NCBI GenBank assembly: GCA_004194705.1
Contig: SADC01000125.1
Span: forward strand, 124,001 to 188,000
DNA from: Ditylenchus dipsaci
Lineage: Eukaryota; Nematoda; Chromadorea; Rhabditida; Anguinidae
Reading direction: 5' to 3'
DNA: 64,000 bases
The position numbers and the translations under genes were made by a program. Below the pieces are notes generated by a model. It ran no database searches, had not been told where the DNA came from, and saw only the letters and a program-made list of their open reading frames with translations. Shown here one piece after another: positions 1 through 64,000 of the stretch; position 1 is the first letter of the stretch, and each line of letters begins with the position of its first letter.

Positions 1-1003
1 TCTTCTTGACTAGGATTTTAGAGTCAGGGCTATTTTTCATTGACAATTTCAAGATCTTTTGGCAATTGAAAATAATCCTACAGTGGCATTAATAGAGAGA
101 GATAATACGGTCAGCATTTCAGTTGAGTCACTTTAGATAGCTCCCTAAATTTCGTTCGCCTTTTGAGTCCGACAATTCATGAAACCTGATTTTGACAAAC
201 TTTCGCAATAACTTTTACTCAAAAGAATTGCAAGGAAGTTTTTGCGGAATGTTCAGTGAGAATTTCGCAATTTTTTTAAGTCGATTTCAATTATTTCTAA
301 AGTTGAATACTATTTGGTAGATGTACAGGCCTGTCAAAAAAAAACAAAAAAAATACATTCGAGTCCCCCATTAGTGTACACCTAGGATCACTTGGTTGTT
401 TTAACTAAAATCCTTTGTAACGTAACCCGGCATTAGTTTACACTCGCATTAATAACACATCGCATTAGTGTACACTTCAGGTCGGTCCCGACTAAATAAA
501 GAACACTCGCTTTGGTGTACATATTTAAATTTTGAAAGAAAATTTCGAAATTTCGACTTGTCTCAACACAAAATTTAATAATTTCTAAATTTTGAAAGAG
601 ACTCCTTTGAAGAAGCATTTGATCGATTCTTCAGCCGCAGAGAATCCAAAAAAAGGCTCGAAAAGCTGGCATAGAGAAAGCAAATAGCCAGTGGTCAAGA
701 ACTACAGGAGGACCAAGGCATTTTAGGATGAATGTTTAGATTGCCTTGGGGGACCAAGACAAAAAGAATCCTTGTGCTAGCTTGCACTTTTTCGATGTTA
801 ATAGTTCTAATTTGGTTCTGAAAGGATTTTTGAATGAGGGCAGCTAGGAAAAAGACCAGTACAGTATGTAATTATGTCAGGTAGATGAGTAGGTATGTCA
901 GGAAGGTGGGTGGGTATGTCAGGTAATATGCTTTAAATACCTAAAATTCGAATCGTTTGAGATTGTTTATAAGTGTTTACATTTTATCATAATAAAATTT
1001 CAG

Positions 1004-3995
1004 CAACAAACATTTGGTTGTCTTAGTTGCAATGCTTGTGCCGCCTTTTTCCGACGAACTGTTTCTAGCCAAAAGGCATACATCTGTAAGAAGAAAAAAA
1101 GTTGCGTGTTGCAAGGAAGTAATATTAACCTTTTGAATTGCCTGAAAATGATATATTTTTCATTTTCAGCTGAACCACGACATATGTGCAAGTTCTGCAG
1201 GTTTCAAAAGTAAGCCTTTTAAACCAGCTAAAATTATGATGGTTTAATTTAGATGCATCCAATCAGGCATGATGATTAGTAACGTAATGGCACCATTAAC
1301 CAGTCAGTCTGCAACTTCGTCCAACAACTACCTCAGCACAGTGGTTTTGGCCAGAAGAGCCAACTTTGTCAATCGCATCAGAGCTACTCTGCAGGCATAT
1401 GGTGGACACGATGTAAATTGTGCTTTGCTTAAAGCTATTCCACAGTTAAAGGACCATCGTTTTTAGGCGCTGCGGCATGTGCAAAATTTGAATTGGCGGG
1501 GGACACTTCTCTTTCGTCTATCAGTATACTCTTCGAGTCGTTTCGAATGACCCGAAAGAATACAGCATTAGACGAAAGAGAAGTGTCCCCCGCCAATTCA
1601 AATTTTCAATTCACAATCCACTGCGCGCAAAAACCACGGTCCTTTGAGGTTGCAAGACGGCGCTTCTTTTGAATAAAAAATTTTTTATAGTAGAGAGTAA
1701 GAGAATTCTCCGACCCAAACTTTTAATTTCGGTATCCGCGTTATTTTTGAGACAAAAACCATCATTCAAGTTGGAGGGGACCAAAAGAGGGGACTAAAAA
1801 TAATACATATATTTTTATTTACTCAGCTCTAGAATATTAAAAAACGTGTAGAACAAACCGAGACTAAAAAAATGAGAAAAAAACATTATGCTCACCCAAT
1901 TTCAATGTAATGGGATGTATTTAGAAGATAATTCTTATGGCCAACAAGCACAAAGACGCAGCAAGTGCAGCGAAGGCAGTAAAGGCAGAAACCAGGGTAG
2001 TCAAAGAGTTCTTGGTTTGTTGTGGAATTCGTGCTGAGCACTTCTCTAATTTGTGCATGGTTTGCAATTATTTTAGATAAATTTTTTATAGGTTTACATT
2101 TTAGACCACTTTGATGCACGATCTGTTTTTTTCTTGGATCTTATGTGAAAGTCTCTTCAACACAGTGAAAAATGCCGGCTTTAGAACAAACCAGTTTTAT
2201 TTATTGATGAAAGGTGAAGATAACATTTGAAATATTCTTAATTTTCTCAGCAATTAGTCTGTAGCTATCTAGACGTGAATGAGCCCAGAATGGTCATCTA
2301 CTACAGCACTGACCCTAACATAAGACATCCTGGAAGTGTAGCCAGGTTTGCACTTTTTTCAAGATATTTTTTAAATAAACTTTTAAAGTAAGAGACGATT
2401 TATAATAACAGGCACCTATCGGCGCCACTACTGTATTTTAAAAATTTTAAAAATTCCCTTCTGGCTTTCCTCCTACTGGGTAGCATCCTCCTGGGTAACT
2501 TCTTCTGGATAACCCCATATTGGCCAACCTCCTCATGAGTACACTCTTCTGATCACCCTCCTCCTGGTCACCCTCCTTCTGGCTGCCTTCCTCCTGCGTA
2601 TCCTATCCTGACTACCCTCCTTTTTGGTAATCTACTATTGCCTACCCTAATTTGGCTACCCTCCTCCTGGTTACCTCCCTCCTGGCTTCGTTGTCAGTGG
2701 TTTAGAATTAACGAAACAAAATTAAAGATAAATACGTAAATGTACCTTATAAGGCCTTTTAGAAAAAACCTTTTTTGAGAAAATTGTGATTCTGAGGACT
2801 GAAGGTGTTTTTAAATGATTGTTTTATCGTGTTTAGTAAAAGAAGCAGTTTAAGAAATAAGCTTTGGTTATTTAAAAAAAATAGGGCATGGAGCCGATAC
2901 ATGGAGACCTTAGATAAGAGCAGTTGTTTCTCAGAACTTCGGCGAATCCAGGTGAATTCGCCGGCGAATCCGGCAACCCTAGTAAAAACAACCTTATCTG
3001 TAGAATACATTATATTAAATAAATTTAGACATGCAGTGGAGTATTTCAAAGAAGTTGTACAGCTTTCTGCCAAATTTCATGAAGCCAGGCTTGACGATAT
3101 GGTATCCACGTTTCATGTTAAATTTGTTAAATTCTCTCCTATTGATGATATTAAGGAGCAAGCAGCTTTGTCTCTGATTCTAATCATCACATCAGGTAAT
3201 TTTCCAGTTTTTAACATGATAATAGTTAAAAACAATATTTTAGCCAAAAAATTGATACGAGACAACAATCTCTTCGCTGAGCAGCTAAATTTGATATTCA
3301 GAAGCTTGAAAAAACACTATGATCAAACTTACAACGACATTGCCATAAGGTAAGTCAGCTTTAAAATTTTAAAAAGTCTTCTCGTCTGCTTAGGCTTTTT
3401 ATTACATTGCGGTTCAGCACTAGGCAGGGGTACTTTAAAAAAAATATACTTTTGAAACCCCAAATGTTTTCGACGGTTGAAATTTCACGTCGAAACGTAG
3501 TTTTTTGAAAATTCATTTTTGAACATTTCTTATATCATCTTTGGAATGTACACTACTGTTTCTCATTTAACAAAGCCTTTGGCCTAAGCAAACCAGACCG
3601 CTTTTTGAATAGTATAACCAATGTAACCAAATTTTTATTTTGTTGCAGGATGGGTAATGTAGTGCTCTTGCTAGATGAATTTCAAAGAGTCCGCCATTTG
3701 TTTCACGAGCATTTGGTATTTAATAATTTAGTTTTAAAACAAGGTTGTAAGGCCAGCGGCAGTTCGTGACAATTCGAATTGAGACACTTCAAATTAAGAC
3801 CAAACCAAATTGAGACAAAATCAGATTGAGACGAAACTCGTATATTTGAATTTTGAATTACTTTTAATAATTCTTGTCTTAATTTGAATTGTCGCACGCT
3901 GTCGCTGGCCGTTTATAAAGCTTTTCGGTAAATTTACTTCTGAAATTTTCTCTTGTTTTTTTTTGCAGAAATATCTTCATAGAATAAAAATATAA
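1004..3995 (+). CDS. Supernumerary nuclear hormone receptor (NHR), 5' end not found
   Basis: Ligand-type transcription factor with a zinc-finger DNA-binding domain (DBD) and a C-terminal ligand-binding domain (LBD). Exons joined by phase: 1004-1118, 1170-1209, 1253 to about 1412, 2105-2213, 2258-2345, 3029-3195, 3244-3349, 3649-3715, 3969-3995 (stop). The DBD reads [18 protein letters not shown], then YICKKKKSC and [17 protein letters not shown], so the second zinc finger is complete. [11 protein letters not shown] is the nematode supernumerary-NHR version of the P-box (family knowledge). The LBD follows, ending with helices near [19 protein letters not shown]. The exon carrying the first two cysteines of finger 1 was not found upstream. 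The 3' end of the exon at 1253 is uncertain: a GTAAAT donor at 1413 fits, but the frame stays open to 1466. Introns hold a foldback repeat, a pyrimidine-rich tandem repeat and a word-array element. Confidence 0.85.
1483..1616. repeat. Short foldback MITE (ACACTTCTCTTTCGTCT family), copy 1
   Basis: Near-perfect hairpin: GGGGGACACTTCTCTTTCG at the left is mirrored by its reverse complement at the right, flanked by AATTTGAATT/AATTCAAATT. It lies inside the NHR intron. Two relatives occur at about 45262-45390 and 46697-46818. Confidence 0.8.
2455..2690. repeat. Degenerate CCTCCTCCTGG-type tandem repeat
   Basis: Roughly 15-nt units resembling CTACCCTCCTCCTGG repeat imperfectly across an NHR intron, giving a strongly pyrimidine-biased strand. 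No coding signal. Confidence 0.65.
3748..3912. repeat. Foldback word-array element, word AATTGAGAC
   Basis: Ends GGCCAGCGGCAG... and ...GCTGTCGCTGGCC are inverted. Between them AATTGAGAC (also as AATTAAGAC and its complement) occurs repeatedly in both orientations. It sits in the last NHR intron and explains the open frame on the opposite strand. Confidence 0.6.
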
Positions 3996-4217
3996 AAAGA
4001 CAGGAAAAGTATTATATAAAACTCCTATTGTTCAGAAAAAGGGTGTAAAAAGAAATCCAAATTTGTACCGAATGATTAATATAAAATCAACACCTCATAT
4101 ATTATACAATTTAGATTATGCAAAAGCTAGCTGGAAAGAAAAATGCGTATTACAAAATGATAGAAGCTAATGAAAATCCTTTGCAGACGTTTGAATGATA
4201 AATATATTTACATGACC

Positions 4218-4223
4218 AATAAA
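4218..4223 (+). terminator. Candidate polyadenylation signal for the NHR gene
   Basis: AATAAA 223 nt after the NHR stop codon, within AT-rich sequence; no other gene signal between. Confidence 0.4.
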
Positions 4224-4437
4224 CTGTTTTAAAAGGGTGTTATAAACAACTAAAGTCAAACCTCGATATAACGGCACTTTTTCAACTTTTTCGGTCGCCC
4301 AACAACGAAATTCAACAAAGCTAACCCCAGATAGAAAAGCACTTACGATGTAACAGCCCTAGCTGCTCCCTGGGGGTGCTGTTATATACACGTTCGGATG
4401 CAACACAAAATACAAATTCAAATTTTGTCATTTGAGG

Positions 4438-4855
4438 CTTCATTTTCACACACTTATAACCATAGTGACCACGCCGTCCGTCACCATTCTCATTTTTTTC
4501 ATCGCCGGCCTGCATTTTCACCAGATTTTTTATGACACATTGCCTTCTTTATTTTACATTATGCAATCAGTTTTTATTATTGGGTGGCCGTCCATATTTC
4601 CTTTCATTTTATTTTGAAAAATGGGGCCTTCCTAATTTTCCCCAAAAATTTGCAAAAAGGTCGAACAAACTAGGAAAGGCCCATTTAAGAAATAAAATGA
4701 ATTGAAACATGGATGGTCACCCAAAAAAAAAGGAATAAAAATAAACCCTGATTATATAATGTAAAATAAAAAAAGTCGATTCGTTATGAAAATCTGGTGA
4801 AAATGCTGGATGGCGATGAAAAAATTAGGACGGCGACGTACGGCATAACTCTAAA
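4438..4855. repeat. Foldback repeat between NHR and SCPx
   Basis: Left arm (CCGTCC...CATTTTCACCAGATTTT...GGGTGGCCGTCCAT) is reverse-complemented in the right arm (ATGGATGGTCACCC...AATCTGGTGAAAATG...), with diverged arms and a short loop near 4650. Beyond it, to 5320, I see no gene. Confidence 0.65.
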
Positions 4856-5319
4856 TTTTAAAATAAAAACATTTTTTATAAAATAAACGCCATTTTTCGT
4901 CAAAATATTCTATTTTATCCAGTTTTTATCGAGCTTTAACCAAAAATTTCTTGATGTAAAACAACCATATAAATATAAAAACACCATAAAAATCGAAAAC
5001 GGTGTAGGTAGATGACCTCTAGAGGTGGCTTCAACACCAATTGAAATTTTAATTACAAAGCAGTTACTTTCCCTTTTTATGCTAACTGTGGTGGGTCTTG
5101 ATTGTTAATGGCGTTCAAAAGGGTATCTCAATTTTACTTATCTACATTTCCTTTTCATCTCTTTCCACTTTCAATGCATGTCAAAGACTGACTACAACAT
5201 TTCTAGTCGCCTCTTCTTCCATATATTCTGCTGGTCACCTTACTTTTGATCATAAACCAAATCTTTCATTTCATTCATTTTGTCTTTTTGTCGTTTTATT
5301 TTTCAATAATGAATGTTAT

Positions 5320-5328
5320 TTTTTTCAG
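5320..5328 (+). promoter_or_regulatory. Possible trans-splice (SL) acceptor before SCPx
   Basis: TTTTTTCAG followed by a short leader of about 35 nt and then the SCPx start codon. A strong acceptor with no coding exon upstream is what a nematode SL trans-splice site looks like; an ordinary 5'UTR intron acceptor is the alternative. Confidence 0.4.
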
Positions 5329-5363
5329 CTTGTAATTTGAAAACATTGACGTGCGCAGTATAA

Positions 5364-8300
5364 TGGCAGCTTCCACAGATACAAAACCAAAAGTATTTAT
5401 TGTTGGTGTGGGCATGACCAAATTTAGCAAGCCACACTCCACTGGCTTGATGTAATTTTATATCATTGATTATAAAAAGAAAAAGTGTATCACATTTCAG
5501 TATCCTGATCTCGTTAAAGAAGCAGGTAAGATTGTATAAAAGTTTTGGCGCTACTCGGTTTTTTTCCATCATAGTCGACTATTTTTTCTAGCTCGATATT
5601 TTTAGTTAAATTTTAAGTATTAACCCTCCCCAATAATTCAAGCTCCTCTATATGTCATTAAAAATAATACTGCTGGTGGTATTAAAAATATGTGGTTGAT
5701 ATCTTAGTTGTGTTTAGTGACTGAAGCACTAGATGATGCTGGCCTCAAATATGGTATCTCTTTTACCATATTCATATGTTTTGGTTCAAATTGGATTTTA
5801 GAAAACATTCAACAAGCCACTGCTAGTATGTTTTATTGTCTTCAAAAATTATGTTAATTGTCAAAAGTTTAAGGTTACATGTATGGAGGCAGTTGCTGTG
5901 GTCAAAGGGTATTAATTTCAGAAACTTGTTGGCTGGTACCAAATAATGGGGTCACGTGTTCCTTTCCCCCGTGTCCTCGAAGGCACTTGCCGTGGGGCAC
6001 TTACCCTGGCCCCGTACCAAATGTACTGAGACAGGGTCTCCCGGAAACGGGAGCACGTGACCCGAAATTGGGGCACGTGCCCAAGCTTGTGAAATCATTT
6101 TCATTTTTCACCATTATATAGGCGTCGTAGCTAAAAAAGGCGTTAAAAATAATTAGTGGTCGATTTTGCATACAAATGAAGGTTAGATGAAAAAAATGAA
6201 AGAATTAAATGAAAAATTGAAAATTTTGATTTTTGATTTTTTGATTATAGTGCCCTCAGCCTACCCTAGGGCACCATTTCAGGGGCACGTGACCCAGAGC
6301 ACTTTCATTTGGTAAGGGTGATAAGGCAAGGGCACGTGCCCCAGGTCAGGTGCCTTCAAAAACGAAGCGCACGTTTATTTGGTACGGGACAGGGGCACGT
6401 GACCCCATTTTCGTGGGCACCTGACCCCGGGGGCATTCATTTGGTACCAGCGATTGTGTTTTCGCAGAAAACTGATCACGCATATTTTTAGGCTTTGTAC
6501 GAAATTGGTCTTACGGGCATTCCAATTTTCAACGTACTTAATTTTTTGTAATAAGAAAGTAATGCAAAACATATTTTTTTTTAGTTGAATAATGCATGTG
6601 CCAGTGGATCTACCGGCATTTTTTGTGTAAGCAGATAATCCAAGGAGGTAGATATTGTGACCTTCTATAAATTTTACCCACTAAAAATTTGTAGGAACTG
6701 TGGATGTTATGCTGGCTGTGGGGTTTGAAAAGATGTCTCCTGGCAGTTTAAAAACACCCAGCCTGCTTTGGTAATTTCTAGCTAGTCTAGTCAATAACTT
6801 AACTGACCAGAATCTTTTAAGGACGACCGAGCCAATCCAGCCGACAAACACATCCAACTAATGGCTGACACCTATGGACTCCAAGCAGCTCCAATTACTA
6901 GTAAGCTTGAAAAAATGGCTGTCTTTATGTAAAAGATGAATTTAAAGGTCAAATGTTCGGAAATGCCGGGAAAGAGCACATGGAAAAATATGGTTGCTTT
7001 TATAAGCAATTTAGTTTGGCTAATATAGTTTTGTCTTGATTTTTAGGTACCACTCCTTTGCATTTCGCTAAAATTGCCCACAAGAATCACATGCACTCTT
7101 TGAACAATCCGTAAAAAGCATAAATACTCAGCAAAAAATTTTAAGACCATCTCATTTAGCAAATCCCAGTTCCAAAAAGAATTCAGCCTGGACAAGTGGT
7201 CAATGCGCGCAAGGTATATATCGAATTTTTTTTAGCATATATCTTGTCTTTTACAGATTTACGGAGACTTGGGGCTGCTTGAGTGCAGGTGTTACAAAAT
7301 AATTTTTGTACACTGAATAATTTTTAAGCTGAAATTTAGCCCAACTTCTGACGGTGCAGCTGCAGTGATCATATGCAGCGAAAAGTTTTTGGAGAAAAAT
7401 CCACGCTTGAAAAAGCAAGCTGTTGAAATAGTTGGTAGGTATTGATTATATCAACAAAATTGAAGCAAAACTTTTATAGAAAATTTTTAAGGAATTGAGT
7501 TGGGAACTGATGAGCCATCAGTTTTTGCAGAAAAATCCAACATCAAAATGATTGGTTTTGACTTGATCAAGAAAATATCTGAGAGACTTTACAAGAACAC
7601 AGGAGTCAGCCCTAAAGATGTTCAGGTGATACTCTTGATCCTTTTTATGAAATTTTAGAGGTTTATGTAACTTAGGTGATAGAGCTTCATGATTGCTTTT
7701 CCACAAGTAAAATTTTCGGTCCTAAATATTTGTAAATGTTGTTTAACTTGGTTAATTCAGATGAATTGATAAGCTACGAATCTTTGGGTTCTGCCAATTG
7801 GTTTGTAAATATTCATTTCATTTCTATAAAAGCTTAAAATTTAGGAAAGAGTGGCGAAATTGTGGACAAGGGGACAACACTTATGGTGGCAAATGGGTGG
7901 GTTAATAAAATTAAATATTTTTTTGACAAACAAATCTATGTAATATCACCCCTCAAGTTCGTTCCGCCTACGCTCCGACACTTTTTTAACGCAATTTTCG
8001 AAATTTTTTGGTCAAATGTGATTTGCCTGTCTAGTCCGAAATGTCGCAAGAATTAGGGTTTTGACAAACGTTTCTGAAAAAATGAAATTTTTAACAGTTA
8101 GACTCTCGGCTCACAATATATCACTGCAACTTTTTAAAAGTGCTGTGTCATATCGAGAGTCGCCGGTCTTGCTGGCAAAGGTTGCAACTTTTTCAAAAAT
8201 GGTTGGCAAAATTGAGAAACCTTGCGATGTTTCGGACTTCACTGGCAAATCACATTTGGCAAAATATTTCAAAAAAAGAGCTCAATAAAGTTTCAGACCC

Positions 8301-10131
8301 TAGGCGGGAAAGAACTTAAGGGGGTGGTGTTATATATCGATCTATCGAGAGCGGACTAAAGTTTTTTTTTTTTTAGGTCATCAATCCATCGGGTACTTAT
8401 CATTAAAAAAATTTTAATTGTAGTATGTGTAATATAATGCGCTTTAGGTGGATTAATTTCGGTACAAACTAATTATTATGATTTTGAAAATTCAAAATGA
8501 TTTTCGCTTCTGTAATTTAGAAAGGACACCCCATTGGAGCCACTGGTTAGTCAGCTTTTTTAAATAGATCATTTTGTTTTTATAAAATTGATTTGTTTTC
8601 AGGTATTGCCCAGGCTGTTGAGCTTTCTAACCAGCTGAGAGGTCGTTGCGGGAAACGCCAAGTGGAAAACTGTCGTTATGCTCTACAACATAACATAGGT
8701 TAAAATTATTATTGCTCGTTCATAAAACCCTAAAAAACTCATAAAAAGTTGCATTCATAGACAAGGTAGATTAAATAATTTAGGTTCACGAATTGTTTTC
8801 GTGCTGACAATCAACCTTCGTCTGAAAACGGTGTTATATTTGGTTTTAGTAGTAGTAATAGTACTATGTGTTAGGCTGTTCAAATTTTCTTAGACAAATC
8901 TTGAAAATTAATCCCTTTATCGAAAATGCTCTAATTCAACGCCATCTTCTAATTATTTTCCATCTCCTAGACTCTGTCTGAGACTTAATTTTTGATGTGC
9001 GGTTTAATTTTTTTTAAATAAAACGACCAGTTAGACAAAAAATTCTTTTTCAAACTTTAAGAGGTTCAATAATCATCAGGCAGGAGAAAACTGATTATTG
9101 TCGCCAAAATTTTTTTTTAATTTTTTAATTAAAGGAAATAGGGTAATTTTTTGAACAGCTTAATAGTCTAAATAAAATTCACTAAGCGAAAATTTGTATT
9201 TTCACAGTTAATTATCCCCAATAATTTTTCCTGTAGTTAGCTTGTAAAACTAAAATACTATTATAAAAGTAGTGATTTTGACACCCGCATGCTATCCAAT
9301 CCTATTTGAACCTATTGTTGTAATCTAGGTTGTAATCTAACCACAAAATGAGCAAACAACATTACCACTTCAAAAATTTTAGGGATCGGCGGAGCTGGAG
9401 TAGGTGAGTGAATTTGCATAGATTGGGTTAAAAATCGACAAAGGTCTACTCATATACGATAATGCTTTTTTAAGTGGCACTTTACCGACTAAGCCTATCC
9501 TGACGCTCAAAACAATGTTCCAAGCAAAGTAGTCTGGGCGCATCAACATTCAAAAGCGACGCTCTTTTCGAAGTAGTTATTTGCTTGTGAAAAATTACTT
9601 ATTTTAATTTTGTAGGAAATTCGGCAACGTGCTGCAGAAGTCGGTTTTCTATAATTTTTAAAGTTGAGACAAGTCTCTTATGTCAGGAGGCGCAACTAGC
9701 AAAACAAGTTAATGCCTCTTACCGTTTTACTATCACTGATGCCAATGGAAAGACTAAGAACTGGACAATTGACCTGAAGAAGGAAGTACCGTTCGTGGCG
9801 AAAACTGTGATTACAAGGTTGTTTGCTCTTTTTTTTTGAACTACTAACCGAAAAAATCAGGTGGACACTGAAATATCGCTTAAAGATGATGATTTCATCA
9901 AGCTCGCGGCTGGTCAACTAAAACCTGATCAGGTATTCACGTCGAAATCAGGAAAATAAAATAATAAGCGTCGCTACAATTTTAGGCATTCATGCAAGGC
10001 AAAATGAAAATAAGGGTAACTACAGAACTTTTGTTTGATATATTAATTCCTGAAAAAATCTAGGCAACATTGTGAAGGCTATGAAGCTGAAGACAATCCT
10101 AGATCCAAGCAAAATCAAGTCCCGTCTCTGA
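5364..10131 (+). CDS. SCPx: peroxisomal 3-oxoacyl-CoA thiolase fused to SCP2 domain
   Basis: Cleaves branched-chain 3-oxoacyl-CoA in peroxisomal beta-oxidation; the SCP2 tail binds and transfers lipid. The protein starts MAASTDTKPKVFIVGVGMTK and spans over 20 short exons. Thiolase landmarks in order: GGSCCGQR (about 5890), active-site Cys in NNACASGST (codon near 6597), GQMFGNAGKEHMEKYG (about 6950), PTSDGAAAV (about 7340), ELHDCFSTN (about 7685), KGHPIGATG (about 8520), QHNIG/IGGAG (8690, 9385). The SCP2 domain follows (VDTEISLKDDDFIKLAAGQ near 9870, AFMQGKMKI near 9985) and ends ...KIKSRL, a type-1 peroxisomal targeting tripeptide. Single-base frame breaks occur near 7872 (G run before GACAACAC) and near 9780, and an in-frame TGA near 9508; these look like sequence errors. 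Length and order match animal SCPx. The C. elegans counterpart DAF-22 lacks the SCP2 part (recalled knowledge). Confidence 0.93.
5930..6460. mobile_element. Word-array inverted element, word GGGGCACGTGACC, in SCPx intron
   Basis: Ends CTGGTACCAAAT... (about 5932) and ...ATTTGGTACCAG (about 6450) are inverted. GGGCACGTG with variable flanks (GTGCCC, GTGACC) recurs at least nine times in both halves; CACGTG is a perfect palindrome. It lies between the exons coding YGGSCCGQR and ALYEIGLTG. No target duplication could be settled. Confidence 0.7.
7935..8338. repeat. pogo/Tigger-like foldback MITE in SCPx intron
   Basis: Left arm carries CCCTCAAGTTCGTTCC...GTCCGAAATGTCGCAAG; the right arm carries the reverse, ...CAGACCCTAGGCGGGAA. 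Same family as copies near 11367-12750, 23443-23886, 32204-32454 and 39397-39824. Confidence 0.7.
8760..9370 (+). other. SCPx intron without recognisable element
   Basis: About 600 nt of AT-rich intron between the QHNIG exon and the IGGAG exon. I see no coding, RNA or repeat structure in it. Confidence 0.6.
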
Positions 10132-10203
10132 TTCCAGTCAAAATGTTTTTATATTTTAAGAGTGGAGCTATGCTAGAAAAATTAAGTTCCTACCATTATT
10201 TGC

Positions 10204-10216
10204 AATAAAAATAAAG
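10204..10216 (+). terminator. SCPx polyadenylation signal
   Basis: AATAAAAATAAAG 73 nt after the SCPx stop; the convergent minus-strand gene ends at 10371, so the two 3' ends face each other across about 240 nt. Confidence 0.6.
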
Positions 10217-10370
10217 ATTTTATTTATTTTATTAAAGTCTGGTTATTAACATTGATCATGTTTAACATTTAAAGCAATATTAAATTTCAAAGACTATTTT
10301 TTACATTACCGGAGTCATGCTATCTACCAAAACAAGCAAAATATATACATTTTTCAACACAAATATTATT

Positions 10371-13300
10371 CTATCGTTTCTTGCATGATACATATTTAGC
10401 TGAATCGACTTTGACTGTTCTCTCGACTATCTTTACATGACTTAGTTCGTTTTCGATGGCTCGCAAGTTGCTGAGAATGTTTGCATCGCTCGCTTTTAAT
10501 CTGTCTAAAATTACAAAAAACTATTAGAAATTAAAAAAAAGCAATTATTGTTACTTACAATCTCCTGCTTTAGATATCGGAAGAGTTCATTCCAATTCGG
10601 GAACTTTTTCTCCTGTTCTTTTGAGTGAAATGGCCTTATAGGCTCTGAGACAGTGGTCATAGTTGAGTGATGCATGCGGTTGGTGTAGGGTAGGTAGTGC
10701 AGCAGGCTGAGGCAAATGAAGTGTTGGCACTTCTGCAATCGTCAAAAGCATCTGGATTGTGGCCATCCAATGCACTGTCATTGTGGAGTAGCCTAGTGAA
10801 GACTGGGGAGGGGTCCCACAGGCAAATTCTATTTCTACGACTAGGAAACGGAGAATGGCCGTTGCGGTTGACAAATCTAGGAAATCTTCAAAATTAAGAG
10901 GCACCACTGGAGCCATTTGAGCACTCCTGTTTGCTTTTGTCTTCCAGATAGGTTCTGGTGTTGAGAATGGAAGAATTGGCAGAGGAAGAAGCGGAAGAAG
11001 AGCAAAAACGCCTTCATCTGGACTGTTGGTGTAGTTGGTGGCGGTGGTTGGGGTTGTATCAGAAAAGTGCTTGCGTTTGTAGAGTTTGGTGATGGGGACA
11101 GCAGAGAGGATGCCTGTTCTAGGTTTGCAGCTACTGCTCTTCACAAACTTCGTCATCTACTTGGTAGTGAATATTATAGGGCAGGAAAGGGCGTTCTTCA
11201 GGCTCAGGCAGTCTGTAAATTTGATTATAATTAATGCTTTAGCAGTTTAAACAATTTTGGTATTTTAAATAGCGTTAGCCGCAACTGGATGTTTTGTATT
11301 TTAGTCAAAGATATCAATTCTAGATTGTGAAATTTCGCTCGAAAATAATCTAAAAAAGGGTCCAAGACAGTCGACCCCCGATTTAAGGACCCACCGCAAG
11401 TTCATTACTGCTTGAGAAACAATCTTGCCAAAAAAAGATCGCGGGGTATCAATTTAACGCCCTCTTATATAACGGCCCTCTAAACATTTTGCCAAATTTT
11501 TTATTTGAAAAAAAAACGCTCAGAAAAATTAAAATTTTGCGATGTTTCGGATAGAGACGGAAACGAGACGGATCCCGTACGGGATCCCGTCCCGTGGACC
11601 AAAATTTGACCTAAAATCCGTCCCGGAATCCCGCCGGTCCATTTCGAAAAATCCCGCTCCCGTCCCGGTTTGATTTTTTCTTAATCATAAACTGGGATTC
11701 ACAGTTTACCAGAAAAATAAGATTACACATATATTTATATTCACATTACCGTATTTTCTCTATTAAACCCCCATGGGGGATTATTTTTCAACCCCTAAAA
11801 ATCAGACAACTTTGAGACCAATTTCGAGATTTTCGGTACTCAACAAAATCTGAAAAGTATCAGGAGTGCTCGTGCTAACAAGAAAACGTAAAAAACAGAT
11901 TTGCAAAATGTTTGCTCTAGACTGAGACATAAGGTCCATATGGTGGGGGATTATTAGAGAGTGGGAGTTAATAGAAAAATACGGTATCTCCTATTAAGCT
12001 CGAGCACCTCCAGCTCAGATACTTTTTTGGCCGATTCAGGGATTTTTTGGCGAACCTTACTTGTCTATCCATTCTACGAAATAACGAGGATTTTGATTTT
12101 TTCGCAAAAGTTAAAACTTCTGCCTAATCGTCAAGTTTTAACCGTTTCAAAAGAACCATGATACCCTCCTTGTGGTTCGAAAAATGTTTTATCAAAAATT
12201 AAAAAAAACACGCGGCTTTCTCATGAAATCGGGATTGAGAAACACGAATATGAGGTTATCTCTTCATCCGAGCCTCCGCGTGGGGGATTCTATAATCAAG
12301 TCCCGTGAACTTTTTAGAGATATTTTTCGTGGCACCTGATGTTCGGCAGCGGTTACTGATAAATACTAGCATTTCTGTATTCATATATTAAGTTGGCAAT
12401 AGAAAAGACTTGAGCATTAAATCGTTCATTTTTTGCTGAAAATAAGTGAAGAAAATATCAGAAATGTGGAACTTTGTAGCTTAAATTAAGCTGACTTAAA
12501 TCCCGGTCATTTTACCGGATCCCGTACGGGATCCCGTTGGTTGTGTCCACAAAATCCCGGTCCCGGTCCCGGTCTAATCTAGGTCGAAAATCTCGTCCCG
12601 GAATCCGTTGGTGGCGTCTTTCCGTCTCTAGTTTCGGACTAGACCAGCCAAAGACAACTCGTACAAAAATTTAAAAATCAGGGTAAAAAGTGTCAGACCC
12701 TAGGCGGGAACGAACTCGAGGTGGGGCCGTTAAATCGGTTGTTGACTGTATCGTATAAGGTCTATTAAGACCCCAGGACTCTCAATTTCAACCTTCTCTG
12801 AAAAGGACCATAATAGGGCAGACTATCATTAAATTTATTCGGTACAATCTAACCTCCCTAATCCGGTCAATTCGGCAACCTTAATAATTCGGCACACGAT
12901 GCTTTTCTTAGAAAAAAATATATATTAGAGCAAATTGCCCTTGCTAATTCGACACCCTGCAGTTCCTTATTGAATATAAAAATTAAAGATTTCAATAATT
13001 CAATTCGAGTTGAAATTGTTCTAAGTTTCGTAGAAAGTTAGTTGATCTTTTGCGTAAATAAAAGAAAATTAAAGCTCACCTGATCTCAAAGAAGGACTTG
13101 TTGCAAACTGAACTTCTCATTGTTAGATATTTTCGTTCAGCCTATTTGTCCGTCAGCATTACTGGCACTGCTGCTGCAGCATTACAATTATTGTTGCGAA
13201 ATTATGGGTGGAAGAATTGTAAAGTTTCGCAAAAACCTTTTTGCCGACATTAGAGTAGATGTGGCTACTGAGCTGGAAGTGGTCATGGCTTGCTCTTCTG

Positions 13301-16300
13301 CTTTGCTTAGCTCCAGCCTTTCATCCTTTGCGCGTACCCTTGGCATTACACTCAACCTGTAAAAAAACTGTACATATGTAAACTTTTTTTCTAAAATTGT
13401 TTTACTTCGTATTGTTGTCTAAACTCTTGGTCTGGTGCGCATTTCTGGAGAGTGGGCACTGGCTCTGCCTAAAGTGGCAAAACTGAACAAGGATCAATTA
13501 CACAAGTAGGGAGGTTGGACAGGTGCGAGGTAGTGGGTTGTAGATGAATGGAAGGCACCAGAATTATCTGTCTTGTCATAGTGCCTAGAGCTGCAGGGCA
13601 ATCTACTAGACGTTCATTTATAGCATCAGTGGAGTGTTGGTGGGTGGAGATTGACGGGGACACAATCGACTGTCAAGGATTACTATAATTAAATAGAGTA
13701 AATCAATAAAGTATGTTACACATTTTTTTATTTTTAATAGAAAATTTGGTGTTTGAAATAGTTACCGTGATATTCTAGTAGAAAACACGTCTCTAATTAG
13801 TGTACTACTTTTAGCATTCAACTTTCGATGCAACTCAAGATGATGGTCTATTAGACTTTAGGGGGCACAATTTTTTTGCCTTGGTCCCCCCTGTTTGTTT
13901 TTGTTAAAAAATACCTTGGTCCCCTTGTCCATTATAGTTATATTGATACTCTGATTATGGTGATAATGCTGATTATGGTTAACATGACACCTTGACCATG
14001 AGCACCTTTCAAAACCAACGGGGGACCAAAGGTAATTTTTAACAAAAAACAACAGGAGGGACCAAGGCAAAAAAATGTTGCCCCCTAAAGTCTAATAGGG
14101 CCATTTACAACTCAGGGCCATTTGCAACTCAAGATGATTCATAAATGGTGTAACTTACCATTTTCATAGACATTTTGTGAGGCAGTACTTGACATATTGG
14201 GTGGAAGAGTAGCAGTCAGCAGTCTGGCCACTGAGTCGAATTTGTGCCTATTGCTCATGTTGTTGGTAACTGTTGAGTGCAAGGCCACTGAACCAAGGGA
14301 GCCCCGGATTGGTGGGAGGCATAAAGTGGACTTCTGGAAGAAGCTTGCTGGCTGCTCCTACTACTTCTTCCAATCCATCCCCATTCAGATTGTCCAAAGA
14401 GAAGCACAGAGACTTGCGATTAAGTTTAGCAAGTTTGTCTCGCGAAGCAATAGCTGCTAGTTGGGAAGGTGGCGTTGTTGAGGTGCTGGCCTTAGGAATG
14501 GCTCCTCCTAGTCCTGCATCATGGTCTGCCACCCTGCTGATAGTGCACTTAGAGTCCAGAGATCTGAACACAATAATAATGTTCAAGAATAATTATGAAA
14601 AACTAGGCGAACAGGCGATGGCGGCCTCTTTTATTAGTTTTTCTAGCAAATCTTTTTACATTTTTTTGCCTCACCCATACTTCAAGAAGTACCCTTTCAT
14701 AATCATTTTACCTGCTTTTACCAATAAGCCGTTACCACTAATCGGGCACACTACCTGGTCAACACTACACGGGTGCCGCCACTTAGGTAGACAACAGACA
14801 AACTAATAATTTGGTGTATAACGAAAATACTAATATGAGCCAGCCAAAATGAACTGGCAAGAAATGGCGGAAATTCTTGTTTAGTTAATTGTTTAGTTTT
14901 TACAGATTTATTGACTTGTTCGCGCTAAGATCATGAAATTAACCAATTTGAGAATAGGGTCCTCAAATATAGTCCCTCCCTGTTACAACAAATATAAGTT
15001 TGCCAAACGCCCCTACAGCTGTAATAAGCAAAAAGAAGCCAAAAACGTCACTGAACTTCATTTTGGCTAATACTATATAAAGATTATGTTATAGTCGAAG
15101 TTCGATATGAATCACCACCAAAAAAATTTCCCGTCTAGGCTCTGACACTCTTTTTTGACCATATTTCGGCCTTAGGCCTGTGTCTCTGGCTAGTGCAAGC
15201 TCAAAATATTGCAAGTGGGATTTTCGTGTCCTTATAGCTACTGTATTTTTATATTTACTCAAAATTAGCTGAAAAATTACAAGACCCAAAAAGTTGGCCA
15301 AAACACGCGTCTTATTAAAAACTTGAGGAACAATATAGCGCTGCAGACAAGAAAATTGCAAAAAAATAATTCGCCTTGATCTATCTTGGTGTTTTTTCGT
15401 GGAAAGCGGATAATTGCCTCCATTAAACACCCACAAGGTATGGCTGTTTTGAAGAAAAATCAACTCGAAACCTTTTAACTGTCCTGGTTTTGACTCTTGG
15501 ATCCAGAAAGAGACTTTCGACCTAGACTTCACTTTCGAAAAAAATCAAACAAAACCCTTGGATAATTTATATTGAATTTAACCAATAAAAAACTAAAAAT
15601 AAAAACGAAAAGCCTTTCTAAAGACCACACTCAAAGAAAAAATTTCTTAGAAACCCATTGTTCAGTACTACTTAGCCTTTTTGGCTTAAATAAATTAGCT
15701 AAAATTTAATTTGGGTGAGAGACAAATAAGAACATCTTGTAGTTGCTGTTGTTACAACAACAACTTGTTCCAAACAAGCAAATAAAGATTAAAAGCTTAA
15801 TCGAAAACAATCGAGGTAAGAAGTAGTCCGACAACAACAAGCCTGATGAAAGGGTAATGGGGAGGGGATGATAGGTGTGTTTGGGGATGATGAGTTCAGC
15901 ACACAGCAGCTCACCACCACCAGCCAATAATAATGCACATATCCATCACATTCTTTGACTGATCCAGAGGAAATGGATCAATTACACACATACAACTAGT
16001 TAAAGGGGGCTCTGAGTCGATTTTTTGCGACTCATGTCTTCTTTCCTTTTTTCTAAAATCTTTTAGCCTCAAAAGTGAATCCACCTTACACAACAATAAA
16101 GTTGGTCCTTTTATATGTTGCATTCTTGCAGCAGTCACCCGATCACCCCTCCTTGCCCACCACACAAACAACAACATAAAATACAACAAACAGTTTATGG
16201 CAGACTTTTAATGTGATTTTAAAGTGATCGAAAAGAAGGTCTTTATTAGAGTTGGCTCGAAATCGATATTTGGACCGGAAACGGAACTTTAGTTTGTGAA

Positions 16301-19300
16301 AACCGAAACTGAACCGGAGTTTCAGTTTTGCTGAAACCAAAACCGGAGCCGAAAAAAAGAAGTTTTTGGAAAAATCACTGCCGCTTTACATGATTTTTTG
16401 ATTATTTTAATATTCAACACGAAAATTCGTTCAAAAGTTGAAAATACAAATTATGATTTTTGAAAATTATGATAGAGTAGGCTCGTAATTGATGTTCGGA
16501 CCGGAACCGAATTAAATCTTTTTTGCGACCGGAACAGGAATTCCGGGCCAACTCCAGTTTTTATCGCAACCTAAGGTTGTAACTTATACCGTATTTCCTC
16601 TAATAAGCGCCCCCGCTCCAATAAGCCCCCCCCTATTTCTTGACTAAAATTTGGAGTTAAGGCCATTTCTGATTGACAATTTCAAAATTTTTAGGGGTTT
16701 GAAAAATAAGCGCCCCGGGCGCTTATTAGAGGAAATACGGTAATACTCTTTTTTATTTATTTTTTCAATATACCATATTTTGTATAATAGTAAGTCGTTT
16801 TCGAATAGAAGCCTTCTGCAACTTCGAGGGTCTGTATCTCGGAGCGGAGTGAATATTTTGAAAACTGTTTCTTGCTGTTCTTTGAGGCGAATGAGCTCTA
16901 CCGATTCTGTTTTAAGATTTCGGTTGAGCACTCAAAATCTCGAGAGCGACTCAAAAATTTATCGATTTTCGGAGAGTTGAAAAATATAAGACCAGCGCCC
17001 AGGCATGTGCACGGGCCGAAAACGGGCCGAAGCGGGCCCTGGATTTCTCTGACTTTTTTCAGACTTTTTAGAAAAAAGTTTATACCATCTGATAGCTAAG
17101 ATTTAAGGCTACAAATGCTTTTTTCCGGGCCGGGGTTTGAAATTTTTTTGACCAACGGGCCTGCTTTTTGGTCGAAAAACCACGTTTTTTTGAAAAAGGG
17201 TGTTTTTTGACCAAAAAGCCGACTCGTTGGTCAAAAAAAATTTCAAACCCCGCCCGGAAAAAAGCATTTTGTAGCCTGAAATCTTAGCTATCAGATGGTA
17301 TAAACTTTTTTCTAAAAGTCTGAAAAAAGTCAGAGAAAATCCAGGCCCGCTTCGGCCCGTTTTCGGCCCGTGCACATGCCTGCCAGCGCCTACTGTTCGA
17401 AAGAAAAAGGGTAAGTCAGTCAGAATAGTTAAGAGACATCAATATTTATTGCTTACTTAGTAGCGTGTGGAAATGGTCGCAGATTCGCTCCATACTGTAA
17501 ATGTTGTGCTAGCTCACCCCTCTCTAATAACTCACTCCTTTAACTTTGAGTACCTATATCTCAGCCCAAAAAATATTTTACACTATTGTTCACTGCGTTT
17601 TCGTTAGCTCCACGAGCACTACTGATCCCGCTACTCGGTTTTACCCCATTTATTTTTTCAAGGATACCTAAAACCATACTTTTTTTTAGAAAAATGCTGA
17701 AATTATTACAGGATGTCTGTAATAATATCAGCCTAAAGCCTAAGCCAAAGCTTAAGGGCCAAGCCTAATCGGTAAGCCTTAAAATAATTGGGAGGGGGTT
17801 GTGTAAAACCGAGTAGCGCCGATTATTTGAATTGTTGTATGATTTTGAGTACTCATTGAAACAATTATGTATTAGAGACTGACCTTGAATTTGACGATAT
17901 TTAAAATTGACGACACATGTTAATTTTTAAAAAATCTTTTCTTTTGACAAATGCTTGTAGTAAATCAAAAAATTTTTGAGGAGAAAAGACAGACTCAACT
18001 ATACGACTCAAATGCCCCCAGCAATTCATCAGTTGAGTTGGCAGGAACTCAAGTCTGGCCCAGTGATCGGACCTCCACCTTCACAAATAACACATGTCCT
18101 TTTTGCCTTTTTCATTTTTGCTAGCTCTAATTAATTTGTTGTCGGGAGACTGCTGAAAACAAGGTGAATCCTAGCTTTCATCCCTAAATCATTATGCTTT
18201 TCTAGCGGCAGGATACCTTTGAGACAAAAACAAAGTTTTTATTTTTTGAGGGATCATATTTAAGATTTTTTAAATATCTGATAACAAAATAGACATTTAA
18301 AGGTTTGCAATCATTCGCCGTAATCATAGTCGGGGTCAACATTTAGGGTCGATTTTTTCTTAAATTCAAAAAATGTCAATATTTTCTCAATATTTATTAA
18401 TTTGATATTTATGACCCAAGGGCAACTTCTTGTGCTGTACACGAAAATTAAGACAGTTTCACTGAGTGATTGTTGAAATTTTTACGTATAAAAATTAGTG
18501 GGGGAAAAAAGTGGAGGGGTTAACTCAGTGTTCAACTTTTGCTCAAATTTTGTAGAGACAAGATTTCATATTTCTGTTTAAACCATCTTGTAGAGCTCAA
18601 AAAGATTGAAAAATATTAGATTTGGCACTTTCCCTTCAAAAATTGATATTTTGGTACTTTTGAAAAAAGTTGACTCCTAAAAAGTTGGGGGTCACTCGAC
18701 TATGCTGATGAGTTTTTTGAGTTTTGAGTTTTTTTGACATGAGTTTTTTTTATTGAGTTTTTTTTATTTATTTTCGCTACGATCAGGCCTGGATTTCTGA
18801 ACGGGTAATATTAATTATGCCCGCTAATTTCTTAAAAATGCAGCTAATTTTTTGTTGCATTTTCTTTACTTTTTATTTTTATTTCTAAAGTTTTTAACAT
18901 TAACGTGTAGCTCAGAATCTCAGCTTTCTAGCGAGTTATACAACTTTATCAATAATTTAAGAAACTTATAGATCTAGGTGTTTGAAAAATAGGTGTTCTT
19001 TTGTCTCAACTAGGCTTGGCAACGGGACGGGAATCCCATGGGAATCCCGCAATCCCGATCCCGAAAATTTTGTAAATTCCGATCCTGAATCCCGCCGGTC
19101 CAAAAGCCAAATCCCGAATCCCGATCCCGAAAACTTTGAAAATCCCAATCCCGAATCCCACCGGAACCCCTGCTCGCCGATTTCTCGGTACTAGAAACAT
19201 CAGTCGCCAGTGAGCAGCTCTTTAGTCATGCCAGAGACGTGTTTGAGTACAGAAGGGGACAACTTGATGCGAAAAGAGCCGAACAACTAATTTTCTTCAA

Positions 19301-20588
19301 CAAAGCTCTAGAATATGTGTACTTTACTTATTGATCGAATTCTCTGTGTTGCAATTGTGTGTTAAAATTAATTATTTGAAATATCTAATCGAATAAATTC
19401 ATTATCGGAAAAACCCGATCGGGATCCCGACATTTTTGAAAATCCGATTCCGAATCCCGCCGGTCCAAAAGCCAAATCCCAAATCCCGATCCCGAAAATT
19501 TCGAAATCCCAATCTCACCGCAACACAATCTGCCAAGCCTTGTCTCAACCTCTAAATCTCTACATCTGTGAAATTATTAGGTGCAGAATAATAGCTTGTT
19601 AGAAAGCTGAGATGCTGGCTACACGATGATATAAAACAATAATTAAAACGAAAAATCAAAACAAAAACGCGGATAAAAATTCAAAAAGAAAATTAGCGGG
19701 CATTTTTCAGAAATTAGCGGGCAAAATAAAGTACCACCCTTTCTAAGCTCCGAAAAAGTATTGATTGACTTAGTAAAATTTAAAGCTCTAACAAATATAA
19801 AAGTACAAAAACAACTTTTCGAAAGTATATTTATTGTTTACAATCACTTAGAAAAACATACTTTAAAGAGCTCCCACCTCCTTGCCACGAAATCTACAAA
19901 TTCTAGGAGGATAACAAATAAATTTGCCACAAAGTTTCTGATGGAATGAAATCTCCTGAGTAAAAAGTCAAAGAGCTAAATGGTACAGCCTTTACCATTT
20001 TTAACATACCCTATTTCCTCTATTAGGCCGCTTTCCTCTCATAAGCCGCCCTTCAACTTTAGGGATCTATATCTCAGCCCAGAAAAATAACTGTGCAAGT
20101 CTTTTTTGCGTTTTCTTAGTTACCACGAGTTTACCTGACCCCGCTTTCAGTTTTCGGTTGAGCGCTCAAAAATTTCGAGATCGACCTTAAAATTTTCAGA
20201 TTTTTGAGGGTTTTAAAAATAAGCCGAGGAAATACGGTAGATTCGAAATAAATTTAGATTTTATCAAACAGAACAGCCCACTTCTATTAGAAGTTTTATG
20301 GTAACCGAGTTTATAAGTTCGAAAACCATGTATACCATTATTCAGAGAATTGGAAGTAACCTACTTAGTAAACCGAAGACTGCCAGTTGGTCTGCACTCG
20401 TTTGAAGCCACTTTTTCACCCGTATTTCTTTTGGAAAATAGTTTGGAAGCTTCTCCATATTTCCAGGTGCCAAAGGCTACAGATCTATAGCTGCTTCTAG
20501 GCAAATAAATAGTGGCATCTGTGTGTTGTTGGGCAGTAGCAGTAGTCATCTGGACAGTTGGTTGGACCACAACCACTGAACTAGCCAT
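10371..20588 (-). CDS. Unrecognised Ser/Thr/Pro-rich protein gene, exons provisional
   Basis: I do not recognise the product. Exon 1 (20588-20365) starts MASSVVVVQPTVQMTTATAQ and ends at a GTAGGT donor in phase 2. Exon 2 (14563-14159) begins after TGTTCAG in the matching phase and codes SLDSKCTISRVAD...SRDKLAKLNRKSL; its last part (SNRHKFDSVARLLTATLPPN...NVYENG) is in the next frame. Further coding-like exons: about 13669-13390 (TDAINERLVDCPAALG; TLQKCAPDQEFRQQYE), 13360-13085 (RVRAKDERLELSKAEEQAM), 11217-10556 (LPEPEERPFLPYNIHYQ; ITKLYKRKHFSDT; PNWNELFRYLKQEI) and a last exon 10506-10371 (NILSNLRAIENELSHVKIVE...CKKR, stop). Low-complexity Ser/Thr/Pro stretches, no membrane segment. Frames change inside exons, so indels or unseen mini-introns remain. 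The 5.8-kb first intron holds many repeats. Confidence 0.55.
11552..12630. mobile_element. hAT-like non-autonomous element, word GGATCCCG, 8-bp TSD
   Basis: Starts TAGAGACGGAAACG and ends CTTTCCGTCTCTA (inverted). Perfect 8-bp target duplication GTTTCGGA at 11544-11551 and 12631-12638. Both ends are filled with ATCCCG-type words (GGATCCCGTACGGGATCCCG near 11570 and again near 12518). No transposase frame recognised. Confidence 0.85.
11747..11986. repeat. TACCGTATTT MITE, copy word CCCCCATGGGGG
   Basis: TACCGTATTTTCTCTATTAA at the left, ...TTAATAGAAAAATACGGTA at the right. The word ATTAAACCCCCATGGGGGATTA recurs as GGGGGATTATTAGAG near the right end. Nested inside the hAT-like element. Confidence 0.8.
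13849..14097. repeat. Foldback repeat with TAGACTTTAGGGGGC ends
   Basis: TATTAGACTTTAGGGGGCAC...TTGCCTTGGTCCCCC at the left, mirrored by GGACCAAGGCAAAA...GCCCCCTAAAGTCTAATA at the right. Lies between two exons of the minus-strand gene. Confidence 0.75.
15089..15540 (-). other. Long open frame in a repeat-like segment, probably non-coding
   Basis: An uninterrupted 147-codon frame lies in the first intron of the minus-strand gene. Its downstream end (near 15090-15160) matches the pogo-like family (AGTCGAAGTTCGATATGAAT, CCGTCTAGGCTCTGACACT), so I treat it as repeat sequence. No domain recognised. Confidence 0.35.
15541..16238. other. Intronic sequence without assigned feature
   Basis: AT-rich and partly low-complexity sequence in the large first intron of the minus-strand gene. 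Short open frames on the minus strand show no domain. Confidence 0.5.
16247..16556. mobile_element. hAT-like MITE, word ACCGGA, 8-bp TSD (7/8)
   Basis: Starts TAGAGTTGGCTCG and ends CGGGCCAACTCCA (inverted). Flanked by GTCTTTAT (16239-16246) and GTTTTTAT (16557-16564). ACCGGA/ACCGAA words recur through both halves. Confidence 0.8.
16587..16742. repeat. TACCGTATTT MITE, copy word AAGCGCCC
   Basis: TACCGTATTTCCTCTAATAA then GCGCCCC; right end GGGCGCTTATTAGAGGAAA then TACGGTA. The word AAGCGCCC also appears next to GAAAAATAAGCGCCCCGGG inside. Confidence 0.85.
17000..17382. mobile_element. Palindromic hAT-like MITE, word ACGGGCC, perfect 8-bp TSD
   Basis: Starts CAGGCATGTGCACGGGCC and ends GGCCCGTGCACATGCCTG: the whole 383 nt folds back on itself. 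Perfect duplication CCAGCGCC at 16992-16999 and 17383-17390. Confidence 0.9.
17400..18960. other. Intronic sequence without assigned feature
   Basis: About 1.5 kb of AT-rich sequence in the first intron of the minus-strand gene. I see no coding exon, RNA gene or clear repeat boundary here. Confidence 0.5.
19011..19541. mobile_element. hAT element, internally deleted, word AATCCCGATCCCG, perfect 8-bp TSD
   Basis: Begins TAGGCTTGGCAACGGG and ends CTGCCAAGCCTT (inverted). Perfect 8-bp duplication GTCTCAAC at 19003-19010 and 19542-19549. The subterminal halves are filled with ATCCCGATCCCGAAAA-type words. It keeps the end of a transposase frame (next entry), which places it in the hAT superfamily. 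Confidence 0.92.
19182..19334 (+). pseudogene. hAT transposase C-terminal dimerisation region, truncated
   Basis: The 50-codon frame contains TSVASEQLFSHARDVFEYRR followed by GQLDAKRAEQLIFFNKALEY and a stop. Spacing and residues match the hAT C-terminal family motif (xxTSxxSERxFSxAGxxxxxRRxxL...; family knowledge). The N-terminal catalytic part is gone, so the copy cannot be autonomous. Confidence 0.85.
20007..20239. repeat. TACCGTATTT MITE, copy word AGCCG
   Basis: Left end TACCCTATTTCCTCTATTAG then GCCGC; right end AATAAGCCGAGGAAATACGG then TA. Slightly diverged termini. Confidence 0.65.
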
Positions 20589-21025
20589 TTAACATTTTCT
20601 AAATTTACAATTTAGCAAACAGTAACTAGCATATATATAGCAGCAGCAGTAAATATAGTCATGGAGTGAATACCAATGCCCCCCTAAGAAAATAGAGCAG
20701 AAAGAGCAATCAAATCACCTCCTCCTCCCTTTGGTGGTGTGAAGTTGGCGAAAAGGGTGTGCTGCTGCTATATGGATTGAGTTTCCCTTTTTTCCTCAAC
20801 TTCTTTAAACTTTTATTATTAGCTTGGCTGGTTGAACTCTCAACAGATGGTGGTAGAGACTCAATGTGCAAACAAAGGCGAAAAATAACTGAGAAAGGCA
20901 AAAAAGATCTCAAAAAATTGAGCAAATATACAACTACATTTTTAAGCAACACAATCACTGTTTTTTGATATATATTTAGAGAAATTTTTCAAAAAAGGTA
21001 TCTTTATAAATTTTTGTTTTGTGAT

Positions 21026-21443
21026 AGGTTCATACATACTCCACCGAAACACATCTACCGAAACAATCAGAAATTGCTTTGGCTTGGAAATATGTTATTC
21101 ATTTTTCTAAAAACTTTTATACTCAAAATGATCGCCATGAGTCTTTGCTCATTTCGGTGATAAAAACTTTCATGAAAAAAATAAAAAGTTTAAAGATCAA
21201 GTTAGTGAAAATGGTGTTTCGGTATGTTTCGGTTAAATCCACCGAAAGATACCGAAACACCATTTTCATAACTTGATCTTTAAACTTTTTTTTTTTCATG
21301 AAAGTTTTATCACCGAAATGAGCAAAGACTCATGGCGATCATTTTGAGTATAAAAGTTTTAGAAAAATGAATAACATATTTCCAAGCCAAAGCAATTTCT
21401 GATTGTTTCGGTAGACGTGTTTCGGTGGAGTATGCATGAACCT
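21026..21443. repeat. Long near-perfect foldback with CCGAAACA ends
   Basis: About 205-nt arms: AGGTTCATACATACTCCACC... is mirrored by ...GGTGGAGTATGCATGAACCT with few mismatches and almost no loop (centre near 21238, GTTTCGGTTAAATCCACCGAAA). The frames seen on either strand are its mirror images. Confidence 0.9.
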
Positions 21444-21619
21444 GATCTGAATTCCGAAAAATATTTTGGTAACTGAAGGTATATAAGACGATATGTCCTG
21501 ATGCAGCTGTGCGGTTGCGATTTTTTTTTTCAAAACTGAATGCTTGAAAGGCAACAAAGTTAAAAAATGCGCCCACGCAGAGTGGTCAAATGGAGGAGGT
21601 AACGTCATATTCGTGTTTT

Positions 21620-23180
21620 TCGACCCTTGATTTCATGAGATAAAGATGTGCGCACTCACTTTCCTGAGACATAGTTCCACAAACATTGTGGTACTTCTGC
21701 TGTTTCCACCACTCCCCTCCCCTTTTGCTCCATTTTTTAAAAGTGACCATAATCAAGTTCTAAATTATTTTTTGTTCAACAAGATTAAAGGGGTATTCCC
21801 GTCTTCGACAACGGTTGTCCCCGCCGATTCAAAAAAAAACCCGAATAATTGATAAACATAAACATTCAACTTGGTCTTTAACAAAACTTTACGTAAAATT
21901 AAATTCTAGGCCTTATTTTGTTAGAAGCAAGCTGAGAAATCCGTACAGAAGTTCAATGATCAGAAAAAATTTGATTGGCGGGGGACAATCCAAAACGCGT
22001 GGCCATGGCCTTTTTTAAGAAGCATTTCTAAACGATTTCTAAGCTTAAAATAGTCCAGTTTGTAAACAAATGGACTCACACCCCTCAGAGGTAGATCTTC
22101 ATTTTAAGGTATTTTGACTACATTTTAGATTTTATGACAAGTGAAGGTGAAAAGGATAGATTTCGAACATGTCCTTCACTTTCTGAGGCCTACCGCATAT
22201 AGAAACTCTGGTATGCATTTTTAAAAAATAGTTTAAAACTTGATTTCGGGCCACTTTTTAAAAAAGGGCAGGGGTGGGAAGCAGAAATACCTTAATTGTC
22301 TTAGCAGAGTGGTAGGTATAAAATTAATTTTTATTCGTTAAAAATAGTTATTGGGCAGCTTTTAGATCTTGCATGAGTATATGGACTAACCCTTATAATT
22401 TTTTAGAAATAAGTTAGGCTGTCAAAAAATTATTAAAGCTTTCCTTCTTAATGCATTTATGATTTTCAACCTAAGAGATCAACCAACTTTTTCTACAAAT
22501 AATAAAAATAAAATGCTCCAAAAACTACACATCAAAAAAGCCAACCAAAATATATTTGATACACTTCTCCAAATCATTTCGCAGTTCAGCTTTATGCAAC
22601 CTATCAAACCAACCATCTATGTATTGGTGGGAGTAAGAAAGTCAAAATAGAAACAAACAAGGCTATTGCCAGCCTCCCATCATCAACCACTTCCAATAGT
22701 GATGGTTATACAAAAAAGAGCTTTGTGCTGTTGATGACCCTGGTCAAGCCTGCGCCCAAATGATTAGGATCTCCACTCAAAAACAACAGCAATAATCACT
22801 GCAGCAGAGCAAGGTTTATTAGTCAAAGGGCTTCCAAATTAACATAAATGTGTGTTTATATTTGCCGAAATATATCTTTACAGCCCCCTGCCCCAATCCT
22901 GGCTGGCTGTTAATCTCTGCGGAGAATTTGCATAGAATAATGGTGCTGCTGTAAATATATGTTTTGTAGTAGCCTGGCACTAAAATGAGCAATCACTCGC
23001 TTGAAATTTTATTAGTTTTGTAAGAAAAATATGATTAGTGGTGTTGGTAGTGCAGGAATGTGTCTCCCTGGATTAATGGGACGGAAAATAGTTTTTGAGA
23101 AGATGGATTTATGAGATTTGAGGGTTTGTGCTCCTACTGCTCATCTTATGTTGTCTTCTTCTAATGGCTCTTTTGTTTGT
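21620..23180. other. Intergenic sequence without assigned feature
   Basis: About 1.5 kb of AT-rich DNA between repeats. Scattered short frames lack splice support or domains. Confidence 0.5.
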
Positions 23181-23425
23181 TTATTTTAGAGAAGCAGTAG
23201 CAGAAATGCTCATCATATCCCTTGCTTTTGGCGCAAAAGCATCGATTTTAATTGAATGAACGCCCACCATTGACTTCTCAAAGAGCTGGCGGATGTCTTT
23301 GTTTGGATCGCTTTGGCAGGTAATGGTCAAGTAGGGAAGACATGACCCTGATCGGTACAATAATTTCAAGGAATTAATGGTTTGATTCCATGGAGCAGCA
23401 AGAGTTAAATTAAACTGCACCATGC
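23181..23425 (-). CDS. Orphan coding-like terminal exon, product unrecognised
   Basis: After an acceptor (GCATGGTGCAG) the frame reads FNLTLAAPWNQTINSLKLL...SDPNKDIRQLFEKSMVG...IKIDAFAPKARDMM and stops at 23183-23181. Residue use is protein-like and hydrophobic/charged spacing looks folded. I found no partner exon upstream (to the right); the region there is repeats. Could be the 3' end of a gene with a large intron or an isolated fragment. Confidence 0.4.
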
Positions 23426-23442
23426 AAATTTGTAAAATCTAA

Positions 23443-23886
23443 TACAGTTGCCGCTCGAGTTAATGACACCCCGAAAACTTCGTTCCCGCCTAGGGTCGAC
23501 ACTTTTTTTAGCTTGATTTTCGAAAACTTTTGACCGTTTTCTTTTGTCAGTCGGGTCGAAAATATCGCAAGGATCGCGATTTTGACGATCGTTTTTTAAA
23601 ATCATGAAATTCTTCTCTCCAAAAATCCAAATCTCGATTTAACGACAACCATTATCAAAAATGGTTTTTTTAATAAAAAAAATGGTGTCTTTAATCGAGA
23701 TTTGGATTTTTGAAGAGAAAAGTTTCATGATTCTGAAAACGATAAGCAAAATCGGAATCCTTGCGATATTCGCGACCCGACTGTCAAAAGAAAACCGTCA
23801 AAATTTTCGAAAATCGAGCTAAAAAGTGTCGGACCCAAGGCGGGAACGAACTTTTTGGGGTGTCATTAAATCGAGCGGCAACTGTA
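23443..23886. repeat. pogo/Tigger-like foldback MITE, variable word CTCGAGTTAATGACACC
   Basis: TACAGTTGCCGCTCGAGTTA at the left, TAAATCGAGCGGCAACTGTA at the right; arms about 200 nt, TA-type ends. Immediately beside the orphan exon. Confidence 0.88.
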
Positions 23887-24472
23887 CCTAATTTTTTGAA
23901 TTTTTCTATCTCAATAAGGTTGTTATCAAAAATGTTGGTGAACAATTAGAAATATACAAATTTAGCAAAAATTTGGATGAATTTCAAAAATTAAATGCTC
24001 GGGCGCAAGAATATTGGGAAGGCTTGAGAAAATTGCTTTTTCAAGAAAAGCACATAGGCATCGAAATAATATTTTGAAATCGGGGGTTCGTTGAATCGAT
24101 GTTTGCCTGTATGTCATGTCATAATATATAAAATATTTTTTAAAATTAAGGCTAAAAAGAAGTTGGAGAAGGTCAATGGACCAGCAGTTGACAGGAAATC
24201 AAAGCAAATCAACCTAACTCAAATAAATTAGGAACAAAGAGAGGACAAGTATTTGCGCAACCACTAGCTAGCACTAAACACATCCAGCACAATAAAACAA
24301 CAACTACACAAAATTAGGTGAACTTTGAAAAGAGAAAAAAAAACAATCAAGTGGAGTGAAGAGAGCAATTGTTGCAGAAGTAATCAACAAACACCAGACT
24401 TGATCTGCCTGCATTCGCAAATATAATTTTTGCATAAAAGCATTTGTAGCTAAATCGAACCTCGGTAATTCA

Positions 24473-24590
24473 TACCGTATTTCCTTAAATTATTTGGCTG
24501 GCCGCTAAACATTTTGTATGCCCTCTAGGGGTCGCTGAATAATAGGGGATTGCTAAAATAGAGGGAGTTGGTGAATTAGGAAATATGGTA
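24473..24590. repeat. TACCGTATTT MITE, diverged
   Basis: TACCGTATTTCCTTAAATTA at the left, GTGAATTAGGAAATATGGTA at the right; both ends are recognisable but substituted. Confidence 0.65.
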
Positions 24591-24604
24591 TCCCTAATTA
24601 CGGC

Positions 24605-25501
24605 CAGAGGGTGCAAAGATCAGATCGATCTAGATCATATCAGTTTAGATCAGACTTCCAAATATCAGATCAGTTCAGATCATATATATCTGAACTGATC
24701 TGACAGACATTATTGTCGAAATAGCCTAAATTTTACGGGAATTTAAATTTTATAGTTGAAATGACTTGGAACGCTCAGAATCACATCCGAGAAGGGTCAC
24801 AAGCCACTGAAAGTTGGTTTTTTGAGGGCTTACAGTCAACTCCCTGCATAGTGTACACCCGCCGTAGTGTACACCCGCCGTAGTGTAAACCGCCACCCAA
24901 GTACACATCTAGTTCCAATGTGGTTGGCCACCACACAGTCAACTCCCTTCATAGTAACCCTTTCCATAGTGCATCCCCGCCATAGCGCACACCTGGCGCC
25001 GATCCCTTGGGTGTGCACTATGGCGAGAGTTGACTATACCGTGAACTTTTTGCAAAAGATTCTATTGCGCTTATCAGATTTGCCGTTTGATCGACTCAAT
25101 GGTTCATAATCTCCTCCTGAACCATTCAGAAGCACCCTAAACCACTCAAACCATTCCTACCAGTATTAATTATCCGTAACCTGTGTTCAGGGTGGTTCTG
25201 AATGGTTCAGGGTGGGATTCTGAGCCATTGAGTCGATCAAACAGCAAGTCTGATGAGTGCAATCGAATTTCGGCAAAAAGTTCACCCCTAGCAAAACCGA
25301 AAAACCAACTTTTAGTGGGCTTTGACCTTTCTGGGCTGGGATTTTAAGCGATGCAAGTCGTTTTCAGACTAGAAAATTTGAATTCATGCAAAATTTAGGT
25401 TATTTTTGACATAATATATTGTCAGATCAGAACAGATCGATCTGATCTAAACTGATTTGATCTGAACTGATCTAGATTGATCTGATCTCTGCCCACCTCT
25501 G
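24605..25501. mobile_element. hAT-like element, word AGATCA, 8-bp TSD (7/8)
   Basis: Starts CAGAGGGTGCAAAGATCAG and ends CTGATCTCTGCCCACCTCTG (inverted). Flanked by ATTACGGC (24597-24604) and ATTACGCC (25502-25509). Both termini are dense in GATCAGATC/GATCTGATC. The inner part holds a second inverted block (AATGGTTCA...TGAACCATT) and another MITE. Confidence 0.85.
24830..25037. repeat. Nested pogo-like MITE, word AGTGTACACCC
   Basis: TACAGTCAACTCCCTGCATA at the left; CTATGGCGAGAGTTGACTAT then A at the right; GTGTACACC-type words repeat inside. Nested in the 24605-25501 element. Confidence 0.6.
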
Positions 25502-25509
25502 ATTACGCC

Positions 25510-27600
25510 TAATTTATGAATATGAATGAATACTTGCAAACACAATCGCTAAAATTGGAGCCGGAATGATCCTGGCCAAACTTGTTAAACAGAATTTTCA
25601 CAAGACTTCAAAATTTGAGTTAGATGATATGTGCTATCGAGGTTTGACTGTAAAAGGATCGATTTCAAAAGAACAAGGTATTAAACCTTTCTTTTTCCTT
25701 TTTTAACACAAATTTTTTTCTCACTTTTTCAAAAAGTAATTAAAACAAACAATAAAAAGCGGGGATCCAGTAGTGTTATTCTTTCTTAAAATTTTTTATA
25801 AGCGTTCCACCTGATTTGACAAAAAGTTTGTCTTTTTTTTCAATAGTCTGAGGCCATCAATATCAGATTCAACGACAAGCGAGCGAAAACAAGGATGGTT
25901 TAAACAAATCTCCTGTATGGTAGAGCGCTGCTATGCCTTTTTACCTTTTTACCCATCCAAGGATGTTTTTAGATTTACCCACACACTAATAATACTCACT
26001 AATCAACCACAAAAGAAAAACATGAAGAGTAACGCAAGAAAACAAATAAATGTGCTTTTTCAAGAACAGGAGATATTCTCGTGGTGGATATATGCACTAC
26101 TGGAACCACAGTTTGGGGCTCTCCAGCAGCAAGCACTTGAGTTCCCAACCTTTCCCCTTCACAACTTGCTCTCCCACCTTTTGTACACTCACTAACTGGC
26201 AGATTTTTTTTGCTAAGAATTTAGGTGTGTGAGAGGGGGAGGGTATATCCAACAGACAATATTTTTTGAGAGCAAACACAAGACTGGATTGGAAAAAAGT
26301 AGTAGAACTGATTGGGGTAGGCGGGGAACGCCTGTTTTTCTGTTGCAACAACCGCCAACGGTCAATTTTGGTTAATTAAATGATGATGAGTGGACAAACA
26401 AAAATGAGGTTTATTGGGCGGGGGGACAGCTGGTCTGTTCCTCCCAGTGTTCTTTTGGCTGCTACTGCTGCTTCTCAGACAATTTCGTTTGCAAAAACAA
26501 ATGGGGAATGGCGGAAGGCTATTTGTTAAGGGGATAGAAAAGCAGCAGCAGCTCAAAAACCAATAAACAATGCTGGAAATGTGGCTGAAAAATCCATGAA
26601 CTACATAAACTGCTACATTTTTTTATTAGTGAAAAGAAGGAAGAATCGGGCTCAATATTAGTTTTTTATTTGTCTGAAAATTTAAACTCGACTTGATTTT
26701 TTGGGGTTTGTAGAAGATGTATAACACATTTGAGTTGTGAAAATGCGATACTTTTCGATTTTTCCGAAAATATCATTTTGTGCTTTTTTCCTGACTATTG
26801 AGACTTACTGTTTGCCTAAAAAGCAAGGCTATCATACGATAAAAAAATAAAAAGTCGGACGGCTGGACATTTGTCACTTTTTGTCGTGAGATTAATAAGG
26901 CTGAAACGGGATATAAAGACGGAAATCGGGTCTTAAAAGGATCGGCCTTAAAATCGGCCCATGAATACAAAAATTTTCCTAATTATTGAATTTCTGTACG
27001 AAGTTTTCAGCTTGGTTTATAACAAAACAAGGCCTAGAATTTAATTTTAGGTATGGTTTCGTTAGAAACCAAGTTGAAAAATCCGTACACAAGTTCAATG
27101 ATTAGGAAAATATTTTGGATTCCCGGCACCAACCTCTCATTAGCGTGGGCATGCCCTTTAACGACATAAATCTTCATTTTTACACCTAATATGTCGTTGT
27201 TTTAACTGGTGCTCGACTATTTTTAGGTAAAAAACTTTTCCATAGTTTTTGGTCTTAGAGGACCAAGATAGTTTACCTCAAAAAGAAAAAAGAGTATTTA
27301 GTTGTGCGTGGATACCGTAGTGAATATTATCGAAGGTTTGCAACAAGAACTAAGTGCTTCAAGAGTTTTCAAAGTTTCAAATAATAATAAATTAAAAAAT
27401 CATAAAAGATTGATTTTTTTGCAGTTGTAATTTTTTTGGAAATTTTCTACAGTCTAAATATTTCTGGCCATACCTTGTACATTTTATTAACGGCTAGAAA
27501 TGAAAACAAAAATGCACAATAATGTTTAAAAATTGTAATAAATTATTTTTTCAAAGCCTAAGTTGCTCATGCTTCAGCGCTCAACGGTTCAAGCTCTTAA
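25510..27600. other. Intergenic, no gene recognised
   Basis: AT-rich DNA with short frames on both strands; none has flanking splice sites plus a domain. A CATTAGCGTGGGCATGCCC piece near 27140 resembles the end of the TTAA-flanked MITE at 28258. Confidence 0.5.
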
Positions 27601-27613
27601 ATCATAAAACTGT

Positions 27614-29710
27614 TTAAAAAATAAATAAGCAAGAATAAGTACCAGAGCAAGTAGCCGCAGAAAGACCATTTATTTCAACGACTGCTAAGTTGGATTCCAG
27701 AGTGGACGACTCGTTTATGTGGAAGCCAATAAACTGAACCACGACAATAAAATTCAATCAAAGTCAATCAATCAAACTCACCAACTGGTAGCTCCAAGTT
27801 CCTAGTAATCCGCCAAACATAGGCGCCACAATTGGGATCTGGAAAATTTATTATTGTCGGACTTTTTTTTACGACATTTACAAAAACTAACCCAGAAATA
27901 GTAGCCATGCCACCTAAAATAATATTTACAGTCACATATATTTTGCGCAAATTCGCCTAAAAACTTACGAGAACACTTCCCAGCCATATCCCGCGAAAAA
28001 GGCAAAACACGAGGGCCAAAGTCACGAGCTGGATTGATTGTATTGCCTGGATCAAGAAATATTTAGTATTTGCTCTATATTTGTCCAAAAAAAATACCTA
28101 GATTCATGCCATAAGAGCAGCCTACAATAAACAGTCCTAGTCCAAAAAAGAGAGGCTGCAGTCCGCTGGGTATTTTATTTCGTTTATCAATAATTATAGA
28201 GATAAATAGGACTAGAGAGCAGTGCCTACCACCTGAGGTTCAAAAAAATTTAATTAAAGGGGCATGCCCGTGCGTTTCAAAAAGTTAAGGCGGGAACCAG
28301 CAATTTTTTTGAATCGTTCTATTTTTCAGTCGTTTTGCGTCAAATCTAATATTAATGACCCTATAACTACTTTTAAAAACTAGGCAGGAAACTTTAAAAA
28401 TCTGAATGCGTATGCATGTGAAACTTGATCGAGAAAGAAAAAAAGTGCTGATCCCCGCCTTTTATAAGTGTCGGGCACGGGCATGCCCCTTTAATTCATA
28501 TATATATAATCAAATTATGATACCTGGTCCACAAACGCTGTGCTATGACTAATGTGTGGTTTAGGAAAAGAACAAAAAAGACCAGCGGTTGCTTTTTCAC
28601 CAGCAATAGCTTGAATGCCACCAGTATAGTTTTGAATCTCGTCTTAAATACAAAATATCAATTTCTTTGCTGCAAATCTTCCAAATTAATAAGATAACCC
28701 ACCAGTGTAAACCATGTAACTGAGACCAGATCCAACAAAAGCAGCAAATGTCTGAACTATGCTGTAGTATATGACATGCATAAATGGCAGTTTCCCAAGA
28801 CTGAACATAGCGAGTGACACCGCTGGATTCATGTGCCCTCCTATAATTAGTCACATAATATTTGGAAAGTGGGAGCGAAGAGTTGTACCGGATGTATAGA
28901 AGGTGCCATAAACACACAGGGCAACCAAAATTCCACCCCAGATGGATGTGCAGCCTGTCAACCCAATAGTTAAGTTTATTGTTTGAAAAAAAATGTCATA
29001 CCAGCTGTTCATTTTGCCATCAGTCAAAACGTGTTGAGCCACGATGCCAGTGCCAACGAACTAAATTAATGAAGCTGCAGAAAAACGAATAGAGTTACCG
29101 TTGAGTCTCGATACAAGACCACCCCTTGGAACTAGCCATAAGGGATTTTGGCGCTAGTGTAGAAACCACCGCCCCCACCCTTATCTGACCTATTCATAAT
29201 CGCTGTGACTACCCTTTTAAACAACAAGCTTAGGCTTAGCTCTTAGGCTCGGGGGTAGGCCAGCTTACAGAAGTTGACACTAATAACTGTGTTACGCACT
29301 TTTTCTGGGGTCTGGGACATATATTTTTACTAAGTTTTAAAAGTGAAAATCATGGAGGTGGGGGATATTCAATACTAGGGTCGGGATTTTTAACACAGGT
29401 GTATTGGTGATACTATCATAACACACCTCCCTCCCTCTCCAAGAATTTTCAGTTAGCCTTACCTCAAGGTCAATCCTTAAATACAAGTAAGGTCTTTATA
29501 TCGGTGGGGTCAGGAGACTCACTGCATTCTAAAATAACATACCAGCAAAATAGTGGTAGCGAAGAATTCAGACAGCAAATTGACCACTAGGGGATCTAAC
29601 AAAAACAACTGTGTGCAAGTAATGAAATTCAGCTGAAAAAACATACTTCTAATACGAAACCTTTGTCTATACCGCTCTGGTGGACTCTGTTCCTCCATTT
29701 TCTTGGTCAT
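27614..29710 (-). CDS. Aquaglyceroporin (MIP family channel)
   Basis: Plasma-membrane channel for water and small solutes such as glycerol. Exons in order: 29710 to about 29522 (MTKKMEEQSPPERYRQRFRIR, then NPLVVNLLSEFFATTILL after a 51-nt intron); 29068 to about 28868 (FVGTGIVAQHVL...LHIHLGWNFG, GVYG-like segment); about 28853-28700 with the first pore motif GGHMNPAVSLAMFSLG; about 28640-28525; about 28222-28095 (IIIDKRNKIPSGLQPLFFGLG); about 28046-27968 with the second motif NTINPARDFGPR; about 27918-27895 (GWHGYYFW); 27840-27785 (IPIVAPMFGGLLGTWSYQL); last exon about 27730-27614 (FIGFHINESS..., stop). Asp after the second NPAR is the glycerol-facilitator signature. Frame slips near 28930 (TTTTGGTTGCC) and near 28210 (CTCTAGTC) look like base errors. 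Six hydrophobic segments fit the family. Confidence 0.92.
28258..28490. mobile_element. piggyBac-like MITE with TTAA target duplication
   Basis: Ends AGGGGCATGCCCGTGCG and CGGGCATGCCCCT are inverted and flanked on both sides by TTAA (28254-28257 and 28491-28494), the piggyBac target. Lies in an aquaporin intron. Related, less complete pieces occur at 45020-45226 and 55812-56012. Confidence 0.8.
29130..29480. repeat. Dispersed repeat, partner of 31576-31822
   Basis: Shares TTAGGCTTAGCTCTTAGGCT, GGTAGGCCAG and GTTACGCAC...TCTGGG in the same order with 31576-31822. Occupies the first large aquaporin intron. Confidence 0.65.
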
Positions 29711-29866
29711 TCTCTGCAAGCTTAAAATGTATTATTGAACACACATAATAAAAATAAGCCTTTTATTAGCACCTTAACTATTACATGAAGTTTCTTATAA
29801 TTTTTTGAGTAAAAAAGAATAAGGAAATAAATTCGGAGCTAATGTTAAGATATATAGGCTTTTATA

Positions 29867-30042
29867 CTATTCCTCATAATAAACTTGGTGGTTGTCTATG
29901 CAGAGGGCACTTTCGCAATCCTTGCCTCCCCCCACCCCCTTGGGTGGACAGTGAAGTGTGAACACTGGTCTAGGAGCCTCAAAGGCTAGCTGACATGTGC
30001 TGCAACAAGCATTAGCAATGACTCTGCCATCACCAAAGACCG
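29867..30042 (-). CDS. Possible Cys-containing terminal exon
   Basis: After an acceptor (TTTGTAAAAAAG) the frame reads GDGRVIANACCSTCQLAFEA, then LHCPPKG, DCESALCIDNHQVYYEE and a stop. Six cysteines in about 60 residues suggest a secreted or extracellular domain, but I recognise no family and could not join upstream exons. It ends about 160 nt 5' of the aquaporin start, on the same strand. Confidence 0.4.
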
Positions 30043-30344
30043 CTTTTTTACAAAAAAAATATTTCGATGATTTTTTTAAGATTTCGAAAGGAATTGTTTT
30101 AAGATCCGATCCACTGTTTACAGTTTTCAAAATTATTTTCTGTTTTTTAAATACGCTTTAAACTTGTTATTTTTATTTCAGGCTTCTTTTTGTTTTATGA
30201 GTTTCAAAAAATTTTAAAGGCTGTTACTGAAGTTGCCCCTTTAATGTCTTAAAACCTCCCTTTCTACTCTTTTCAAAACATTTTTGCAGGAATAAAAATA
30301 TTAGGTTTTACCAAAAGTTATATATTTATCCGCTTTTTTAGCTA

Positions 30345-30655
30345 GGGAAAAATTAGCAAAAACGAAATTTGCCAAATACGAAAATTGCCGAGACGAAATT
30401 TTCCAAAACGAAAATTGCCACAATGAAATTCACCAAATCGGAATTTTCCAAAATAAAATTCGCCTAACGTGGATTTTATGTGAGAAAGTTTGCTGAACGC
30501 TAAATGGCTACATATTTTTTTAGGCAAAACTTACGCTTGATAAATTTCGATGTGGCGAATTTCGTTTCGCCGAACTGCAATTTGGCAATTTCTGTTTCGG
30601 CAAAACATACGTTTGGCGAATTTCATTTTTCGGCAATTTTCCGTAGCCGCTTTTT
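30345..30655. mobile_element. Word-array element, word ACGAAATTTGCC
   Basis: AACGAAATTTGCCAAA, ACGAAAATTGCC and their complements (GGCGAATTTCGTTTCGCC) recur more than ten times in both orientations between GGGAAAAATTAGC and GGCAATTTTCCG. No coding signal. Confidence 0.6.
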
Positions 30656-31575
30656 CAGCTCTTAACTGTATACAACAGTAGGCAGCAACAATAGTAAAAT
30701 AATAAAAACAAATAGAAGGACACATTATTTTGATTATAGTCTGAAATTTTACCATACTATCCCGACAAAATATAAAACTGAAATTTTCACGTGAAACTGT
30801 TGCTTTAATGCATCAAACCAATAAAACAAAAAAATGCTTGACATCAGCACTATACTAAGGCGATTAAATCCGTCTCACTAATATATTATTTTTTCTGAAC
30901 CAAAATTTTTTGGTTGTTCTAGTGATAACTATTGGGTTTGTGCTTTACACCATGCGGATGCTGTTTTTTGTCTGCCTCAACATGGCTGCTACTAGTCATG
31001 CACTTGTTTACACTCTTGTTTTTAGGAATTTCCCTCCAGACTCTGTTGAGTCTGTGCTTGTTTGTTTACGTTTTTTGTGTTCTTTCTACACTCACAGCTA
31101 CCTCAAAAAACAGCTAAAAAGATTGCTTGACTGAACCGAAAAGATGTTTTTTGAAATCTTATAAACTTTTTGCTACAAATCTGTTTTCAAAATTCTTTAT
31201 TTTTCTTCAAAATGATAAAAACAACTTTAAGAAAAAAAAACAAAAATGCTTACCCTATAAGACTTGTCCCACTTGGCTGACATTGCCTGCTGCTGCTATA
31301 TTTGACTTCAAATAGCAATATAACAACTAACTAATGGAGTATTAAGCATTTATAAAATGAATAAAAACAAACAATTATTTAAAACCAAGTCAGTGAACAA
31401 GATGGAAAATTGTGAGAGTGGTCGTGCAGAATATTGATTTTTCTTGGTAATAGTGGAGCAAAGGAAGGTGGACCAAAGGTGACACAATAACAGAAAAAAA
31501 TATACAGTTCATAATGGATATGATAGAGCCAAATCTAAAGCTTTTGTCCATGAATAGAAACAATTTGAAAAAGAG

Positions 31576-31822
31576 GCGCTAGTAGCGAATACTCATCCCC
31601 CCCCCTAAAAATATTTCTTATAAAATTTGCTGTAACTACTCTTTGGAACAACAAGTTTAAGATTAGCTCTTAGGCTTGGGGTAGGCCAGAGTATGGAAGT
31701 TGTGACTAATAAATGTCTTACGCACATTTTTCTGGGTCTTAGACATATATTTGGGTACTTTTTACTTAGGTTAAAGAAGGAAAAAATTTTAGGGGGGGGG
31801 GGGGTATTTGCTACTAGTGTCA
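31576..31822. repeat. Foldback dispersed repeat, partner of 29130-29480
   Basis: GCTAGTAGCGAATACTC at the left and GGTATTTGCTACTAGTG at the right are inverted; the interior matches the aquaporin-intron copy. Contains a poly-G run near 31793. Confidence 0.7.
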
Positions 31823-32203
31823 AAAAAGAAAATGCTAATGGAAGAAGTCGATTCTCGTAGAAATAAAACTAGGGCTTTTGTTAGCCTTGTTATTCTGGAT
31901 CAACTTGACGAGGTCACTGATAAATTGGCTTTCTTTGCCGAGTCCTGCCTAAAAATTGTAGCAGCTTATGGCTTGTGTCATTTATTGCAAAAATGACTAT
32001 GATCGACAAAAGTATTTTGCCTTATTTTTCAAAAGTAGTATAAGGTTATTAGTATTAGATTGAAGTAAAGTAAAACTGGAGCGGTTGATTTTTTCCGGTC
32101 CCGCTTTTTTTTAAATGCACGGGCATGCTCCTATATACCAAAAATTATATTTTTTCTGATACTTTTTGTATCACGATTTTTAAAAACATTGAACTTTTTT
32201 AGT

Positions 32204-32454
32204 TACAGTCGAGTCTCGATAATCCGGCACCCCCTAAAGTTCGTTCCCGCCTTGGGTCCGACACTTTTTTACGTTGATTTTTAAAGTCTTTTGCCAAATA
32301 TGAATCGCCAGTCTGGTCCGAAATATCGAAAGGATTCCGATTTTGCCGGTCGTTTTTTTGAATAGCGAAATTTTGGACGTAAAGAGCCGCGGGTCTCGAT
32401 AATCTGGCACCCTTTTTTGAACAAGGGGTGCCGGATTATCGAGACTCGACTGTA
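32204..32454. repeat. pogo/Tigger-like foldback MITE, variable word TCGATAATCCGGCACC
   Basis: TACAGTCGAGTCTCGATAAT and ATTATCGAGACTCGACTGTA are exact inverses. Inner GTTCGTTCCCGCCTTGGGTC block is shared with the other family members. Confidence 0.9.
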
Positions 32455-32620
32455 TTTGAAAATGAAAAAATGTTATTTTCAGTATTTTAAAGCGATAATC
32501 GTGAAAGTCAACAGCTTTATTGCAAAAAGCTAAGAATTAGAAATTTCAGATTGTGCAATGTTTAAGACAATTCAATTTTTAGAAACACATTACCTTTATT
32601 GTTTGCACTCCTAATTGAGG

Positions 32621-33031
32621 TCATTTTTCAACGACCAAACCTTGCTGTTTGTCCACACCAAACTTAGAGTTTGAGCCATATTCTGTGCCATTCACAAGTA
32701 CTCCACCTTTCGCTAAAATCTTAATTTTTTTCAGTTTCGATTATAAATACTAACTATTAGTGGTGATTGTTCCATTCTTAGATATGTTCATAGACAAACC
32801 AGAAGTGCACCATTGCCAAGAATGTTCAAGGAGTTGCCAAACTCCACCTGAGTCTCTCCGTCAGGACCTTTTTCCCAGCTGATCTCACCAAAGGAATTGG
32901 TATCTTGAATGCTTAATTGACTTTGGAGTACTTTCAGATTAGCTCGTTAAGAGTACTAACTTACCACGGGAGTATGCCGCAAGAAATGCTATCAACCAAA
33001 ATAGACGACAAATATTACTAGAGAAAGACAT
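32621..33031 (-). CDS. Small secreted protein, family unrecognised
   Basis: Three exons: 33031-32965, 32930-32755, 32712-32621, joined in phase 1 at both introns (53 and 42 nt incl. GTAAGT and GTTAGT donors). The first exon is a signal peptide, MSFSSNICRLFWLIAFLAAY. The mature part is about 90 residues, rich in Gly, Asn and alternating hydrophobics (DTNSFGEISWEKGPDG, NSLNILGNGALL, MNISKNGTITTN, GGVLVNGTEYGSNSKFGVDK), suggesting a small beta-structured domain with possible N-glycosylation sites. A one-base slip near 32795 (CTTCTGGTTTG) breaks the frame. No disulfide pattern. I do not know its function. Confidence 0.7.
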
Positions 33032-33390
33032 CTTGCAAAAAAGGAATTATAAAGAAAAATACTTATTAGATTTATATGCAATTAATGAGTGACAATTTCG
33101 TTATCAAATATCAATCAATAATAGGTTTTCATTTTGCTATATATATTGTACAATATATCAAAGACGTGATTGCTAGACACTGAACCAGTTTTTGACATTC
33201 CAAAGTTAAGAAAATAGAGTCGGATTACCGACTTCCAACTTCTTACCTTCTCTCTAGCGTTCCCGGATATAGGTCAATTTAGTCGACAGTCAATTCATTG
33301 ACATTTTTGTCAATTCCAGTTTCACCGTGCCAATTGAGTGATTCAGTACAAACTCGTTTTAAAAATGGCTGGCCATTTTTATAATCCTGA

Positions 33391-33532
33391 TACAGTCGAC
33401 TTCCTCTATAACGAACACCCTGTGGACCGGTCTAAGGTGTTCGTTATGGAGGGAGTTCGTTGTAGAGGCCTTATTCAGGGCAAATCCAAGCAAACCAAAA
33501 AAATCGTTCGTTATAGAGGGAGTCGACTGTAT
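33391..33532. repeat. pogo/Tigger-like MITE, variable word CTCTATAACGAACACC
   Basis: TACAGTCGACTTCCTCTATA and TATAGAGGGAGTCGACTGTA are inverted; GTTCGTTATGGAGGGAGTTC inside repeats the same word. Confidence 0.85.
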
Positions 33533-33547
33533 AAACGTTATCATTAG

Positions 33548-33650
33548 TACCGTATTTCCTCTAATAGCAGCCCATGGGCTACTATTTTTCAACCCCCTCC
33601 TAGGAGGGGCTACTATTAGAGGGTGGGCTACTATTAGAGAAAATACGGTA
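33548..33650. repeat. TACCGTATTT MITE, copy word AGCAGCCCATGGGCT
   Basis: TACCGTATTTCCTCTAATAG at the left, CTATTAGAGAAAATACGGTA at the right. GGGCTACTATT occurs three times, next to a TTTTCAACCCC core. The shortest and clearest copy of the family. Confidence 0.92.
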
Positions 33651-33885
33651 ACTAAAAAAGGGCTAAGGCGAAAGGCCACTTCTGAGTACCATACAACTGG
33701 GTACCACATCGGGAGTACCCCCACCTGGAACCTTCACCCGGGGGGGGGGCGGTGATGGTTAGATGGCGGAGTTTGAGCAGACTATAGCCCCCTCCTCTTC
33801 ATATTTTTTTAGAAGCATTGTTTATTAAAAACATTATAAAACTCAAAAAACGGTGTATGTACAGGGTGGTCCAAATCTTTCGACA

Positions 33886-34075
33886 ACAGTCAAACCCCGA
33901 TTTAGTTGCGCCCTCGATTTAGTGCAAACCGCGATTTTAGTGCGACCCTGAGGTTGATGGACTTGGTCAAATTCTTTAAGTCTCGAAAGTGCAACCCCGA
34001 TTTAGTGCGACCCCTATTTAGTGAGACTTTTTTCCGGTCCCCAGGGTTCGCACTAAACGGGGTTTGACAGTTCAC
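33886..34075. repeat. pogo-like MITE, variable word CCCCGATTTAGTGCG
   Basis: ACAGTCAAACCCCGATTTAG at the left, CACTAAACGGGGTTTGACAG at the right; GATTTAGTGCGACCC repeats within. Confidence 0.75.
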
Positions 34076-34079
34076 GGCA

Positions 34080-35190
34080 GTTCAGTTCAAAGAATTCAGC
34101 TTGCTTTCGATGAACTGCCGTGAGAAAACTTTTCTGCTGAATATTATGCAAATCTTCAACGGGTCGGTAAAACATCATGTGTTTATTAAACAGAATAATC
34201 TCTAGGGGGGTCTTAGCAATCACCGTCGAATTTTTAGAGCCCCGAAATCCTGTTTTCCGAATTTCTCTGAAGCCAATTTTAGATTTCTTAAATACTTTCG
34301 ACTAACCTTATCTTGCAGCTTATTCAATGCAACTTCAGAAAAATGCGAAATATTTGTTACTGCGATAATTTAAACTTGAAATTGCACATAAAAATTTTAT
34401 TTTTCGTTTTTGAGAAAATTTAGAATAACATATATTGAATTTCGATTTTGACTAATTTAGAATCTATTGATAAGTTTGCAATGAATTTATTCACTTTGAA
34501 ATAAAAAATTTTTTGCAGAAAAGTTAGTTTTAGCCACCAAAATTGCAAAATAGCAACCCTCTATATTGCATCCACCTCTCTGTCGCATCTGCTTTTTCTA
34601 TTTGGTTTGGTTGGCCGGAAAATAAATTACCATTTATTCTGGTGATGCGGTTTCCTTCGTTTGATCAAAATCAACTTTTCCAATACTTTGGCGGTGGTCC
34701 ATGCGAAGTTGTGGCATAGCTGGGAGCGGTATCCTTGAGAAGGGTATTAAGTTTTCTTCAAGCTAATTTTTATTCTCTCGTGTATTTCTCCACATCCCCT
34801 CTCCTGCTCTTACTTCTTGTTTTTTCTTCCTACCTTGTCGATGTGTGATGTGCATGGCCGGATATTATTTGAATTAGTTAGAAACGGCAGGAATTACCAT
34901 AAAAATAAATGAAAAAATGTTTTGCATATTCATAAGGAGTCGTTAAATGAAAATTGACAAAGATAATTCATTTTCATACGAGTCCCAGGACACGGTTATT
35001 TCGTCATATATTTTTGACGTGTTCGTTAAAGTTTACTGATAGGTGACAAAACTTCCTTTTTTGACAGGAGGTGACGAAAGGTCCTGTTTTTTAGGAGGAG
35101 GTGACGAAACGTCACGGAACGCATTTTCCAGGCACTGGATAAAATAGAAATTAAGTGCGCACATTTCAGCAAAGAAAAATGACGAATTTT
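34080..35190. other. Intergenic, no gene recognised
   Basis: AT-rich DNA. Near 35040-35110 GACGAAACTTCC/GGAGGTGACGAAA-type units repeat a few times. No coding exon found. Confidence 0.5.
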
Positions 35191-35199
35191 TCTTGACCC

Positions 35200-35356
35200 A
35201 CACAATAACCCTCGCTTACAGTGACACCCCTCGGGACCCGCCATGCGGTGTCCACTATAGCGAGGGTGTCACTATGGCGAGGAAACAGTCTAAGACATTT
35301 TAATCAAAACATCAAATCGTCTATTAGGTGTCACTATAGCGAGGGTTGACTGCAGC
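35200..35356. repeat. MITE with ACCCTCGCT ends, word CTATAGCGAGGGTGTC
   Basis: AACCCTCGCTTACAGTGACA at the left, GTGTCACTATAGCGAGGGTT at the right, and two more internal copies of ACTATAGCGAGG/ACTATGGCGAGG. Confidence 0.7.
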
Positions 35357-35693
35357 TTTGAAAAATGTCGAGACAAAATGATAGACACCGCATTTTTTAA
35401 CTTTACTGGCCACACCTTTTGCTGACGAGGTATATAAACTAGCTTTACCACCACTCATAAGTTGTCAATAGTTTTGCCATCCATCTCCAAAGCTTTACTT
35501 CGGAGGTGATCCTTGATAGAATGAAAATTTCAGGCGATGGTGTTTTTAAGGTAAAATCCAGCTTACAAAATAGACAAACATAAAGAGACATAGTTTACTT
35601 CATTCAAGACACAGATTTAAGTCACTGACACCATATGCGGTGATTGAACATAAATAAATAGAGTCATCTCAAAGTATCACTTTAAGAGACAGT

Positions 35694-38600
35694 CTACTTC
35701 TGGGTGGAGTGCTCAGCATCATCCTTGCTTTCGGACTGATCTTCGGCTTCTTCGTCTTCTTCACCCTTGCTTTTGCTGTCATCGTCCTGGTTGCGAGCAA
35801 ATTCTGGGGAATCGTTACCTCGGTTGAAATTAAGTTTTTCTCATTACCAATGGCTTCCTCATTGCCAGCTTAAAAATATGGCTTGGTTAAAACATGAAAA
35901 TGTTGAAAATGGCAAAACCAACTACTCCCAGTACCAGAGTCAACATTTAGTAGGCTACAGTCGAAGCGTTACTGACAGAGAGATGGCTGTGTAAGTCTGA
36001 ATAAGAATTATATTAGATCGTTTTTCGACCATTTGAACACAAGAAATAACCTCCTGGAGGTCCCACATTAGACGATTCATCGGTTCTTGAGCGAGTAACT
36101 TGTTTTTTTCTAAAATGGCCAAATCGACACCATTCAGAGATTTAAAGAAATTGTGTTACCATGGGTGGCACACAAGTTCCAACAAAGAAAGTTCCAAATG
36201 AGGAATTCTCCAAACAGAAATTTCGGCTGTACTCGAAATTTAAGCGGCATTTTGCTAAGGGTCGATTTGCTAAGCGCGTCGGTTTGCCAAGAATTTTTTT
36301 TGCTAAGCGACAAATTGCTAAGAATTTTTTGTTTAAGGCGCCCATTTGCTAAGAATATATTTGCTAAGGCATTCTTTTCTTAAATCCCGGTTTGTTAAGA
36401 ACTTTTCTGCCTTTTTGTACTTTCCTTTTTCTCAATGATCTGGTAGGGGATTAGAGATTTTTCCGACGGTAATTTTCGCCGATTTTTTTTGTTTTTACTG
36501 ATTTCAATGTGAGATATAGGTAAATTGATATTTTCAGATTGTGTCAAAACTATCCCGAACCATTCTAAACCACCTCAAGTACCCTAAAACCACCCTAAAT
36601 ACCAAACAAACCCAAACCTGAAAGATTAAAATTTCTTAAAAAAAAAAATAAGCCATTTTTTCTAACTTAAAATTGTGTGGGGAATTGGGTTTGTCAAGCC
36701 AAAGTTGCGATTTTTACACACCCAACTTAATACCTGGGTGTAGGTATCACCTGACCAGGTGGATGCCCACCTGGATGTCTTAAAAATGAAAAAGTTCAAA
36801 TTGATAAAAAAAAAAATCTATTTTTTCCAACCAAAAAAATTTGTGAATAATGGACTTGATGAGACCAAAAGTGCGATTTCACCTACCCGATCCCAAATCT
36901 AGGGTTGAGTACCAACTGGACAGGTTGTTATCCAGGCACTCAAAGACTAAGGGGTATATTCACCCAAATAACCTGAAAGGTCAAAACGTTAGTCTTTTTA
37001 ATCTGAAATTACGGTAAAAATAAAGTGTGCACCCAGGTGGATTCGAACCAAGCATCCTCGGCGGTGGCTATCCAAGTGGTCGTCCACTTGGATCAAAAAA
37101 TTTTTTTTGCGTTTTCGGTTTCAAATCAATTTTTCTGCACTAATTCGAGCACCCTGAAAATGGTTTGACAGTGGTAAAATCACGTTTTATCAAGAAATTT
37201 TTGAGTTATCGTGAATTCTTGATTTTTGATAAATCAATCGTTAGCATAACTCTAAATTTATCGATAAAACGTGATTTTACCACTGTCAACCATCTTCAGC
37301 ATGCTCGAATTAGTGCAGAAAAATTGTTTTGGAAACCGAAAACGTAAAAAAAATTTTGATCAAGTGTGATGACTACTTGGATAGCCACCGCCGAGGATGC
37401 TGGTTCGCATCTACCTGGGGTATACCTTTTTTATTCGTAATTTTGAGGTGTTTACTTGGCGAAGAGGTCCATATACTCATCACCAAGGTTACTGGTTCGA
37501 ATCTCTCTGGTGCAATCAGTCCAGAGTAGGAGGACCCCGATTCAATTAAAACCGTTTTTAGAACATGATTTTGGATTGAACCGTTTGGTTTTAAGGTCTG
37601 TACCCCGAAATTAAGCCGAGCTGAAGAAGATGTAGCTTAACAAACAAGATCTTTATCAAAACAACTACTTAGCAAAAAAATTCTTAGCAAAACGACCATT
37701 AGCAAATTGGCGCTTAATTGTGAATTCTTAGCAAATTCGCGCTTTAAATTTTTTTCTTAGCAAAACGACCGCTTAGCAAATCGACCACTTAGCAAATCGC
37801 CGCTTAAATCGGGGTACAGCCGAAATTTCCATAGTTGAATTTTTGAACGAGGAATTCTCCAAACATGATTTTTTCAAGAGAGGAATTTTCCAAACAAGAC
37901 AATTTCAAACGAGGAATTTTCCCAAACAAGATTTATATGAAGTACGAAAATCAATGGGGAAAATCACTAATCCCGTTCAACCCAATATTTAACAACAGGG
38001 GGGACAAGGCAGTTTTTTTATGTTTTTTTGAAACATTTTAGATGTATCCAAACTACTTCAACCATCCCAAACCACTCCCAAATTATCCTTAATACTTTCA
38101 AAACCGCCCTAAATACCCCTAAACCGATACCAAACCTGAAAATAAAATTTTCTTAAAAATAAAACAAAATCATTTTATCATAGGCGAAATAGTGTGGGAA
38201 TCGTGTTTGACATGACCAAACATACGATTTCACCCACCCGAACCCGAATACCCGAGTTAGATACAGTGTTGTTTCGGCGCTAGCGCCGGCGCTGCCCCGG
38301 GAAAAAAACAGCGCCGGCGCTAGCGCCAATAAATAGTTTTGGTCGGTGCTGGCGCTAACAATTTTCGTCCTGGCGCTGGCCCCGGCGCTGTTTTTTCACC
38401 GAGTAGCTGAATTAAACGAGAGCTGAAAAAAAGGAACAAAAGAGGAAAGATACCTAAGGCCAGAGCGTAGGATGACAGCATCAACAGAGAAGAGAGCCAG
38501 AATTTTGTCATCTTCGCTCTGGCCTTAGGTATCTTCTCTCTTTTTGTTCCTTTTATTTCATCCCTCGGTTAATTTCAAACAGCTATTGGCTCCGGTTTTT

Positions 38601-41283
38601 TTCAAAATTGAACGGTCTAATATTGAAAAAGAACAATTATTCTTAATTTTAAGCTAAATCATCTGAATTTTTGTGCTTGCACTTTTTTTCATTTCTTTTG
38701 ATCTTTAAATTTCTTTCATTTATTTTCCTTGATCTTTTAGAGAGAAAAAATTTCTTAAGAGAGGATATTAAGAGAGGATTACAGCTTGCTGCTGAACCAA
38801 GCTTTCAACCTTTCTGAAGACTCAGTTTCAGTATCTTCTATAGCCCAATTACTCCAGATATTAGGTTATTTTTGGGTGCTTCTGTGATCTATTTCGGTTT
38901 CAGGAGGTCACAACTAAATGGATGGTTGCAATGCGTGCGGAGTTGCCAAATGCCACGATGGATGTGAGGACAACGCCATCCATTGCTTCAAAAAAAGTTA
39001 GACCGGTTCCAAGTGGTGGAGGCAAGGTGAAGCACGCGCGTGATGAGAAGAAGCTGGCTGAGCTGATACAAGAGATCGATCTCGAAGAAGCGCAAGAAAA
39101 TGTGTTTAATAAAAGATATCTCTAGAGTGTTGACGAGTTATGGGACCTGTTGTGGTTTGGGGCGGGGGACGCCCATTTTTACTGAATATTTATTTTAGTT
39201 TTTAGGTTGATCAAGTAGATTATTGGTGACCAGGGTGACAATAATCACCTTAATCAACGAAATTACTTATTTAACTATTCAATAGATTATCGATATAACC
39301 ATGACTGCTATAATCAACGAAAATCAATAAAAAGTAGTATAAATGAGCGTCCCCCTAAACCAGAACAAGTCCGAATTTTGTTGTGAAAAAAGGATTTACA
39401 GTCAAACCTCTCTACTATGGCACCCCCAAAAGTTCGTTCCCGCCTTGGGTCCGACCACTTTTTTACCTCGATTTTTGAAGGCTTTTACCATTTCTGTTTT
39501 GACAGTCTGGTCCCAAATATGTAAGGATTCCGATTTTGCCGATCGTTTTTCAGAATTATAAAGAAAATCTTCTAAAAAAGCAAAAACTCAGTTTAAAAAC
39601 AGAAATTTTGAATTTTCCTGTTTTTAAACTGAGTTTTTGCTTTTTTAGAAGAATTTTTTTATAATTCTGAAAAACGATCGGCAAAAATCGTAATCCTTAC
39701 AATATTTGGGACCAGACTGTCAAACAGAATGGATAAAAGACTTTGAAAATTCGGTTAAAAAAAGTGTCGGACCCAAGGCGGGAACGAACTTTTGGGGGTG
39801 CCATAGTAGAGAGGTTTGACTGTATGCGCGTATGCTACAATGCTTGAATATCTTCAGAATGTTGAAAAATAGAACCACACTCTCTAATAGAACCACACCC
39901 CCCAAGGGGGGTTGTGAAATAGAACCACATGTGGTTCTATTTGAGAGAATACGGTATTCGTTAATAATAAACGTGAAATACGAACACACATGTGGATAAA
40001 TATGTGTTGAACTAATCACATATTGTTCTTCTTTTTTTTTTTGTTAATAAAAAACTTAAACTTAACGACATCGTCCGTCAAAAGAAAACTATTGGCTAAA
40101 ACAGAAATTCGATTTAGAAAAAAAATTGATCTCGGCGCTGGAACAACACTCTTTTGTGTTGGTTTTCGAATTGTGTTACGTGGATAACATAAGCGAAACC
40201 ACCTGGTAACCTAGAGAGAAAAAATTTTTAAAAGTAAGAAATTTTACAAAACTCTTGAAAAACGGTTTATTTATATTTATAAGGAACTTTTATTTTGAAG
40301 CCATCTAGGATGGCATTCACCTGACCAGGAGGTACCTAAGCCCGGTATTGTGATTGGGCTAGTTAAACCGCAACTCAGGTCCTAGCGAACACGATTCCCA
40401 CACTATTTTGCCTATGATAAAAATGATTTGTTTTTATTTTTAAGAAATTTTTATTTTCAGGTTTGGTATCGGTTTAGGGCATTTAGGGCGGTTTGAAGGT
40501 ATTAAGGATAATTTGAGTGGTTTGGGATGGTTTTGAAGTAGTTTGGATACAATCTAAAATGTTTTCAAAAAACATAAAAACTGCCTTGGTCCCCCTTTGT
40601 TTAAATATTGGGTTGAACGGGATTAGTGATTTTCCCCATTGATATTTCGTACTTCATATAAATCTTGTTTGGAATATTCCTCGTTTGAAATTGTCTTGTT
40701 TGGAAAATTCCTCTCTTGAAAAAATCTTGTTTGGAGAATTCCTAGTTCGAAAAATTCAACTATGGAAATTTCTGTTCGGAGAATTTCTCGTTTGGAATTT
40801 GTGTGCCACCCGTTACCATCGTGAACATTTTTTGCTGGAGAAGCTCCCTTCTTAGCGATTTTTTGGGACCCTTTCATCAACATCCACTGTCTCATCAGCC
40901 GTTCGCTTGGAAGATGTAGAGGCTTGACAAGCGCCTTGAAAAATTTCAAATAGTTTAGAAGCATGAATTCCGATAAAATATAAAAAGTAACCGACTTGTG
41001 ACTTCATGCTGCGGTTGCATTGGAATCGACGAAGTAAGTGGCTCGGCAGCAAGCTCCTCTGAAGTAATCCTGTTACAATATTGTAATCCGGAAAATTCTT
41101 TGCTCGAATATTCTTCAGCGAGTTCATAAATTCTCGTCATATCAAGAATAGTGATAGCGTCATTGGCGGTTATGATCATCTTTCCATCACTTTGAAGACT
41201 TCGCAGCAGGTAAGAAGCTAGCCAGCGCGGTCAGCTTCTCTAAATTTCTAATCGCACGAAGAATCAGTTCGTAAAGAGCCATT
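35694..41283 (-). CDS. Unrecognised gene with acidic C-terminus, split by a hAT-like insertion
   Basis: Product not recognised. The start is likely ATG at 41283 (MALYELILRAIRNLEKLTAL), followed by SDGKMIITANDAITILDMTR, IYELAEEYSSKEFSGLQYC, an intron near 40990-40930, then SSKRTADETVDVDERVP and IAKKGASPAKNVHDGN up to the insertion at 40811. Coding resumes at 36162 with FFKSLNGVDLAILEKNKLLA, QEPMNRLMWDLQE, and the last exon codes SPEFARNQDDDSKSKGEEDE and AEHSTQK, stop at 35694. The N-terminal part is helical and the tail is strongly acidic, as in many nuclear proteins. Several one-base slips (near 41213, 40878 and 36145) are needed to keep the frame. Exon borders between 36090 and 35810 are uncertain. 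Confidence 0.5.
36220..37828. mobile_element. Nested word-array element, word TTTGCTAAG
   Basis: Starts CGGCTGTACTCGAAATTTAA and ends TTAAATCGGGGTACAGCCG (inverted). ATTTGCTAAG/CTTAGCAAAT recurs about a dozen times in the two halves. The interior holds further inverted arms (36540-37120 against 37140-37430). Confidence 0.7.
37030..37075 (-). other. tRNA-like B-box fragment in repeat
   Basis: On the minus strand GCTTGGTTCGAATCCACC contains a perfect RNA polymerase III B-box/T-loop (GGTTCGAATCC). The preceding GATAGCCACCGCCGAGGAT does not fold into a convincing full tRNA. Mirrored, with one change, near 37380-37430 on the plus strand. Probably a tRNA-derived SINE fragment. Confidence 0.35.
38905..39125 (+). 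CDS. Short coding-like exon carried inside the element, unrecognised
   Basis: After an acceptor (TTTCGGTTTCAG at about 38904) the frame reads EVTTKWMVAMRAELPN..., then KKVRPVPSGGGKVKHARDEK and KLAELIQEIDLEEAQENVFN, stop at 39123-39125. Its Lys/Glu-rich helical character is protein-like. It may be a captured host exon or a remnant of the element's own gene. Confidence 0.35.
39397..39824. repeat. pogo/Tigger-like foldback MITE, variable word CTCTACTATGGCACC
   Basis: TACAGTCAAACCTCTCTACT and AGTAGAGAGGTTTGACTGTA are exact inverses with about 200-nt arms meeting near 39610. Nested in the 36163-40811 element. Confidence 0.92.
39865..39956. repeat. TACCGTATTT MITE fragment, copy word ATAGAACCACA
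   Basis: ATAGAACCACA is repeated four times (twice inverted) and the right end TTGAGAGAATACGGTA is intact; the left terminus is missing. Confidence 0.75.
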
Positions 41284-41309
41284 TTGCTTAAATTTATGAA
41301 GCTTAACAA

Positions 41310-41567
41310 TTAAGTTAGATATTGTCGACACTTTATAACGGATACGAAGTGACCAAAATCAGCCCATCGTTTGTCAGGAAACGGCACAAAAACTTTCAAC
41401 CAACTTTCATCTATCAAACGCACCTTCAAGCTAAATAATTCTAGTTGCCTTGATACATGAGAAATCACAATGTTGCACATCTTTGAAGACAGCATCAATA
41501 AATTCTTCGAGTCGTAGACATTCAGATAGCGAATAATTTCTAGGTAAGTTTCATTAGGAATGATCAT
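41310..41567 (-). CDS. F-box protein (short or 5' part of a longer one)
   Basis: F-box proteins recruit substrates to SCF ubiquitin ligases through Skp1. The frame from ATG at 41567 reads MIIPNETYLEIIRYLNVYDS, KNLLMLSSKMCNIVISHVSR, then LKVRLIDESWLKVF... and stops at 41310. IPNETYLEIIRYLNVYDSKN has the F-box spacing (IPxExxxxIxxYLxxxDxxx). It ends only 27 nt before the next ATG on the same strand and in the same frame, so it could be the N-terminal part of that gene with a miscalled base or a very short intron. Expanded F-box families are typical of nematodes. Confidence 0.55.
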   Translation of the reverse strand: MIIPNETYLEIIRYLNVYDSKNLLMLSSKMCNIVISHVSRQLELFSLKVRLIDESWLKVFVPFPDKRWADFGHFVSVIKCRQYLT

Positions 41568-41649
41568 AATTTCAGCCTTAGTTGCTACTTGCAAGTCGGT
41601 GTGGATAGTTTCTTTTATTTTAGTCAAAAGAAATAAAATACGCAAAAGC

Positions 41650-43090
41650 TTATTTTATGAAAAATAATTATTGCCCACTGTCAATCAAAATTCAACACAA
41701 TGCACAGCATTACAGCAAACTAATGATAACGCAAACCTAGTCTATCAGTCAGCAACGCCGAAGTTGTTATTATCAAATCAAATTTCATAAAGTATTTTGT
41801 GGAGTTTGTGAGAATATTCTTTGTCCCAGGCAGTTAGGCACTTTACTATCAGTGGTGTATAATTGCTATTTTATGGCTCTAGCTCTGAGTTTTTTATATT
41901 TGTGCTCTGGCTCCGGTTCTGACGTTTATAAAATTTCGCTCGGCTCGGAGCCATAGTGACCGCGTTTTAGAATTTCTAAAATTTACTAGTTCTGTTTCGA
42001 CAGTCCGGCTGCAAATATCGTCAGGATAAGAGTGACGGCTTTTATCGAAATTCGACTATAGCCCGGCTAGCCCCTTCCCCCCTCCTGAGTGTGCATATGG
42101 GTATACAGAATAGGGTGATTAGGGGATATGAGATGGATGAATTTTTATTAAAATTTCCAAATACGATAGAGGCGCCGATAGGCGCCTGTTGTCCCTAATA
42201 GTAAGATAAAATAAAAAATAGTTCGAAAAGCAGCACAGATATATTTGAGGAAAAACATGACAAAGTGGCATCAACACAGCGACACTGCCGACAAAGCATC
42301 TTTTTCGTGATGTGCGATTTACATCGTATTTTTCCTAGTCGTAATTCACAAACTGTCTTCTTTGAGTTAAATTCATAAAAGCGTTCATTTCTTTAGTGTC
42401 GAAATTTACAAAACCGTTGTTCTTTTTTTGTGGTGGAGATTATAAAGGCGTCTTTTTTGCTGTCACAGTATTCATGAAAGCTTTCTTTGTGTAAGCGTTT
42501 TTTGTAATTATTTGTAATCTATTTCAAGGGTCTCGAAAGGTATTCGACATATGTTTGCAAAAGATGGTTGAAAATTAGGCTTGAACACAAACATACACTA
42601 AAATATTGGCTAAAATCCACCATCTGCAATTTTGAGAGACTCAAAACTTTTTTAAAGCCACCTCAATTCTACAATTTTGTGCTTAAAAGAGAGCTAAAAT
42701 ATTGTTTTTGAGGGTTCCGGAAAGATATCCGACATATGTTTGCAAAAAATGGCTAAAAATTGGGCTGTAAAACAATAAATTCTTAAATAGCGTGACCCCC
42801 CGTCCCAAATATATATAGATATTTATTATGGGTTTTTGGGCACTTATTTAGTGGTGGGTCCGCATTTTTCGATTTTTCGTAAATCACGTTTAAACGTCTC
42901 CTCAGTGATTCTTATACGCCGAGAACGATAAAAAATTGTTTTGTTTCATACAAAATACGATTTCGAAAAAAAAAATTCAATTTTCAAAGCCCAAATTTTT
43001 AAACTCTCTGTTATTAAACTTAAATCTGATTGTATGTATTTCTGAATTTCGACTCCAATTTATTGGTAAATTCATTTACAAAGTGAAATA
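41650..43090. other. Intergenic, no gene recognised
   Basis: AT-rich DNA between the F-box frame and the 3' end of the synthase. A TTTGCTCTGGCTCCGG-type word patch lies near 41880-41960. No coding exon found. Confidence 0.5.
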
Positions 43091-43096
43091 AAAATT

Positions 43097-46000
43097 TCAG
43101 TGAATGGAGCAAGGTTTTCTGCTTTTGAGCACAGAATCATGATCTCCATCACACAAGAACACTTGCACGTTACTGGACACTTGGCTCCAGCCATTGTCTT
43201 CATATTCCAAAAGCTTTGCTGGGTCGACATTACTTCTAAAACCTTTTTCACTATTGATATGTAATTATGCAAATTAAATTTGAAGGCCTATTTAGCACAA
43301 CTTTGAATTTTATCAAAAAATAGGACGATACGTAGAAATGCCAAGTTTTGGCGAAAAAGTGGTCAGTTTTTTGTGAAAAACAGCCCAGTTATTTTTTTTC
43401 TTCATTCAAAAAGGCTGTAATCTGCCCATTTTTGTGCAAACTACGAAGTTTTTGTGAAAAAATACCCAGTTTTGTGGAAATGTACCCAGTTTTATGAAAG
43501 GGTGCCCAGTTTTGGGAAAATGTGCCCACTTCTGGATATACCCCGTTACATTAATGACTCCTGTTAAACGACTCCTTGAATTGGAGGAGGGCTAAAATTA
43601 GAGGGGGGGGCTTAAATTATTTAACCCAGGTACGTAACTCAAAATTTTGAAAAAAAGTACACTTGGCCAAAAAAGTACAATTTGGTCATTTTTCGTCAAA
43701 AAGTGCCATTTTATCCAACCTTATTGACTTATGAACACCAAAAAATTTTTTTGACTTAAAACTTCAAAAATAAAAAAGATTTTGGGTCCCAAAAAAGTAC
43801 AAATCTTTTTAAAAAGTATAGTTACGTTCCCTGATTTACCCCATTCATCCCAACAAAAGTCACCAAACAAAGACCTTTCATTCCGGAACTGAAATACAAT
43901 GACTGAAATAAAAACAATTTCAGAAATCAAAATTTATCATTGTGAGAAACATCATAATTGTAAACTTTTTAATTTTTGTCATTGTTGGCTATATATTATT
44001 GTTGGCCCGGAATTTTTTTGAGTCAAAATTACAGGGGGGGTTAAATTAGAGTAAATACGGTAGTTGGAAAAACGCCATTTTCTTATCCATAACCCTCGTT
44101 TGGCCATACGATTCCGTAATCAATCGAAATTGTTTGGCAAATCATAAACATCACCCTTTAGAGGGCCCTTATATAGTTGGTCCCAGCACCCTTTAAATAA
44201 ACAGTCAGTACGAGACCAGTCATATACAAGCAGTCGAACCAAGACCAGTGTTTTCATAACTAACACCTAACTCCTAACACTAACTTACGTTAGGCTAACA
44301 CTTAACCTTACACTAACACTAACATGTAGAGTTAGTGTAAGGTTAGTTTAAAAATCACTGTTAGTGTTAGTGTAAGGTTAGTTTAAAGCTAACTGTTAGC
44401 TTAATTTAGTGTTAGACTAACATTAACTATGTTAGTTTAAGACTAACTTCCTAACAGTTAGCCTATTAAGCCTTAAACTAATTAAGCCTTAAATAATTAA
44501 GCCTTAAACTAACATAGTTAGTGTTAGTCTAACACTAAATTAAGCTAACAGTTAGCTTTAAACTAACCTAAACTAACATTTAAACTAACCTTACACTAAC
44601 TCTAACATGTTAGTGTTAGTGTAGGCTTAGTTTAAAATGTTAGTGTTAGAGTAAGGTTAGTGTTAGCCTAACACTAACATAGTTAGTGTTAGTTATGAAA
44701 ACACTGACAAGACATAAATCTTTTTATTTTCGCAAAAAAATTCTTGCTAAAGTTTTAAGAATTTTAGCACTCATTTTGTCAAAACGTCGTCTGACCAATT
44801 GAGAACCTTGCCATACAGATCCGATAACTTGAAGTTGCGAATCTCTTCCATTTGTTCTAAAAGAACAGATAACCTAACAATAAAAAAACTGACGTCTCAT
44901 TGCACAATAATTAAATATATAGAGCTAGGACTTATACGTAGAGTTTGGTGCATAGTCGTATAGTATTTTCGAATAGACTACTGGTATATGACTAGTCTCG
45001 TACTGAGTATCCATCAGAGGGGAATACCACCGCGTTACACTGCAAATTAAGGCGGGGACCAGCAGTTTTCAACTCAAATCTAATATTTATGGCCTTACAC
45101 TGCTTTTAAAAAGTAGGCCGAAAACTTTCTTCGGATCAGGTAGAACGCTTATAAAAAGCAGTCGAGAGAAAAGAAACTGCTGGTCCCCGCATTAATTGCG
45201 TAACGCGCTGGTATGCCCCTTTAAAGAACCATACTTGTTGATGCAAATGAGAATTTGACAAATTTTAATGCGCGCGGGACACTTCTCTTTCGTCTCACAC
45301 TCTACTCTTTGAAGTTATTTAGAGCGACCCAAAAGAGTACAGTGAGAAACGAAAGAGAAGTATCCCGTGCGCATTTGAATTTATCAAGTTATCTTTTGCA
45401 TCAAGAAATATGGTCCGTGAAAGGGTTGCTGGGAGCAACCATATAAGTGCCCTATAAAGATTATAAATCAAAGTATAATTATCTACCTGACAGAATTCTT
45501 TAGGGCGGAATCGCCCAAAAGCTTGGCCTTGAACAGGCAAATGCCAATGTTTGAAGCGTCACTGAAAATGTGCTCTTTCAACATTTGAGCCAGCTTCATT
45601 GCCCCTTGTAAAAGCTTCTGCTTGTTTGGCATCAACTCAAATTGTTTCTGGAAAATTAGTACTCTTTTTAAAATCGCGACGCAGCCAAAATTTTATACCA
45701 CTAGATATGTGCGCACCACATCTAAGTCAAGTGATTCAGTTCCAAGAACCCTGTAACCATTTTTTTAATTTTAAAATATATATTATTGAAATCTAAACCT
45801 ACCATGAATCAATGCAAACTACTGTTTCAATGAAAAGTTTTTTTGTGACGTAAAGAAAAACAGCCATTTCTCTAGCCAGAATCCCGCCTAAAGAATGGCC
45901 CAACAGCAAAAATGGTTGCGAGTCAGAATGCTCAATGACCTGCAACAGAATACCTTGAAAATACTGTTAAAAAATTGTTCATCGATTTTATAAAATATTC

Positions 46001-49000
46001 TGTGTAAAAAATGCAGGCTAGAAATTTCATCAGTTAGTGAAAAGTTTTTACTGAAAAACCTACTTGTTCGGCATAAAATTGTGCCAATTCAGCTAATGTA
46101 TTGCATGGAATATCTGGATGGTAGTGAATGCCATAGACATTGCAACTGGCTGGTAACACCTGAAGCATGGAGTAGTAGGGATAGACTGTGCCTCCAATGG
46201 GATGGATGCAATAGATGTTGCGGCTGCGGGTTGGGTCACTGCTCTGATCAGCTTCTCTCAGCACACCTATCACACACCTACTCTTGTTCTTGGTGGTCTG
46301 TATGGGTGAAGTAGAAAAAGCTTTGAATGGTAGTCTCTTTTCGATTAGTCGCACTTGCTGGCCAAGTGAAGGGTTCTAAAGAGATCGTCGAACGATACTT
46401 CTAGTGTGATTTCCTTAATTTGAAGTTTAGAATGTTTTGAAAATGCCTCAAACGAGTAAAAATTGCAAAAAATGTGATGTTCATGACGAGGTCTGTCCAA
46501 TATATAACCAGTTAGGATAAACATGACGCATACCGTATATCATCTAATAAGGCCCCATCTTTTATCGAGACCCCACCTTCTAATAAGGCCCCACCTCTTG
46601 AGAGGTGTTGAAAAATTAGGGCCCACCTCAAATAAGGCCTAACAAGGCCAAAAAGACATCTTCTAATAAGGCCTCACCTCCAAAGAGTCCCCAGGAAACG
46701 AGAATTTCACTTCTCTTTCGTCTCTCACTGTACTCTTTTAAGTCGCTCGAAATAACTCCAAAGAGTAGAGTGCGTTACGAAAGAAAAGTGTCCCGCGCGC
46801 ATTTGAATTTGCCAAATTTTCAATTGCATCAACAAGTATGTTTTTTAACCATTTTGAATGTGACCCTATTTGTCTGCTGTTTTTTTTGAAATAACATCTC
46901 AAAAAGTTCTTTCCTGCCTAGGGTTAGACATTTTTTTTTCATATTTAAAATTTTTCTTTGGTCTTTCATAGATTTTCATCTTTAGAGCAAGTCCTGGCCA
47001 ATCTAGTGATGTAAACATTCCTTATGTTATGTTTCACACACATAAGCATAAGTTAAAACGAGTTTTTGGGAAGCCATAGCTTTTGAAATTTAACTCCAAA
47101 ATATTTATTCGCATCGAACTAGAAAAACAACTAAATTACCCTTTTTCTTGAAATAATTCAAAATACATCTCTTTAAAACTTTGTGATTGAACCACTGTTT
47201 TAAGCCAAAAATTGTAAATTTAGCAAAAAATAATGTTAGTATTCAAACAGTCCTGTTTTTTGCAAAAGGTTTTTATCTGACTTTTTTTCATAAAACTATT
47301 ACTAACCGTGAATTCGTCAGCTACCGATTTTTTAAGCATGAGCATAGAAAGGGAATGGCCTCCACAAGCAAAGAAATTATCTTCAGGTTTGAGATCATGA
47401 TTGGGTTTAAGTGGTAACTGTTTTCTCCACAGCTTTTTCACTCGTTCTAATAATAATTGGATGCTACAATTATCTTCATCCAACACGATTGCTGTATGTT
47501 GGTGCTCTTGTTGTTGGACGGCCAAGTATTGCACAAACAACTGGCTTAATTTGTTTTTATCTACTTTTCCCACCAAATTTAAGGGGATGTTATCCAATGG
47601 CATAACAATGCAGGAACCATGTGAGAAGGCAGTCGGGTCTGAAACTAGGTATTTTAAAACTCTTAACTGTATCCAATAGCTAAACCTTCAATGTAGTCTT
47701 CAGGGTGTGAACTTTCTCTTCCCATGTCCCATAGTTTGGTGTAAGCATAACTAGGAAGGCAACCAATTCAATAGTGCAACTCTCTTCTTGGTTAACCTTC
47801 TCTGTAGTCACGAATGCTTTACTTAAAACGTGGTTTGTATAGTGACATGACTGATTTTGGTACTTATCCCGTTTGGCACCCCCATCGAATTTTGGTCGAA
47901 AAAAATTTCAAATTTTTTTATCCTGAATATTGAGCTCGATCGATCCCATTTTTTGGACTATGGTTAACACATGTCAAAGACCCACTGGAGTTTATACTGT
48001 ACCTGCAAATCAGTTAGCTAGTTACGGTGAACACCCCGCACTCAAGTTCCGTGTACGTGCACATTACAGGCAGCTGACAAATGGTAATTTTTGATCAATT
48101 TCAACTAGTTATATTCTTAATCATACCCACCTGTGGTTCCTTCTTTTATAAGGGCCATTGCCGTAGAGCACTTTTTTCGTAACTTTAGCTCCTTGAGTGG
48201 AACACTAACAACATGGGGACTACCGTATTTTCTCTATTAAGGAACCCCTCTCTAATAATGACCCCCCCCCCCCTCTTATTTTTTGACTAGAATTTTAGAG
48301 TTAAGGCCATTTTTGATTGAAAATTTTGAGATTTTTCGGGGGTTGAAAAATAATGAACCCGGGTGCGTTAATAAAGAAAAATACGGTATGTTCATTTTGT
48401 GTTTTTCACCGTAAATCTAATCAAAAAATGGCTTATTTAGGCTGAAAAAAATAGAAAAAATTTCGACTTAAATGGGGGGCGGGACTGTTTTTCTCTATAG
48501 ACCACATCGAACCACGGTCTCATTTTTTTTTCAGCTAGACTATCCCGGCTATATATATGGGCTATTTATAGCAGCTTAATTCATTCCTGTATTTGTTCAA
48601 ATAAACATAATAGGCATATACTCTTATAAAATTTATGAATCACATGCCGCTAATGCTACGGCTTCGGCTATACCTCTTCTAATAATTGTATTATAAAAGA
48701 GAGCGGGAAACAATGGAAACATTCACGTATAATCCCAGCAAAAATTCGGGTGGATATGAGGCCATATTTAACCTTAGTTAATCTAACCTTAGTTTTTTCG
48801 GTGGCACTAGCGTTAAAAAATCCTATTGATCGTTATGTAGCAACAAACTCGTGAAGTTGGACTATAGTTATAACCATACTTCGTGACAAACCTCAAATCG
48901 TCTTGAAAAAGCTTTCGAAATTCATCAGTGATAACACTAGCCACTTCCAGACCATCTACTCTGATGCCTCTGACCTTTAATTGGGCATCTCTACGACCAA

Positions 49001-52000
49001 TGAAACTGTAATAGTTAGCCAGGCAATGAATAATTTTTAACACAAAATGATAAATATGACAGTTTACCGCAAAGGGCCTTTGGGAGAAATCCTTCTGACT
49101 AAGTCCCCAGTTCTGTAGATTCTTTTTGTAATATTATAGGTGGCATCGCAAATTGTGCCGAAATCGGATAACTGAGACAAAGTGTTGGGTGTGGATGTTT
49201 GACCAATATAGCCTCGAGCTACTCCTTGCCCCACTATGCACAGTTCACCCATTGCTAAAGAGTCTGAAATGGGAAAATTTAAAGAAGTGATAAATCAAAG
49301 AATTTACCCAAGTGTAGTGGTAAAATTCCCAATGATCCTTCTTGTTTAATATGCTTTCTGAGCAAGATATTAGCAAGGTCGACTCATTGCAACAGGGATA
49401 TCCTGTAAGATAAAAGATAATTTCTGCCGAGGATGGTTTCTGTCGGTTTTTTCTGAACAGAATAGGTTTTTAGTTTCACTGGTTTGGCCGGGAATTCGGT
49501 GGTACCCATGGGCGTAGCCAGGGGGGGATCGAGGGGGCTATAGCCAACCCCCCCCCCCCCCCGCCGTCAAATTAAAAAAAAATTGTTATTAAAAAACACT
49601 ATAAACTCGAAAACGGTGTAGGGAAAATGACTTCTCGGGGGGCTTTAACCACCCCCCCTTCCCTCGTCAGATTTTTTTGGCTATGCCTCTGGTGCTACCT
49701 ACCGTATCAATCTGAATATATTATAAAATTTATTCTTTTAATTCCAACCTCAAGTCAAACGGTACAAAAATTCGGGCTGCAATTCCACCTTTTCAGGATA
49801 AACCTTACGCAACTCTTTCGTCCCGCAAAAACTATCAAGATCTACCTATCACACTGCCATCATGAGCTTCCTCTTGGTTACTGCTATTCCAATGATGACA
49901 CAAACTCCAAACAGTGGTCTCTGTAGGCCCATATATTTCAGTCACTTTGATGCCATTTAAGAAGCATTTGTGCATGGAAGAGGTCAGTGGGTTTCTCCGC
50001 CAACAATCACATGCTCTGTCACTCTGGCACATAACTGTTGAGATCGGCCTGGCCGAGCGAGTTAAACACAGCTGAAGTCAGGAACAAATGAGTGAAGTTC
50101 TTTGTATTTTGGTTGATAGGCTCAAATATGTGCATCAGTTGGTCCATTTGCACAAGACATCCTCCACTTACCTACAGTTTATTTATTTATCAACTTAGAC
50201 TTGCACCATCAATTACCCCAAAATGACCATTTTGCGTTTTTTTTAAATTAAAAATGGCAAATAAATTGCATTTTCGCCCTAAAAGGCAATTTTTGCCTTT
50301 AGGGCAAGTTGCTTTTTTCGGGCAAATTGAACCTGAAAAAGGGATACATCATCGAAATATTTTTTCTGCAGCAAATCCAAAAACCGGATGAGTCAAGAAA
50401 TTTGAATTTCAAATCAGTTCGAAATTTACTCAAAATATCAGTCCGAAACTATGTTTATTTTTCGAAAAAACAGGTTTCGGCATTTGGACACAAGTATTTG
50501 ATGATGCTTAGATTGTCAAAGTACACATCAATACGGAACCGAGATTTTTTTGCACAGCATACCGTATTCACTCTAATAGCTCCACTGGTGGAGTTGTTTT
50601 TCGAATATCTCCCAGGGGTAGAGTTATTAGAGATGGTGGAGCTATTGGAGATAAAGGAGCTATTAGAGTAAACATGGCATGGTGACCGTGTTAGAGGGAA
50701 AAATTTGTGGCTTTTTGAAATCATGCAAATTTCGGCTGTATATGTGTTCGCACCCCTCCCAGAAAAAACTTATTTTTTTCACCCATTTTAATTTATAGAA
50801 AGGCACAATTCTCATCCATAACTATCTCCACTTACCAAAGCTCCGAAAATATTGAATACGCTGACATCGAAAGTGCATTTGACTGAATGAGCCAACATGC
50901 AACCTGCATTTAGACCTAAGTCCCTAATAGCTCCATTCAGAAAGGCCATCACATTGCCATGCTCAACACACACTCCTTTTGGGGTGCCAGTGGATCCAGA
51001 TGTGAAGCAGACATAGGCCAGGTCACTATCTTCGTTCTTGTATTGGGTAACAAAAGTGGAGTCTTCAACATCATTGTCTACTTTTCCAACATCAATCACC
51101 CTAATTTCCTTCAGTTCTCCAGTACCCACTACGACGTCTATTTCTAATTGTTGCAAAACCATGTATATCCTACTCAATGGGGCGTCCACATCCAGCACAC
51201 AATAAGCTGCGCCCGTCTCCAATATAGCTAACATCCATTCCACAGCAAAGTTATTGTCCAGATATATCGGGACCACAGTGTTGGGGATAATAAATTACCG
51301 GTCAATATAAAATAATTTTTGTTTAAAAAGGCAGCATTCCTCTGTATTTTTCGGATAAGTTGGCTGTAGGTGATTGGATTGGATGTTTTATTTGCCTTGG
51401 AAATTGTAGTATGGCTGTGTGAGTGGGGGTGAGGTGAGCCTGCTGATGGATGGCCTGCATTAGACCAGTTTGGATAGGCAAAGCAAGTTCGGGCCCCGAG
51501 TGGATGGGAAACGATGAGGACGTTTGGTCTCGGAAGATGTGAGTGAGAAGATCTGGCGCACAAAATCTTGAGAAAAAACTCTTTATGGTATCTTCAGCAA
51601 ATTTGGCTGAATTATAGTCCAGAGTGACTTGGATATGGTGACTGCTGACATTTATTTCGTCGATGGTGCACGAGAACTCAAATATCTGATTGGAAGAGAT
51701 TTGGTGGATGGATGCGGATGTGTTAGGGCCGAGGTTAATGTCTGGAACTCAAGGTTATGACGGTAGTTGAAGAAAGTCTGAAATAATAATTTGAATCAAT
51801 TTAAAAAATTGTACAACTTAAACTTCCAATTTCATAATCCAGAAAATGATAGAAAAAATTTGGGCAGCGACAATTGGGGAAATTTCAATTTTAAAATAAC
51901 CCCCCCCCCCCAACAATGTTTAAAAAGTTGAATTCATAGTAATTTACAAAAATAAAAAATGAATTTGAATTTTAGTTTGACCCTAACTATCGAGCTGAAT

Positions 52001-55000
52001 TTTTGGAAGTTTCACACCATGTCAATCCGGATGCTTAGTAGTTTTGTCAAAACTTTTAAAGCCACACAAATAGTCGAACCTGAAACACTGGATTCAATCC
52101 CTGTTCCACATGTGGTCTAGCCCTCATCATGGCAACTGCTCTGTGGAATGGCACATCTTCAAATTTCTTTGCTTGTTGCGCCCTTTCTTTACCTCTTCCA
52201 CAGCCTCTCTAGACCCGCTCCATAGTTGACTACTCTCCAATGCCACGATCACATTATTCAAAAAATATCCAATTAAATCGGCTAATTGGTGGTGCTCTCG
52301 GCCAGACACTGCGCACCCTATCACTAGTTCATTGCAATCCTCCCTGTTTTCTCTCCACACGTCCAGGCATCTCGAAAATGCAGTCAAGAATAGGGTGTAC
52401 TGTGAGGCACACATTTCACCACACGCTTCATTCAACTTAGCCACCAATTCCACCGGCACTTGAAAAACAAAACTAGAGGTTGCTTCTTCCTTTGTTGAAC
52501 AATTTACAAAATCTGGGATCAGTCTGGTGCCATATGGCGGTAAGCTGTCGAGTATTTGAGCCAATTTTCTGCACTTTTCTTGCTGAGGGCTATCTTTACA
52601 AGCGTCGTTTTGTAAACTGAGCTCACAATTGTCCATCCCTAAGCTTTCCTCCGACCTTTTCCCATTCCACTGCTGTCTGTTCCAAAGCGCATAATCTGCG
52701 TAACAAATATGTCCATCTAATCTTTTATTTTTCTTAATTCCACCATATAATCCACAATATCCATTGTAAAGGTCAGAAAATTGTTTGGCAAACACACTCA
52801 TAGACCAGCCGTCAGTGATTATATGGTGATGGTTCAACAACATATTTTTACCATTAAATATGACTCTAAATGATGGATGGCACAAATCGAATTCATAATT
52901 TAGCTCTTCTTGGTATTTTCGTTGCTCTTTATTATTTCTCTCTTTATCTGTCCAATCCAGTGAATAGTATGCTTCAGTCAAGGAAACCACCTGTTGGTAC
53001 GGTTGATTGAAGTGCTTGTCTATGCCAAACACTGTTCTCAGTGAGTTCTGCTGGGCAATCAGTGCTAGCAAAGCATACTGCAATCCATCTTTATTGATTG
53101 GCCCACTAAATCAATGTTGAAAAGGATGTTGTATTTGCTCTTGGGCTCCATATTCCACAACAGCCACATCTGTTCTTGGGCCAAACTTAGTGGAATAGGA
53201 TTGAGATGGGTCGAAACAGGAATTTCGAGCGATTCCGTACCCATTCCATCAACTGTCTTTCGGGATAACTCAGCGAAAAAATCTTCAAAGCGAGGATTTT
53301 CAAACAGCAAGTTTACTGGAATTTTCCACGCCGGTTATTTTTTCTAGCCGCCAAGTCAATTGAATTCCGTTAAGAGAGTTTCCTCCCAGCTGGAAAAAAT
53401 CGTCGGAATCAGAGATTTGTGTTGTAGAGCCTGAAAGTGAGTCCAGCCACACTTGTTTTACTGTTTGTTTGAGGTCTTTTGAGGTGAGAATTGGGAAATT
53501 TTTCAAGGTTTTTTCAGTATGGATATTTGAAGCACTTTTTTGCCTGTGCATCAGAAATTGTCTGATTTTAGGGGATTGGAAGAAGTCACTGCGAGCACTC
53601 CTTGTTGCAAACTTTTGTCCGACAAAATATTCTGTATAAATTTCCTGGCTTGTTTTTCACGGATTGAGTGCTTCAAAACATCTTCATCTTTGCTCAAAGA
53701 CGAATTTGTAAACATTTTACTAGCTCTCCAAGCTGGCCATTGGATGCTCACCAGTCTGTTGACTCCTTGAAAACTGGGTCTACAGTTGTTTTCTGTGGAT
53801 TGCAGCTGAGCTAGACTATCAAGAAAGAGGTTGGCAGCAGCATAATCTGAATTTCCCTGCAACCCATTGACAGCTGTCAATGAAGAGTTGACAACTAAAC
53901 AGTCCACTGTGAGGCCAGACTTGGCTATTGCATTCAGCAAGTTGGTGGCACCTAAATAGTAAAGCATACTGAAATAAGTATAGGAAAGCCAACAAACCTT
54001 TCATTTTTTCGGCCAAAACCATTTGAGCTTGCTGGTCAGACTTGAGAAGAGTGTTAGAAGTTGGAGTTCCTGCGCAATGCACCATCCAATTACACTGTGA
54101 ATAGCTTTTGCCACACTCTCCAGCAAGGCATCCATAGCTATAGCGTTGCAAATATCCACATCTCTGCATTCACAGTCACCGTATAGTTTTTTAAACTCTT
54201 GAGATTGCTGTGTGCAACTCCTTGAAGCAAATATCAAATGGATGGTGGGATTTAATTTTCGGATAGCAGAGGCGAATGCTTGCCCAATACTGCCACTACC
54301 ACCTAGAAGAAGACAACAACTCTTGTGATCTGCTGAATCACTGGGCATGATAACATCTAAAACAAAAATTCAGGAGCACTTTACCCCACCACTCAATTAA
54401 ACTTGACCCCAGCAGCAAATCAGCTTGGGGACCAAGGTAAAATGTTTTCCACTTTTAATACCAATAATTTTTTTGCATAAAAATAATAAAAAGTGAAAAT
54501 ATATATTGTCTTTGAGACCTGTTTTTTGAGATTTTAAAATAAAAATTTCAAATGAAATTTTTTCGCCTTGGTCCCCCAAGCTTATTTACTGGTGTAAGTG
54601 AAGGTTAATTGAGTGGTGGGGGTGTTAAAGAATTAATTTTAATTTTTCGCAACGGATTTGACTTTAACCAATCAACCAGGAACAAGTAAACAAAAGCCCC
54701 CAACAAAAATTCAATCGGGCAAACTTCTTTCTTGCCGTAAAAATACTTTTTTTACCGCAAAATTTCATGCCGTAAAAATACTTTTTTTTGCTGCTAAAAT
54801 ATTTTTGTGCCGTTACGCATATTTTATTTTGAGGTGAAAATTGTTTCCCAGCAAGAAAAAATTTGCGGCAAAAAAGTATTTCTACGGCAAAAGAAGTATT
54901 TTTACGGCAAGAAAAAGGTTTGCTCAATTCAATTCAGGGCAATTATTTACCACTTGAAATGTTGTCTTTTTTTCTCGTAGAACAGCTCCAGCAAAATGCC

Positions 55001-58000
55001 CTTTTCCAGTCGAAATAGATTGAAATTTGTTGGACTGTTGTCTTTTGCAGCAATTACATTGAAGAAGTTAGGCAAAAACTTTGTACTAGCGGACTGTAGC
55101 ATAGTGAATTTAGCATTTGGATTAAGATTGCACATCTCTGACAATGGCCCCAAAGCTACCGAAGCGGTAAGTGGTCCAATGCAGACCATCCAGATGGGTT
55201 GACCACTTATTCCAAAAGTCTTTGTCAGGCTTTGCAAAGTAAAAAAAGTCTGTTCTGTAGTGGTTGCCAATTCTTTTTTGCATCTTCAAAAAGGCAAATA
55301 ATAATTTTGGACTCGAAATTTTCGTTTTTAATTGATCAAAGCTGTGATCATCCAAAGATAATTTGAAATTCGTTGGCGAATCTTGCTCAAAAGTGGAGAC
55401 TTCAGACCCTTGATCAACTATATTAACATAATTGATAAGATGTGAACAGTAGAGTGTAGAGGGCAGGCTGGATGTTGTTGAATTTGTTATGCACAGAATA
55501 TGTCGGTTAGATGTGTAGGTGGTTGGGTAACTTGCTAAATTGGCTACAAATTTCCATTTTTGTAAGAAAAGCTTTTGTTCCAATCTTTTGTGGTCGGTTG
55601 GAATTGAGATGAGGTGGTGGAATAGTCGATTTGCTGGAAGTGGTAGCCAGGAAGGTTGTAATCTATGTTAAATTTGTGGCCATATAGCTGCCTGAAGTGA
55701 ATGTCGCAGCCGAGCTCCCATAACCTTGCCAAACAGTCAAATAGAGGTGCTTTTGTAGGGTTACTAAGAGACTCTGATCTGAAAAATTTACAATTACACA
55801 ATTACAAAAATTAAGGAGCGAACCAGCAAATTTTTTGAACTATTCCATTTTAACTTGGTTTACGTTAAATCTATTATTGATGACCTTATACTACTTTTAA
55901 AAATAGGCAGAAAAGTTTAAAAAATCAGGATGAGAACGCGTAAAAAGATCTTATTGAAAGAAAAAAATGCTGGTCCGCCTTTTCTCCGTGTTGCGCACGG
56001 CATGCCCCTTTAAAGTAATTTTTTTTTGGATTTTTTGGGTTAGCGTAAGCCATCTAAAAATTTTGCTAACCAGAATTCCTAAACTATATTTTACCTCAAT
56101 ACGACTGGTAAAATAAGAATGTTTGCTGTTTTCGGGAGAAACTATCAAAAAGCACTGGCATAATTAATAAAGAGTTGGACTCAGCTTTGGAACAAATTTT
56201 AGGGGTGTCAGGTTATCGGGACTTGACTGTTACCGTATCACTTTAAAAGACGGGCATGCCCGTTTATTTTTCAACCCTCAAAAATTTAGAAAAATTTGGG
56301 TCGATTTTGAGATTTTGGGTGCTCAACTAAAATCTAAAAATGATATCAGAAGAGCTCGTGGTAAATAAGAAAACGCAATAAAGAGATTTGCAAAAAAAAT
56401 TTTGAGCTGAGATATGGATCCTTGAGGGTGCCCGCTTATTAAAGGGTGCCCTTTTATTAGAGTGAATACGGTATTTACCAAAATCACCTTGAATACATTG
56501 TGTTTAGAACTGAAATTTCTGGTGTCTTTAGATCCAAGCTTTTCTGCTGAATAAGATTTTTGAGCATTCCTGGTGGTCCGATCTCCACAATCAGTGCACA
56601 ATCTTCCTTAATAAGGGTCTTAAGACTAAGATCCATTCGCACTGGTTGAAGTAAATGTTGCGTTATGTATTCTGCATTGAGCTTATTCACTGATAAAAAG
56701 TCGCCGTCCACCTAAAACGAATGTTTTTGATATACAGTCGAAACTCGATATAACATACGCTCGATATAACATACGATTTTTCGTTTTTTGGCAAATACTT
56801 TTTATTTTTTACTTTTTTAATTCTGAGGATACCCACCCCTTAAATTTTGTGCTTGACATTTCTGTCTTTTTAGAATTTTTCGTTCCCGAAAAAAATTTTG
56901 AGAAAATACCCAAAAGTGAATATTTCGAGTTTCGGGCATTTTCTCAAAATTTTTTTCGGGAACGAAAAATTCTAAAAAGACAGAAATGTCAAGCACAAAA
57001 TTTTAAGGGGGGTGGGTATCCTCAGAATTAAAAAATAAATAAAAAATAAAAAGTATTTGCCAAAAAACGAAAATCGTATGTTATATCGAGCGTATGTTAT
57101 ATAGAGTTTCGACTGTATGAAAATTGTATAAAATTTCAAACATTGGAAATAATGCTGGTGTTTGGTGGGCTGAAGGATAACAGCTGTGCCTTTGAATAGA
57201 ACGCTTCTCGAATCGGTTCAAGAAAAGAGGAGTGGAATCCGTGGAAAGTTTTGAGTAAGCGGTGCTCAACACCTGCCTCTTTTAGCTAAATCTTTGAAAT
57301 TAAAAAAATGAATTGAGATTTGTGGTATAGTCTAGAGTAAAAAGACCTGTTTAGCAAAAGATTCCACACTTTTCGGCAGTCCCACAAATACACGAATAGT
57401 AGATGATAGTTTAGCCTAAATCCGACATTTTTATAGCAATAAGTCTCTTTCTTTAAAAACTAACTGAAAGTTCCAAATCTTGTGGAGCACAATCAATTTC
57501 TCCATGAACCACTATCATTTTGGCATCCTTGGTTTTGGATACAAGTTCTCCTCTTGTTTCCAGGAATTGCAAGCATGTTTTTGCTTCCAGAACACCTGCC
57601 TCTACTAGTGCTGAGTACTCTCCCACACTGTGACCAAACACTACTTTTGGGTTCGAAATTCCTGCCTATAGAATTTTTATATTGTATGAAAACGAGGTAG
57701 CTAGTGCAAGCCTGCCAACCTCTTTTAAAAATATTGTTATGGCTTGGCAAATGACAAACAAAGCACATTGAGTATGCTTGGCATTATTGATTTTGTCAGT
57801 TGCCAAAATGTCAAGCATTTGTGCGGCACCACCCGAAAAATATGAGCAAAGTTCATGGAGAGATTTTTTCAACCAATCAGAATATTGTATTTCTGCTGAT
57901 AGCCTGATTGAAAATGAATTTGGAGATAACAGAAAGAAAGGGTGTAACGGTATTTTGCAACAAATTCTCGGAATTTCGGAGCTTATTTTTGTTATAATTT

Positions 58001-61000
58001 TTTTCTTAAAATTTTTCACCCTTTTTCAAAGATAATAACACCATCATGTATTCCTACGATTCTAGTTTCTAGTGACGTGTCATTTATTGCATCATCTCTG
58101 AAAAAGTGGAACAAAAAATGAAAATATGAACCAAATTATTTTTTACTTTTACTTACTTTTTTTTACTTTTTACTTTCATTTACTTTTACTTTTTCGCTCT
58201 ACTTTTTTTCAGAGATGATGCAATAAATGACACGTCACTAGAAACTAGAATCGTAGGGCTACATGATGGTGTTATTATCTTTGAAAAAAGGTAAAAAATT
58301 TTAAGAAAAAAAATTAAAACAAAAATTTGCTGCAAAATTCCGAGAATTAGCTGCGAAATTCCGTTACACCCGAAAAAAATCAAACTCACATTCCAGGGTA
58401 TTGCACTCCCTGAGGACAGAAGAAAAATGCTGAAATAAAATAAAAATAATATATTCTGCATTAAATTTAAGAAAATACCGAAATTATTTTTCTTAAGATT
58501 TGCAGAATCCACAATATTTTGTATGTCAACATTTTCTATCTTCAATATGGCTTCAGAAATAGTTCTTGCTGTAATTGCTGTACGATAGCGATGCCAGTCT
58601 CTGTGATTCTAAATTAATCCTAGTAACTTTCCAGCAGACTATTTTTTGATCGGTCTAAATCAGTCAAAAATTCTGATTTTTTTTGGATGCCCTGAAGTTA
58701 GTTTCAATAAGTTCAGTTTCGAATTTTAGTTTGCAATGTTTGTAGGGTTGCACGATAGGCAACGCAAAATCAAAAATAATACTAAAAAATAACATGAGAG
58801 GTAGGAAAAAGACAGTCAAGCAGACCTGTGTACGGGCCGGGCTGTGTTTTTTTTAAATTACGCTCCATTCTGACCGGACCCAATAAAAAAACTGCGAGTC
58901 GGCCGAGAAAGTTGAGTTCAATAACTCATCGTAATTTTTCCACAAAAATGAACTCCAACCTGCAGTGTGCTGGCAACTTGTTTAAACAATTTGCCGTCAT
59001 CAGTCACACCACCTTGTGAACATTCATTTGAAGCAGACCGCATATATTTGGCTATATTATGGCACTGTTGCACACATGCTTGCGGAGTTGTTCCACTTAT
59101 GGGAAGAATAAAATAATCTCCGGTGATCAACTTAGATTCCCTCTGCGAACCCGAATATTTTTTATGGATAGACACACTACTGCTCAAGCCTTGCATCAGC
59201 ACCATTGAAGCTGAGAAAACACTAGAAATTAGATCAAAATACAACCATAAAGACGAACCATTAGTGCCACCAATGCCGAAATTGTTGATTGCCACACAAA
59301 CAGGCATATTACTACTTGAAATAATTGGGTCTGCGCAATTTCCTGTGTTGATTTGTAGATGGTCACAAAATTTGTGACCTGCACCTTTTCCAACTGATTC
59401 ACCATGGAGTTGGGGAGGAATAGTTAATGTTTGCAGTATTTTTATGCACTTTGCTACGGAAGCCATGCCAGATGCAGCGAAACAATGCCCGATGTTTGCT
59501 TTGACGGAGCCGACCGGAAGTTTTTGATGTTGCTGACCAAATACACTTGAAACCGCCTACATAAAAAAACCTTGTGACAACAATGAAAACTCAAAATTAA
59601 CTTACTTTCAGCTCAATTTCATCTAAAATATTAATTTTTATAGTCAAATATCCAGATAAAGTGAAAATTAGAGAGTACAATTCTAAAAAAAAGTCTACCA
59701 TACAAAGCCAAGTAAAAATAGGATCTCGTGATTGATATAAAAAATATTATTTGTGAAAGGATACGAGTAAGGGCCGGACTAGCAATGCAGGTATTGATGC
59801 AGGTATTAGTATTGCTTCTAATAGAATGGCACATTCCCTCTCTTATCCCTAGTTCAAAATTGTTTTTTGCTCTCGTTTTTTGACATATTTTTGAGAATGA
59901 CCATGAGACAAGTTACCACTTAAATAGTGACCAGTTACTTCAAAAAGATTTTCTTTAAAAAAAGACTCTGAATTAACGGGGGGGGGGGTTGTGTCGCTTT
60001 GATAAGAGAATACGGTACTATGAAAATACCGTATTTTCTTTAATTATAGACCCGTCTATAATTATGGACCCGTATCTAATTACAGACCCCCTCCCCTCGA
60101 GGGTAGCTGATAAAAATTACAGACCTGTCTCTAATTATGGTAAACATTCGAGGGGGGGGGGTTGAAAAATTATAGACCCGCGTCTACAATTAGAAAAAAT
60201 ACAGTAAATTAAACGAATATATTTGACCTCCAACAACAGTTCCAGTGGCATGACACTCCAAATATGCGATGGACAAATGGTCATCACCATCTTGCCTCAT
60301 AAAGTTTTGTAAGGCATTGTTCATGACTGCCTGTTGTCCTTTCACACTTGGAGACATAAAGTTGGATTTGTTAGCTGCAATATAATGTCCGTAAAAAATG
60401 AAAAAATGCTAGAAGCAATCACCTCCGTCATTGTTTACAGAAATTGCTTTTATAACGGCGAGTATTTGGTCTCCGTCCGACAAAGCCTTCTTGGCATCCT
60501 TGAGAACAACTGCAGAACCTTGAAAATAGAAAAATAGAATTTTATTCCAAAATAGTAAGAATTAAGATTGGCGACTCGACCCTTCGTTTTCGACTTTTTC
60601 AGTCGAAAGTCGAAAATTTCCGATTTTCGACTTCTGGTTGACTCTGCGAGTCGAAATTTTCGACTTCAGTCGACTTTTCGACCATTCGGGTCGAAGAATC
60701 CGGTCCTTTGCCAACCCTATTTAAAATGTTTGTTTTTATAGAAAAGTTAATTTTAAACAATTTAGCAAAAACAGGGGTGCAAGAGCTTACAACAACTCCC
60801 ACGAATGATACCTCCCTCTGGAGATGAGAAAAATGGCCGGCAGTGCTCATTAGACGACAACACCTAGAATGTCAAAATAATTTTTTTCGAAGTCAAATTC
60901 TTAAGTGACTACCATCCCTCGCTCATAGTGATGGCCAATGTCTTGAGGGTGGACTAAAAAGGAGACAGTGGTAAGTTTATGGAAGTTGATGCAAGCAGAC

Positions 61001-64000
61001 CTAAGTGAACAGCACCAGCAATGCACAATTCTGAACTCAACAGAAATTCTCCATCTGAATCACTTATAAATATTTTTTACCAGCTTCCCGTTAAAAATCG
61101 CATTGCAAGCTTGCTGGATTGTCAGAAGAGAGCTGGAGCAAGCAGAATAAACAGATGCACAAGGTCCTTTTAGATCAAGCATATGGCTTCTATGAGAAAA
61201 AAATAACAATTTCGTTCGAATGGTGAAATAAAAACACACGTCCACATGGCTATGAAATCCTTCTGGTTTTTTGGTACATATTCAACAGACTACCTCTGTT
61301 TTCATCATCCGATTTTGCGGGAACATAAGCAAATGGCTCAGCTCCAACAAAACAACCAATTCTAAGAAATACATTAAAAGTTTAAAGTGTAATATCGACA
61401 ACCAAGCGATGAATTTACTTCAAAGCATTCCTGAAAATTCAAATTTCGATGAAGGAAAGCTGATGATGGCTCTATATGTGTACGAGGGTACAACCAAAAA
61501 AATATTCCTTGCTCCCGTTTTTTTTGTCAAACTTTTTTATCTCAAGATATTGTTATTTTTTTAGACTTTAGACTTGGGCAAGGGTAGGCCAGCGTATGCT
61601 AGGACAGACTCAAACATGCTTTTATAAGAAAATATGTTTGAGCGCGTCCCAAAATACGCTGGCTTACCCTTGCCTTAGCCTAATTCAGGTTGGGCGACCA
61701 AGGCAAAAAAATTTTCCTTTTTATACCAAAACTACCGTATTTCCTCTAATTAGCCGACATGTCGGTTTATTTTTCAACCCTTCAAAAGTCGTGAAAATTT
61801 TGGGTCGATCTCGACATTTTCGGGTGAAGATCCAAAATCGAAAAAGCGGAATCGATAGAGCTCGTAGGAGCTAAGAAAACGCAATTAACAGCGATGTAAA
61901 TTTTTTTCTGTGGACTGAGATACGGACCCTCAAAGTAGGGGTGTCGGTTTATTAGAGGGTGTCGGCTAATTAGAGGAAATACGGTAATTTTTTGCTTAAG
62001 ATTATTTAAAAAATTTTATAAATAGTTTCTGAGACTTGAACAACAAGGAAGAAAACAACAAGGAAGACCAAGGCATGTTTTTAGGGTGTATCCTCGAACA
62101 CACATAGAGTCCTGATGATCAAAATATAATTTACCTTTCTCGAATATATCCACTCTTTTCCAATGCCGCATAAGCATGCTCAAGAAATTTACGAGTTTGT
62201 AGGTCCAACGATTTTAGATCTTCAGTGCTTAGTTGGAAAAGGTTTGGGTCGAAAGTTTCTGAGTTAGGTACAACACCAGCAACCTTAATATGCGAAATAA
62301 ATGGAATGGAATTCATTTAGCATGGCATACAGGGACAAATGTGGTTTCCTCCTCATCATTGTCACTCTCCGATTCAATAGGGGAATTATGGTAAAAAATT
62401 CTTTCTTTTTCATAATGCCTTCCCATAACTCATCAATGGAATTGCAGCCAGAAAATGCACCGGACATAGAAATGATTGCGCTGAAATATTCGGTGAATGA
62501 ATTTTAGTTAGTAAAATGACAAAGACCCGACTAGCACAAGTCCTGACCAGTGTTGTCCATTTGGCTCGCGCGAGCCAAACGAAAGACCTAAAATCGCATG
62601 TCCTAGCGAGCCATATGGGTTCGAGCCATATGGCTGGCCTTTTTTTATATATGCGAGCCAATTGGCTCGCATACTTGTTTTTTTTAAGCGAGCCGAACGC
62701 GAGCCAAAACCATACGAGCCATTAGTATCGCGAACCATTTGGCTCGCAAACAAAAACAAATGGTTCGGCTCGCGCTTTTTATGTGAGTTTTAAACGTGAA
62801 TTTATTGTTAAAAACAAATAAAAGGACAAATAAAGTGTTACTAGCTTAATATTTGCAAAAATCAGTCAAAAAATTGAAAAAAAATGAAAAATAAACTAGA
62901 TTTAGGCTTTATTTCAGCAAAAAATATTTTCCGCGAGCCGAACCATACGCTTATTATAGATGCGAGCCAAATGGCTCGCGAGCTAACAAGCTCTTGTCAC
63001 TTTGTTTTTTAACTTAGCGAGCCATGTGGCCCGCCAAGTTAGCTATTTGGCGAGTGAGCAGCTCGCGTCCTCTCAAAAGAGCCTCTCAAAGTCCAATCAA
63101 AGGGACGCGAGCTGCTCGCTCGCAAACGAGCCAAACGCACAACACTGGTCCTGTATAAAACAAAAAATCAGAAAAAGTTGCAAATATTGAGGTCTTAGGT
63201 AAATTTGATGGTTTGGATTGAGAATCAGCCCCATTTCGCATTTCTCTCTGCTGTTGGTTTTTGGCTTATGGTTAGGGTTTGCAGCCTCCGGGGCAATCTC
63301 CCGTGCCCCCGTGCAATTTTTCGATATTTTTTTTTCTAGAAATCCACTTGATCTCCAACCAACCTCTGTTGTCCGCCCTGTGTAAAATTTTCGAAATTTT
63401 CCAGAAAATTTGAAAATAAAGTAAGGAAAACATGTTCGAGCTTACGCTAACCTTTTCTGCGCCTATTCTTACGCTAAACGAACAATAGAGAGAATCAAAA
63501 CAAAAAATGGGACCGATCCTTAGCCAGAGCTCATTCGATAAAAGACCTTAGTTTGAATTAAATAGATTGAGTCAAAATAAATTTATGGCACACTCTGACC
63601 AAGTAATAATTAAACTTGAAAACTTAAAATAGAAAAAAACTTACATGTCATTTTCACCAATGTGTTTCTCGTACGCTCTCAACTCCTTTACATTAGCAGC
63701 TGTCTCATCGAAAATTTGGCTATCACCGCCAACATTTTCTCTTGCAGTACTGTTAAGTTATCATGGTCCTCGCCATGCTTTTCACCAAAAACACCATTGC
63801 TATATTCTTCTTGCTCCACTATCCTTTTAGCAATACCTTGTTTGAGCTTATCCTGCACCAGTTCTGCAATTGGTCAACATTTACATACTCATACATCTCT
63901 GCTGCACTCAATTCGATTTCAAAATTCTCAGCCATGCAGGTTCTGAGCTGTTCAATTTGTTGAGAATCCACTCCCAGTGACATCAGTCCAGCATTTGTGT
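43097..64000 (-). CDS. pks-1: Hybrid polyketide synthase / non-ribosomal peptide synthetase, 5' end beyond window
   Basis: Multimodular megasynthase that extends a thioester-bound chain with a malonyl unit, reduces it, condenses it with an amino acid and releases the product. Domain order on the minus strand: ACP (right edge), KS, AT, structural KR half, KR, ACP/T, C, A, T, TE; the last exon (about 43254-43097) carries the thioesterase His and the stop. More than 25 exons with ordinary GT...AG introns show it is a resident animal gene, not bacterial contamination. Catalytic residues are intact in every domain (see domain entries). Frame slips, mostly in homopolymers, occur near 63870, 62435, 62320, 61315, 53335, 53108, 52150 and others; they look like base errors. 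The symbol follows the nematode PKS-1/NRPS-1 hybrid pathway by architecture only; it could be another paralogue. Introns carry numerous MITEs. Confidence 0.9.
44246..44706. mobile_element. hAT-like MITE, word AACACTAAC, in TE intron
   Basis: Starts CAGTGTTTTCATAACTAACA and ends TGTTAGTTATGAAAACACTG-like (inverted). Nearly the whole body is CTAACACTAAC/GTTAGTGTTAG and derivatives. Flanks ACCAAGAC and ACAAGACA share seven bases with a one-base offset. Confidence 0.75.
45020..45226. repeat. piggyBac-like MITE relative
   Basis: GGGGAATACCACCGCGTTAC at the left, GTAACGCGCTGGTATGCCCC at the right, followed by TTTAA. Shares GGCGGGGACCAGCAGTTTT with the 28258 copy. Confidence 0.65.
45262..45390. repeat. 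ACACTTCTCTTTCGTCT foldback MITE, copy 2
   Basis: ATGCGCGCGGGACACTTCTC mirrored by GAGAAGTATCCCGTGCGCAT. Confidence 0.8.
46531..46695. repeat. TACCGTATTT MITE, copy word AATAAGGCCCCACCT, right end lost
   Basis: TACCGTATATCATCTAATAA then GGCCCC; AATAAGGCCC occurs five times, with the GTTGAAAAATTAGGGCCC core. The right end runs into the adjacent ACACTTCTC repeat. Confidence 0.75.
46697..46818. repeat. ACACTTCTCTTTCGTCT foldback MITE, copy 3
   Basis: TTCACTTCTCTTTCGTCTCT mirrored by TACGAAAGAAAAGTGTCCCG; left end slightly truncated. Confidence 0.75.
47310..47520 (-). other. Synthase: thiolation (T/PCP) domain
   Basis: LLERVKKLWRKQLPL...PEDNFFACGGHSLSMLMLKK; phosphopantetheine Ser in GGHS (about 47360). 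Exon ends at a GTTAGT donor near 47307. Confidence 0.93.
48221..48388. repeat. TACCGTATTT MITE in A-domain intron
   Basis: TACCGTATTTTCTCTATTAA at the left, TTAATAAAGAAAAATACGGT then A at the right; GGGGGTTGAAAAATAATGAA is the internal core. Confidence 0.85.
49503..49693. repeat. Foldback repeat with GCGTAGCCAGGGGGG ends, in A-domain intron
   Basis: GGGCGTAGCCAGGGGGGGAT at the left mirrored by TTTTTTTGGCTATGCCTCTG at the right; GGGGGGCTATAGCC/GGGGGCTTTAACC words inside. Confidence 0.6.
50560..50678. repeat. TACCGTATTT MITE, copy word AATAGCTCCAC
   Basis: TACCGTATTCACTCTAATAG at the left; the word recurs as GGTGGAG(CT/TT)ATT four times; right end TATTAGAGTAAACATGGCA. Confidence 0.85.
51590..53330 (-). 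other. Synthase: condensation (C) domain
   Basis: Forms the amide between polyketide acyl chain and amino acid. PIPLSLAQEQMWLLWNMEP (C1), NSLRTVFG (C2), NHHHIITDGWSM with intact HHxxxDG (about 52820), YADYALWNRQQW (C4), GREHHQLADLIGYFLNNV (C5), KKFEDVPFHRAVAMM and PHVEQGLNPVFQ (C6-C7). The longest uninterrupted frame in the window (318 codons) lies here. The dropped T near 53107 (NID then FSGPINKDG) is a clear homopolymer slip. The C-terminal subdomain continues in an exon near 51780-51570. Confidence 0.93.
53340..53540 (-). other. Synthase: carrier domain between PKS and NRPS parts
   Basis: KQTVKQVWLDSLSG...DDFFQLGGNSLNGIQLTWRL with the phosphopantetheine Ser in GGNS (about 53383). Reads more like a peptidyl-type carrier (GGNSL) than the GVDS type at the right edge. 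A one-base insertion near 53327 breaks the frame before the condensation domain. Confidence 0.92.
53570..54348 (-). other. Synthase: ketoreductase (KR) catalytic domain
   Basis: NADPH-dependent reduction of the beta-keto group. CLLLGGSGSIGQAFASAIRK is the nucleotide-binding loop (about 54310). Then IHSV...WMVHCAGTPTSNTLL and the active region VNSSLTAVNGLQGNSDYAAA + NLFLDSLAQ (about 53900-53815) with Ser, Tyr and Asn in catalytic spacing, and VSIQWPAW near 53740. Frame slip near 54095. Confidence 0.9.
54383..54629. repeat. Foldback repeat in KR intron
   Basis: TACCCCACCACTCAATTAAA at the left, GGTTAATTGAGTGGTGGGGG at the right; inner CTTGGGGACCAAGGTAAAA mirrored by CGCCTTGGTCCCCCAAG. Confidence 0.8.
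54690..54935. repeat. Word-array element, word TTGCCGTAAAAATAC
   Basis: GCCGTAAAAATACTTTTTT and its complement (AAGTATTTTTACGGCAAGAA) occur at least six times in both halves of the intron between the KR and its structural half. Confidence 0.65.
54950..55790 (-). other. Synthase: post-AT linker and non-catalytic KR structural half
   Basis: FDCLARLWELGCDIHF and NLPGYHFQQIDY are the usual post-AT linker. What follows has no dehydratase HxxxGxxxxP motif; instead KLFLQKWKFVANL, then LQSLTKTFGISGQPIWMVC look like the structural (Rossmann-like, cofactor-free) half of a ketoreductase. So the module appears to lack DH and ER. One frame slip near 55270 (KMQK). Confidence 0.65.
55812..56012. repeat. 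piggyBac-like MITE relative, left end truncated
   Basis: TTAAGGAGCGAACCAGCAAA at the left; GCACGGCATGCCCCT followed by TTAA at the right. Confidence 0.65.
56231..56473. repeat. TACCGTATTT MITE, copy word GACGGGCATGCCCG
   Basis: TACCGTATCACTTTAAAAGA then CGGGCATGCCCG; GGTGCCCGCTTATTAAAGGG then TGCCC near the right end, closing with AGAGTGAATACGGTA. In an AT-to-linker intron. Confidence 0.85.
56733..57117. repeat. pogo/Tigger-like foldback MITE, variable word CTCGATATAACATACG
   Basis: TACAGTCGAAACTCGATATA and TATAGAGTTTCGACTGTA are inverses; arms nearly perfect to the centre near 56925. In an AT intron. Confidence 0.92.
57940..58371. repeat. Foldback repeat with GGGTGTAACGG ends, in AT intron
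   Basis: GGGTGTAACGG at the left and CCGTTACACC at the right; both arms carry TGACGTGTCATTTATTGCAT or its complement around a TTTTACTTTTTAC spacer. Confidence 0.85.
58625..58915. other. Synthase intron with a possible hAT end
   Basis: CAGACCTGTGTACGGGCCGG near 58819 resembles the end and word of the 17000-17382 element, but I cannot find the opposite end. Confidence 0.35.
60027..60206. repeat. TACCGTATTT MITE, copy word AATTATAGACCCG
   Basis: TACCGTATTTTCTTTAATTA then TAGACCC; AATTATAGACCCG-like words occur seven times; right end AATTAGAAAAAATACAGTA. In a KS intron. Confidence 0.85.
60563..60719. mobile_element. Probable hAT-like MITE, word GTCGAAA
   Basis: TAAGATTGGCGACTCGACCC at the left and CCTTTGCCAACCCTA at the right are inverted at the tip; GTCGAAA/TTTCGAC fills the body. 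Target duplication not convincing. Confidence 0.55.
61570..61690. repeat. Small foldback repeat in KS intron
   Basis: TTGGGCAAGGGTAGGCCAGC mirrored by GCTGGCTTACCCTTGCCTTA. Confidence 0.7.
61733..61986. repeat. TACCGTATTT MITE, copy word TAGCCGACATGTCGG
   Basis: TACCGTATTTCCTCTAATTA then GCCGACATGTCGG; GGTGTCGG occurs twice near the right end, which closes CTAATTAGAGGAAATACGGT then A. In a KS intron. Confidence 0.92.
62548..63147. mobile_element. hAT-like MITE, word GAGCCAAATGGCTCG, 8-bp TSD (6/8)
   Basis: Starts CAGTGTTGTCCATTTGGCTC and ends GAGCCAAACGCACAACACTG (inverted). Flanks GTCCTGAC and GTCCTGTA. Palindromic GCGAGCCAAATGGCTCGC words recur more than a dozen times. It sits in the intron 5' of the first KS exon. 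Confidence 0.85.
63640..64000 (-). other. Synthase: upstream ACP (partial) and linker
   Basis: NAGLMSLGVDSQQIEQLRTC is the phosphopantetheine-site helix of an acyl carrier protein; Ser in GVDS is the attachment residue. The N-terminal part lies past the window edge. A charged linker follows (RAYEKHIGENDM at a GTAAG donor near 63645). An ACP directly before the KS means at least one earlier module or loading unit exists. Confidence 0.85.

What the first reader, a model, noticed from the sequence alone, without database searches (positions are those of the whole stretch)
43097..64000. Intact hybrid PKS-NRPS megasynthase in an animal (nematode-like) genome
The minus strand carries ACP-KS-AT-KR-T-C-A-T-TE in one intron-rich gene with every catalytic residue visible. 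Animal genes that join a polyketide module to an NRPS module are rare; the known nematode case is the PKS-1/NRPS-1 nemamide pathway. Introns every 100-300 nt and host repeats inside them argue for an old resident gene. The product cannot be named from this sequence.
Basis: partly seen in the sequence, partly recalled or inferred. Interest (0 to 1): 0.9.

Follow-up and report, generated by a model that had tools for sequence, protein, structure and literature searches.

The report
Nematode PKS-1 gene in Ditylenchus dipsaci
The stem-and-bulb nematode, a crop pest, carries the giant enzyme gene (PKS-1) that other roundworms use to start building nemamide, a starvation-survival molecule; the gene is a known nematode kind seen in a new species, and whether this copy works cannot be read from the error-prone assembly.

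Summary
The minus strand of 43.09-64.34 kb codes the back half of a PKS-NRPS gene: ACP-KS-AT-KR-PCP-C-A-PCP-TE. The gene runs past the window to about C125:224 kb, collinear with nematode PKS-1. It is not a new join: C. elegans PKS-1 itself ends in C-A-PCP-TE. Its three KS domains each sit in the matching nematode KS clade, sister to Panagrellus. The genome is Ditylenchus dipsaci: FAS matches that species best and assembly size fits the published PacBio-only assembly. A likely NRPS partner lies on another contig.

'Intact' is not supported. The exon model needs 50 frameshifts (20 at a stricter setting), with one or two in-frame stops. Most look like one-base consensus errors; decay is not excluded.

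Two differences: the AT that 8 of 9 compared nematode proteins carry after their second ACP is missing, as in Panagrellus; the NRPS seems to have an extra C-PCP before its TE, judged against published C. elegans residue numbers. Known kind, new species record.

The parts
43087..64000 (-). part of the pks-1 gene inside the window; the gene continues to the right to about C125:224 kb (window scale about 100 kb)
   Evidence: spliced alignment, collinear tblastn of nematode PKS-1
63867..64000 (-). ACP3, carrier Ser motif LGVDS at 63977-63963; its exon starts outside the window at 64339
   Evidence: Pfam PP-binding E 9.4e-6
58960..62480 (-). KS3: Cys motif 61146, His motifs 60258 and 59499
   Evidence: Ketoacyl-synt_C 4.2e-14, KS tree, motifs
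56488..57903 (-). AT2, the only AT found in the gene: GHSVGE 57635, GFHS 57240
   Evidence: AT profile on three minus frames, E 3e-30, 6e-9 and 4e-3; Acyl_transf_1 7.8e-5, below cut-off
53572..54332 (-). KR3, Tyr/Asn motif 53850-53830
   Evidence: Pfam KR 1.7e-9 and 1.2e-4, just below cut-off
53330..53480 (-). PCP1 (approximate), LGGNSL 53389-53372
   Evidence: motif and alignment
51730..53325 (-). C1 condensation domain, HHIITDG 52828-52808
   Evidence: Pfam Condensation 2e-25, C tree
48880..51660 (-). A1 adenylation domain (approximate ends), TSGSTGTPKG 51003-50974, YGPTE 49933-49919
   Evidence: Pfam AMP-binding 7.3e-22
47301..47463 (-). PCP2, CGGHSL 47366-47349
   Evidence: Pfam PP-binding 8.1e-7
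45487..46375 (-). TE, catalytic Ser motif GHSLGG 45900-45883
   Evidence: Thioesterase 7.1e-4, below cut-off; tblastn to nematode PKS-1 C-termini
43087..43235 (-). last TE exon, His motif GDHDS 43147-43133, after a 2.25 kb intron
   Evidence: tblastn, alignment
56732..57118 (.). palindromic (MITE-like) host repeat, within the 57141-56712 intron
   Evidence: matches on both strands of many contigs; 91 matches, 40 of 2007 candidates scored
57940..58379 (.). second palindromic host repeat, within the 58389-57904 intron

Best explanation
This is the 3' half of the Ditylenchus dipsaci orthologue of nematode pks-1, the first megasynthase of the nemamide pathway. Shown: a line with three KS domains that ends in a C-A-PCP module and a TE, orthologous KS by KS to other nematodes, on a native contig, with an NRPS gene elsewhere in the genome. 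Inferred from C. elegans genetics: the KS modules build a polyketide acid, the A and PCP of the last module are needed to finish it, the TE takes part in its release, and a separate ligase reloads it on the NRPS, which adds amino acids and closes a ring. Inferred here: with the upstream AT missing, AT2 or another malonyl transferase must charge the other ACPs. The confidence given is for the identity of the gene; that this copy works I put at about 0.75.
For: Collinear matches to residues 1116-7386 of 7502 of Dirofilaria PKS-1 (P0052). OWN KS1, KS2, KS3 are sister to Panagrellus KS1, KS2, KS3 (bootstrap/SH-aLRT 98/90, 98/94, 99/93), inside nematode clades with 100/100, 100/99, 100/100. C1 in the nematode C clade (SH-aLRT 100; that clade also took one long-branched NRPS C domain). 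The order of KS, KR, AT2, C, A and TE calls agrees with 9 nematode PKS-1 proteins, except that 8 of the 9 have one more AT, C. bovis has two more KS, and no KR3 was found in Panagrellus. The C-A-PCP-TE end is that of C. elegans PKS-1. Species: the 11 gap-free pieces (of 22) of D. dipsaci FAS are 94-100% identical, 8 of them at least 97%; 226.98 Mb in 1359 contigs against 227.23 Mb in 1394 scaffolds. NRPS on C1284.
Against: 50 frameshifts in the model, a rate several times that of FAS in the same assembly (4 in 7.9 kb). In the first search the best 29 of 102 rows by E-value are not named nematode proteins, because proteins with many C domains score high; identity is 27-33% for the nematode-type rows and 21-30% for the rest. 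The AT that 8 of 9 relatives have is absent. C. elegans PKS-1 itself was not among the listed hits, so identity to it rests on its published description and on C. bovis (P0208). No transcript or metabolite data.
Confidence: 0.93

Rival explanations
1. The gene is a decaying pseudogene: the species lost nemamide-type synthesis, as reported for root-knot and cyst nematodes, and the frameshifts are real. (Not exclusive of the PKS-1 identity.)
For: 50 frameshifts (20 strict) in the model, where four back-translated nematode PKS-1 proteins give 0, 1, 0, 0. FAS has only 4 in 7.9 kb, and four NRPS frames of 406-715 codons are open. PKS-NRPS is reported absent in root-knot and cyst nematodes. One frameshift, near 67.83 kb, is called in both the gene and its C32 partial duplicate. 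In the C32 copy 2 of 7 calls in the KS2 columns are of the added-base kind.
Against: All listed motifs are kept. 19 of 20 strict and 40 of 50 normal frameshifts shift the frame as a lost base would, and 4 of 4 in FAS. The gene and its C32 duplicate differ by 49 indel events against 84 substitutions, 45 of one base, 34 of them next to the same base, 15 in exons and 34 outside; a neighbouring stretch has 6 against 85. The assembly is PacBio-only with 537 of 982 BUSCO genes complete and no polishing step in the text. Exon divergence between the copies is below intron divergence, about 23/1680 against 61/2552, p 0.024.
Confidence: 0.2
2. The gene is a recent horizontal transfer or a contaminant contig.
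For: KS3 groups with KS domains of four PKS-NRPS hybrids (two named as bacterial, two unnamed) at a deep node (100/99).
Against: That node is shared by the nematode KS3 rows of the tree, 7 of 7. 42 introns in the window part, host repeats in two of them, even GC, and sister place to Panagrellus for all three KS.
Confidence: 0.02
3. It is a PKS-1 relative that makes something other than a nemamide, because the line has lost one AT and the partner NRPS has an extra C-PCP. (Not exclusive of the PKS-1 identity.)
For: No AT between ACP2 and DH or anywhere in 68.9-77.3 kb. NRPS order C-A-PCP-C-PCP-C-A-(PCP)-C-PCP-TE (one PCP by motif only, the one in brackets only guessed) against ACP7-A2-C3-C4-A3-TE2 as ordered by published residue numbers.
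Against: Panagrellus shows the same AT loss in an otherwise ordinary PKS-1. The product of this species is unknown. The NRPS could not be compared with any NRPS-1 sequence here.
Confidence: 0.3

Closest known systems
C. elegans PKS-1 (nemamide pathway; PMC8363725, introduction, discussion and parts of results read)
   Same: PKS line ending in C-A-PCP-TE, with C His, carrier Ser and TE Ser; nematode
   Different: compared by published description only; this gene has 3 KS and one AT found; product unknown
Panagrellus redivivus PKS-1 homologue (P0084, UniRef 'fatty acid synthase')
   Same: sister in all three KS clades; also lacks the AT between ACP2 and DH
   Different: 27% identity over the C exon
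Filarial and ascarid-type PKS-1 (P0031, P0036, P0040, P0052, P0055, P0057)
   Same: KS1-ACP-KR-ACP-KS2-KR-ACP-KS3-AT-KR-PCP-C-A-TE in order
   Different: they have a further AT after the second ACP (6 of 6)
Bdelloid rotifer NRPS-PKS hybrids (PMC10531068, abstract and passages)
   Same: animal genes that join PKS and NRPS domains
   Different: not compared by sequence here; numerous, 0 to 5 NRPS-PKS and 12 to 79 NRPS clusters in the four bdelloids listed

Membership tests
nematode PKS-1 | collinear line with several KS domains ending in KR-PCP-C-A-PCP-TE | tested here: met
nematode PKS-1 | each KS orthologous to the matching nematode KS | tested here: met
   3 of 3
nematode PKS-1 | C domain groups with nematode PKS-1 C domains | tested here: met
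   SH-aLRT 100; order inside the clade unresolved
nematode PKS-1 | AT after the second ACP (8 of 9 relatives; not defining, Panagrellus lacks it too) | tested here: not met
   the AT profile finds AT2 and nothing at 68.9-77.3 kb
nematode PKS-1 | open reading frame | tested here: inconclusive
   frameshifted in the assembly
nematode PKS-1 | expression in canal-associated neurons, nemamide product | not testable with these tools
   no expression or metabolite data
nematode NRPS-1 (gene at C1284:181-195 kb) | carrier domain, then C-A...C-A...TE | tested here: inconclusive
   four C, two A, TE and two PCP by Pfam, a third PCP by motif; apparent extra C-PCP before TE; a motif scan upstream printed no carrier motif; no NRPS-1 sequence in hand

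The most novel reading that the evidence does not exclude
Ditylenchus keeps a working two-enzyme nemamide-type pathway that is altered in both halves: a PKS line charged by a single AT acting across modules, and an NRPS with an added C-PCP that could lengthen the peptide. Nematode PKS-1 itself would be of mixed origin: KS3 from a bacterial PKS-NRPS line, KS1 and KS2 from another source.
Probability: 0.3. Interest if true: 0.6.

Novelty: new member of a known kind. Interest (0 to 1): 0.42.

Why it matters
PKS-NRPS genes are reported absent from root-knot and cyst nematodes. A plant parasite of the same infraorder (Tylenchomorpha) that still carries PKS-1 and an NRPS suggests the loss came after these lines split (inference), and that plant parasitism as such does not exclude the genes. 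The missing AT and the apparent extra C-PCP make a testable statement about which parts of the assembly line are dispensable. The KS test bears on a disagreement quoted in print, FAS origin of the PKS domains against bacterial kinship of the TE in the C. elegans gene: KS3 with FAS is rejected (p-AU 0.0009), KS1/KS2 with FAS is not (p-AU 0.39). The listings of my searches show no paper that by title or abstract describes this gene in Ditylenchus; two surveys do not name the genus in their main text. Their species tables are in supplements that could not be read, and the 2016 nemamide paper is not held, so an earlier listing is possible.

Tried and rejected
COX1 as a species marker: one weak six-frame match; the one frame of it that I translated held stops, and it was not pursued. 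Second haplotype of the gene: a DNA search with the C exon found only the gene itself. Genome-wide Pfam search for ATs: it listed four places and missed even AT2, so it says nothing about a lost AT. Rfam and tRNA scans: empty. The KS search with P0031 was crowded by bacterial proteins: 120 of 713 listed, C. bovis the one new named nematode.

Full report
What is there. The window is C125:124001-188000 of a 226,978,389 bp assembly in 1359 contigs. On the minus strand, a spliced alignment of a profile made from 13 of 15 nematode-type PKS-1 hits (two short ones dropped) places, from right to left: ACP3, KS3, AT2, KR3, PCP1, C, A, PCP2, TE, ending at 43,087. Outside the window, on the same scale, lie KR2 (about 65.2-64.4 kb), KS2 (68.9-66.6 kb), a DH (frame 76.08-75.60 kb, PS-DH 3.4e-5), ACP2 (76.7-76.4 kb), KR1 split by a 14.9 kb intron (92.2-77.3 kb), ACP1 (94.1 kb) and KS1 (99.9-96.5 kb). 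Pfam gave no hit for single exons of KR1 and KR2; they rest on the alignment and on a KR profile. Exons upstream of KS1 and between 69 and 75.6 kb are poorly supported, so the start of the gene is not known and some introns of the model there may be spurious.

What it is. Of the 102 proteins found with the C exon, 11 bear nematode names and 4 unnamed ones align as nematode PKS-1. By E-value the first 29 rows are others, mostly bacterial proteins with many C domains; by identity the 15 lead (27-33% against 21-30%). Pieces of the contig match them in order. In a careful tree of 44 KS rows (18 from 6 of 16 nematode-type proteins, 3 own, 6 FAS, 17 labelled bacterial by me, some of them unnamed), the three KS domains fall each in its own nematode clade, with Panagrellus as sister. 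A quick tree of 86 rows gives the same clades, with the Panagrellus pairing for KS2 and KS3 and KS1 unresolved. C. elegans PKS-1 also ends in an NRPS module and TE, needed for nemamide production (PMC8363725, introduction, discussion and parts of results read). So the hybrid is PKS-1.

Which animal. A FAS exon is 90% identical over 92% to the D. dipsaci record, the next named species reaching 71% among the 120 of 484 hits listed. Of 22 pieces of that record on C199, 11 align without gaps, at 94-100%, 8 of them at 97% or more. Assembly size and contig number agree with the published D. dipsaci assembly (PMC6929663, whole text read); the window's GC, 0.33-0.41 per 2 kb, fits its 37.5%.

Is it intact. 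The model has 50 frameshifts at the normal penalty and 20 at the strict one. The aligner does not invent them: four back-translated nematode proteins gave 0, 1, 0, 0. FAS in the same assembly has 4 in 7.9 kb, so the pks-1 region is several times worse. Three facts point to consensus error. First, direction: 19 of 20 strict and 40 of 50 normal calls shift the frame as a lost base would. Second, the partial duplicate on C32 (70316-66131, 95-97% identical) differs from the gene by 49 indel events and 84 substitutions, 45 of one base, in introns and exons, whereas an adjacent stretch has 6 and 85, and another copy of that same stretch has 47 and 97. Such load depends on the place in the assembly, not on the sequence. 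Third, one or two in-frame stops. Against this: one frameshift is called in both copies, 2 of 7 calls in the KS2 columns of the C32 copy are of the added-base kind, and the stop count is biased downward by the aligner. I put a working gene at about 0.75.

How it most likely works. Shown: the parts and their motifs. From published work on C. elegans: the PKS-1 TE is essential, PKAL-1 loads the polyketide on NRPS-1, and the A and PCP of the last PKS-1 module are needed while its C is partly dispensable. Inferred: the same in this species. The GFHS motif of AT2 suggests malonyl-CoA (recalled, from no call).

Differences. An AT profile finds AT2 but no AT in 68.9-77.3 kb, and none in the matching part of Panagrellus; only about 0.3 kb lies between the open frames that hold ACP2 and the DH. 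Of 9 nematode proteins scanned, 8 have an AT there and only Panagrellus lacks it. The NRPS on C1284 has four C domains (one split), two A domains, a TE and two PCPs by Pfam, a third PCP by motif. By residue numbers in PMC8363725, C. elegans NRPS-1 leaves no room for a C-PCP between A3 and TE2 (inference).

Origin. AU tests reject KS3 with FAS (p 0.0009) and KS1-KS3 as one clade (p 0.0005), but not KS1/KS2 with FAS (p 0.39). The groups were named after a first tree was seen, and the hybrid KS rows next to KS3 came from a C-domain search, so the p-values and the neighbour are to be taken with care.

Known or new. PKS-NRPS and NRPS homologues are reported in most nematodes, including Tylenchina, and not in Dorylaimia (PMC10531068, abstract and passages), and absent in root-knot and cyst nematodes (PMC11050029, section 2.1). 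This is a new species record of a known gene, with two architectural variations.

Noticed in passing
C32:27571-34479 (L020-L021): Partial duplicate of the pks-1 stretch 70316-66131, 95-97% identical, interrupted by 2.7 kb; the adjoining 70.3-72.8 kb segment is repeated several times on C32.
   Followed up: partly
C1284:181095-194912 (L036-L037): Four-C, two-A NRPS gene with PCPs and a terminal TE and long open frames; likely the NRPS-1 partner, with a C-PCP not expected from C. elegans residue numbers.
   Followed up: partly
window scale 76.4-76.1 kb (C125:200.1-200.4 kb): The AT that 8 of 9 relatives carry after ACP2 is missing here and in Panagrellus.
   Followed up: yes
nematode PKS-1 KS domains: KS3 groups with KS domains of PKS-NRPS hybrids, KS1 and KS2 with each other; a mixed origin.
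   Followed up: yes
P0208 (Caenorhabditis bovis PKS-1): Five KS domains, two of them long-branched, against three in 12 and two in 3 of the other 15 nematode-type proteins.
   Followed up: no
C199:39.5-73.3 kb: FAS gene model with introns of 10.2 and 5.3 kb and four frameshifts, all in its 3' half.
   Followed up: partly
C1284:192853-193941: The terminal C domain of the NRPS falls in the nematode PKS-1 C clade, on a very long branch (3.67), so the place is unsure.
   Followed up: no
C125:233568-234023: Ionotropic glutamate receptor exon (Lig_chan 9.5e-31) upstream of pks-1.
   Followed up: no
C16:27.6-35.0 kb: Another KS-type gene that reads like a mitochondrial or type II ketoacyl synthase (label from reading the frames).
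   Followed up: no
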